A DNA stretch of 32,544 nt from positions 37,184 to 69,727 of the forward strand of contig PNBO01000217.1 in assembly GCA_003136095.1 (NCBI GenBank), read 5' to 3'. Source of the stretch: Myxococcales bacterium. Its GTDB lineage: Bacteria; Myxococcota_A; Polyangia; Fen-1088. The notes under the pieces were generated by a model. That model ran no database searches, was not told the origin of the DNA, and saw only the letters and a program-made list of their open reading frames with translations. Positions 1 to 32,544 of this stretch are shown here, one piece after another. The position numbers were made by a program, and so were the translations under genes. Within the stretch, counting starts at the first letter, position 1. Each line of letters opens with the position of its first letter.

Positions 1-902
1 GCGATGGCGTCAACGATGCGCCTGCGCTCCGTCAGGCCGAAGTCGGCATCGCCGTCAGCTCCGCGACCGACGTTGCCAAGGGTGCAGCGAGCGTCGTCCT
101 GACCGAGGCGGGGCTGACCAACATCGTGGCACTGGTCGAGCAGGGGCGGACGATCTACCAGCGCATCTTAACGTGGATCGTCAACAAGATCAGCCGAACC
201 ATCCTGAAGGCGGCCTTCGTAGCCATTGCCTTCGTGGTGACCGGCAAGTTCGTCGTCTCCGCCTTGGCAATGCTGCTGCTGGTCTTCTTGACGGACTTTG
301 CGAAGATCTCCCTAGCTACGGACCACGTCCGGTCGTCCAAGAGGCCGGAAACCTGGAATATCGGGGGATTCATCACGGTGTCCATCGTGCTTGGAATCGC
401 AATGCTCGCCGAGACGCTATTCCTCTTGTGGATCGGATGGGCGCGTTTCGGTTTGGCGAGCAACAACAATGCCCTCACCACCTTCAGTTTCCTGACGCTG
501 CTCTACTTCGCCGTATTCTCCATCGTGTCCGCGCGAGAGCGGAACTGGTTTTGGTCGACGGTACCCAGCAAGACCTTCCTGCTAGCCCTTGCAGCCGATG
601 CGCTCACGGGCACCGTCCTGACCTTCGTCGGTCTCCCGGGCCTCGTGCCATTGCCTTGGACGCAAACGCTTGCGATCTTTACCTATGCCATGGTCTCTTG
701 CCTGGTCGTGAACGACGCCGTGAAGGTTGCGATGATCAAGTGGCGCGTCGTGAACGCCGTGGTCAAGAAACCAGCGGATGTGACTCCACAGATCGCCAAG
801 CGCGCCTATGAGCTGTACGAACAACGAGGCCGCCAAGAAGGCAAAGCTGCTGAGGACTGGGGGCAGGCGGAACGGGAGATTCGGAAAGGGGAAGAGGGAT
901 GA
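1..902 (+). CDS. Cation/proton-translocating P-type ATPase, C-terminal part (5' end outside window)
   Basis: The reading frame is open from the left edge (first full codon at 3) and gives 299 visible residues. It begins inside the hallmark P-type ATPase hinge motif (G)DGVNDAPAL. A stretch typical of P3A plasma-membrane H+-ATPase-like enzymes follows (VVLTEAGLTNIV, then RTIYQRI). After that come several hydrophobic segments forming the C-terminal membrane helices, with the motif SCLVVNDAVKV near the end. The phosphorylation (DKTGT) and nucleotide-binding domains lie upstream of the window, so ion specificity cannot be read; proton efflux is the best guess from the C-terminal sequence. The stop codon overlaps the ATG of the stress protein gene (ATGA), so the two are probably co-translated. 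A decayed copy of its last membrane segment lies at 1503-1613. Confidence 0.9.
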   Translation, partial: DGVNDAPALRQAEVGIAVSSATDVAKGAASVVLTEAGLTNIVALVEQGRTIYQRILTWIVNKISRTILKAAFVAIAFVVTGKFVVSALAMLLLVFLTDFAKISLATDHVRSSKRPETWNIGGFITVSIVLGIAMLAETLFLLWIGWARFGLASNNNALTTFSFLTLLYFAVFSIVSARERNWFWSTVPSKTFLLALAADALTGTVLTFVGLPGLVPLPWTQTLAIFTYAMVSCLVVNDAVKVAMIKWRVVNAVVKKPADVTPQIAKRAYELYEQRGRQEGKAAEDWGQAEREIRKGEEG

Positions 903-1429
903 AGATCAATTCGAAGGATTTCCGCGTGCGGCCCAGAGAGGACGAGGCCAATGCGTCGATGTTCTCGGTCGTACTGACCGCAGTGGACGGATCCGAACGG
1001 TCGGCGGGAGTCTTGCGCGCGGCCGCTGAGATTGCGCGCCGGTGCAATGGTCGCGTTCACCTCTACCGTTCCGTCACGATCCCGCAAGAGTTTCCCGCGG
1101 CTGCCCGGATGCCGCTTGACAAACTGCCAGCAATCCTGGTCGAAGAGGCGCGCCGTGAGCTACAGGCTCTGGCCTCTGGCTACCCGGACGTCGTGATAGA
1201 GGAGCCATCAATGACCGAGCCTCCACAGGCGTGGCGAGGCATCCTTGAGACTGGGGCTCGTCTGGATGCGGATCTGATCGTGCTCGGCAGCCACGGGTAC
1301 GGCGGGTGGGATCGAGTGTTGGGCACGACCGCCGCCAACGTCGTCAATCGCGCGCATCGGAATGTTCTCGTCGTCCATGATCGGCCGCTGGTACCAGGGA
1401 TGGAGGTGTCGAAGGGCGATCCAGGGTAA
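899..1429 (+). CDS. Universal stress protein (UspA family)
   Basis: A 176-residue single-domain protein. The core begins around residue 21 (MFSVVLTAVDGSE), the usual USP beta-1 strand with the nucleotide-contacting Asp. The C-terminal part carries the glycine signature GSHGYGGWDRVLGT at residues 130-143 and ends with the expected NVLVVHDRP strand. The glycine spacing is G-x2-G-x8-G-T, one residue shorter than the usual ATP-binding pattern, so ATP binding is likely but not certain. About 20 residues precede the domain; a shorter version starting at residue 21 is possible. The ATG overlaps the TGA of the P-type ATPase, which points to coupled expression. Pairing of USPs with cation pumps is common, and the role is probably stress-linked modulation. 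Confidence 0.9.
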   Translation: MKINSKDFRVRPREDEANASMFSVVLTAVDGSERSAGVLRAAAEIARRCNGRVHLYRSVTIPQEFPAAARMPLDKLPAILVEEARRELQALASGYPDVVIEEPSMTEPPQAWRGILETGARLDADLIVLGSHGYGGWDRVLGTTAANVVNRAHRNVLVVHDRPLVPGMEVSKGDPG

Positions 1430-1499
1430 CAGCCCTCGACTTGAACTGGGGCGCCCGCGTTGGCACGTCCGTAAGTCATACAATCGCCCTCTGGGCAGG

Positions 1500-1613
1500 C
1501 GATTGCCTTGGTCGCAGACGCTCATGATTTTCGCCTATGCCATGGTCTCGTGTTTGGTCGTAAACGATGCCGTGAAGGTTATGATGATCGGATGGCGGTC
1601 ACCTCTTCTATGA
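1500..1613 (+). pseudogene. Remnant of a second P-type ATPase C-terminus
   Basis: From 1503 the frame reads LPWSQTLMIFAYAMVSCLVV and continues NDAVKVMMIGWR. This matches the last membrane segment of the upstream ATPase (codons 651-746) at 27 of 32 residues. The similarity stops abruptly on both sides. The frame ends at a TGA (1611-1613) before the hydrophilic tail found in the real gene, and upstream codons show no ATPase sequence. It is therefore a fragment of a duplicated or recombined ATPase gene, not a functional gene. The rest of the 1430-1769 gap holds no recognisable gene, only a short hairpin (CGGG/CCCG) near 1715-1727. Confidence 0.75.
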
Positions 1614-1769
1614 CCCTTCGGCAGGGGAGATCTCATGGGTCGCCAAGTTGGAGCCAGTTCCGCTGCGTTGGATTCGCGAACCCTTTCGGCATCGGCTTGT
1701 CTCTAACAAGATGAACGGGTCAGACCCGCTCATGCGGTGATTCCTGACCAGGATGAAGGGAAGGTTGCC

Positions 1770-1982
1770 ATGTCACGCTTGCTTGCGAAGAATGAGCATT
1801 TTGTCGACCGCGCGCTGCGCGTTGCGCTCGGGCTCGGGTTGCTCGGCCTGACGTTTCTGGGGCCGCACACCGCCCTCGGCTATCTTGGCCTTATTCCGCT
1901 GGCCACGGGGCTATGGGGTAGCTGCCCGGTGTATTCGCTCCTGGGCCTCTCCACCTGCCGCGTGCCCGCGAACAAGGGCTAA
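1770..1982 (+). CDS. DUF2892 (YgaP-type) small inner-membrane protein
   Basis: A 70-residue protein. It opens MSRLLAKNEHFVDRALRVALG, followed by two hydrophobic helices (about residues 18-34 and 38-55) and the motif GSCPVYSLLGLSTC near the end. This is the pattern of DUF2892 proteins, which occur alone or fused to rhodanese domains such as YgaP. The ATG at 1770 is chosen because GAAGGGAAGG lies just upstream (1755-1764); an in-frame GTG at 1737 lacks a ribosome site. The C-terminal Cys pair is usual in the family. The rhodanese genes nearby fit a role in sulfane-sulfur handling, but the molecular function is not known. Confidence 0.8.
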   Translation: MSRLLAKNEHFVDRALRVALGLGLLGLTFLGPHTALGYLGLIPLATGLWGSCPVYSLLGLSTCRVPANKG

Positions 1983-1987
1983 TCCGG

Positions 1988-2617
1988 TCAGGTTCCGAAA
2001 ACGAAGAAATACTGGTACGGAAGCAACTCGAGCTCGCGCTGCACCCGAAGGCCCGCGGCGTGGATCTGCGCAAGGCACTCATCGCGCGCAAGTTTGTGGT
2101 CCACGGGCGGTCCCACGGGCAGCTCGCGTTTGTGGAAGTCGATGATCGCCACGCGGCCACCGGGCCGGAGTGAGGTTCGCAGACGCCGAAGGTAAGCGGC
2201 CTTCTCCGGGACATGGTGAAACGCGTTCACCGTCAGGATGAGGTCGCACGTGGCTGGCGGAATCAGCGGGTCCAGGGGCTGGCCCAGGACCGGCGTGAGG
2301 TTGTGCACTCCCGCGCTCGTCGCGCGTTCGCGCAGCAGGGAGAGCAACTGCGGTTCCACGTCGATGGCGTAGACCCAGGCAGCCAGCTTTGCCAGGCGGA
2401 GCGCGAAATAGCCGGTCCCCGTCCCGATCTCGCACACCACGCTTGCCTGGGTGATGCCCAGGGCAGCCAGGACGACATCGGGCCGTTGCCACTCGTCACG
2501 ACCCGGATCGTCCAGTCTGGCGATGTACTCTTTCAAGTCCTCGGGATTGCCGTGGTGATCGCGATGCTCGTCGGTGCTCATGGCGAAGATATTGGTCGAT
2601 CGCGTCTCCAATGTCAT
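1988..2617 (-). CDS. Class I SAM-dependent methyltransferase
   Basis: A 209-residue protein with a Rossmann-type methyltransferase domain. Motif I is VVCEIGTGTGYFALRLAK (about residues 60-77). The acidic residue ending beta-2 is in YAIDVEPQ, motif III is in CDLILTVNAFHHVPE, and a post-motif reads LRPGGRVAIIDF. Alternative starts exist at 2617 (weak AGGA upstream) and 2581 (MSTDEHRDHHGN); the longer form is given. It shares its domain layout and C-terminal signature (LLPYQxFxVF) with the lipoprotein methyltransferase at 9095-9925, so the two are paralogs. The substrate is unknown. The rhodanese/thioredoxin setting makes thiol, sulfide or metalloid methylation conceivable, but nothing in the sequence proves it. 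It converges with the DUF2892 gene, with only 5 bp between stops. Confidence 0.85.
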   Translation of the reverse strand: MTLETRSTNIFAMSTDEHRDHHGNPEDLKEYIARLDDPGRDEWQRPDVVLAALGITQASVVCEIGTGTGYFALRLAKLAAWVYAIDVEPQLLSLLRERATSAGVHNLTPVLGQPLDPLIPPATCDLILTVNAFHHVPEKAAYLRRLRTSLRPGGRVAIIDFHKRELPVGPPVDHKLARDECLAQIHAAGLRVQRELELLPYQYFFVFGT

Positions 2618-2679
2618 GCCCGTCCTGGCGAATCCCCCGGTCCCGTGCGAACATTCACGCGATTGGAGGAGGTGTTCTC

Positions 2680-3030
2680 ATGAAATCTATCTCAGCAATG
2701 GTGGCGGTCTTCGCCTTCCTGACCCTGACGTTCGCGTGCCGCGCCGGGGGCGCCGATGCCGCGGTCGTGCGCGAAAAGATCAAGGCCGGCGCGCTGGTGG
2801 TCGACGTGCGTACGCCGGCCGAGTTCGCGTCGGGAGCCTATCAGGGCGCGATCAACATTCCCCTCGACCAGGTGGAGAAGCGATTGGCCGACTTTGGCGC
2901 CCGTAAGCATGCCATCGTCGTCTACTGCCGCACGGGGAATCGCAGCGGGCAGGCCAAGGTTATCCTGGAGAAGAACGGATTCTCCGACGTGACCAACGGC
3001 GGCGGGCTCAAGGACATGCCCCCCCGCTGA
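2680..3030 (+). CDS. Exported single-domain rhodanese (sulfurtransferase)
   Basis: A 116-residue protein. An N-terminal hydrophobic signal (residues 1-20) ends in LTFAC, so it is either secreted or a lipoprotein with an atypical lipobox. A compact PspE-type rhodanese domain follows: VVDVRTPAEF at about 40-49 and the active-site loop CRTGNR with Cys83. The ATG at 2680 is fixed by a strong GGAGGAGG at 2665-2672. Rhodaneses move sulfane sulfur from thiosulfate or persulfides to thiol acceptors; an exported copy would act in the periplasm. It is one of three rhodanese domains within 4 kb, together with a CoA-disulfide-reductase-type enzyme and thioredoxin, which suggests a persulfide/thiosulfate pathway. 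Confidence 0.9.
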   Translation: MKSISAMVAVFAFLTLTFACRAGGADAAVVREKIKAGALVVDVRTPAEFASGAYQGAINIPLDQVEKRLADFGARKHAIVVYCRTGNRSGQAKVILEKNGFSDVTNGGGLKDMPPR

Positions 3031-3051
3031 CGAATCCGCGAAAATCCCCGA

Positions 3052-3891
3052 CTAGACGGTGGGTCCCTCTTTCAGCGCTTCACGAACCGCGAGGCGCAGG
3101 GATTCTTGCACATGCGGGGGCACCGAGGGCGTGGGCAAGGAGCTGCACACGGCCAAGGTACGTTTGAGCGAATCACAGAGGCCCTTGCAATGAGGACAGC
3201 CATCCACGTGGCGTTCCATCTCCGCGCATAGCTCGGGACTGACTTCCGCTTCCAGCTTCTTGGAGAGCAGCGTCAGCACGTCGGGGCAAGTTGGCGTCGC
3301 GGGTTCGCTCGGCTCGCCCACCACGGGCCGCAGCCGCTCGCGCAGCGACAAACGCGCTCGGTGCAGCCGGCTCTTGACGGCAGACACGCTCAGACCAGTC
3401 ACCTTCGCCACCTCGGGCGCCGAAAGGCCCTCGATGTCGCGTAGAAGCACGATTTCCCGCGCCTCTGGTTCCATTTCATCCAGAGCCGCGGCCACGATTT
3501 CCCTTGCCTCGCGCCCGAGCAGCAGCTGCTCTGGACCGAGCTCCGGCTCGAACGCCTTCTCCGCCACGGCCCGGTCGAGCGGATCATGCCTGGCGGGGGC
3601 GCCCTTGGTGCGACGGCGCTTCTTGATGCAGAAGCTGCGCGCCACCGTGTAGAGCCAGGTCGAGATCGATGCATCGCCGCGAAAGTCGCGCAAGCTGCGG
3701 ACTGCGGCCAGCAGGGTGTCTTGCGCGACGTCCTTGGCGTCTTCGGGGTCGCCACACATCTTCATGCCGAAGCCGAACACCCGCTGTTGATGTTTCTCGA
3801 GGAGCGTGGCCAGGGCTTCGCGGTCACCACCCCGCGCTGCCTGCAACAGCCGCTGGTCGTGAGCGCTGGTGGCGGCTTCTTGTCCGTTCAT
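3052..3891 (-). CDS. ECF-type RNA polymerase sigma factor with C-terminal Cys-rich (CorE-like) domain
   Basis: A 279-residue sigma-70 family protein, about 80-100 residues longer than an ordinary ECF sigma. Region 2 spans about 16-90 (DAKDVAQDTLLAAVRSL, then STWLYTVARS). Region 4 spans about 130-185, ending in the helix-turn-helix LSVSAVKSRLHRAR. The extra C-terminal part holds six cysteines and one histidine in a pattern resembling an anti-sigma zinc-binding domain: Cys202, Cys222, His228, Cys232, Cys235, Cys239 and Cys249 (HVDGCPHCKGLC). In Myxococcus xanthus CorE (ECF44 group) a comparable domain senses copper redox state directly and replaces a separate anti-sigma factor. No anti-sigma gene adjoins this one. 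A metal- or redox-sensing sigma is therefore likely, perhaps serving the neighbouring thiol genes and the CDF transporter; those targets are inference. Confidence 0.88.
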   Translation of the reverse strand: MNGQEAATSAHDQRLLQAARGGDREALATLLEKHQQRVFGFGMKMCGDPEDAKDVAQDTLLAAVRSLRDFRGDASISTWLYTVARSFCIKKRRRTKGAPARHDPLDRAVAEKAFEPELGPEQLLLGREAREIVAAALDEMEPEAREIVLLRDIEGLSAPEVAKVTGLSVSAVKSRLHRARLSLRERLRPVVGEPSEPATPTCPDVLTLLSKKLEAEVSPELCAEMERHVDGCPHCKGLCDSLKRTLAVCSSLPTPSVPPHVQESLRLAVREALKEGPTV

Positions 3892-4014
3892 GACGCAATC
3901 CTAGCGCAAGTTCGGCGGTTGGCCCGCCTTCGCGCCCCCTCGGGTTCTTGCCGCATCGATTTCCGAACCCTTTCTGACCGCAGGTGGCTCCAAGGGTGTG
4001 AGAGGGGCTCGAAC

Positions 4015-4149
4015 ATGGCGATCATGGAGCTCGGACAGGAAAACTTCGGGATCACCGTGGAAAATGGCATCGTCTTGGTGGACGGGTGGGCGCCCTGGTG
4101 CGGACCGTGTCGGGTCTTTGCCCCGATCTTCTCTATCGTACGAACATGA
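4015..4149 (+). pseudogene. Truncated thioredoxin (first ~40 residues, CGPC intact)
   Basis: A 44-residue frame that reads like the start of a thioredoxin, including the active site WAPWCGPCRVF, and then ends after PIFSIVRT. It aligns closely with the first 38 residues of the full-length thioredoxin at 7654-8028, except that the usual DFWAP is DGWAP. The central sheet and the cis-Pro loop are missing, so a functional thioredoxin fold is not possible. Its TGA overlaps the ATG of the disulfide reductase (ATGA). A purine-rich ribosome site (GAGAGGGG, about 4000-4007) precedes its start, whereas the reductase has none. The stub may therefore survive because translating it delivers ribosomes to the downstream gene. 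Confidence 0.75.
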
Positions 4150-5804
4150 AGACAAGAATCGTCATCATCGGGGGCGTCGCGGGGGGCGCAACAGCCGCGG
4201 CGCGGGCTCGCCGCATCAGCGAAGAGGCCGACATCACCGTCGTCGAGCGTGGGCCCTACGTCTCGTACGCCAACTGCGGGCTGCCGTACTTCATCTCGCG
4301 CGACATCGAGAAACGCTCCGAGCTGCTCTTGCAGACACCCGAGGGGTTCGATGCCCGCTACGGCGTGCGCGTGTTGCTTGAAACCGAGGCCATCGAGATC
4401 GATCGCTCTGGCAAGAGAGTCCTCGTGCGTGGCAAGGACGGCGAGTCGTGGCTGGCCTACGACAAGCTCATCCTCGCCCAGGGCGGAAATCCGATCACGC
4501 CTGCCATGCCCGGGGCCGACGCGCCCTACGTCTTCAAGCTGTGGACGGTCCCAGACATGGACCGCATGCACGCCACCATCGAGAAGGACAAGCCGCGCAC
4601 CGCCGTCGTGGTCGGAGGTGGGTTCATCGGTCTGGAGATGGCCGAGGCGCTGAAGAAGCGCGGACTGGCGACGACCGTGGTCGAGCTCTTGCCAAGCGTC
4701 ATGGCCACCATGGATCCGGAGTTTGGTCACCAGATCGCCTCGGTGCTGGCAGAGAACGGCGTGAAGGTCCTGACCTCCGTGAAGGTCGAATCGATTGACG
4801 ACCGAGCCGTCGTGCTCGGTGATGGGCGCCGTCTGCCCGCGGATCTCGTGCTGTTCTCCGTCGGGGTTCGGCCAGAGCTGGCGCTGGCACGCAAGGCGGG
4901 CCTCGAGATCGGGCCAAGCGGTGGACTCCTGGTCGATGACCACCTGCGCACGACCGACCCCGACATCTATGCCGCCGGCGACATGCTTGAAGTTCTGCAC
5001 AAAGTCTCGGGCCGGCGCGTGCGCGTGCCGCTCGCGGGTCCGGCCAATCGCCAGGGGCGCATCGCGGCCTCGAATGCGCTGGGCCTGGACATGCGCTACA
5101 GCGGCGCGCTCGGTACCAGCGCGGTCAAGATATTCGAGGCTACCGCGGCCATGACGGGTCTGTCCGAGCGCGCCGCGCGCGAGGCCGGTTTCGCCGTCGG
5201 CGTCGCGGTCATCTACAAGGGCCACCACGCCGGCTACTACCCGGGCGCCGAGGAGCTGTCGCTCAAGCTCGTCTATGATAAGAAGTCCGCTCGTCTGCTC
5301 GGCGCCCAGGCATTCGGCCGGGCCGGTGTCGACAAGCGCATCGACGTGATTGCGACCGCGCTGGCCGGAAAGCTCACGCTACAGGATCTGGCCGAGCTCG
5401 ACCTCGCGTACGCGCCGCCCTACTCCACCGCCAACGACCCGGTCAACCTGGCCGCGTTCATCGGCCTCAACGACCTCTCGGGATTCAGCCCGCTGGTGTC
5501 GGCGGCGGAGCTGAAGGCCGAGCTGGCGAAGGCCGAGCCACCGCTCGTGCTCGATGTCCGGACCCTGCGCGAATATGAGATGTCGCATCTCGATGGAGCC
5601 ATGCACATTCCCGTCGACGACCTACGATTCGAGAGCGATCGCCTGCCCAGAAACCAGCGCGTCCTCGTGTACTGTCGGTCGGGTTTCCGCGCACACTTGG
5701 CCGTCCGCATGCTCAAGGAGAAGGGCTTCGCCGACGTCGCCAACGTCACCGGCGGGCACCTCGCCATGCTTGCGGAGGGCGGCTTCAACTTGGAGACAAC
5801 GTGA
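4146..5804 (+). CDS. CoA-disulfide reductase-type flavoprotein with C-terminal rhodanese domain
   Basis: A 552-residue fusion. The N-terminus is a pyridine-nucleotide-disulfide oxidoreductase: FAD motif IVIIGGVAGGATAAARARR at residues 5-23, the single active-site cysteine in SYANCGLPY (Cys44), an NAD(P)H motif VVVGGGFIGLEMAEAL near 155-170, and a second FAD contact in DIYAAGDM. The dimerisation domain follows, and a rhodanese domain from about 455 has the loop CRSGFR with Cys at about 510. This is the CoADR-RHD architecture. Such enzymes reduce CoA disulfides, CoA persulfides or polysulfide. The ATG at 4146 is chosen because the FAD motif starts directly after it; the longer frame back to 4086 runs through the thioredoxin stub in another phase. 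No ribosome site is visible. Confidence 0.93.
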   Translation: MKTRIVIIGGVAGGATAAARARRISEEADITVVERGPYVSYANCGLPYFISRDIEKRSELLLQTPEGFDARYGVRVLLETEAIEIDRSGKRVLVRGKDGESWLAYDKLILAQGGNPITPAMPGADAPYVFKLWTVPDMDRMHATIEKDKPRTAVVVGGGFIGLEMAEALKKRGLATTVVELLPSVMATMDPEFGHQIASVLAENGVKVLTSVKVESIDDRAVVLGDGRRLPADLVLFSVGVRPELALARKAGLEIGPSGGLLVDDHLRTTDPDIYAAGDMLEVLHKVSGRRVRVPLAGPANRQGRIAASNALGLDMRYSGALGTSAVKIFEATAAMTGLSERAAREAGFAVGVAVIYKGHHAGYYPGAEELSLKLVYDKKSARLLGAQAFGRAGVDKRIDVIATALAGKLTLQDLAELDLAYAPPYSTANDPVNLAAFIGLNDLSGFSPLVSAAELKAELAKAEPPLVLDVRTLREYEMSHLDGAMHIPVDDLRFESDRLPRNQRVLVYCRSGFRAHLAVRMLKEKGFADVANVTGGHLAMLAEGGFNLETT

Positions 5805-5822
5805 ACTGGACGATTAGACAAA

Positions 5823-5839
5823 GGACCCTGAGAGGGTCC
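5823..5839 (+). other. Short RNA hairpin between reductase and rhodanese genes
   Basis: GGACCCT (5823-5829) and AGGGTCC (5833-5839) form a perfect 7-bp stem with a 3-nt loop. It lies 18 nt after the reductase stop. No T-run follows, so it is not a classical terminator. It could be a processing site or partial attenuator before the next rhodanese gene, or it may have no function. Confidence 0.35.
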
Positions 5840-5895
5840 CTTAGACCCCCCGCGGGGAGTGGTGTCGGGCAAAGCCCGCCGCCACCCACGCGCTT

Positions 5896-6234
5896 ATGAC
5901 CTATCTCGCAATCGGCATCATCGCCGTCATCGTCCTCAAACGACTTCTTGGAGGTGGAAAAGTGGCATCGAGCATCGTGAAGCAAAAACTGGAATCCGGG
6001 GCCATGATCGTCGACGTCCGCACACCCGACGAATTCCGCGACGGCGCGTACCCTGGCGCGAAGAACATCCCGCTTTCCGACCTGAGCCGGCGGCTGGGGG
6101 AAATCCCCAAGGACAGGCCCGTGGTTCTCTACTGCGCCTCGGGCGCGCGCAGCTCGTCGGCCGCGCGGGCGATGAAGCAAGCTGGCTACTCCGACGTCAT
6201 CAACGCCGGCGGTCTCGCCGACATGCCTAGCTGA
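5896..6234 (+). CDS. Membrane-anchored rhodanese
   Basis: A 112-residue protein. A short hydrophobic helix (YLAIGIIAVIVL, residues 3-14) leads into a single rhodanese domain with VDVRTPDEF at 39-47, the active-site loop CASGARS (Cys80), and the C-terminal NAGGLADMP. The ATG at 5896 has no visible ribosome site. An in-frame GTG at 5962 has GGAGG seven bases upstream and would give a soluble protein without the helix, so the start is uncertain and two forms are possible. It resembles the exported rhodanese at 2680-3030 (shared VDVRTPxEF and GGLxDMP), so the pair probably arose by duplication and may relay sulfur on either side of the inner membrane. Confidence 0.85.
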   Translation: MTYLAIGIIAVIVLKRLLGGGKVASSIVKQKLESGAMIVDVRTPDEFRDGAYPGAKNIPLSDLSRRLGEIPKDRPVVLYCASGARSSSAARAMKQAGYSDVINAGGLADMPS

Positions 6235-6306
6235 GAGGACGAACGACTCTGCGGCCGGCGGTTCGCACGGGCGCCCCCGGGGAGGTGCTAGATTCCACAC
6301 CGAACG

Positions 6307-6759
6307 ATGGCCAATCACAGTGACACAGCCGAGGCTCTCTTCAAGCTGGGATACAACTGTGCCCAGGCGACGGCCGCCGCCTTCGCCGATGACTTTGGCC
6401 TCGAGACATCCTTCGTCTTGAAATCAATGGCGGGATTCGGCGCCGGCATGGGTGGTCTACGCGAAACCTGTGGCGCGGTCAGCGCCATGTCGTATCTCGC
6501 GGGCCTTCACATCGGAACCTACGCGCCTGACGACCTCACAACCAAGACCGCGCTCTACGATCTGGTCAAGAAGATGGTCCGGGAGTTCACCGAGCGGCAC
6601 GGCACCACGTCTTGTCGAGAGCTGCTCGAGAAAGCAGGCTGCTTGCCATCGCCCGATCCTTCGGAACGAACAGCGGAATACTACGCGGCACGCCCATGCG
6701 CCCGAATCGTCGCATCGGCGGCGGAGATCATCTCGAGCAGACTGCTACCGCCGCGCTGA
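6307..6759 (+). CDS. C_GCAxxG_C_C family redox-active protein
   Basis: A 150-residue, mostly helical protein with the conserved cysteine pattern of the C_GCAxxG_C_C family: GYNCAQA (Cys18), the glycine-rich GFGAGMGGLRETCGAVSA (Cys55), TTSCRELL (Cys103), Cys112 and RPCARIV (Cys131). The family is common in anaerobic and metal- or sulfur-metabolising bacteria and is thought to be redox-active, but no reaction is established. No signal peptide is present, so it is cytoplasmic. The nearest purine-rich stretch (GGGGAGG) lies about 20 nt upstream of the ATG, farther than usual. Its position behind three rhodanese-containing genes supports a role in thiol or sulfur electron transfer. Confidence 0.88.
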   Translation: MANHSDTAEALFKLGYNCAQATAAAFADDFGLETSFVLKSMAGFGAGMGGLRETCGAVSAMSYLAGLHIGTYAPDDLTTKTALYDLVKKMVREFTERHGTTSCRELLEKAGCLPSPDPSERTAEYYAARPCARIVASAAEIISSRLLPPR

Positions 6760-6775
6760 GGGCTCTGGCCATTTG

Positions 6776-7207
6776 CTAGGCGTCACCGCCCGACGCCTTC
6801 CTCAGGATGTCCCACAGATTCTTCACTACCGGCAGCTCTTCGATGACCGCGGTGGCGCCCAGGCGTTGCGCCCGAGTGGCGGTGGACAGGAACCCACCCG
6901 ACGGAATCAAGACCAGCGCGCGCGTGACGCCCGGAGAAGCGAGGCGCTGGGCGAGCTCGGCATCTTCCTTCTCCGCGAACAAACCGCCACACAAGACCAA
7001 GTCGAGCGGTTTGCCCGTGCGTTCGCTATTCTCGTCGAGGCGAAGGCGCATGTCCTTGGCATCGGCCGCTTCCAGGACTTCATGGCCCTGCAGCCGCAAC
7101 GCCGATGCGAGCCGCTCGCGCAGGCGCGAATCTGGCGCACCCACCAGGATGGAGAGGTGCTCGCCCCCTCCAGGTTCATCCGTCATGGCGGTGTTTGTGG
7201 ACATCAT
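6776..7207 (-). CDS. Degenerate response-regulator receiver domain protein
   Basis: A 143-residue protein starting at MMSTNTAM. Its only domain has the alternating pattern of a CheY-like receiver: LSILVGAPDSRLRERLASAL, then KPLDLVLCGGL, RALVLIPSGG and RLGATAVIEEL. Key residues are missing. The phosphoacceptor Asp position reads LVLCGG, and the conserved Lys near the end is replaced (IEELP). It is therefore probably a pseudo-receiver that binds a partner without phosphotransfer. The start at 7207 is chosen because the ATG overlaps the TGA of the FmdB-like gene (TGATG), so the two are translationally coupled. A shorter start at 7186 (MTDEPGGG) is possible. Confidence 0.65.
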   Translation of the reverse strand: MMSTNTAMTDEPGGGEHLSILVGAPDSRLRERLASALRLQGHEVLEAADAKDMRLRLDENSERTGKPLDLVLCGGLFAEKEDAELAQRLASPGVTRALVLIPSGGFLSTATRAQRLGATAVIEELPVVKNLWDILRKASGGDA

Positions 7208-7467
7208 CAGTCCCAGCCGCAGTTGCCACTTGCGCAGCCGCCCGCGGCGGGAACCCCACAGGTGGTCGTCGAGCAAGAGTCGGCTGCATGGCCGGCAGCA
7301 CGGCTCGATCCGCCCGAACCGATGAAGGTCCGCGACAGGATGCGGCGGACGGGTTCCCCGGTGACCGGGTGCTTGGTGAGGGCAGGCTCGCTCATCTTCT
7401 GCGTGGTCTCGAAGATGCCCTTGGCGGTTCCGTTCGTACTTAGGATCTCGTACTCGTAGATTGGCAT
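7207..7467 (-). CDS. FmdB-like protein lacking the usual N-terminal zinc ribbon
   Basis: An 86-residue protein that starts MPIYEYE and contains HPVTGEPVRRILS, both typical of the FmdB/zinc-ribbon family. The family normally has CxxCG directly after the start; here the position reads ILSTNG, so the first metal knuckle is gone. The C-terminus instead carries four cysteines in a Gly/Ala/Thr-rich tail (DSCSTTTCGVP, then GGCASGNCGWD). Metal binding may have moved to the tail, or the protein may be degenerate. It is the first gene of a two-gene unit with the pseudo-receiver, and it diverges from thioredoxin across a 186-bp gap in which I recognise no promoter. Confidence 0.7.
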   Translation of the reverse strand: MPIYEYEILSTNGTAKGIFETTQKMSEPALTKHPVTGEPVRRILSRTFIGSGGSSRAAGHAADSCSTTTCGVPAAGGCASGNCGWD

Positions 7468-7653
7468 GATGGCTCAGCTCCAGATGGTTACGTGATAGCC
7501 GTTAGAGCCAATCGGTGACCGAGGGATTCGTGGCCGGCCCAACGCAGTCACAGGCAGCGTGAATCCTCCGGCCGGGTTCTGGCTCTTACCTGGCGAGGCA
7601 CACATGGGCATCTTCTCTCATTCTGGCTCTGACTCATCACAAGGAGCGTGAAC

Positions 7654-8028
7654 ATGGCAACCAAGGCCCTGACCCAAAGCAATTTCGAGGAAACCGTGAA
7701 GAGTGGCATCGTGCTGGTGGATTTCTGGGCACCGTGGTGCGGACCCTGCCGCGTGTTCGGCCCCGTATTCGAGAAGTCGTCCGAGGCGAACCCCGACGTG
7801 GTCTTCGCCAAGGTCAACACGGAGGAGCAGCCAGGTCTCGGCGCGGCCTTTCGCGTGCAAGCGATCCCCACTCTGATGGCGTTCCGCGACGGCATTCTCA
7901 TCCTCCAGCAGGCCGGGGCCTTGCCGGGGAATGCCCTGCAGAAGCTCATCAACCAGATCAAGGCGCTCGACATGCTCGAGGTTCGCGCCGAGGTCGAAGG
8001 ACAGGCCAAGGAGTCCGAGGCGCGGTAG
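7654..8028 (+). CDS. trxA: Thioredoxin
   Basis: A 124-residue thioredoxin with active site WAPWCGPCRVF (Cys29/Cys32) and cis-Pro region VQAIPTLMAFRDG. The fold is complete, and about 18 extra charged residues follow the last helix (EVRAEVEGQAKESEAR). The ATG at 7654 is fixed by AAGGAG at 7641-7646; an in-frame GTG at 7648 sits too close to that site. It probably reduces the rhodanese persulfides and disulfides made by the neighbouring enzymes. The thioredoxin stub at 4015-4149 is a close relative of its first 38 residues. No signal peptide is present, so it is cytoplasmic. Confidence 0.95.
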   Translation: MATKALTQSNFEETVKSGIVLVDFWAPWCGPCRVFGPVFEKSSEANPDVVFAKVNTEEQPGLGAAFRVQAIPTLMAFRDGILILQQAGALPGNALQKLINQIKALDMLEVRAEVEGQAKESEAR

Positions 8029-8096
8029 CCTTTTCAACGGATGGTGCCCGCGCGCGGATCGCGCGCCGCTTGCGGGTGTGGTAGGGATCCATCGAA

Positions 8097-9077
8097 ATGG
8101 GAACGCCGGTCGCCACGCCCGCGCACGATTGCGTTGCGGGAGAAGTCGGCCACCGCGAATTGGACCGGCGGCTCTGGGCCACCGCCGCGCTGAACCTGGC
8201 CATCGCCGTCGCGGAGATCCTCGGAGGTGTCTTCGCCGGCAGTCTGGCGCTGCTCTCGGACGCGACTCACAACCTCGGCGACTTGGTCGCCGTGCTGCTG
8301 GCACTTTTTGCGCGTCGTCTCAGCCGCCGGCCCCCGACCATCCGACACACCTACGGCCTCAAGCGCGTCGAGGTCATGGCCGCCTTGCTCAACGCCGTGT
8401 TGCTCATCGGAGCGACCGTATTCATCGCCCGCGAGGCGGTGCTGCGCATCTTGCACCCGGCACCCGTGGTGCGGGGGATCATGTTGGTGGTTGCGCTCGT
8501 GGCACTGGTGGCCAACGCCGCGGCCGTCCTCTTGCTGCGACATCACGAGCTCGACGACGTCAACGTGCGGAGTGCGTTTCTCCACATGGCGCAGGATGCG
8601 TTTGCGTCCGTGGCGGTCGTGGTGGCGGCCTTGCTGGCCCACACCGCGGCTGGCGCCTATGTGGATTCCATCGCGGCGCTGGTGGTGAGCCTGGTCGTCC
8701 TGCGTAGCGCGCTGTCTCTTACCTGGCAGACCACCTCGACCATCCTCGAAGGCGCGCCACGCGACGTGGACATCGCCGAGCTGGCGGAGCGCGTGGCCCG
8801 GACTTTCAAGCCGGCCTGCCTGCACCACGTGCACGTCTGGGAGATCGGGCCGCAGCAACGTCTGCTCACCGCGCACGTCGCGCTCGGCAAGGAAATGGAC
8901 GGCCGCGAGATCGAGGCGTTCCTGGCCCGGCTCAAGGAGTTCTTGCACCAAAAGTGGAAGATCAACCACGCGACCATTGAACCGGAGATCACCGGCTGTC
9001 CGGACGCAGATCTCCTGGGGCAATGGGAAGCCACCCACGCGAAGGGGCCCGGTCGTCCGCCGGAGTCCTCGTCGTAG
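8097..9077 (+). CDS. Cation diffusion facilitator (CDF) metal efflux transporter
   Basis: A 326-residue protein with six predicted membrane helices between about residues 27 and 205 and a cytoplasmic C-terminal domain. The CDF signature SLALLSDATHNLGD (helix 2) and HMAQDAFASV (helix 5) supply the Asp/His metal site. This H-D/H-D arrangement is typical of the zinc-transporting branch (CzcD/ZitB type). The C-terminal domain has HHVHVWEIG and HATIEPE motifs common in CDF regulatory domains. It exchanges protons for Zn2+ or similar divalent ions, exporting metal from the cytoplasm. The setting near a CorE-like sigma factor and thiol-redox genes fits metal stress. It converges with the lipoprotein methyltransferase. 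Confidence 0.93.
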   Translation: MGTPVATPAHDCVAGEVGHRELDRRLWATAALNLAIAVAEILGGVFAGSLALLSDATHNLGDLVAVLLALFARRLSRRPPTIRHTYGLKRVEVMAALLNAVLLIGATVFIAREAVLRILHPAPVVRGIMLVVALVALVANAAAVLLLRHHELDDVNVRSAFLHMAQDAFASVAVVVAALLAHTAAGAYVDSIAALVVSLVVLRSALSLTWQTTSTILEGAPRDVDIAELAERVARTFKPACLHHVHVWEIGPQQRLLTAHVALGKEMDGREIEAFLARLKEFLHQKWKINHATIEPEITGCPDADLLGQWEATHAKGPGRPPESSS

Positions 9078-9094
9078 CCCCGGAAATCGGAGCC

Positions 9095-9925
9095 TCAAGG
9101 CTTCCGGAACACCAGGAAGACTTGGTAGGGCAGAAGCGCGGGCTTCTCAGCGTCGAGCACGAGACCCGCCTGCTTTGCGAGGGCTATCAACTGGACGCGC
9201 GGAATCTTGGCGGCCGCCGGCGGCCCTTCGGGCAGCTTGCCTTCCTTGAACTCGATGAGCGCCAGTCTGGCCCCCCGCTTCATTTCCGAGCCGACCCGGC
9301 GCAGCCAAGCCGAGCGATCGGGGACGTGGTGGAGCACGTCGCAGATGAAGACCCAGTCCGCGTCCTTGCTGACCTCTGGATCGTCGGGCTTGCTGAGCAC
9401 GGCCTGAATGTTCTTGATGCCCTCGCTCATCACCCGATGGTGGATATGGCGGATCATCTCCGCCTCGGTATCGGCCGCAATCACCTTGCCCCGGGGCAAG
9501 GCCCGCGCGAAGCGAAACGTGAAATAGCCCGAGCCCGCGCCGACGTCGACCAGGGTCTCCGCCCCCGTCAAGCCAAGGGCCTTGACGACCTCATCCGGCT
9601 TCTGCCAGATCGCCCGCTCCGGCTTCTCCAGGAAGGCGATGTATTTCTCGACCTGGTCAAACGGTCGCAGGTGCATCGGATCGACGCCCAGCTTGTGCAA
9701 CGGACAATCGATGGGCGGGAGCGCCGGAGCGAGCGCTTGCGCGTCGATCGCGGGTCGGCCGCCGTGGCCGGTGGCAGGGGCCACGGCGGGAGTCGTCGTG
9801 CGCGCCTGGGCGCCAGGATCGGTGGGTCTAGCGTCTTTGTTCCGGCATGCCCCACCAAGCATGAGGAAAACCGCGGCAGTGGTCTGCGGAAACCACGAAC
9901 GAACCAGCCTATGAATGGTAGCCAT
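9095..9925 (-). CDS. Predicted lipoprotein with SAM-methyltransferase domain
   Basis: A 276-residue protein. Residues 1-27 look like a lipoprotein signal (basic start, hydrophobic core, LMLGGAC with Cys27). A low-complexity Ala/Thr/Pro linker follows, then a class I methyltransferase domain: TLVDVGAGSGYFTFRFAR, a VIAADTEAE acidic strand end, DWVFICDVLHHVPD, and GARLALIEF. It is a paralog of the methyltransferase at 1988-2617, which has no signal. An exported SAM-dependent enzyme is puzzling because SAM is cytoplasmic. It may be retained in the cytoplasm, act before export, or bind a different ligand. It could also start further in, but no better start is visible. Confidence 0.8.
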   Translation of the reverse strand: MATIHRLVRSWFPQTTAAVFLMLGGACRNKDARPTDPGAQARTTTPAVAPATGHGGRPAIDAQALAPALPPIDCPLHKLGVDPMHLRPFDQVEKYIAFLEKPERAIWQKPDEVVKALGLTGAETLVDVGAGSGYFTFRFARALPRGKVIAADTEAEMIRHIHHRVMSEGIKNIQAVLSKPDDPEVSKDADWVFICDVLHHVPDRSAWLRRVGSEMKRGARLALIEFKEGKLPEGPPAAAKIPRVQLIALAKQAGLVLDAEKPALLPYQVFLVFRKP

Positions 9926-10292
9926 GAGCGGATTTTACTTGATGGACGGAAACACGGATCGCGATAGGGGACAGTGCAGCGGTGCCGGCGCCGCTGGCGG
10001 CTCCTCCACGGGATCGACGACGGGCACCGTGACCCTGCGGGCGAAGATGAGCTTCCCAGCGTTTGTGTAGTAGGAGAAGAGCGCCCGGCGCGCATTACGA
10101 TGCACGAACGCGGCGCCGTTGCCGGAATCCATGAGGCAGAGGATGCTCACGTGGTCGAGGTAACTCTCGTTCGGATCGAATTGGTTTTCGCGTGCCCCTG
10201 GTCTCGTTCGAGTGGCTGAAGTCGTCCATCTTGTCGGGTTAGAGCCATGCTCCGCTGCAAGGGTTCTGCTGCGATCAAGCCAGCAAACCTCA
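9926..10292 (-). other. Gap with a possible short gene or gene remnant
   Basis: No family was recognised in this 367-base stretch. On the minus strand a frame ending at 9935 gives up to 71 residues from a GTG near 10147 (MSILCLMDSGNGAAFVHRNA, later AGKLIFARRVTVPVVDP). The composition looks protein-like, and the frame extends upstream with plausible residues (NQFDPNESYLDH) but no start before it runs into the desulfhydrase gene. This could be the tail of a decayed gene. No ribosome site or promoter is evident. Confidence 0.25.
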
Positions 10293-11303
10293 TTACCTCG
10301 CAATTGGACGCGAACTGTAGGTGTTCCAGAATAGCACTGTCTTGTTGGTAAACTGCCCCGCCCTCGCGTCGGCGACCAGGGCGGCGAGCGCCTTCCCCGT
10401 GTAGGTCGTTTCGAGGCGCAGTCCGTGAGCTGCCGCGAGCTCGACCGCCTCCTGCGCTTCGGTGGTGGGCATGGCGTAGCCGTCACCCAAGAACTCATCT
10501 CGCACCCGGAGTCCCACCTTCTCGGGCTCTAGCGTGGGAAATCCGCGATCGGATTCGCGAAGCAGAGCTACGGCGTCCTGCACGACTCGCCTGGCGAGCG
10601 CGAGGCTCGCAATCTCCGTCGGGACGACGCGCACACCGATGACAGCAATGGGCAGTCCGATCGCCGCGAATCCCGTGGCGAGCCCGCTGGCGGTTCCCAT
10701 GGAGCCGAACGGGACGTAGATCACGTCGGGGCTGGGCAACTCTCCACGCTCGACCTGCGCCGCCAGCTCGAGGGCTGCGTTGACGAATCCAATCGTTCCT
10801 CGGGGGACCGTCCCGCCAAAGGGGATCACGAACGGATCAATGCCATCCTCGCGAGTGAGCTGATTTTGCAGCGCGGTACCGCGATCCGCGGATTCCCGGT
10901 ACGAGTCCACGAAGTGCAACGTGGCGCCCGCGGCGCGATCGGCGAGGAGATTCGCCTCCAGATAGGGAGTTGGCGGCTGGGGTGTGAGCACGGCATGCAC
11001 CCTCAGCCCAAGCTGTTTTCCGTAGACCGCCGTCGCTCGCACGTGGTTGGAACCGCGCGCCCCGAAAGTGAGGACGGACTTCCGCTGTTCGCCCAGCGCT
11101 TGGCCGAGCAAGAGCTCGAGCTTGCGAACCTTGTTCCCGCCGTAGGCTTCGCCCGAGACATCGTCACGCTTGACGAAAAGAGAGCGCAGACCAAGTAGCC
11201 GGGCCAACTCCGTCAACGGCTCGACCGGCGTGGGCAGGCACGCCAGCGTCACATGCGCCAGCGCCTGGGTTCCCGGGAAGCGATCGCGAAGTGGCGAAGT
11301 CAC
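10293..11303 (-). CDS. PLP-dependent D-cysteine desulfhydrase / ACC deaminase-like enzyme
   Basis: A 336-residue fold-type II PLP enzyme. The lysine that would carry PLP is in YGGNKVRKLE (Lys58). The Ser/Asn loop TFGARGSNHVRATA follows, and the phosphate-binding region is PFGSMGTASGLATG. The overall pattern (LPTPVEPL near the start, FVKRDDVSG before the Lys) matches the DcyD/ACC deaminase family. D-cysteine desulfhydrase makes H2S, pyruvate and ammonia. The sequence alone does not separate this from ACC deaminase, but the sulfur-rich setting favours desulfhydrase activity. It is the last gene of the minus-strand operon, starting 13 nt after the ferredoxin stop. Confidence 0.85.
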   Translation of the reverse strand: MTSPLRDRFPGTQALAHVTLACLPTPVEPLTELARLLGLRSLFVKRDDVSGEAYGGNKVRKLELLLGQALGEQRKSVLTFGARGSNHVRATAVYGKQLGLRVHAVLTPQPPTPYLEANLLADRAAGATLHFVDSYRESADRGTALQNQLTREDGIDPFVIPFGGTVPRGTIGFVNAALELAAQVERGELPSPDVIYVPFGSMGTASGLATGFAAIGLPIAVIGVRVVPTEIASLALARRVVQDAVALLRESDRGFPTLEPEKVGLRVRDEFLGDGYAMPTTEAQEAVELAAAHGLRLETTYTGKALAALVADARAGQFTNKTVLFWNTYSSRPIAR

Positions 11304-11316
11304 GGAATCTGCCTAC

Positions 11317-11637
11317 TCAGGGGTCGAACGGTTCCAGATGGATGGCATCGCTGGGACAGCAGGGAATGCACAGGCCGCAGCCATCGCAGCGCTCGACACA
11401 GATTGCGATGCGCGCCGGCTCGCAGGGGACCTCGTAGGTCATGCAGTACTTCACGCATTTGGCGCAGCAGAAATTCATGGGCTCCTCGATCGCGTGATGC
11501 GGACAAAACGAGACACACATCCCGCAGGAGGAACACTTGGTCGCATCGAGAACGGCCCTTTGCACGGCCGTCGCCGTGTTGTTTCCTTCCACCATCTTCG
11601 CGGCGAGGGTGCCGTCAGCTCCCAGAAACTCACTCAT
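11317..11637 (-). CDS. Cys-rich 4Fe-4S ferredoxin-type protein
   Basis: A 106-residue protein. Two classic 4Fe-4S motifs are present, CSSCGMCVSFCP (Cys35-45) and CDGCGLCIPCCP (from Cys84). Between them lies a third cluster, CCAKCVKYC (Cys57-65), plus Cys72 and Cys80. Sixteen cysteines in 106 residues are more than two clusters need, so a third metal site is possible. The first 30 residues (MSEFLGADGTLAAKMVEG) are not ferredoxin-like and may contact a partner. It overlaps the stop of the gamma-carbonic-anhydrase-like gene (ATGA). It probably transfers electrons for an enzyme in or near this operon; the partner is unknown. Confidence 0.88.
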   Translation of the reverse strand: MSEFLGADGTLAAKMVEGNNTATAVQRAVLDATKCSSCGMCVSFCPHHAIEEPMNFCCAKCVKYCMTYEVPCEPARIAICVERCDGCGLCIPCCPSDAIHLEPFDP

Positions 11638-12194
11638 CGCGGTTGCCCCCCGCCCCCTGACCGCGGTTGCGCGATTTCGACCATCGCGCCTTCGGCGTAG
11701 CGTCTGGCCAAATCGACATAGAGGTCCTTCGCCGTGTGAGTCATCATGTGATGGCGTTCGTCGGTATCCCCGATGACTCGTACTGGGACGCCGACCGCAA
11801 CCTTGCCCGGCGGGATTTTCTGGTGATTCTTCACGAGTCCCATCTCGCCCACGATGGCGCCGGCGCCGACCTCGGCGTAGTCACTGATCACGGCGCGCAT
11901 GCCGATGACGGCGCCGTCCGCGACCGAGGCATTGTGAATCATTGCGCCGTGGCCCACGGTCACGCGCGCGCCAATGTGCGTGCACTCGTCCGGACGAGAA
12001 TGAACGATGACGCCTTCTTCGATGGCGGTCTCGTCGCCGATCTCGATGGCTCCAAAGTCGCCGCGCAGGACGGCGCCGTGGCCGACGTAACAACGCTCCC
12101 CGATGGTCACCTTGCCGATGATCTGGGCCGACGGGGAGACGTAGGTCGTCGCCCCGATGCTCGGCCGATGATTCTCAAATGCGTAGAGGGGCAA
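11634..12194 (-). CDS. Gamma-carbonic anhydrase-like hexapeptide-repeat protein
   Basis: A 186-residue left-handed beta-helix protein built of hexapeptide repeats (IGKVTI, IGERCYVG, GAVLRGD, IGDETAIEEG and later repeats). It has the three metal-ligand histidines of the gamma-CA family at His65 (VIVHSRPDE), His82 and His87 (VGHGAMIHNA). A C-terminal helix (AKDLYVDLARRYAEG) completes the fold. Such proteins bind Zn or Fe; many are true carbonic anhydrases, others are of unknown activity. It is translated together with the ferredoxin (overlapping stop and start) and follows trmO by 51 nt. Confidence 0.9.
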   Translation of the reverse strand: MPLYAFENHRPSIGATTYVSPSAQIIGKVTIGERCYVGHGAVLRGDFGAIEIGDETAIEEGVIVHSRPDECTHIGARVTVGHGAMIHNASVADGAVIGMRAVISDYAEVGAGAIVGEMGLVKNHQKIPPGKVAVGVPVRVIGDTDERHHMMTHTAKDLYVDLARRYAEGAMVEIAQPRSGGGGQPR

Positions 12195-12245
12195 CTGCGA
12201 TCTTCTCCAGTAGATGGGCTGAGGTAACCGTGAGCAAACGGCAAG

Positions 12246-12779
12246 TCATGAATTCTCTCCAGGATCCGAACCAGCCTTGCGATGAAATCGCTCATCCGCG
12301 ACGATGCGATTCTCACCGGCGGCATCGAACCAGCCGGCCTTCGCTCCGGGATGGGCGTCGAAGTCCGGCACGTAGGGCTTGATGTCGAGAAGTGGCGTGC
12401 CATCGAGAATGTCGATATCGGCCACGTGCAGCACCCGCCCCTCCCGGCGAACCAACCGGACCACGGATATGCCGATGGGGTTGGGCCGGCAGGGCGAGCG
12501 GGTGGCGAAGAGGCCGTGCTCCCGCGTGTCGCGGTACGGGGTGACGCGGGTCTGGAATCCCTTCACCCGATCCATCCAGTAGATCAGCCACAAGCGCGCG
12601 AAGCCTTCGATGTCGTCCAGCGCGGCAGCGTAAGCATCGTCGACCAGGATTTGGCCCTCGGCGCCCTGGGCATAGCAGGGCTGAATCGGAGTTCCCGACG
12701 CCTCGGCGAAGGGGCTGTGGATGACCCCAACGGTGCGAAGCTTGACGGCTGCAAGCTGTGAATCCTGATCGCGTCCCAT
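12246..12779 (-). CDS. trmO: tRNA (N6-threonylcarbamoyladenosine-37-N6)-methyltransferase TrmO (TsaA family)
   Basis: A 177-residue protein with the TsaA beta-barrel fold and its signatures: VGVIHSPF near the start, GLFATRSPCRPNPIGIS in the middle and LDGTPLLDIKPYVPDFD toward the end. TrmO methylates t6A37 in tRNA-Thr with SAM. TsaA-like proteins in anaerobes often sit in metal-cofactor gene clusters and may have other roles, so the tRNA function is likely but not certain here. The ATG at 12779 is chosen because the domain begins soon after it and upstream codons overlap the NifX-like gene in another frame. It starts 17 nt after that gene. Confidence 0.88.
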   Translation of the reverse strand: MGRDQDSQLAAVKLRTVGVIHSPFAEASGTPIQPCYAQGAEGQILVDDAYAAALDDIEGFARLWLIYWMDRVKGFQTRVTPYRDTREHGLFATRSPCRPNPIGISVVRLVRREGRVLHVADIDILDGTPLLDIKPYVPDFDAHPGAKAGWFDAAGENRIVADERFHRKAGSDPGENS

Positions 12780-12796
12780 GGCCGATGCCCTGATCT

Positions 12797-13168
12797 CTAG
12801 ACGTGACCGTGGCGGTGGCCACCGCACGCCATGCCCGGCTGCATTGGCGCAAGCGTCCCAGCCTTGAAGGACTCGATAGTCGCCATGACCGTGGGGTGCG
12901 CCGCCCGGAAAACGCTGATTCCCGCCGCCATGAGCTTGTTGAGGGCGCCCATGCCGATGCCACCCACCACGATGCCGTCGAGAATCTCGCCCTGGAGGGA
13001 AGCAAGCGGCGTGCACATGCCGTGACTGTGATGCTGATTGCGATTGACGATTGCGCGGCAATCTCCGCTGTCGGTATCCACGATCAGGAAAGCTGGCGCA
13101 GAGCCAAAGTGAGCACAGACCTCACTCTGCAAGCCTTGGTCTTCGTTCACTGGAATACAAATACGCAT
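12797..13168 (-). CDS. NifX/NifB-type dinitrogenase iron-molybdenum cofactor-binding family protein
   Basis: A 123-residue single-domain protein: MRICIPVNEDQG at the start, HFGSAPAFLIVD (the conserved HFG motif), DGIVVGGIGMGALNKLMAAGI, and a Cys/His-rich tail (MACGGHRHGHV) that could bind metal. The family includes NifX, NafY and many proteins outside nitrogen fixation that carry Fe-S or Mo cofactors. No nif genes are in the window. The ATG at 13168 has AGGAG upstream. It is the second gene of the operon after the DUF134 regulator, a pairing common in anaerobic and metal-reducing bacteria. Confidence 0.9.
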   Translation of the reverse strand: MRICIPVNEDQGLQSEVCAHFGSAPAFLIVDTDSGDCRAIVNRNQHHSHGMCTPLASLQGEILDGIVVGGIGMGALNKLMAAGISVFRAAHPTVMATIESFKAGTLAPMQPGMACGGHRHGHV

Positions 13169-13223
13169 TGTCTTTTCTCCTTGAGAGTTGGCATTTCTGG
13201 TTTTGCGCGAAGGCGCGTTCAGG

Positions 13224-13553
13224 TCATTTCTTCTTGTCGTGCAAATCGCAGCACCGCTGGCCTTCGCGTTGAACGGGGCCACCTTCGATACGCAGGGCCT
13301 TGCCGTGCACGAGGGCGTCCGCCACCTTGCGATGAGCCGACCCGACGATCCGACTGAAGGTCGGGCGCGACACGCCCATCTGCTCGGCGGCTTGCTCCTG
13401 GTAGAGCCCGCCGAGGTCGGCCAGTCGAATCGCCTCGAACTCGTCGAGGCTCATGACGACCAGCTCGAGCTCGGGCATGGGAATGCCCGTGGGCTTGAAA
13501 ACCGATGCGGCCGGTTTCCCGGCGATGAGTCGGCAGCAGAACGGTCTTGGCAT
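13224..13553 (-). CDS. DUF134 (UPF0251) DNA-binding protein
   Basis: A 109-residue protein. It starts MPRPFCCRLI, then has FKPTGIPMPELE, SLDEFEAIRLADLGGLYQEQ, and the helix-turn-helix AAEQMGVSRPTFSRIVGSAHRK. The end is KALRIEGGPV plus a Cys-containing tail (QRCCDLHDKKK). This order matches DUF134, a predicted regulator family. The ATG at 13553 is chosen because the family starts MPRP and AAGG lies upstream; a longer frame reaches back into the promoter. It heads the operon, and its promoter contains a palindrome that could be its own operator, so autoregulation is likely. Fe-S or metal sensing through the cysteines is conjecture. Confidence 0.9.
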   Translation of the reverse strand: MPRPFCCRLIAGKPAASVFKPTGIPMPELELVVMSLDEFEAIRLADLGGLYQEQAAEQMGVSRPTFSRIVGSAHRKVADALVHGKALRIEGGPVQREGQRCCDLHDKKK

Positions 13554-13571
13554 CCGAATACCTTGGGACCA

Positions 13572-13599
13572 ATTATGGACATATGTGCACAACTGTCAA
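13572..13599 (-). promoter_or_regulatory. Sigma-70-type promoter with palindromic operator, upstream of DUF134 gene
   Basis: On the minus strand a perfect -35 (TTGACA, 13594-13599) and a near-perfect -10 (CATAAT, 13572-13577) are separated by 16 bp, so transcription should begin near 13565 and leave a leader of about 12 nt. The spacer holds an inverted repeat at 13578-13597: outer arms GACA/TGTC and inner core TGTGCACA, with two mismatched base pairs between core and arms. A regulator bound there would block RNA polymerase. The DUF134 protein is the obvious candidate; the plus-strand XRE-type regulator starting about 140 bp away is another. Confidence 0.7.
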
Positions 13600-13735
13600 G
13601 GAGTATCTCCCTTCTCCGGCGCCCATCGCCCCGAGTCCCGTCGTCGGGTGAGTCCATGACCTTTCGAATGTAAATTTTAGACGACGCACGGTGTGGCTGG
13701 TTGACATGCAGGTCGGGTTCAGGAATCCTGCCAGG

Positions 13736-14872
13736 ATGGACACGCGGGTTCGCACCGCCGTCAGGGCCACGCGGCAGCGGCTGGGAATGCAACAGCAGGT
13801 TCTGGCCGAGGCCATTGGCGTCAGCCGGCAGACACTCAGCCTGATCGAGGCTGGCGAAACCGTCCCTTCCACGCAGATTGCCCTGGCCCTGGCGCGAGAG
13901 TTGCGATGCCGTGTGGAAGATCTCTTCAGCCTGCATCGCGATGGACAGGTCATCGAGGCCGAGCTCGCCAGTGAAGCGGAGCCAAGCGCCAGAGGTGCCC
14001 GCAAGCGGCGAGTGTCGCTGGGGTGGGTCGCGGATCGCTGGGTTGCCCGCGCGCTCGAAACCGACGAAGCCTTGGCACTCGGAACGCCGGCCGACGGAAT
14101 CGCCACCCTGTCGACCGAGAAGGGCAAAACCAAGGCGCGGGTTCGCCCCCTGCGTGACGTGGAATCGCTCCAACGCAATCTCCTGGTCGCCGGGTGCGAT
14201 CCAGCCCTTGGCGTGCTTGGGCGCCACCTGGAAGAGCGCTTCCGTGGTCCCCGCCTGCATTGGATCGAGAAGGCCAGCCGGCCCGCGCTAGAGGAGCTGG
14301 CCCAAAAACGCGTCCACATCGCTGGGATGCATCTCCTGGGACAGGGCAGTGCCGGTGACAACGCCACGGCTGTGCGGGAGCGGTTCGGCTCGGAGCCCAT
14401 GGTGCTGGTCACGCTGGCTTCCTGGGAACAGGGGTTCGTGAGCCGAGCCGAGCGGAAATACCGTAGCGCCTCGGACATGGAACGAAAAGGCACCCGCATC
14501 ATCGCGCGCGAGGCGGGCGCCGGCGCGCAAGAGTTGCTGGAAGCCGTGTTTCGCAAAGCGGGCCGCGCGTGGAAGCACGACACGCCGGTGGCGATCGCGC
14601 GTGGGCATCGGGCGGTGGCGCAGATGGTGGCCATGGGCATCGGCGATGTCGGCGTCGCCACGCGATCCGCCGCGGCGAGCTTCGGGCTGCACTTCGAGGC
14701 GCTCGCGGAAGCGCGATTCGATCTCGTCTTCCCGGCTGCCCTGGCCGCGCAGCCGCAGGTGCAGGCGCTACTTGATTGCCTAGCGAGCGCGCGGTTTCGC
14801 CAGGACATCGCCGGCATGACCGGCTATGAAACCGCTCGCACGGGAATGGCATGCACGGAGGCGCAGGCTTGA
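13736..14872 (+). CDS. XRE-family regulator fused to a periplasmic-binding-protein-like (molybdate-type) domain
   Basis: A 378-residue protein. Residues 6-65 are an XRE-type helix-turn-helix (VLAEAIGVSRQTLSLIEAGE). A variable linker follows, then from about 145 a PBP-like domain (SLQRNLLVAGCDPALGVL, IAGMHLLGQG, DTPVAIARGHRAVAQMVAMG, GDVGVATRSAAASFGL). This fusion is typical of molybdate/tungstate-responsive regulators in place of ModE. It probably senses substrate and controls the downstream modABC set. ATG 13736 is preferred, with AGGA at 13721-13724; upstream in-frame starts at 13691 (GTG) and 13706 (ATG) lack ribosome sites. The stop overlaps the TTG start of modA. Confidence 0.88.
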   Translation: MDTRVRTAVRATRQRLGMQQQVLAEAIGVSRQTLSLIEAGETVPSTQIALALARELRCRVEDLFSLHRDGQVIEAELASEAEPSARGARKRRVSLGWVADRWVARALETDEALALGTPADGIATLSTEKGKTKARVRPLRDVESLQRNLLVAGCDPALGVLGRHLEERFRGPRLHWIEKASRPALEELAQKRVHIAGMHLLGQGSAGDNATAVRERFGSEPMVLVTLASWEQGFVSRAERKYRSASDMERKGTRIIAREAGAGAQELLEAVFRKAGRAWKHDTPVAIARGHRAVAQMVAMGIGDVGVATRSAAASFGLHFEALAEARFDLVFPAALAAQPQVQALLDCLASARFRQDIAGMTGYETARTGMACTEAQA

Positions 14873-15672
14873 ATCGTCGCGCGGCTCTCCGCTTCTTATT
14901 GGTTGCGCTGTGCCTGGCCACGCCGCTTTGGGCAACGCCGGCCGTTGCGGCCGAGGCGCAAGAACTGACCGTGTTTGCGGCGGCCTCGCTACGCGAGGTC
15001 TTCCAGGCCCTCGCGCTGACCTTCGAAAAGCAGCACCCAAACGTCAAGGTCGGCTTCAACTTCGCCGGTAGCCAGGATCTTCGCGTGCAGATTGCGCACG
15101 GCGCCAAGGTGGACGTGTTCGCCTCGGCCGACTGGAAGAACATGAAGCTTCTGGCAAACCAGGGCATGGTCCTTTCTCCGGCGGTATTCGCGCGCAATCT
15201 GCCGGTCGTGGTCGTGCCGAAGAACAACCCGGCCAAGGTCGCCAACTTCTCCGATCTGCCCAGGGTCACCCACTTGGTTCTGGGCGCGTCCGAAACGCCG
15301 ATCGGCGCCTACACGGATGCCATCCTGGCCGCGGCCGAGAAACTCCACGGCAAATCCTTCGGGGAGAAGGTGCGGGCGAGCGTGCGCTCGCGCGAGCTGA
15401 ACGTGCGCCAGGTGTTGACCAAGGTGGCCTTGGGTGAAGGCGACGCGGGCATCGTCTACCGGACCGACGCGCTGACCATGCCCGACAAGGTCCAGGTCAT
15501 CGAGATCCCGAGCGCGCTCAACGTCGTCGCGGAATATCCGATCGCGGCGCTCAAGGCCGCGCCCCGTCCCGACCTGGCGCGCGAGCTCGTGAAGTTGGTG
15601 CTATCCAAGGAGGGGGAGAAGGTTCTGAGCGCGGCGGGGTTCAACGCGGCCGAAGCGCAGGCGAAAAAGTGA
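14869..15672 (+). CDS. modA: Molybdate ABC transporter substrate-binding protein ModA
   Basis: A 267-residue protein. A signal peptide (residues 1 to about 28, ending PAVAAEA) precedes a type II periplasmic-binding domain with LTVFAAASLREVF, VGFNFAGSQDLRVQI, VDVFASADWKNM, RVTHLVLGASETPIGAY and GIVYRTDAL, all ModA signatures. The two Ser contacts for the oxyanion lie in AAASL and AGSQ. TTG at 14869 is chosen as start because GGAGG sits seven bases upstream (14857-14861); an ATG at 14851 would add six residues. The start overlaps the regulator's stop and the end overlaps modB. Molybdate or tungstate is the likely ligand. Confidence 0.93.
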   Translation: MNRRAALRFLLVALCLATPLWATPAVAAEAQELTVFAAASLREVFQALALTFEKQHPNVKVGFNFAGSQDLRVQIAHGAKVDVFASADWKNMKLLANQGMVLSPAVFARNLPVVVVPKNNPAKVANFSDLPRVTHLVLGASETPIGAYTDAILAAAEKLHGKSFGEKVRASVRSRELNVRQVLTKVALGEGDAGIVYRTDALTMPDKVQVIEIPSALNVVAEYPIAALKAAPRPDLARELVKLVLSKEGEKVLSAAGFNAAEAQAKK

Positions 15673-16502
15673 GAGTCCAGCTCCTCTCCCGAGCGAGAAG
15701 TCGGCATCTCTATGGCGCCGTCATGGTCGGCCTGGGCGGAATTCTGCTGCTCTTCCTCGTGCTCCCCTTCGTGGCCTTGCTGCTCGACGGCGGCCCCGAT
15801 TCCATCCTGCGCGGGCTCGGCTGCGCGTTGACCTGGCCGGCGCTGCGCCTCAGCCTGGGCACGAGCCTCATTTCGGTTGCACTGGTCGTGCTTGGCGGCA
15901 CGCCGCTGGCCTGGTGGCTGGCGCGATCCCGCTGGCGCTCGGCGCGCTGGTTGGAGATCCTGCTGCAACTTCCCGTCGTGATTCCACCCGCGGTGGGCGG
16001 CATCGCCCTGCTCCTCGCCTTTGGCCGGCGCGGGCTGTTCGGCGAAACTCTGGAGCGCCTGGGCTGGACGCCCGCCTTCAGCTCCGTCGCGGTGGTCATG
16101 GCCCAGATCTTCGTTTCGGCTCCCTTCTACATGCAGGCCGCGGTACAAGCCTTCGGCCGCCTGGATCGCAACCTGCTGGCGGTCGGGCGCAGCCTGGGGG
16201 CCTCGCCGCCGCGCCTCTTCTTCCAGGTTGCCTTGCCGCTCGCCCGGCCATGGCTGATCGGTGGCGCGGCGATGACCTGGGCACGAGCGCTCGGGGAATT
16301 CGGCGCCACCTTGATGTTCGCCGGCAACATGACGGGCAAGACGCAGACCCTGCCGCTCGCCATCTACACGGCCCTGGAGCTCGACATTCACACCGCGCAG
16401 GCCCTGTCGCTCTTGCTGGTCGCTTTCGCCTTCGCGCTGCTGCTCTTCCTCCGGCGATTCAATCGCACCGTGGAAATCGGGCGAAGGCCGGCAGCATCAT
16501 GA
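15669..16502 (+). CDS. modB: Molybdate ABC transporter permease ModB
   Basis: A 277-residue inner-membrane protein with five or six helices and the EAA loop AVGRSLGASPPRLFFQVALPLARP, where the ATPase docks. It has the ModB signatures PLAWWLARS, LQLPVVIPPAVGGIALL and ARALGEFGATLMFAGNM. The GTG start at 15669 overlaps the TGA of modA (GTGA), and the stop overlaps the modC ATG (ATGA), so the three are made in step. It forms the channel for molybdate taken from ModA. Confidence 0.95.
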   Translation: MRVQLLSRARSRHLYGAVMVGLGGILLLFLVLPFVALLLDGGPDSILRGLGCALTWPALRLSLGTSLISVALVVLGGTPLAWWLARSRWRSARWLEILLQLPVVIPPAVGGIALLLAFGRRGLFGETLERLGWTPAFSSVAVVMAQIFVSAPFYMQAAVQAFGRLDRNLLAVGRSLGASPPRLFFQVALPLARPWLIGGAAMTWARALGEFGATLMFAGNMTGKTQTLPLAIYTALELDIHTAQALSLLLVAFAFALLLFLRRFNRTVEIGRRPAAS

Positions 16503-17299
16503 CCGCCGCTCCCGTTCGCCGGCTCTCGGTCGCGGTTGAAGCCGCGCTGGGGCCATTTCTGTTGCAAGCCACGCTGGAGGTTGGCACCGAGCCCCTGGCG
16601 CTGGTAGGGCCCAACGGCTCCGGCAAGACCAGCGTGCTGCTGGCCATTCTGGGGCTGCTCAAGCTTGAACGCGGCCGCATCGCACTGGGGGACGAGATTC
16701 TCTTTGACCGGGACCGAACCATCGATCGGCCCACGGAGGAGCGCCACCTTGCCTATCTGCCCCAGGATTTCGGACTCTTCCCGCACCTGACGGCGGCGCA
16801 AAACGTGGCGTTCGCGCTCGCGTGTGGGCCGGACCTGGCGAGCCGAAAGCAGCGGCGTAGCCAGGCCATGGCGTGGCTCGACCGCTTTGGACTCGGCAGC
16901 GTGGCCAACCGGAACCCATCGCAGCTTTCCGGCGGGGAGCGGCAGCGCATCGCCCTCGCCCGCGCCATGGCCTCGTCACCGAAGGCATTGCTCCTCGATG
17001 AACCCACGGCTTCGCTCGACGTCGAGGCCCGCCTCGAGGTGCGGGCGTTCCTCGCCGAATCCATCCGCTCGCTCGGCTTGCCCACCGTGCTGGTCACCCA
17101 CGATGTCATGGATGTGGAAGCGCTCGCGGGGCGCGTGGCGGTGCTCGAGAAGGGGCGAGTCGCGGCTTGCGGCCCGCTCGGCGACATCCGCAAAACCCCA
17201 CCCACGCTGTTTGCCAGCCGACTCTTCTCCTCGCCCGCGCCGGTGGGCGCCGACGCAAATCCAGGCCCGCTCAACGACGGTCAGTTCCGTCACAACTGA
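16499..17299 (+). CDS. modC: Molybdate ABC transporter ATP-binding protein ModC, short form
   Basis: A 266-residue ABC ATPase with Walker A GPNGSGKT (37-44), Q-loop LPQDFGLFP, signature LSGGERQ (143-149), Walker B ALLLDEP (163-169), and the switch His201 (VTHD). After the ATPase domain about 50 residues remain, too few for the C-terminal TOBE/Mop molybdate-sensing domain of E. coli ModC. Substrate-dependent trans-inhibition at the ATPase is therefore probably absent, and sensing may rest with the upstream regulator. The ATG at 16499 overlaps the modB stop. The next gene follows after 17 bp. Confidence 0.94.
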   Translation: MTAAPVRRLSVAVEAALGPFLLQATLEVGTEPLALVGPNGSGKTSVLLAILGLLKLERGRIALGDEILFDRDRTIDRPTEERHLAYLPQDFGLFPHLTAAQNVAFALACGPDLASRKQRRSQAMAWLDRFGLGSVANRNPSQLSGGERQRIALARAMASSPKALLLDEPTASLDVEARLEVRAFLAESIRSLGLPTVLVTHDVMDVEALAGRVAVLEKGRVAACGPLGDIRKTPPTLFASRLFSSPAPVGADANPGPLNDGQFRHN

Positions 17300-17316
17300 A
17301 GTAGGAGGTTCCTGCC

Positions 17317-18930
17317 ATGTCACGGAGTCATGCACGCAAGCTTCGATTTGTCACCACTGTGCTGCTGTCGCTGACCGTCGCAGACGTATTGCCAGGATGT
17401 GGCAGCGATTCAGGCGGCAAGACGGATACGGGTGTGCCACCGACCGATGCCGCGAAAGATGTGCCGCCCATCGCGGATTTGCCTCCCACATTTGTAGACG
17501 TAGCCGTGGCCGACACCTTAGCCAAAGACGACGCCCCCATCACTCCAATCGACACCGCCCAGATCGATGTCCCGCAGATCGATGCCGCCATAGCCGACCT
17601 CGCCATCGACACGGGATCGGGCGTGGATGTTGGCCCCGTCGTGGACAGTGGCGGCATCGATGGCGCCCCTGCAACTGCTTGTTCGTCGCTGGTGAATCCC
17701 CTCTATGTCATGAGTGGTGACACGCAGGTGCCGGTGCTGAAGGTTCTCGGGAAGGCCCTGCGGCAAAGCGCGAATCCCGTGACCCTGGTGTGGTACGCGA
17801 CGGGCTCCTGCACCATCATCGACGCCGTCTACAACGGCACTCCGCTGAAGCAGGTACCGTCCTACATTCCCGCCGACGCCACCTGGGATCCCAGCGCCGG
17901 CGCGGTGCCGACCTGTGCCCTGGAAAGCTCAGGCCACAGCATCGACCTCGGGATTCCCATCGTCTTCCCCGAGGCATGCACCACGGCCACGCCGCCCGCT
18001 GATCTGGTTGCATTTAAGGGGCCGGTTCAGTCGATGATCTTCGTGGTCCCCCACTCCGCTTCACCCGAGGCCATCAGTTCGGAGCAGGCGAAACTGGTCT
18101 TCGGACAAGGCGCGGCAGGCAACATCGCGCCTTGGCTCGACCCGAACTTCTACTTCGTCCGCCCGCCAACCAAGGGCACGCAAGTCAGCCTGGGTGCGTT
18201 GATTGGCTTGCCGGCTGCGCAGTGGCTTGGACAGCAAATCAACCTCTCTCCCGATGTTGCAACCAAGGTGGCATCGTCGACCTCTCCCGAGAAGACCATC
18301 GGCATCCTGGGCAGCGAAATCTACGACAGCGCGACCAATCGGGCCAGCCTGAAAGCGCTGGCCTTCCAGGCAGTGGGACAGTCGAATGGGTTCCTCCCCG
18401 ATTCCACGGCCACGGCCTTCGACAAGCGCAGTCTCCGCGAAGGGCACTACGTTGCCTGGTCGCACGTGTTCTACTTGACGAAGCTCGCGTCCGCTGACGG
18501 CGGCGCCGCCCAGCCGGTCAACGCCAGCGCCAAGCTGCTCATCGACATCCTGACCAATGCGCCGAATCCTGGAATCCCCTCCGGGATCGATCCGGTCGCA
18601 CTGGTGGCGAACAAGGGACTCGTTCCCCTGTGCGCCATGACAGTGACCCGTTCCGTGGAAGGCGGCAATCTCTCGCTCTTCGCGCCACCCGATCCTTGCG
18701 GCTGCTACTACGAAAGCAAGGTCGGGACGCCGCCTGCCTCCTGCATCGCTTGCACGGCAGCCGCCCCCTGCGCAACCGCCACCACCTGCCGACACGGTTT
18801 CTGCGAGGCTGATGACGGCCGCACTTCTCTGAGCGATTGCAGCGCTCTTTCGAGTGGCGCGTCCCACACGCAGATTATCAACAACGCCTGCACGGCAGGC
18901 GCGCGCTTCGAGAGCGATCCGATTCCCTAG
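17317..18930 (+). CDS. PstS-like substrate-binding lipoprotein (first of a tandem pair)
   Basis: A 537-residue lipoprotein. The lipobox is VLPGC (Cys28), followed by a long Asp/Pro/Ala-rich linker to about residue 120. A type II binding-protein-like domain follows, with NPVTLVWYATGSCTIIDAV, GIPIVFPEAC, FKGPVQSMIFVVPHSASPEA, IGILGSEIYD, and PDSTATAFDKRSLREGHYVAW. The pattern resembles PstS-type binding proteins. The C-terminus is Cys-rich (CGCYYES, CxxC, GFCEADDGR). AGGAGG precedes the ATG. It follows modC by 17 bp, so it is probably a periplasm-facing partner of the ModABC importer. The ligand (molybdate, tungstate or phosphate) cannot be read. Confidence 0.82.
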   Translation: MSRSHARKLRFVTTVLLSLTVADVLPGCGSDSGGKTDTGVPPTDAAKDVPPIADLPPTFVDVAVADTLAKDDAPITPIDTAQIDVPQIDAAIADLAIDTGSGVDVGPVVDSGGIDGAPATACSSLVNPLYVMSGDTQVPVLKVLGKALRQSANPVTLVWYATGSCTIIDAVYNGTPLKQVPSYIPADATWDPSAGAVPTCALESSGHSIDLGIPIVFPEACTTATPPADLVAFKGPVQSMIFVVPHSASPEAISSEQAKLVFGQGAAGNIAPWLDPNFYFVRPPTKGTQVSLGALIGLPAAQWLGQQINLSPDVATKVASSTSPEKTIGILGSEIYDSATNRASLKALAFQAVGQSNGFLPDSTATAFDKRSLREGHYVAWSHVFYLTKLASADGGAAQPVNASAKLLIDILTNAPNPGIPSGIDPVALVANKGLVPLCAMTVTRSVEGGNLSLFAPPDPCGCYYESKVGTPPASCIACTAAAPCATATTCRHGFCEADDGRTSLSDCSALSSGASHTQIINNACTAGARFESDPIP

Positions 18931-18986
18931 AATCGCAAATCTTGCGCGCAAGCTCGACCGAACTATTGAATTTGGAGGTTCTCACC

Positions 18987-20561
18987 ATGCGCACCTGTTC
19001 CGTCTCGAAAGGCCTGTTGGCCCCTCTCTGCGTGTTTTCCCTGGCTGCTGCATTCACCCTGCTTGGATGCGGCAGCGATTTGGGAAGCCCGCCGACAGAT
19101 GCCGCAAAAGATGTGCCGGCCGCGGTCGACTCAGCCAACTCCAACCCGAGCTTGGACGCGGCCGGGGCCGAGGTACTTCCAAGCGACGCCGCTCCCATCG
19201 ACGCAGCCGCAGTCCCCATGGATGTCGCACCCATCGACGTCGCCGCCGCGGTCAATTCAGGCTCGGCGCCGGACAGTGCCGGGAGTGACACTTCGAACCT
19301 GCCCGCGTGTTCCTCGCTGGTGAACCCTCTCTACATCATGGCTGGTGACTGTCAGATTCCTGCTCTCAAGACTCTGGGAAAGATCCTGAGGCAAAGCGCG
19401 AATCCAGTGACCTTGGTGTGGCGCATGACACCGTCCTGCACCATCATCGACGCCTTCTACAACGGCACGCCGTTGAAACAGATTCCCTCTTACATTCCCG
19501 ACGACCCAGCCTGGGATCCCGTCACGAGCACGGTGCCGAGTTGCGCCTTGGAGAGCGCGGGGCACGGCGTGGACCTTGGCATGCCCATCGGTTTCCCCGA
19601 GTCCTGCTCGAGCGCGGTGCCGCCGAGCGATGTCGTCGCATTCAAGGGGCCCGTGCAGTCCCTGCTCTACGTGGTTCCTCATAGTGCCACGCCGGAGGCC
19701 ATCAGTTCAGGGCAAGCACGCCTGGTCTTTGGAACAGGCTCGACAGCCAATATTTCACCGTGGATCGACGAGAACTTCTATTTCATTCTCCAGCCCGCCA
19801 TGATGGTGCAAGTCAGCCTAGGCGCATTGATCGGCGTGCCGGCGGCGCAGTGGCATGGGCAGCAGCAAAACGGTCCAAGCGTCGTGGCGAACGCCGTGGC
19901 CACGTCCACATTCCCCGAAAAGACCATCGGCATTGTTGGTGGCACGATATTCGATAGTGGGAGCAACCGCGCTATCCTGAAGGCGCTCGCCTTCCAGGCG
20001 ACGGGGCAGGCGAACGGCTATCTGCCTGATTCCACGGCAACGGCCTTCGACAAGCGGAGTCTTCGCGATGGGCACTATGTTCCTTGGAACCAGATGGTCT
20101 ACTTGACCAAGGCGTCTTCCGCCGACGGTGGACCAATCCAACCAATCAACGCGACCGCCAAACTGGTGATCGATATCCTCACCAATGCTGCCAATCCTGG
20201 GATGCCGGCCGGGCTGGATCCCGTCGCGCTGGTGGCGCAGGGAGGACTTGTTCCACTTTGTGCGATGGCGGTGACCCGTACCACGGAGGGCGGCAGTCTC
20301 TCACTCTTGGCGCCTCCCGATCCTTGCGGCTGCTATTTCGAGAGCACGATCGGCACGCTGCCAGCCTCCTGCAAGCCTTGCTCGGGCAGCGCGGACTGCG
20401 CCGCGACCGGCACGGTCTGCCGTCATGGTTTCTGCGAAGCCGACGATGGCCGTACGTCGCTCAGCGATTGCAGCGCTCTTCCCGCGGGAGCCACGCATAC
20501 GCAGATCATCAACAATCCTTGCACCGCCGGGGCGCGCTTCGAGAGCGATCCGATCCCGTGA
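18987..20561 (+). CDS. PstS-like substrate-binding lipoprotein (second of a tandem pair)
   Basis: A 524-residue paralog of the preceding gene. The signal ends TLLGC, a shorter Asp/Ala/Pro-rich linker follows, and the binding domain is the same (NPVTLVWRMTPSCTIIDAF, GMPIGFPESC, FKGPVQSLLYVVPHSATPEA, IGIVGGTIFD, PDSTATAFDKRSLRDGHYVPW) with the same Cys-rich end. The two copies are closely similar along their whole length except in the linker. The ATG at 18987 has GGAGG at 18974-18978. The stop overlaps the GTG of the porin gene. Two copies may bind different oxyanions or the same one with different affinity. A 12-bp palindrome (18941-18952) lies between the copies. Confidence 0.82.
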   Translation: MRTCSVSKGLLAPLCVFSLAAAFTLLGCGSDLGSPPTDAAKDVPAAVDSANSNPSLDAAGAEVLPSDAAPIDAAAVPMDVAPIDVAAAVNSGSAPDSAGSDTSNLPACSSLVNPLYIMAGDCQIPALKTLGKILRQSANPVTLVWRMTPSCTIIDAFYNGTPLKQIPSYIPDDPAWDPVTSTVPSCALESAGHGVDLGMPIGFPESCSSAVPPSDVVAFKGPVQSLLYVVPHSATPEAISSGQARLVFGTGSTANISPWIDENFYFILQPAMMVQVSLGALIGVPAAQWHGQQQNGPSVVANAVATSTFPEKTIGIVGGTIFDSGSNRAILKALAFQATGQANGYLPDSTATAFDKRSLRDGHYVPWNQMVYLTKASSADGGPIQPINATAKLVIDILTNAANPGMPAGLDPVALVAQGGLVPLCAMAVTRTTEGGSLSLLAPPDPCGCYFESTIGTLPASCKPCSGSADCAATGTVCRHGFCEADDGRTSLSDCSALPAGATHTQIINNPCTAGARFESDPIP

Positions 20562-21856
20562 AAACCCGAATCCTCATTGCGGCTTTGAGCGGGCTCGTCC
20601 CGGTCGGGGCGCCATGGGGCACCTTGGCGGGGGACGCAACCGCGCCAACCGAAACATCGCTGGCGAGCCCGTCCTCCGGGTTGCTTGAAGGAAAGGACTG
20701 GAAGGTCGCGGCCGGCGGATTTCTCCAAGCCGATGCCGTGGTGATGGACCAATCTTCGCAGGACCAGCTCTCTCCGTCGGGCGGGGCGCCGCTCAACACC
20801 GAACGATTTCTGATTCGACGGGCACACCTTTCCGTCGAGGCCCACCGTCGTGCCCTGGGGGCCGTGATCGAGTTGGAAGGAAGTACGGTCAGCGGCATGG
20901 CGGTGGGGTTGGCGCGGGCAGAGCTCATGCTGGGCTGGGCGCGACCTGGGTGGAACCTCGAGCTTGGCCTCGGCCTGGTTCGCATTCCGTTTGGCCTGGA
21001 AGTTCAGGAATGGTATCCGGATCGATTCTTCTTGGAACGCAGCAACGTCAGCCGGGCGCTCTTTCCCGGCATCCTGGACCTGGGTGCGCGCGCGCAGGGT
21101 TCTTGGCGGTTCTTTCGCGTGCAGGTGGCCGTCATGAATGGCAACCCGCTCGGGGATGCGTCTTTCCCCGCGCGCGATCCGAATGCCGCCAAGGATCTCG
21201 TCGGACGGCTCGGGGTAGACTCCACCGTGGCGGGCAAGGTCCACATCAGCGCCGGGCTTTCCGCGTTGAAAGGCACGGGGTTTCATCCCGGCACGCCAGC
21301 GACCAAGGACGTCCTCTTCTGGCGCGATCAGAACGAAGACGGCATCGTCGAGCTCAGCGAGATCCAGGTGATTCCGGGCCGCGCGGCGACGCCTTCACAG
21401 AACTTCTCGCGGTTTGCTGTCGGGGCGGATGGGCGAATTGGCGCCGTGCTGCCCCGCCTTGGGAATTCGGTGGCCTTCGGTGAAGTGGTTTGGGCCGCCA
21501 ATTTGGATCGTGGGATTCTTCCAGCCGATCCAGTCGCCAGTGGCCGTGACCTGCGGGAATTCGGCTGGGTCGTGGGGGTCAGCCAGGAGCTCACGTCGCG
21601 GGCCGCGCTTGGGATCCGCTATGACTTCTACAACCCGGACGTGGATGCCTATCGCCAGGTGCCCATGGTTCTCGTGCCCAAGGATGTGTCCTTGCGTACC
21701 TGGACGTTCGCACTTTCGTGGGGCGGGTTGGGTCGCAACCGCTTGACCCTTGAATATCAGCACAACCACAACTCCCTGGCCGTGGCCGCGGACGGATCGC
21801 CCACCGCCCTGGCCGCGGACACGTTGACCCTGCGCGGGCAAATGGTCTTCCCATGA
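20558..21856 (+). CDS. OprO/OprP-like outer-membrane porin
   Basis: A 432-residue protein. A signal peptide (residues 1 to about 25, ending TLAG) precedes a chain of short amphipathic beta strands typical of a porin barrel (FLIRRAHLSVEAHRRALGAVIELEG, WNLELGLGLVRIPFGLEVQE). The pattern RFLIRRAHL, PFG and FFLERSN resembles the phosphate-selective porin O/P family. Such porins pass anions through Arg/Lys-lined channels. The GTG at 20558 overlaps the stop of the second PstS-like gene, and the stop overlaps the next ATG. Its position between binding lipoproteins and a TonB receptor suggests it lets the oxyanion cross the outer membrane. Confidence 0.82.
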   Translation: MKTRILIAALSGLVPVGAPWGTLAGDATAPTETSLASPSSGLLEGKDWKVAAGGFLQADAVVMDQSSQDQLSPSGGAPLNTERFLIRRAHLSVEAHRRALGAVIELEGSTVSGMAVGLARAELMLGWARPGWNLELGLGLVRIPFGLEVQEWYPDRFFLERSNVSRALFPGILDLGARAQGSWRFFRVQVAVMNGNPLGDASFPARDPNAAKDLVGRLGVDSTVAGKVHISAGLSALKGTGFHPGTPATKDVLFWRDQNEDGIVELSEIQVIPGRAATPSQNFSRFAVGADGRIGAVLPRLGNSVAFGEVVWAANLDRGILPADPVASGRDLREFGWVVGVSQELTSRAALGIRYDFYNPDVDAYRQVPMVLVPKDVSLRTWTFALSWGGLGRNRLTLEYQHNHNSLAVAADGSPTALAADTLTLRGQMVFP

Positions 21857-22761
21857 GACGCAAGCGCTGCATGCTGCTTCTGGCTTGTCCTGTCGCCCTG
21901 GCCGCGTGCGGGGGCATCGCCAGTGACACGGGCTTGGAAGCCGTCCTGCGCGTGGCTGGCGGCCAGTTCTATCGCGGCTCAATCGACAAGCTGGCCGGCT
22001 CCGGTGGTCCCAACGTCGTGGATCTGCTGAATAGCCAGAGCGTGATCACCCCCGGCCTGCAAAACAAGCAGATCTCCGGCCGTCTGGATCCGAGCGCCAT
22101 GGCCGTGGCCATCGGCCTGGCCGGCGACGTCGGCTACTGGATTCTCGCGACGGACGTGCCCGATGCGGACAGCCCCACGCAGCCGACGTTTCACGCCAGC
22201 TTGGCTTTTTCGCCATCACTGCCGCAGACCTCCTACGACCTGATGGTTCGTGCGATCTCCCCTCCCGATGCGATCGGTCCCGCCGCGCACGCGGCGCTGG
22301 ACGTCCAGCAGACCCTGCCGCCCAGCGGGGCTCTAGTGATTTCACTGTGGTGGGACACGGAATCCGATCTCGACCTGCATGTGGTCGATGCCTACGGCGT
22401 AGAGATCTGGGCGGGAAACATCAACTCGTACGATCGGTATGCGGTGACTCCGACCACCGACGCTGGAGCCTGGAACGAGGGTGGCATCCTGGACTTCGAT
22501 TCCAACGCAGGCTGCGTCATCGACGGCCGTTGCAATGAGAATGTCGTGTGGTCGGTGGGCCCGCCCGCCGGGGACTACGTGGCTCGCGTCGACACGTTCT
22601 CTCTGTGCGGAAATTCCGCCGCGCGCTGGACCGTGGAGGCGTTCCTTGACGGGACCTCCCTGGGTAGAGCCGAGGGCGAGGCTGTCCCGTCGGACCAGCG
22701 GTTTAGCAAGGGTCAGGGCAGTGGCTTGACGGCCTTGTCATTCACCATTCCACCGCCATGA
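21853..22761 (+). CDS. Lipoprotein with a YfaP/DUF2135-like domain
   Basis: A 302-residue lipoprotein (VALAAC lipobox, Cys19). The first half (about 20-150) is not recognised. From about 155 it has a beta-rich domain with LWWDTESDLDLHVVDAYG, a disulfide-like Cys pair (NAGCVIDGRC), and PAGDYVARVDTFSLCGN. This resembles DUF2135/YfaP domains, which are calcium-like Asp-rich sandwiches of unknown function. The ATG overlaps the porin stop and its stop overlaps the TonB receptor ATG. It may sit at the outer membrane with the receptor. Confidence 0.7.
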   Translation: MRRKRCMLLLACPVALAACGGIASDTGLEAVLRVAGGQFYRGSIDKLAGSGGPNVVDLLNSQSVITPGLQNKQISGRLDPSAMAVAIGLAGDVGYWILATDVPDADSPTQPTFHASLAFSPSLPQTSYDLMVRAISPPDAIGPAAHAALDVQQTLPPSGALVISLWWDTESDLDLHVVDAYGVEIWAGNINSYDRYAVTPTTDAGAWNEGGILDFDSNAGCVIDGRCNENVVWSVGPPAGDYVARVDTFSLCGNSAARWTVEAFLDGTSLGRAEGEAVPSDQRFSKGQGSGLTALSFTIPPP

Positions 22762-24806
22762 GAGCGCGTGCGAGTCTCTTCGCGCTGGCCATGCTTGCGA
22801 CCGCACCCATACGAATCGTCACCGCGGCCGAACGCTACGAGACTATCGTGATCGCGCCGCCGTCGGAGGAGGCGGGCGAGGCCGGCCTGCCGGCGAGCGA
22901 GCTACGCCAGGCTCCGGGCGCGCAGGGCGATGCGGGCAAGGCGCTCGAGAACCTGCCGGGCGTGGCCCGGCCGGCGCTCGGTGGCGGCGAGCTGGTGGTA
23001 TGGGGCGCGACAGCCGAGGAGACGCGCGTCGTGGTGGACGGAATGGAGATCCCCGCGCTGTACCATCTTGGCGGACTGCGCTCGACCGTGCACACGGGCT
23101 TCGTGCGCTCTCTTGCCCTCGTGCCCGGTGGCTACGGCGCCGACCACGGCCGCGGCCTGGGCGGTCTGGTGCGCATCGCCAGCCGCGAGCCGCCGGTCGA
23201 GCGCTATCAGGGTGAGGCAGACGTGGACATCCTCGATGCCTCGTTCGCAGCTGGCGCGGCGGTCGAGAACGGTGGCGGGCTTCTTGCCGCGGGCCGCTTC
23301 GGCTATCTCGATCGTTTGCTGGGCGACGCTCTTTCGGCGGATACGCGCCGGCTTTCCCCCCTCCCGCGCTATCACGATTTTCAGGGCAAGCTCGTGCTCC
23401 CTCTGCGCGACGACGAAAGGGTCGAGATCATTTTCCTGACCTCGGCCGATTCCAGCGCCATCACCAGCAACAACGCGAGCCCTTCGTCGGTTGCCGACCA
23501 AGCACAGGATCGATCTTTCTCGCGTCTCGGGATCCGTTATGCGCGTGTTCTGCCGGATGGCTCTGGCGTGTCGCTGATTCCGTTCGTGGGCTGGGATCAC
23601 ACACGCCGCAGTCAGACCGCGGGGCTGGTCCAGGCCAGCGAATCCATCGATTCCACGGTGCTGGGTCTGCGCGGGGAATTCATCGCGCTATTGTCGTCAC
23701 GACTGACCTTGACGCTAGGGTTTGATGGGCTGGTCACCCGCTCGACTGCGCAGCGCGCGGGTTCGGCAACCTTGCCCCCGCGGGAGGGCGACATCGTTGC
23801 CTTCGGCCAACCGATTTCGGGCGGAGCCAGCGGGGACGCATGGAGCACCGGGATCGCCAATCTGGCTCCCTATGCCTGGCTGGAGATCACACGCGGTCGC
23901 TGGCGCATACGTCCATCGTTTCGCTTGGACGGCGACGTGATTTCCACCAATCGTAGCGCGCCACCGAACGGGGTCACGCCACAGGTGGGGACTTCGCGCC
24001 TGTCCTGGTCGCCAGCACCACGCCTTACCGTCGAGCACCAGACCCGAGCGTGGCTGCGCGAGATCATGGCCATGGGGCTCTATCATCAAGCCCCTGCGCC
24101 GGCAGACCTGAGCGCGGTCTTCGGTTCACCCAGTCTGGGCGTCGAGCATGCCCTGCACGCGGTCGCTGGGGTGGACACGGATCTTGGACACGGACTGAGC
24201 GTACAGCCGACCTTGTTCTACCGGCGCATGTGGGGGCTGGTGATGCGCAATCCCGACCCGAGTCCCCCGCTCGCGCACGCTCTCGTGCAGGATGGCGTGG
24301 GCCGCGCCTATGGGGCGCAGGTTCTTTTGCGATTCGCGCCTCACCCAGCAGTGTTCGGCTGGGTGGCCTACACGCTCAGCCGTAGCGAACGCCGGTATGA
24401 TTCCGAGTCTTCCTACCGACCGCTTGACCAGGACCAGACGCATCTTCTGACTGCCGTAGGAAATACGGCATTCCGTGGCTTTGTCCTTGGCCTGCGTTTT
24501 CGCGTGGCCACCGGCATGCCGCGAACCCCGGTCATCGGCAGTTATCTGGACACGACGACCGGGCAGTACCAGCCGATCTTCGGGCAACAGAATTCGATTC
24601 GGTTGCCGGTTTTCTACGCTCTCGATCTGCGCATCGAAAAACGCTTTCACCGCCGCTCGGTGGAGGTCGTTCCCTACCTGGAAGTTCTCAATCTCACCAA
24701 CCACGCGAACGTCGAGGAATTCGCCTACGACGAGCAGTTCGCCTCGCGGTCAAACATCACCGGCCTGCCGATTCTGGCCGTGGCGGGGCTATCCATCAGG
24801 TTCTGA
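22758..24806 (+). CDS. TonB-dependent outer-membrane receptor
   Basis: A 682-residue protein. A signal peptide (to about residue 24) is followed at once by a TonB-box-like ETIVIA (residues 28-33). Then come a plug domain (about 40-140; ALENLPGVARPALGG, TRVVVDGMEIPALYHLGG, SLALVPGGYGADHGRGLGGLVRI) and a beta barrel. The last residue is Phe (LSIRF), the usual assembly signal. These features mark an energised receptor. Length is typical of small TonB receptors. It lies in an unbroken overlapping chain behind modABC and the binding lipoproteins, so its ligand may be a metal-oxyanion complex. No TonB, ExbB or ExbD gene is in the window. Confidence 0.9.
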   Translation: MRARASLFALAMLATAPIRIVTAAERYETIVIAPPSEEAGEAGLPASELRQAPGAQGDAGKALENLPGVARPALGGGELVVWGATAEETRVVVDGMEIPALYHLGGLRSTVHTGFVRSLALVPGGYGADHGRGLGGLVRIASREPPVERYQGEADVDILDASFAAGAAVENGGGLLAAGRFGYLDRLLGDALSADTRRLSPLPRYHDFQGKLVLPLRDDERVEIIFLTSADSSAITSNNASPSSVADQAQDRSFSRLGIRYARVLPDGSGVSLIPFVGWDHTRRSQTAGLVQASESIDSTVLGLRGEFIALLSSRLTLTLGFDGLVTRSTAQRAGSATLPPREGDIVAFGQPISGGASGDAWSTGIANLAPYAWLEITRGRWRIRPSFRLDGDVISTNRSAPPNGVTPQVGTSRLSWSPAPRLTVEHQTRAWLREIMAMGLYHQAPAPADLSAVFGSPSLGVEHALHAVAGVDTDLGHGLSVQPTLFYRRMWGLVMRNPDPSPPLAHALVQDGVGRAYGAQVLLRFAPHPAVFGWVAYTLSRSERRYDSESSYRPLDQDQTHLLTAVGNTAFRGFVLGLRFRVATGMPRTPVIGSYLDTTTGQYQPIFGQQNSIRLPVFYALDLRIEKRFHRRSVEVVPYLEVLNLTNHANVEEFAYDEQFASRSNITGLPILAVAGLSIRF

Positions 24807-25705
24807 TGCGTCGTTCGCAGGCTCTTGCATTTCTGTTGTTGGCCGGCTGCGTGCCAAAGATGGGCAATCCTGCGTCACTGATTGCGAGCGAAAGGCTCAT
24901 CGGCGTGCGCGGCGATCCGGCCGAGGCAGGTCCGGGAGACACCGTTCAATACACCAGTCTCGTGGCTTCTCCTTCCGGCACCGTGGACGAGAGGACCTTG
25001 TCGTGGAGTCTGTGCAACCTGCGCAAGCCGGTGGCCGAGAACACGCCCGTCAGCCAGGCCTGTCTCACCGAGGATCTGCCGGAGTCGGCGCAGGGCGCGC
25101 AGGTCTCGATCCAGACGCCCAGCGCCGCCTGCGTGAACTTCGGACCGCTGGCGCCCCCCTCGAGCAGCGGCACCCTGCGCCCAACCGATCCGGATCCGAC
25201 CGGCGGCTATTACCAACCCATTCGACTCGATCTCGGCGCGCAGCAGGCGATCTTCCGCGAGCGGCTGCACTGCGATCTCGCTGGCGCGTCGCTGCTGATG
25301 TCCCAGGAATTCCGCGCGCGCTACACAGTGAACCAGAATCCAACCCTCGTATCGCTGTCCGCGCTCGTGGGTGACCAGCCGGTGTTACTCGATGCACTGC
25401 CCGCCGGCCAGCGCATCCGCCTGGTTGCCGTTTGGTCGGCCGATTCGGCGGAGACCTACCCGGTCTTCGATTCCGCGTCGCAGAGCCTCGTCGATCAACG
25501 CGAGGCCCTGTGGATCTCCTGGTTTGCCACCGCTGGCGCATTCGACGATTCCACGACTGGACGCGGGGAAGACGACCCGACGGCCTGGAGCGATAACTCC
25601 TGGCAATCTCCTGCCGTTGCGGGAGAGGTCAGCTTGTGGCTCGTCTTGCACGACAGCCGCGGTGGCGTTGACTTTGCCACCTACACGATGACGGTGGCGC
25701 CATGA
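24806..25705 (+). CDS. Lipoprotein of unknown function, last gene of the mod-linked operon
   Basis: A 299-residue lipoprotein with signal LLLAGC (Cys15). The remainder is a beta-rich protein without a domain I recognise. It has repeated conserved-looking patterns (GDTVQYTSLVASPSG, WSLCNLRK, SVSLWLVLHDSRGG-like end) and several Cys residues that could form disulfides. Its ATG overlaps the TGA of the TonB receptor (TGATG). Being co-translated with the receptor suggests an outer-membrane accessory that helps bind or deliver the ligand. The sequence offers no proof of that. Confidence 0.75.
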   Translation: MRRSQALAFLLLAGCVPKMGNPASLIASERLIGVRGDPAEAGPGDTVQYTSLVASPSGTVDERTLSWSLCNLRKPVAENTPVSQACLTEDLPESAQGAQVSIQTPSAACVNFGPLAPPSSSGTLRPTDPDPTGGYYQPIRLDLGAQQAIFRERLHCDLAGASLLMSQEFRARYTVNQNPTLVSLSALVGDQPVLLDALPAGQRIRLVAVWSADSAETYPVFDSASQSLVDQREALWISWFATAGAFDDSTTGRGEDDPTAWSDNSWQSPAVAGEVSLWLVLHDSRGGVDFATYTMTVAP

Positions 25706-25714
25706 GACGGCTGA

Positions 25715-26071
25715 CTAGCTCCGACGGTGGCGAGCTCGCGGCGAGACTATCTGCCCGCGGCGAAAACTGGCCACGGCGTCTTCCGCCTTGCCGGAGATGC
25801 CGGTGACGACCCGAATCCCAAGTCGCTCCGCGTTCGGCAGATAGGCGCGGTTGAAGGCTCCGCAAAGCAGCGTCCGCACCCCCATGGCAGCAAGGTGCGC
25901 GATGCGGCGTGGAAGCCAGGGCTCGCCCAGTCCAACCACGTTGCGCCGGATCTCCCGCCCATTCTCGAAGCTGACCACGAGGACCTGCTCGGCAAAGCAG
26001 AACCTGGGCGAGACCTCCTCACCGAAGAGGGCGATGGCAACACATGTCGTCACGGCTGCGGCCAAGCTCAA
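25715..26071 (-). CDS. NifX-like (dinitrogenase iron-molybdenum cofactor family) protein
   Basis: A 118-residue protein, second member of this family in the window. It has ALFGEEVSPRFCFAEQVLVV (the HFG region is changed to RFCF), GVRTLLCGAFNRAYLPNAERLGI and VTGISGKAEDAV. The divergence at the ligand loop suggests it no longer binds the same cofactor or uses Cys instead of His. It starts with TTG at 26071, overlapping the stop of the sigma-54 activator (TTGA), so both are made from one transcript; a GTG at 26053 is an alternative start. The setting suggests it modulates the activator or carries a cofactor for it. Confidence 0.75.
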   Translation of the reverse strand: MSLAAAVTTCVAIALFGEEVSPRFCFAEQVLVVSFENGREIRRNVVGLGEPWLPRRIAHLAAMGVRTLLCGAFNRAYLPNAERLGIRVVTGISGKAEDAVASFRRGQIVSPRARHRRS

Positions 26072-27525
26072 GCAAGCCGCGTACCGCGTTTACCCGAGCG
26101 CCCAGCCGAGACTAGGCCGTGCTCGCGCATGCGACGCCAGAGCGTGTTGCGGCCGATGCCAAGGCCGCGCGCGGTCGCGGTGCGGCTCCAGCCGTGGGCC
26201 GCCAGGGCCTCGCGCAGCTTCTGCGCCACGGGGTCGGCGGTGGCTCTCTCGTTCGCTGCCTTGCCCGACGCCTGCAACACGATTCTCTCCGACGGCCTCC
26301 GCCGGCTCGCCAGCAAGTCCCCATCCATTGCAGCGCGCTCCTTGGCGCGCAGGATCTCCGTCGGCAGATGGCCGAGCTCGATGCGGTGCTCGTGGCACAG
26401 GACGAAGGCCCTCTCGATCAGGTTCTGTAGCTCGCGCACGTTGCCGGGATAGTCGTACTCGCAGAGCGCGGCCATGGCCCTCGGCGCCACCTCGCGGATC
26501 GGTTTTCCGGTCTTGAGCGCCTGCAGACGAACGAAATGGTCCACCAGGAGCGGAACGTCCCCGCGCCGTTCCCGCAGTGGGACGAGCGCGATGGGCACGA
26601 CCCTGATCCGGTAGTAGAGATCCTGGCGGAACTTGCCCTCGGCCACCATGGCCGCCAGATCGCGGTTGGTGGCGGCCAGCACGCGCACGTCGACCTTCAC
26701 CGGCCGCGAGCTGCCCAGGGGCTGGACCTCGCCTTCTTGCAGCACGCGCAGCAGCTTGAGCTGGAACGCCGGGGTGATATCGCCGATCTCATCGAGCAGG
26801 ATGGTGCCGCCGTCGGCCAGCACGAAGTGGCCGGGCTTGTCGCGGCGGGCGTCGGTAAAAGCGCCCCGCAGATAGCCGAACAGCTCCGATTCCAGCAAGC
26901 TGTCGGGAAGCGCGCCGCAGTTCACGCGCAGGAAGGGCTTGTCCCGCCGGGCGCTGAGACTGTGGATCGCGCTCGCCACCAGCTCCTTGCCGGTGCCGCT
27001 CGGCCCCTCGATGAGCACGGGCGCGTCCGAGGCCGCCACGTCGGGCAGCAGCTGGAACAGCTCTTTCATGGCCGGGCTGCCGCCCACGATGTTCTCGAAC
27101 GAGCCCTGGTTTTTCAGCTCGTTGCGCAGGCTCTCGATGTCGGAGAGATCGCGGAAGATCTCCACACCGCCGAGCAGCCGGCCACCGCTGCGCAAGACCG
27201 CGGTGGAAACCGCGATGGGCACGGGCAGCATCGAAGCATTGAGCACGTCGATACGCACGTCGCGCAGCGGTCGCCCCGTGTCGAGCGTCTCCCGCAGCGC
27301 GCAGCCGCGCTGGCAGATGCTGGCGCGAAAGACCTCGTAGCACTTCTTGCCCACGGCCTGACGACGGGAGAACCCGGTGATCCGTTCGGCCTCGGCATTG
27401 AACGAAGTCACCCTGAAGTCCTGGTCGACGGTGAAGACCCCCTCGTGGATGCTGTCGAAGATCAGCGAATGCAACGCCTCCGGTGGTGGTGGCCCGGATG
27501 CGTCTGGCTTGCGTGACCTGATCAT
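26068..27525 (-). CDS. PAS-domain sigma-54-dependent transcriptional activator (enhancer-binding protein)
   Basis: A 485-residue activator. A PAS domain (about 20-135) contains a Cys cluster CYEVFRASICQRGC (Cys62, Cys71, Cys75) that could bind Fe-S or sense redox. The AAA+ domain (about 145-380) has Walker A GPSGTGKE (174-181), Walker B TILLDEIGD (241-249) and arginine-finger region FRQDLYYRIRVVP. The sigma-54 contact loop reads GAFTDA (221-226), not the canonical GAFTGA. A Fis-type helix-turn-helix ends the protein (WSRTATARGLGIGRNTLWRRM). It should act on the -24/-12 promoters nearby. Its start lies 11 bp from an inverted repeat (27536-27562), so it may also control itself. Confidence 0.93.
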   Translation of the reverse strand: MIRSRKPDASGPPPPEALHSLIFDSIHEGVFTVDQDFRVTSFNAEAERITGFSRRQAVGKKCYEVFRASICQRGCALRETLDTGRPLRDVRIDVLNASMLPVPIAVSTAVLRSGGRLLGGVEIFRDLSDIESLRNELKNQGSFENIVGGSPAMKELFQLLPDVAASDAPVLIEGPSGTGKELVASAIHSLSARRDKPFLRVNCGALPDSLLESELFGYLRGAFTDARRDKPGHFVLADGGTILLDEIGDITPAFQLKLLRVLQEGEVQPLGSSRPVKVDVRVLAATNRDLAAMVAEGKFRQDLYYRIRVVPIALVPLRERRGDVPLLVDHFVRLQALKTGKPIREVAPRAMAALCEYDYPGNVRELQNLIERAFVLCHEHRIELGHLPTEILRAKERAAMDGDLLASRRRPSERIVLQASGKAANERATADPVAQKLREALAAHGWSRTATARGLGIGRNTLWRRMREHGLVSAGRSGKRGTRLA

Positions 27526-27535
27526 GTCTCACAAG

Positions 27536-27570
27536 TGGAACATAACGGTCCATTTTGTTCCAGATTGAAA
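27536..27570. promoter_or_regulatory. Candidate enhancer/operator: TGGAACA-N13-TGTTCCA plus a third half-site
   Basis: TGGAACA (27536-27542) and TGTTCCA (27556-27562) form a 7-bp perfect inverted repeat. A second imperfect partner for the latter, TGAAACA, follows three bases later. The set lies between the divergent activator gene and the thioesterase gene, with its centre about 65 bp upstream of the -24 element of the thioesterase sigma-54 promoter. That is where an upstream activating sequence would be expected. The bound protein is most likely the activator encoded next door. The site also adjoins that gene's start codon, so autoregulation is plausible. Confidence 0.55.
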
Positions 27571-27612
27571 CACAATCCATGGTCGGGATGCCGCCCCTTG
27601 CCCCTCGCTGCC

Positions 27613-27628
27613 CGGCACGCATATTGCT
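27613..27628 (+). promoter_or_regulatory. Sigma-54 promoter (-24/-12) for the thioesterase gene
   Basis: The sequence is CGGCACG-N4-TTGCT, matching TGGCACG-N4-TTGCW at 11 of 12 fixed positions, with GG (27614-27615) and GC (27626-27627) exactly 10 bp apart. Transcription should start near 27639, leaving a leader of about 65 nt before ATG 27703. That makes the GTG at 27643 an unlikely start. Confidence 0.75.
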
Positions 27629-27702
27629 GCATACTGACCAGCGTGATCCCTCAGACCGTTACCACCGCCCACCCTGCCCCTCGCGGACCCGCCTTGCGCG
27701 CG

Positions 27703-28092
27703 ATGGCCCATCCTCGCTGCGTCGCCTGCTCACCGCAGAGCGAGCGAGGATTGCGGCTGGATTTCGAGGACACGGGCGACGGCGGTGTCCGCGCAACGTT
27801 CGACTGCGCAACCGCGTTCGAGGGCTACCCGGGCTATCTGCACGGGGGCATCATCGCCACCATCCTCGACAGCGCCATGGCCAATTGCCTGTTCGCGCAG
27901 GGCTACCAGGCCGTGACCGCGGAGCTCACGGTCAAGTTTCGAGCTCCGGTGGTTTTGGAACGCGCAACCGTCACGGAAGCCCGCGCCACGCGCGACCTGT
28001 TCCCGCTCTTCCTCATGGAAGCCAACCTGATTCAGGACGGTCAAACCAAGGCCACGGCCACGGCGAAGTTCATCATTTCGAAGGGACTTTAG
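27703..28092 (+). CDS. PaaI-type hotdog-fold thioesterase
   Basis: A 129-residue protein with a hotdog domain: MAHPRCVACSPQSERGLRLDF at the start, LHGGIIATILDSAMANCLF (the PaaI-family helix with HGG) and a final strand TKATATAKFIISKG. It should hydrolyse an acyl- or aryl-CoA, and the substrate is unknown. ATG 27703 is preferred because the conserved part begins there and the sigma-54 start point would leave the upstream GTG (27643) at +5. No clear ribosome site is visible for either. It is divergent from the sigma-54 activator and carries its own -24/-12 promoter, so it is probably a direct target. It is the only gene of the sigma-54 set without an export signal. Confidence 0.85.
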   Translation: MAHPRCVACSPQSERGLRLDFEDTGDGGVRATFDCATAFEGYPGYLHGGIIATILDSAMANCLFAQGYQAVTAELTVKFRAPVVLERATVTEARATRDLFPLFLMEANLIQDGQTKATATAKFIISKGL

Positions 28093-28118
28093 AGAGACGC
28101 TGTGCGCTGGCTTCGCGC

Positions 28119-28134
28119 TGGCAAGCGAGTTGCA
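28119..28134 (+). promoter_or_regulatory. Sigma-54 promoter for the secreted 155-residue protein gene
   Basis: TGGCAAG-N4-TTGCA matches the consensus at 11 of 12 fixed positions, with GG (28120-28121) and GC (28132-28133) 10 bp apart. Transcription should start near 28145, 45 nt before the ATG. No strong inverted repeat was found at the expected upstream distance, only a single TGGAAC half-site near 27955 inside the thioesterase gene. Confidence 0.75.
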
Positions 28135-28189
28135 GTGTAGCCAGCAGGTTCTCTAGCATTTGTCCCTTTAAGGGAGAAAGAGGCGTTCG

Positions 28190-28657
28190 ATGCTCATCAA
28201 GACGACACTGGCATTCCTGTTTGCGGTTTTCATCTGCCCAAGCCCGCAGGCCGTTGCGCAAGGATCTCGTGGCGGCGGTGCAGGCGGCGGTGGCTGGGGA
28301 CCGGGATCCCAGTATGGACGCATGTACGACCCGAAGACGTTCGGGACCACCGATGGAGAAATCATCAAGGTCGAGAAGATCACGCCGGTGAGAGGAATGT
28401 CCCGCGGCGTTCACTTGGTGCTCAAGACCGACAAGGGCGAAACCATTCCCGTGCACCTCGGTCCCGAGTGGTACATCGACAAACAGGAGATCACCTTCAA
28501 GCCGGGAGACAAGGTGCAGATACGCGGCTCCCGTATCACCTTCGAGGACAAACCAGCGATCATCGCCGCCGAGGTCACGAAGGACGGTCGGACGCTGCAG
28601 CTACGCGACAGCAACGGCGTGCCGGTCTGGGCCGGCCGGGGTGGCCGAGGCCGATAG
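28190..28657 (+). CDS. Secreted protein of unknown function with OB-like C-terminal part
   Basis: A 155-residue protein. A signal peptide (residues 1 to about 24, ending AVAQG) leads to a Gly-rich segment (GSRGGGAGGGGWGPGSQYG) and a beta-rich domain of repeated short strands: GEIIKVEKITPVRGMSRGVHL, TIPVHLGPEWYIDKQEITFKPGD, KVQIRGSRITFEDKPAIIAAEV. The order resembles small exported OB-fold or SH3-like binding domains, but no family is recognised with confidence. The end is again Gly/Arg-rich. A ribosome site (AGGGAG) precedes the ATG. It has its own sigma-54 promoter and is followed after 65 bp by a Cys-rich protein gene. Confidence 0.8.
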   Translation: MLIKTTLAFLFAVFICPSPQAVAQGSRGGGAGGGGWGPGSQYGRMYDPKTFGTTDGEIIKVEKITPVRGMSRGVHLVLKTDKGETIPVHLGPEWYIDKQEITFKPGDKVQIRGSRITFEDKPAIIAAEVTKDGRTLQLRDSNGVPVWAGRGGRGR

Positions 28658-28722
28658 ACCACGCGCTTCCAGCTCCAGCCGCGCCGTTGGTCACGCCCGT
28701 CGTTTTGCAAAGGAGAGAGGCA

Positions 28723-29358
28723 ATGGCCCCACGATCTACCCACTCGATGCAGATGAGGCTTGCAGATGTCCTGTTCTTCTTCGGGCTCTTCGTGCTCGCC
28801 CTCCCGGCCGCGCGCGCGACGCTGGCATCGAGCCCGGTCGCGCCGCCCGTTCCCCCCGCCAGTCTGTCCGCCAAGCAACGCCAGCTCGTCGAGGAGCTGC
28901 ACGCCGCCTACCATTCCTACGAATGCTGTTCGGACAGCTTGGCCTCGTGCCTCGGCAGAAAGCCTGTCTGCACGCTCGTGACGCGACTCGAACGTGCCAT
29001 CACCCGGATGGTCGCGGCGGGCATGACCAGGCCCGAGATCGAGGCGGCCCTCGCGCACCGGCAGGCCACCATGAGGTCCGACCAGCCGCGCGCGAAGATC
29101 GCGCTGGACGACCGCTTCCGGGCGGGAAACGCCACGGCGGCCGTGGCGCTGGTCGTCTACGCTTGTCCACGCAACGAGGCCTGCGCCAAGCTGATCCCCG
29201 ACCTCTACCGCGAGGTCACGGACGGCCGGCTCAAGGACAAGGCGGAGCAAGAAGGTGACGAGGACCGACGACAGCGAGCCCACGTGTCTCCTGTCTCACG
29301 GTTGCCTGGGGTCGAACCGGCCAGCCCTCATGCGATAGACGTAATGCATCCAACGTAG
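28723..29358 (+). CDS. Exported Cys-rich thioredoxin-like protein, probably truncated
   Basis: A 211-residue protein. A hydrophobic signal (about 12-32) is followed by a helical Cys-rich part (SYECCSDSLASC at 66-76, Cys83, MVAAGMTRPEIEAALAHR). Then comes a segment that resembles the start of a thioredoxin-like fold (AAVALVVYACPRNEACAKLIPDLYREVTDGRLKDK, Cys148/Cys154). After residue 178 (about 29255) the sequence turns into charged and low-complexity residues and the fold does not continue, in this or other frames. It may be a gene cut by deletion that runs into a spurious tail. AAGGAGAGAGG precedes the ATG at 28723. It probably shares the sigma-54 transcript of the preceding gene. Confidence 0.65.
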   Translation: MAPRSTHSMQMRLADVLFFFGLFVLALPAARATLASSPVAPPVPPASLSAKQRQLVEELHAAYHSYECCSDSLASCLGRKPVCTLVTRLERAITRMVAAGMTRPEIEAALAHRQATMRSDQPRAKIALDDRFRAGNATAAVALVVYACPRNEACAKLIPDLYREVTDGRLKDKAEQEGDEDRRQRAHVSPVSRLPGVEPASPHAIDVMHPT

Positions 29359-29659
29359 CGGCGGCTCGTCAGCCAAGATTCAGGAGACGAGCGCAGGTCA
29401 CGACGACCTCGCCGCACACCCCCGACATGAAGCGTGGCGCGCTCTCGAAACGCGCGCTGGCGACCACCGCTTTCCTGGTGCGCGTGGACAATCGGGGTCA
29501 CGTGGCCAATCGTCATGTTTTGCATTCGGTCACGGTCGGACAGAGTAGCCCTGACTCGTTGATGTCCGGCACCCCGAGCCTCGCTGGCACTGGCGATGCA
29601 CGACCGAAAGGAAACCGGCCTTCACATGACCCCGGAAATTCGCTACCCGGTGAAGGAAG
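29359..29659 (+). other. Intergenic region carrying a sigma-54 promoter
   Basis: No gene was recognised here. Frames that cross it have no ribosome sites and no family pattern. It contains the -24/-12 promoter at 29585-29600. About 75 bp upstream of it are CCAATCG (29506-29512) and CAATCG (29489-29494), which resemble one half of the palindromic enhancer found at 30373 and 31854. The match is weak, so enhancer function is conjecture. Confidence 0.5.
29585..29600 (+). promoter_or_regulatory. Sigma-54 promoter for the 90-residue exported protein gene
   Basis: TGGCACT-N4-ATGCA, with GG (29586-29587) and GC (29598-29599) 10 bp apart, agrees at 10 of 12 fixed positions. The expected start is near 29611, 49 nt before the ATG at 29660. 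Confidence 0.65.
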
Positions 29660-29932
29660 ATGAAGACAATCGCAACACTTGCGTTCCTCGCTATCGGCTT
29701 TGCCGCACCGGCATTCGCCGACGACAGCCAATCCAGCGCGTCGCCACCCGATCAGTCGCAGGCCGCCACGCCAACAACACGCTTCGACTTTGATGACGAT
29801 CAGGTTGAAGGCGACATCCAGCGGCCCGACGGAGAGCTAATCACCTCCATCGAGCAGGCGAAGGAAGAGAGTCTAATCGAGATCCGCAGGAACTTTGTGC
29901 CGGAGATCGTCAAGATGCTCGAGGATCTCTAA
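29660..29932 (+). CDS. Small exported protein of unknown function
   Basis: A 90-residue protein. A signal peptide ends AFA-DD (residues 1 to about 20). A Ser/Gln/Pro-rich linker and an acidic patch (FDFDDDQVEGD) follow, and the C-terminal segment SLIEIRRNFVPEIVKMLEDL forms an amphipathic helix. This C-terminal part looks conserved, but I cannot name the family. GAAGGAAG precedes the ATG. It has its own sigma-54 promoter and ends in front of a strong hairpin that it shares with the facing lipoprotein gene. Confidence 0.8.
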   Translation: MKTIATLAFLAIGFAAPAFADDSQSSASPPDQSQAATPTTRFDFDDDQVEGDIQRPDGELITSIEQAKEESLIEIRRNFVPEIVKMLEDL

Positions 29933-29951
29933 CGTCAGCGACCACGCGCAT

Positions 29952-29987
29952 GGAGATGGCCGCTGCTAGCGTCGGGCGGCCATCTCC
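29952..29987. terminator. Bidirectional hairpin between convergent genes
   Basis: GGAGATGGCCG (29952-29962) pairs perfectly over 11 bp with CGGCCATCTCC (29977-29987), with a 14-nt loop. It lies between the stops of two facing genes (29932 on the plus strand, 30004 on the minus strand). No T-run follows, but the stem is strong and the position is what a shared terminator would have. Confidence 0.65.
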
Positions 29988-30003
29988 GAACTTCACGAGA
30001 CCG

Positions 30004-30252
30004 CTACCTCTCGCTGACCGTGGCGAGCCCGAGAGCCGCAGCGTGCATACGCTTACGGACTTCGGCGACTGGATCCCTTGCCGGTGAATCCAAGGTGGCA
30101 CTAGCCATCTCCCGCTGGGCTTGCCTGGTTTCCTTTTCGGCCGCGGCAAGGTGAGCCTCCGCGCTCATGTCGTCCGGCCGGACCTGATGGGTGCATCCAA
30201 CCGCGTAGGCACAGCTCCACAACGCGAAAATCGAGCATCGACTTGGCTTCAT
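30004..30252 (-). CDS. Small lipoprotein
   Basis: An 82-residue lipoprotein: signal MKPSRCSIFALWSCAYAVGC with Cys20 as lipid site, then a short helical region rich in Ala, Glu and Arg (MSAEAHLAAAEKETRQAQREM). It may form a coiled coil, and no family is recognised. ATG 30252 is chosen because GGAGGGAAGAG precedes it; upstream codons in the frame look like noncoding sequence. It diverges from the larger lipoprotein gene at 30487, and both have sigma-54 promoters placed symmetrically around a shared palindrome. Confidence 0.8.
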   Translation of the reverse strand: MKPSRCSIFALWSCAYAVGCTHQVRPDDMSAEAHLAAAEKETRQAQREMASATLDSPARDPVAEVRKRMHAAALGLATVSER

Positions 30253-30295
30253 GACTCTTCCCTCCACTGCTCTTGGACAACGACTGAATGGAGGC

Positions 30296-30311
30296 TGCAT
30301 TCGTCGTGCCA
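30296..30311 (-). promoter_or_regulatory. Sigma-54 promoter for the 82-residue lipoprotein gene (minus strand)
   Basis: On the minus strand TGGCACG-N4-ATGCA agrees at 11 of 12 fixed positions, with GG (30309-30310) and GC (30297-30298) 10 bp apart. The centre of the shared palindrome (30379.5) is 70 bp upstream of its GG. Expected transcription start is near 30285. Confidence 0.8.
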
Positions 30312-30368
30312 CGGCCCAGATGGGCCCCAGCCGAATGGCCTGTCGTCCCCAGCGAAGGGGTAGGGCCT

Positions 30369-30401
30369 ATTTCCCAATCGATTGGGGAATTCCTCCCATT
30401 T
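30369..30401. promoter_or_regulatory. Palindromic enhancer-like element, copy 1 (shared by two divergent sigma-54 promoters)
   Basis: The core CCCAATCGATTGGG (30373-30386) is a perfect 14-bp palindrome centred at 30379.5. The 33-bp block matches 31850-31882 at 28 positions. Its centre is 70 bp from the -24 GG of both the minus-strand promoter (30309) and the plus-strand promoter (30449), so it sits exactly midway. It is probably the binding site of a sigma-54 activator. The sequence differs from the TGGAACA/TGTTCCA site at 27536, so the activator may be a different one. Confidence 0.75.
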
Positions 30402-30447
30402 CATAGTTATGGGACGGAGACGACGAGTCCGGTGGTATGCCCAACCT

Positions 30448-30463
30448 TGGCAGGGTATATGCA
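30448..30463 (+). promoter_or_regulatory. Sigma-54 promoter for the His-rich lipoprotein gene
   Basis: TGGCAGG-N4-ATGCA agrees at 10 of 12 fixed positions, with GG (30449-30450) and GC (30461-30462) 10 bp apart. Transcription should start near 30474, so the leader is only about 13 nt and just includes the ribosome site (GGGAAGGAG). Confidence 0.75.
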
Positions 30464-30486
30464 GCGAGGACCGGGAAGGAGTAGCC

Positions 30487-31353
30487 ATGGGATCAGAGTG
30501 CATACGTCTCGGCGCGCTCGTGGGCGTCGTCGTCTCGATCTGCGGCTGCGCCGCCAGCACGAAACAGAGGCCGGTGGCCCGCACGGCGGCCGACACCGTG
30601 CCCGAGGACGCCTTCGTCGCGGATGTTCTGCGGCATCATCGACATCACCATTTTGGCGGCACCTTGTTGCTCATCACGATGAGCCTCGACACGTTGGGAT
30701 TGCCAGCCGACGAGCAACTCCGCATTGAAAAGATTCAATCGGACCTGATCGACAAGATGCGCCCCGCCAGTCAGGCCGAACGGTCCGTCGTGGCGCGGCT
30801 CGCCGACGGGGTTTCCGCGTCCGAGATCGACCGCACTCAGGTCGACGCAGCGCTAGCAGAGCTCGCGACCGCATCCGCCGCCATGCACGACGCCTCGATC
30901 GGTGAGCTGAATCGACTCCACGACGCGCTCACACCGCCAGAGCGAGCGGCACTGGTAGATAAGCTGGATGCCCATTGGGAGCTGTGGAAACAAGCCAACA
31001 GCGGCGAGCGAAGCCAGCTCGCGACCATCGGCCAGGAGATCGGACTGACGGCCCCGCAGATGGAGAAGGTCAGGAGGGAGCTTGCGGCAACGACCTCGGA
31101 CTCGCCGCTGCGCAAGGGCGAAGTCGAAGCCCACCTGCGAAACTTCGGCAAGGCATTCCAGGCCAACGACTTCGATGCCAGGAGGCTGCTCGGCGCCGCC
31201 AGCGCGAATCGTCAAATGGCTGAGTGGGGCGCGAGCCGGCTTGTGTCGTTTTGTCAGGCAGTCAATCCCGTGCTCAACGACGAACAGCGCCGTACGCTCG
31301 TGGCTCTACTGCTGGAACATCTCAATCATGACGAAGGCGGAGCGAAGGAGTAA
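30487..31353 (+). CDS. Lipoprotein with His-rich start and Spy/CpxP-like helical repeats
   Basis: A 288-residue lipoprotein. The lipobox is SICGC (Cys21). A His cluster (LRHHRHHHFGG, about 49-58) could bind metal. The rest is alpha-helical, with repeated hallmarks of LTxxQ/Spy-type periplasmic proteins (LPADEQLRIEKIQSDLIDKM, LTPPERAALVDKLDAHWE, LTAPQMEKVRRELA, LNDEQRRTLVALLLEHL). Such proteins act as chaperones or metal sensors in the periplasm. The ATG at 30487 has GGAAGGAG upstream. It is co-directional with the next lipoprotein gene, only 7 bp away, and both lie behind the sigma-54 promoter. Envelope or metal stress is the likely theme. Confidence 0.82.
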   Translation: MGSECIRLGALVGVVVSICGCAASTKQRPVARTAADTVPEDAFVADVLRHHRHHHFGGTLLLITMSLDTLGLPADEQLRIEKIQSDLIDKMRPASQAERSVVARLADGVSASEIDRTQVDAALAELATASAAMHDASIGELNRLHDALTPPERAALVDKLDAHWELWKQANSGERSQLATIGQEIGLTAPQMEKVRRELAATTSDSPLRKGEVEAHLRNFGKAFQANDFDARRLLGAASANRQMAEWGASRLVSFCQAVNPVLNDEQRRTLVALLLEHLNHDEGGAKE

Positions 31354-31360
31354 TTCCATC

Positions 31361-31696
31361 ATGCGAAGATGTTGGCCTGACTTCCGACCCAGGCGGCTGG
31401 CGATCTTGACGTTTGGCCTTTCCCTCGGTGGCTGCTTCGCCGACGCCGGATACGCGGTCACCGTGGATGGTGCCTATGTGGATGAGCCGCCACCCGGTTT
31501 CATTGCCACCGCTCCCCCCTTCTACTACGAGGGGCGTCCCACCTACTGGTATGGCGGCCATTGGCACTACCGCGATGCGGAGCATTGGAGCCACTACCAT
31601 TCCGAGCCAGCCCCTCTGCGGGGTTACCGGATGAACATGGGCGGTCCCCGACGCGCTCCGCCATTCTACGAGCAATCCCCACGAGGCCGTCGATAG
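31361..31696 (+). CDS. Small lipoprotein rich in aromatic residues and His
   Basis: A 111-residue lipoprotein with lipobox LSLGGC (Cys25). The mature part is short, with many Tyr, Trp, Pro and His residues (PPFYYEGRPTYWYGGHWHYRD, EHWSHYHSEP) and an Arg-rich end. No domain is recognised. The Tyr/Trp/His pattern resembles small exported proteins that often accompany envelope stress genes. The ATG at 31361 lies 7 bp after the preceding stop, with GAAGGAG upstream, so the two are one transcription unit. The stop codon is part of the hairpin at 31694-31710. Confidence 0.8.
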   Translation: MRRCWPDFRPRRLAILTFGLSLGGCFADAGYAVTVDGAYVDEPPPGFIATAPPFYYEGRPTYWYGGHWHYRDAEHWSHYHSEPAPLRGYRMNMGGPRRAPPFYEQSPRGRR

Positions 31697-31710
31697 CCTG
31701 GACCAGGCTA
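31694..31710 (+). terminator. Hairpin at the end of the two-gene lipoprotein unit
   Basis: TAGCCTG (31694-31700) and CAGGCTA (31704-31710) form a perfect 7-bp stem with a 3-nt loop that begins at the stop codon. No T-run follows, so termination is plausible but weak. Confidence 0.4.
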
Positions 31711-31849
31711 GCGTCGTCCCGGTTTCGCGGTGGTGGCGATTCGCTTAACGCTGGACTCCTCACCAAAGAAGGCAGGAGATGTTCCATTGATAAGCTGTTC
31801 CACCAACAACCGCGTAGGCACCCCTACTTGTGAGGCAGGTGAAAGGAGA

Positions 31850-31882
31850 ATTTCCCGATCGATTTGGGAATCCGTCCCGTTT
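31850..31882. promoter_or_regulatory. Palindromic enhancer-like element, copy 2
   Basis: This 33-bp block matches copy 1 (30369-30401) at 28 positions. The inner palindrome is ATCGAT with flanks CCC and GGG, centred at 31860.5. The centre is 71 bp upstream of the -24 GG of the next promoter (31931), the same spacing as in copy 1. It is probably bound by the same activator. Confidence 0.72.
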
Positions 31883-31929
31883 CTGCATCGACCCCGCTCC
31901 ACGAGGGACAGCACATCTGGCGGTCACCC

Positions 31930-31945
31930 TGGCACAGAGTTTGCT
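31930..31945 (+). promoter_or_regulatory. Sigma-54 promoter for the partial lipoprotein gene at the window end
   Basis: TGGCACA-N4-TTGCT agrees at 11 of 12 fixed positions, with GG (31931-31932) and GC (31943-31944) 10 bp apart. Expected start near 31956. Confidence 0.8.
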
Positions 31946-32044
31946 CGTCAACCTGTCCATACGCCATTACTCGCATTACGCGAGTCCGTACGGCGCCAGC
32001 CGTCAAGACTCATTGCCGGCGCTCAACGGCAAGGAGGCCTCGTC

Positions 32045-32544
32045 ATGATCCTGACTAGGAGACTGCTCCCAATTGTTCTTTGTTGTGCCGGGTTTGCGGT
32101 CTTGCTCGTTGGCTGTGCGGTAAGTCGCGCGGTAGGAGCAGACGCAACCATACCTTCAGCCGCTCAATACGCCGCTATCGCAGACGACGTTTGCACGGGA
32201 ATGCCCGCCAAGGAGCGGGCATTGGGACTTCTCGCATATCGGGAGGACATCGCGCGCGTTGCGCCGCTCTTTGACGATGGCCCATTGGGAAAGGTTGAGT
32301 ATAGTGATAGGGGGGCTGTTATCAGGCTACGCGCGACGCCAGGCATGTCCGTGCCGTGGCTCGAACGGGTCAATCGTTGCCACGCCGCGCTGGTAGCGTC
32401 CGGGCGGTTGGTCGGCAAAGAGTCGAGGGAGGATCCATTTCTCGTTCCTGGCGCGACCCTTTGGGCGGCCGAGGTCTACGGTGGCTACTACGATCTGTCG
32501 GTTAGGAGCGCCGATGACGCCTCAGCGGTGGAAATCCTGCGGCG
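32045..32544 (+). CDS. Lipoprotein of unknown function (3' end outside window)
   Basis: At least 166 residues are visible, open to the right edge. A lipoprotein signal (VLLVGC, Cys24) leads to a mixed alpha/beta sequence: IADDVCTGMPAKERALGLLAY, then RGAVIRLRATPGMSVPWLERVNRCHAAL, then DPFLVPGATLWAAEVYGGYYDLSVRS. Two Cys residues in the mature part may form a disulfide. I recognise no family. The ATG at 32045 has a perfect AAGGAGG (32031-32037). It lies behind the sigma-54 promoter and copy 2 of the palindromic element, so it should be coregulated with the lipoproteins at 30004 and 30487. Confidence 0.85.
   Translation, partial: MILTRRLLPIVLCCAGFAVLLVGCAVSRAVGADATIPSAAQYAAIADDVCTGMPAKERALGLLAYREDIARVAPLFDDGPLGKVEYSDRGAVIRLRATPGMSVPWLERVNRCHAALVASGRLVGKESREDPFLVPGATLWAAEVYGGYYDLSVRSADDASAVEILR

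Follow-up and report, generated by a model that had tools for sequence, protein, structure and literature searches.

The DNA analysed here (the window, 32,544 nt) carries near its right-hand end a sigma-54 activator gene, six promoter-like sites and the genes behind them. The features are given below in order of position, with scores from an approximate -24/-12 matrix; G002 is the only congener with an orthologous locus.

25715..26071, minus strand: Nitro_FeMo-Co (ORP-like) domain protein (PF02579, E=8.8e-5, slightly under the curated cut-off)
26068..27525, minus strand: sigma-54 enhancer-binding protein, apparently OrpR-like (Pfam Sigma54_activat 2e-67, PAS_9, HTH_8)
27536..27562, no strand: candidate enhancer of the OrpR-like activator, TGGAACA-N13-TGTTCCA, between the activator gene and promoter 27613
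27613..27628, plus strand: predicted sigma-54 promoter of the thioesterase gene, CGGCACGCATATTGCT, score 16.0; G002 counterpart CGGCATGCATATTGCT
27643..28092, plus strand: PaaI/4HBT hotdog thioesterase (PF03061, 3e-7), start uncertain (GTG 27643 or ATG 27703)
28119..28134, plus strand: putative, weakly supported sigma-54 promoter of the MamS-like gene, TGGCAAGCGAGTTGCA, score 16.1; G002 counterpart TGGCGAGCAAGCCGCG
28190..28657, plus strand: exported MamS-like protein, 155 aa (NCBIfam MamS 1.4e-7, below cut-off)
28723..29358, plus strand: exported protein, apparently a truncated DsbA-like thiol protein, from its likeness to a G002 DsbA-like protein
29585..29600, plus strand: putative sigma-54 promoter ahead of the CglF-like gene, the least convincing of the six, TGGCACTGGCGATGCA, score 12.2
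29660..29932, plus strand: small exported CglF-like protein, 90 aa (NCBIfam gliding_CglF 6.6e-17, 61 bits against a cut-off of 90)
30004..30252, minus strand: lipoprotein, 82 aa, like the N-terminal module seen in a family of larger lipoproteins (L110/L111 match)
30296..30311, minus strand: predicted sigma-54 promoter of the 82 aa lipoprotein, TGGCACGACGAATGCA, score 15.8; palindrome centre 69.5 bp from the -24 GG
30370..30390, no strand: candidate palindromic enhancer, copy 1, TTTCCCNATCGATTNGGGAAT, midway between two divergent promoters
30448..30463, plus strand: predicted sigma-54 promoter of the Spy-like operon, TGGCAGGGTATATGCA, score 15.2; palindrome centre 69.5 bp upstream of the -24 GG
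30487..31353, plus strand: Spy/CpxP-type His-rich lipoprotein, 288 aa (PF13801 Metal_resist, 2.7e-9)
31361..31696, plus strand: W111, Trp/Tyr/His-rich lipoprotein (WYGGHWHYRD), conserved partner downstream of the Spy-like gene
31851..31871, no strand: candidate palindromic enhancer, copy 2, an exact match to TTTCCCNATCGATTNGGGAAT
31930..31945, plus strand: predicted sigma-54 promoter of the terminal lipoprotein, the strongest match among the six, TGGCACAGAGTTTGCT, score 19.6; palindrome centre 70.5 bp upstream
32045..32542, plus strand: terminal lipoprotein, incomplete at the contig end (at least 166 aa), representing the C-terminal module of lipoproteins from a Myxococcota family

All six -24/-12 sites proposed by the sequence-only reading were recovered with GG and GC 10 bp apart, four of them with one mismatch to TGGCACG-N4-TTGCW and two with two. 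Each lies 5' of a gene start, as had been claimed, at 23-99 nt from site end to start codon (14 or 74 nt for the thioesterase, by the start chosen). The further claim that none as good occurs elsewhere in the window held for the five sites scoring 15.2-19.6, since other window sites reached at most 13.2, but not for the 29585 site, whose score falls below those of four other sites in the window and is no better than background. By score, the TGGCACR-N4-TTGCW context with its GG/GC spacing is strong for five sites and weak for that at 29585, and from these sequences we infer that the six are active as promoters. Direct reading of signal peptides or lipoboxes bore out the assignment of five first genes to exported proteins or lipoproteins, and the sixth is indeed a thioesterase, of the 4HBT type.

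Genome background was estimated from pattern scans of the 6.03 Mb, Myxococcota-like draft genome rather than from a full matrix scan. At no more than one mismatch to TGGCACG-N4-TTGCW, 81 matches were found in the genome against 47 for the reversed control, and four fall in this locus (Poisson 3.7e-7, about 1e-3 after allowing for the genome scan). The degenerate pattern YGGCANNNNNNWTGCW, which was picked after the fact so as to fit all six sites, gave 107 genome matches (46 reversed) and no match in the window beyond the six sites. Six within this 4.3 kb, against 0.07 expected, make the local density exceptional in the comparison with genome background that had been proposed for it. The genome encodes RpoN (contig C165) and enhancer-binding proteins, with 21 activator-like matches at E<=1e-60. 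In Myxococcus xanthus, RpoN has been reported to be essential (PMC12316311).

The sigma-54 activator that had been placed at the left edge of the site set was confirmed as the product of gene 26068..27525. It combines a PAS domain containing C-x8-C-x3-C, an AAA+ domain with a GAFTDA loop and a Fis-type HTH, and a syntenic ortholog within the same genus is 85% identical. The cysteine pattern of the PAS domain is invariant in 10 aligned members and present in all 80 family loci, while the GAFTDA variant of the sigma-54 contact loop, carried by the window activator, is found in 66 and a FeMo-co-type gene lies near the activator in 63. Here the ORP-like gene is directly downstream of the activator gene, with its G002 ortholog at the matching place; in G002 an orp-type gene set also adjoins a second copy of the activator. 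By motifs and neighbours the activator appears to be OrpR/DVU2106-like, in a comparison of loci outside which the D. vulgaris DVU2106 protein itself falls. OrpR is associated with an Fe-S cluster and a redox response, and the Cys-PAS of the activator probably detects redox state or oxygen by means of an Fe-S cluster.

OrpR (DVU2106) and the orp operons have been described in Desulfovibrio vulgaris (PMC3897727, PMC4641369), and DVU2106 carries the GAFTDA loop (PMC4641369). That system resembles the locus in its single-component sigma-54 activator with a GAFTDA loop and a FeMo-co-type (ORP) gene nearby (PMC3897727, PMC4641369), and in a divergent sigma-54 operon beside the activator gene with a palindromic enhancer between, a likeness in layout. 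It differs in that the orp operons carry MinD/Mrp-type ATPases and ferredoxins, whereas the targets here would be a thioesterase and exported proteins, and in that a second enhancer type and three more promoters are found here.

The corresponding arrangement in the window, with the divergent site 27613 and the dyad 27536-27562 between it and the activator gene, is conserved in G002, the one congener on which conservation of this part could be judged. Dyad and promoter form conserved islands of the intergenic region between the activator and thioesterase genes, in surroundings that are much less conserved. The dyad is present in a single copy in the genome at 0-1 mismatch, and GRAAC-N5-GTTYC dyads occur at comparable places upstream of two related activators (L119, L121). 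Promoter 28119 is poorly conserved in G002, and at promoters 28119 and 29585 neither the dyad nor the palindrome was found, nor any enhancer common to the two. Thioesterase and MamS-like targets recur beside the OrpR-like activator family in other phyla: thioesterase homologues were found in activator loci L118, L121, L142, L150 and L172, one with its own sigma-54 site, and the MamS-like protein, which has a 65% identical syntenic homologue in G002, has another inside an orp-type operon of an Acidobacteria locus (L182). The product of 28723..29358 is 38% identical to the N-terminal part of the 284 aa G002 DsbA-like protein and stops shortly past the motif position.

The palindrome TTTCCCNATCGATTNGGGAAT, first noticed by inspection of upstream regions, has three copies in the genome, each of them on this contig, and its reversed control has none. 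Measured from three -24 GGs, the palindrome centres are 69.5, 69.5 and 70.5 bp away, a result obtained in 0 of 400,000 random placements; the third copy (C294:32076) is located between the ends of convergent genes, and no sigma-54 site stands at a suitable distance from it. Behind the three palindrome-linked promoters lie the Spy-like, WYGGxW and split-lipoprotein genes. The 82 aa lipoprotein matches the N-termini of L110/L111 at 42-47% over 34-45 aa (E about 2e-4 in a small database), and homologues of the terminal lipoprotein in other orders carry a fused N-terminal module, some with sigma-54 sites just upstream. In the family genomes inspected, the Spy-like gene pairs with the W111 family. 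This palindrome-linked set was conserved in no relative: among 289 other genomes, one has the palindrome at one mismatch, with no sigma-54 site nearby. No sigma-54 promoter was found close upstream of Spy-like homologues elsewhere, including the 64% identical copy in genome G043, and no sigma-54 site scoring >=11 just upstream of the paralogues of the terminal lipoprotein on contig C31 of the same genome. The IHF consensus was not enriched, and none was found between sigma-54 sites and enhancers.

Of the single local regulon that had been claimed, the real and dense sites and the adjacent activator stood; the six are nevertheless unlike one regulon of that activator, because its likely enhancer, the dyad, is found only at the first promoter, the other palindrome at three and neither at two. 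The reading that we prefer, with a probability of about 0.55, is that two sigma-54 circuits abut here, one an OrpR-like redox module and the other an envelope-lipoprotein module specific to the lineage. The DNA features on which it draws are the sites and their density, the two enhancer motifs and their spacing, conservation of the first module in one congener and the features of the activator family. Counting against it are the discovery of the palindrome by inspection, its third copy with no sigma-54 partner, the lack of conservation of the lipoprotein module in relatives, Spy-like homologues elsewhere that lack the promoter, and the two promoters with neither motif. In the first circuit, the cytoplasmic OrpR-like activator would bind the dyad 27536-27562 and turn on the divergent promoter 27613, giving the thioesterase and then the MamS-like and DsbA-like exported proteins, and it may also govern its own gene plus the downstream ORP-like gene. 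In the second, two palindrome copies, each centred 70 bp from the -24 element, would act as enhancers and switch on together the 82 aa lipoprotein, the Spy-like/W111 operon and the terminal lipoprotein. Their activator could be the OrpR-like protein acting through a second site type or, somewhat likelier, another enhancer-binding protein of the genome. We infer such binding and activation, the signal and a physiological role in envelope protection under redox or metal stress.

Control of all six promoters by the adjacent OrpR-like activator as a single regulon, through two kinds of enhancer site, is rather doubtful. The activator is adjacent, both site sets lie inside 4.4 kb, and two TGTTCCA half-sites are found 135-151 bp upstream of the sixth promoter, but the palindrome does not resemble the activator's conserved dyad, promoters 28119 and 29585 have neither site type, and the Spy-like and terminal lipoprotein genes of the second circuit are absent from the congener that has the activator ortholog. 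It is unlikely that the palindrome is instead a repressor operator, a partition/segregation site or a mobile-element mark, near real sigma-54 sites by coincidence: the third copy without a sigma-54 site and the restriction of all copies to one contig, as for a plasmid or element site, would suit this, whereas three promoters, lying in both orientations, are the same 70 bp away from the palindrome, a distance at which sigma-54 enhancers are commonly placed. Least probable of all is that most of these sites match by chance, the genome being GC-rich, and that the genes use housekeeping or other promoters. About half of the genome-wide matches are background by the control counts (81 against 47; 107 against 46), and the 29585 site is no better than matches in coding regions; against this stand the clustering of six sites ahead of genes within 4.3 kb, the conserved first site and the constant enhancer spacing of three.

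The zinc and envelope response of enterobacteria, ZraR/ZraP, places a Spy-family periplasmic protein under sigma-54 control. A metal or envelope stress response of this kind would account for one locus holding both a sigma-54 activator and a Spy/ZraP-type His-rich lipoprotein, and is considered very unlikely, given the PAS domain in place of a receiver domain, the lack of a recognised histidine kinase among the locus gene calls, where ZraR/ZraP has a membrane kinase, and a Spy-like pair elsewhere without sigma-54 control. The metal-stress response suggested by the sequence-only reading is upheld only as possible through the Metal_resist/Spy-like lipoprotein, the Cys-PAS family of the activator pointing to a redox or oxygen signal. 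The NmpRSTU oxygen regulon of Myxococcus xanthus, for which low oxygen has been proposed as the signal, is likewise a myxobacterial sigma-54 regulon in which several promoters have dyad enhancers upstream. Its regulator NmpR recognises GCGCA-N5-TGCGC and has a receiver domain (PMC11841059), unlike the PAS activator here. That site was not found near the promoters at <=1 mismatch, and the window contains a single exact match to it, within the activator gene.

The description of the locus as undescribed was half right: sigma-54 stress islands with envelope proteins recur in the class, and OrpR/DVU2106 of D. vulgaris is a known representative of the activator family. Five class-level relatives (L112, L113, L115, L105, L111) also group several sigma-54 sites in some 10 kb, placed ahead of or alongside stress genes, a MamS-like gene or the fused lipoprotein; they differ in carrying Hsp20, universal stress proteins and P-type ATPases, and their density is lower than here. 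The locus as a whole is a version of these known sigma-54 stress islands. A more speculative possibility, to which we give limited credence, is that the OrpR-like redox activator, which usually serves Fe-S/orange-protein targets, was co-opted in this lineage for envelope lipoproteins through a newly evolved second palindromic enhancer firing divergent promoters from a midpoint 70 bp away. If true, the locus would be a compact, testable case of a little-studied, widespread activator family, characterised by Cys-PAS and GAFTDA and linked to FeMo-co-type proteins across many phyla, gaining envelope targets. It would also provide a precise fixed-spacing enhancer motif for a set of uncharacterised lipoproteins, and would tie thioesterase and MamS-like proteins of unknown role to the OrpR-like activator family.

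Two neighbouring sigma-54 circuits are the favoured reading, A at the left and B at the right of the following features:

26068-27525, minus strand: OrpR-like activator gene (circuit A)
27536-27562: dyad TGGAACA-N13-TGTTCCA, candidate enhancer (circuit A)
27613, plus strand: promoter CGGCAYGCATATTGCT, before the thioesterase and MamS-like genes (circuit A)
28119, plus strand: sigma-54 site
29585, plus strand: sigma-54 site
30296, minus strand: promoter (circuit B)
30370: palindrome TTTCCCNATCGATTNGGGAAT (circuit B)
30448, plus strand: promoter (circuit B)
31851: second copy of the palindrome (circuit B)
31930, plus strand: promoter (circuit B)

All six sites (consensus TGGCACG-N4-TTGCW) were found where the sequence-only reading had placed them, each with a GG-GC spacing of 10 bp, and an RpoN gene is present in the genome. 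They were scored with a matrix whose approximate weights follow the published consensus, so that scores are only relative; five sites reached 15.2-19.6 and the rest of the window at most 13.2. The claim that none as good occurs elsewhere in the window held for these five and failed for 29585, which scored 12.2 and by sequence alone is inseparable from background.

The window occupies one end of contig C294 (69.7 kb), part of a draft genome of 6.03 Mb that is 85% complete. Genome-wide pattern scans with a reversed control bore out the proposed density: the consensus with at most one mismatch gave 81 matches (control, 47), with 4 in the cluster against 0.06 expected, and a looser pattern fitting all six sites gave 107 (control, 46), with 6 against 0.07. 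The former test is the fairer, because its pattern came from the sequence-only reading, and gives about 1e-3 once genome scanning is allowed for. A further looser-pattern match (C294:34965; L044 14966-14981) lies upstream of a BON-domain protein gene (L044 14103-14870) with an apparent export signal, and a PRC-barrel gene is next.

The activator combines PAS, AAA+ and Fis-type HTH domains; its PAS domain contains C-x8-C-x3-C, invariant across ten aligned relatives, and its loop reads GAFTDA. A FeMo-co-type gene lies directly downstream, as in the congener. OrpR carries an Fe-S cluster. A public-genome scan yielded 80 relatives in Deltaproteobacteria, Planctomycetes, Acidobacteria and others, with the cysteines in 80/80, GAFTDA in 66/80 and a FeMo-co-type gene nearby in 63/80, fractions biased because these were the best-scoring relatives. 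DVU2106 (OrpR) of D. vulgaris is listed as a GAFTDA activator (PMC4641369); through palindromic sites it switches on two divergent sigma-54 operons, and it also represses the gene that encodes it (PMC3897727). Sulfur and redox genes abound at window positions 2680-17299 (rhodaneses, a CoA-disulfide-reductase-like protein, thioredoxin, ferredoxin, a second FeMo-co-type protein; names assigned by eye, save those for which Pfam was used), with a molybdate-type transporter to their right.

Genome G002, of the same genus, encodes an activator ortholog of 85% identity from which the thioesterase and MamS-like genes again diverge, and two stretches of the intergenic region between activator and thioesterase genes are conserved there, the dyad and promoter CGGCAYGCATATTGCT. 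No other copy of the dyad was found in the window's own genome at 0-1 mismatch. Two related activators (loci L119, L121) have GAAAC-N5-GTTTC at -77 and -80 from the PAS-coding sequence start. Five loci of the activator family contain a thioesterase homologue, that of L121 about 65 bp downstream of a sigma-54 site, and a MamS-like gene lies inside an orp-type operon in Acidobacteria (L182). Since promoter 28119 is poorly preserved in G002, the MamS-like gene may be transcribed from 27613. Three genomes of one genus (L112, L113, L115) have an island encoding universal stress proteins and a P-type ATPase, in which a MamS-like gene stands back to back with a sigma-54 site that precedes an Hsp20 gene. 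The exported protein at 28723-29358 (211 aa) matches only the N-terminal part of the congener's DsbA-like protein (284 aa). It stops at the start of the thioredoxin fold and has CPRNEAC for CARCPFC, and may be a thiol oxidoreductase that has decayed or been put to another use.

For circuit B, both divergent promoters have their -24 GG 69.5 bp from the centre of palindrome copy 30370, and the third promoter has its -24 GG 70.5 bp from the centre of copy 31851. Such a triple arose in 0/400,000 trials with six sites placed at random, a probability that is not selection-free, because the palindrome was spotted by eye in these upstream regions. Its rarity and its spacing are nevertheless facts independent of each other; the genome holds one more copy, 35 kb off on the same contig, and no match to the reversed control. 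That copy (C294:32076-32096; L039 1501-1521) lies in the gap between a redox-protein operon and a receiver-only gene, which converge on it; a sigma-54 site is missing at the expected distance. A nearby frame (L039 2063-2614, minus strand) has a cysteine-rich repeat, CCGDPCCGNP, and possibly encodes a metal-binding protein.

The lipoproteins of circuit B are one of 82 aa, a Spy-like one together with its conserved Trp/Tyr/His-rich partner (W111), and one truncated by the contig end. The first resembles the N-terminal module (a marginal match) and the last the C-terminal module of a single protein in other orders, and strong sigma-54 sites precede the called starts of two genes for such proteins by about 65-100 bp (L111 8137, L105 7584). 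No sigma-54 sites were found close upstream of Spy-W111 pairs elsewhere, so this control looks lineage-specific.

The sequence-only reading had taken the whole set as one local regulon; its sites and density stand, and the separate dyad and palindrome favour two adjoining circuits. As two TGTTCCA half-sites lie upstream of the sixth promoter (31930), the palindrome may also be read by the OrpR-like protein. On family resemblance, circuit A would respond to redox or oxygen, and circuit B would serve in envelope or metal protection.

Follow-up and report, generated by a model that had tools for sequence, protein, structure and literature searches.

Toward the end of the 32,544-nucleotide stretch of Myxococcales DNA analyzed here (the window), a short palindrome is repeated close to three predicted sigma-54 promoters, one copy lying between two divergent promoters. 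The initial annotation proposed that it is an enhancer for a sigma-54 activator encoded outside the window. The questions raised by this locus are whether the repeat is such an enhancer, what its binding unit is, and which activator would recognize it. The home genome, 6.03 Mb in size, is a draft assembly of 456 contigs with a completeness of 84.75% and a contamination of 6.73%, and two of its contigs are relevant here: C294, which carries the window, and C373.

Three promoters and a repeated block

The promoters are of the TGGCA-N7-TGC type with the fixed spacing of GG and GC, and were scored with a consensus matrix that we wrote ourselves from general knowledge of sigma-54 promoters.

30296-30311, minus strand: -24/-12 promoter TGGCACGACGAATGCA, GG at 30310, score 17.3, predicted to drive an 82-aa lipoprotein-like gene
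30448-30463, plus strand: -24/-12 promoter TGGCAGGGTATATGCA, GG at 30449, score 15.2
31930-31945, plus strand: -24/-12 promoter TGGCACAGAGTTTGCT, GG at 31931, score 18.9, the best on the contig

The GG of the minus-strand promoter had been placed at 30309 and is corrected here to 30310. Only five -24/-12 elements in the window reach a score of 15, these three included, and Markov sequence of the same composition contains about five sites per Mb scoring at least 15.

The palindrome CCCAATCGATTGGG at 30373-30386 does recur in slightly changed form at 31854-31868, and the 33-base blocks starting at 30369 and 31850 agree, as originally counted, at 28 of 33 positions, whereas after shuffling the 2.6 kb region 100 times no 33-mer matched another at more than 24. 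Beyond roughly 35 bp the flanks are unlike each other, and the confinement of similarity to the block indicates a conserved site rather than a larger duplication.

The palindrome was, however, misread as the binding unit. It is the junction of two adjacent sites, running from the right half of one through a spacer into the left half of the next. The true repeated unit is longer, a tandem pair of inverted repeats GGGA-N5-TCCC, and the three copies on C294 all consist of GGGA-N5-TCCC, nine bases, and GGGA-N5-TCCC. Each operator is 13 bp long, with centers 21-22 bp apart within pairs (22 or 23 bp at site C of C373, below); 22 bp is two helix turns, a usual arrangement for paired activator sites. 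This rereading of the unit was prompted by a match in a distant genome, described below.

30363-30397: enhancer copy 1, operators GGGCCTATTTCCC (30363-30375) and GGGAATTCCTCCC (30385-30397), spacer AATCGATTG; operator centers 30369 and 30391, midpoint 30380, half-site match 15/16
31844-31878: enhancer copy 2, operators AGGAGAATTTCCC (31844-31856) and GGGAATCCGTCCC (31866-31878), spacer GATCGATTT; midpoint 31861, 70 bp from the GG at 31931, half-site match 15/16
C294:32069-32103 (L006:14070-14104): third copy, a perfect 16/16 operator pair, with its 19-bp core at C294:32078-32096

From the palindrome center to the GG of the three promoters the distances are 69.5, 69.5, and 70.5 bp, reported earlier as 70, 70, and 71; from the operator-pair midpoint they are 70, 69, and 70 bp, so that copy 1 does lie midway between the divergent promoters. 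With up to three mismatches, the 19-bp core is found at three places in the home genome, all on C294. The third copy, 5.1 kb to the left of the window and outside the view of the initial annotation, lies between convergent genes, one a small gene that follows a DsbD/thioredoxin-type cluster and the other a receiver-domain gene. Within 260 bp of it no -24/-12 element reaches a score of 5; the nearest, TGGCACCCATCGTGCA, is 520 bp off, before the receiver-domain gene. This copy could be a decoy, a distant enhancer, or a relic.

The genes downstream of the window promoters encode predicted lipoproteins, their lipobox-like sequences having been judged by eye and not by a dedicated tool.

30004-30252, minus strand: P0003, small predicted lipoprotein of 82 aa (AYAVGC), putative target of the minus-strand promoter
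30487-31353, plus strand: P0004, predicted lipoprotein of 288 aa with a Metal_resist domain (Spy/ZraP-like) and an HHRHHH motif
31361-31696, plus strand: P0002, predicted lipoprotein of 111 aa, second gene of the operon
32045-32544, plus strand: P0005, predicted lipoprotein (LLVGC), truncated at the contig end

P0003 has no match in Pfam. P0004 matches PF13801 above the cut-off (E 2.7e-9; 37.7 bits, cut-off 29.2), and a weak match to Spy was obtained with the profile of its family (E 0.004).

A candidate regulator on another contig

The second activator that had been postulated outside the window now has a strong candidate in a response regulator encoded on C373, where the operator pair is found again.

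C373:2856-4220, minus strand: NtrC-family response regulator
C373:4213-5733, minus strand: histidine kinase
C373:5921-5954: site A, pair 15/16, spacing 21, midway between divergent units
C373:2205-2238: site B, pair 16/16, spacing 21, 71.5 bp from TGGCATGTAGGTTGCT, before a predicted lipoprotein gene
C373:1960-1994: site C, spacing 22 or 23, 71 bp from TGGCACGCTGAATGCC, before a Band-7 lipoprotein gene

The response regulator has the domains of the NtrC family: PF00072 (receiver), PF00158 (sigma-54 interaction AAA+), and PF02954 (Fis-type HTH), the last at 22.1 bits with a cut-off of 22. The kinase-regulator unit is divergent from genes for an outer-membrane channel, an adaptor, and an RND efflux protein, and the -24/-12 elements on the two sides of site A, at 72.5 and 71.5 bp, are weak (scores 9.9 and 10.8). 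The three operator pairs on C373 would serve four -24/-12 promoters at 71-72.5 bp; the other two of these, together with the three in the window, score 13.5-18.9. From pair midpoint to GG, the seven home promoters give 70, 69, 70, 72.5, 71.5, 71.5, and 71 bp, a span of 3.5 bp.

A search with flexible spacing across 1.69 Mb (28% of the home genome) found five pairs scoring at least 15/16, and every one of them belongs to C294 (the three copies) or to C373 (sites A and B). For four of these, promoters lie 69-72.5 bp away. Apart from site C, no other pair scoring at least 13 in the 1.69 Mb had a promoter-like element at 50-90 bp, and 1 Mb of Markov sequence contained no pair that reached 15. Across the sequence scanned, the motif is uncommon and associated with -24/-12 elements, which runs against a frequent motif that bears no relation to them. 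The pair-like match at C294:34793 (14/16) was judged to be due to chance; by our reading it falls within the start of a BON-domain gene, and a possible promoter is located 169 bp upstream of it. PRC-barrel and BON-domain genes (L006:15206-16980) have a possible -24/-12 element, CGGCATAGGACTTGCT, at about L006 position 16980.

Conservation in a distant genome

Whether the motif is conserved depends on the unit that is sought. In 39 relatives the exact palindrome gave nothing beyond chance; the same was true of the palindrome combined with a promoter, both among 288 further members of the class and across 84,980 species genomes. These searches gave an early impression of a lineage-only motif, which was dropped once the unit was reread as an operator pair. 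The pattern TTCCC-N9-GGGAA occurs at eight places in the home genome, five of them without a promoter, and looked chance-like; because the spacing is fixed, this pattern does not pick up those C373 sites that have N8. The operator pair, in contrast, is present both at the C373 promoters and in G186, a 13 Mb genome of the same class but another family.

When 317 genomes were searched for the 27-bp block, three mismatches being allowed, four foreign matches were returned. Three of them fall within long open frames and have no promoter. The fourth, in G186, reads GGGAAAATTTCCC-CATCGGTCA-GGGAATTTTTCCC, with TGGCATGCGCGCTGCA 64 bp away. This first G186 pair is a 16/16 match; on one side of it is a TolC/adaptor/RND efflux operon, and on the other a kinase gene followed by an NtrC-family response regulator gene. 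Five genes are orthologous between this locus and C373 by identity and order: the kinase (45.6%), the RND protein (68.2%), the adaptor (53.1%), the outer-membrane channel (49.2%), and the response regulator (55.6-55.8% over its full length). Among about 30 home EBPs the C373 regulator is the best match of the G186 regulator, the next being at 45%, and it is also the best match in the HTH region.

L211:3694-3727: second G186 pair, 15/16, GGGAATTTTTCCC-AGCCGATC-GGGAATTCTTCCT

This second pair lies 63.5 bp from the strong -24/-12 promoter TGGCACGCGTCCTGCT and precedes another apparent RND efflux operon (L211:920-3459), which appears to be an independent target of the same regulator. The two clear G186 promoters are thus at 64 and 63.5 bp from the pair midpoints; a third, on the minus strand toward the first efflux operon, is weak (score 8.7) and at 75 bp. 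Operators, promoters, geometry, and rarity can be read directly from the DNA, as can linkage to the regulator genes in two genomes, and the four further promoters on C373 and the two clear ones in G186 support the enhancer proposal in outline. A UAS is characterized by dyads that lie some 80-150 bp upstream of the start and are shared by the targets of a single activator, and the pairs fit this description.

Alternative explanations

The regulator nearest to hand is the PAS-AAA-HTH activator of the window, and an obvious alternative is that the pair is an enhancer bound by this adjacent protein.

26068-27525: PAS-AAA-HTH activator gene, the only EBP gene found on the contig, 2.8 kb from copy 1
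27536-27628: TGGAAC-N15-GTTCCA site, center 27549, 65 bp from the promoter CGGCACGCATATTGCT (27613)

Its position and its being the sole EBP gene found on C294 speak for it, but the divergent promoter of this activator, between its gene and a thioesterase gene, carries that different repeat, as the initial annotation had recognized. The same-genus genome G002 keeps the activator (85% identical), the TGGAAC-N15-GTTCCA site, and the promoter, yet has neither the palindrome at up to two mismatches nor the 27-bp block at up to three. TGGAAC-N15-GTTCCA is likely to be the local activator's own enhancer, and the palindrome would therefore belong to another regulator, which makes binding of the pair by the local activator improbable. 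Elsewhere in this part of the window, -24/-12-like sites at 28119-28134 and 29585-29600 precede genes for small exported proteins and have no operator pair; the stretch holding the 28119-28134 site has no alignment in G002.

It is equally improbable that the pair is an operator for a repressor or a non-sigma-54 regulator that lies upstream of these promoters by happenstance. Such a reading would accommodate the third copy, which has no sigma-54 promoter, but not the seven promoters at 69-72.5 bp, the position of the pair upstream of the -24/-12 elements without overlap, or its co-occurrence with an NtrC-family response regulator gene in two genomes. The near identity of the block at three places, one of them between convergent genes, could also suggest a repeated element such as a transcription terminator, an RNA element, or a small mobile element. 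This is less probable still, given that copy 1 is placed among divergent promoters, that the likeness ends at the block edges, and that sites A and B of C373 keep only the half-sites and their spacing. A coincidental geometry can be practically dismissed: with the Markov frequency of strong promoters given above, three would have to share a single distance to a block that 6 Mb contain only three times, and the arrangement repeats on C373 and in G186. The geometry, which the initial annotation called hard to explain by chance, is far beyond chance.

Model for the enhancer and its regulon

We consider it probable (about 0.85) that the repeat is a two-site enhancer bound by the phosphorylated C373 response regulator, which would open the sigma-54 promoters of an envelope/efflux regulon. 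We infer binding, phosphorylation, activation, and the nature of the signal from the features described above. The sensor kinase would phosphorylate the regulator, which would then occupy both GGGA-N5-TCCC sites, roughly at positions -82 and -104 relative to the start of transcription. The oligomer on the pair would contact RNA polymerase-sigma54 across the near-fixed interval of about 70 bp (69-72.5 bp from pair midpoint to the -24 GG) and open the promoter. Owing to its symmetry, a single pair can act on promoters to either side, and the divergent units predicted to be so controlled are P0003 and P0004-P0002 in the window and the kinase-regulator and RND efflux units on C373. The predicted targets are mostly envelope proteins: P0003, P0004, P0002, P0005, two proteins encoded on C373, and the RND pump. 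The tentative assignment of P0004 to the C373 regulator is based on its operator. The combination of a Metal_resist protein (Spy/ZraP-like), a Band-7 lipoprotein, and a tripartite RND pump makes a metal- or envelope-stress response the most likely function.

The window targets may have been recruited recently or have arrived from elsewhere, as homologs of P0004 in several relatives have no -24/-12 element close upstream. A protein resembling P0002, as read by eye, follows the P0004 homolog in several relatives, and P0003 has only weak matches there. Named relatives of P0004 are mostly from Myxococcales assemblies, and its closest homolog, at 64%, is in another family. The home genome encodes three P0004-type proteins, on C265, C284, and C294; the first two are 43-45% identical to P0004 and have no close sigma-54 promoters. 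This pattern suggests that the window cluster may be acquired, or that C294 might be foreign, and in a draft of 456 contigs C294 and C373 could in principle derive from different organisms. The 85% match of the window activator in G002 argues that C294 belongs to the home genome, and the shared operator argues against a separate origin of the two contigs. P0005 has two paralogs on contig C31 (52-54% identity) with no sigma-54 promoter nearby, and no link between the truncated P0005 gene and C373 was found.

In NtrC-type enhancers, such as those of glnA and nif, two dyad sites stand in tandem and in helical phase before a -24/-12 promoter and are bound by an AAA+ activator oligomer, and one UAS can serve divergent promoters. 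The pairs described here share the tandem dyads upstream of -24/-12 elements, but differ in the GGGA-N5-TCCC sequence of 13 bp per site and in an unusually constant distance to the promoter. The best NCBIfam score for both the C373 regulator and its kinase is with AtoSC, although below the cut-off (421 vs 714 bits for the regulator), and no fatty-acid genes were seen on C373.

The closer functional parallel is ZraPSR (HydHG) of the Escherichia coli zinc/envelope stress response, which likewise combines an NtrC-family response regulator and a kinase with sigma-54, and activates a periplasmic chaperone-type protein together with its own operon. E. coli ZraR is reported to bind upstream of zraSR and zraP (PMC7657598). 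The zraP-type gene is divergent from the kinase-regulator genes in that system, whereas both C373 and G186 have an RND operon in this position; in the home genome the Metal_resist gene and the kinase-regulator operon are on different contigs. Because the C373 proteins fall far below the NCBIfam cut-offs for ZraR (358.6 bits, cut-off 760) and ZraS (159.4 bits, cut-off 479), the system is Zra-like in its working but is not filed as Zra. It is best read as a ZraPSR-like sigma-54 two-component envelope/efflux regulon.

A more tentative proposal, which we regard as possible but doubtful, is that the regulator represents an activator class with a near-rigid, lineage-set geometry, in which one distance is kept across the targets of a genome, 69-72.5 bp here and 63.5-64 bp at the clear G186 promoters. 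Free DNA looping is the usual assumption for sigma-54 enhancers; if the rigid geometry were true, one bound oligomer would fire two divergent promoters without it. In either case, sequence alone has yielded a proposed regulator, with its operator and a regulon of seven promoters, for an uncultured and presumably myxobacterial lineage. This regulon links unknown lipoproteins with an RND pump, and a role of these lipoproteins in metal or envelope stress is likely. The operator provides a testable site for an unnamed branch of the NtrC family, and its constant distance offers a natural series on how strictly sigma-54 enhancers must be placed.
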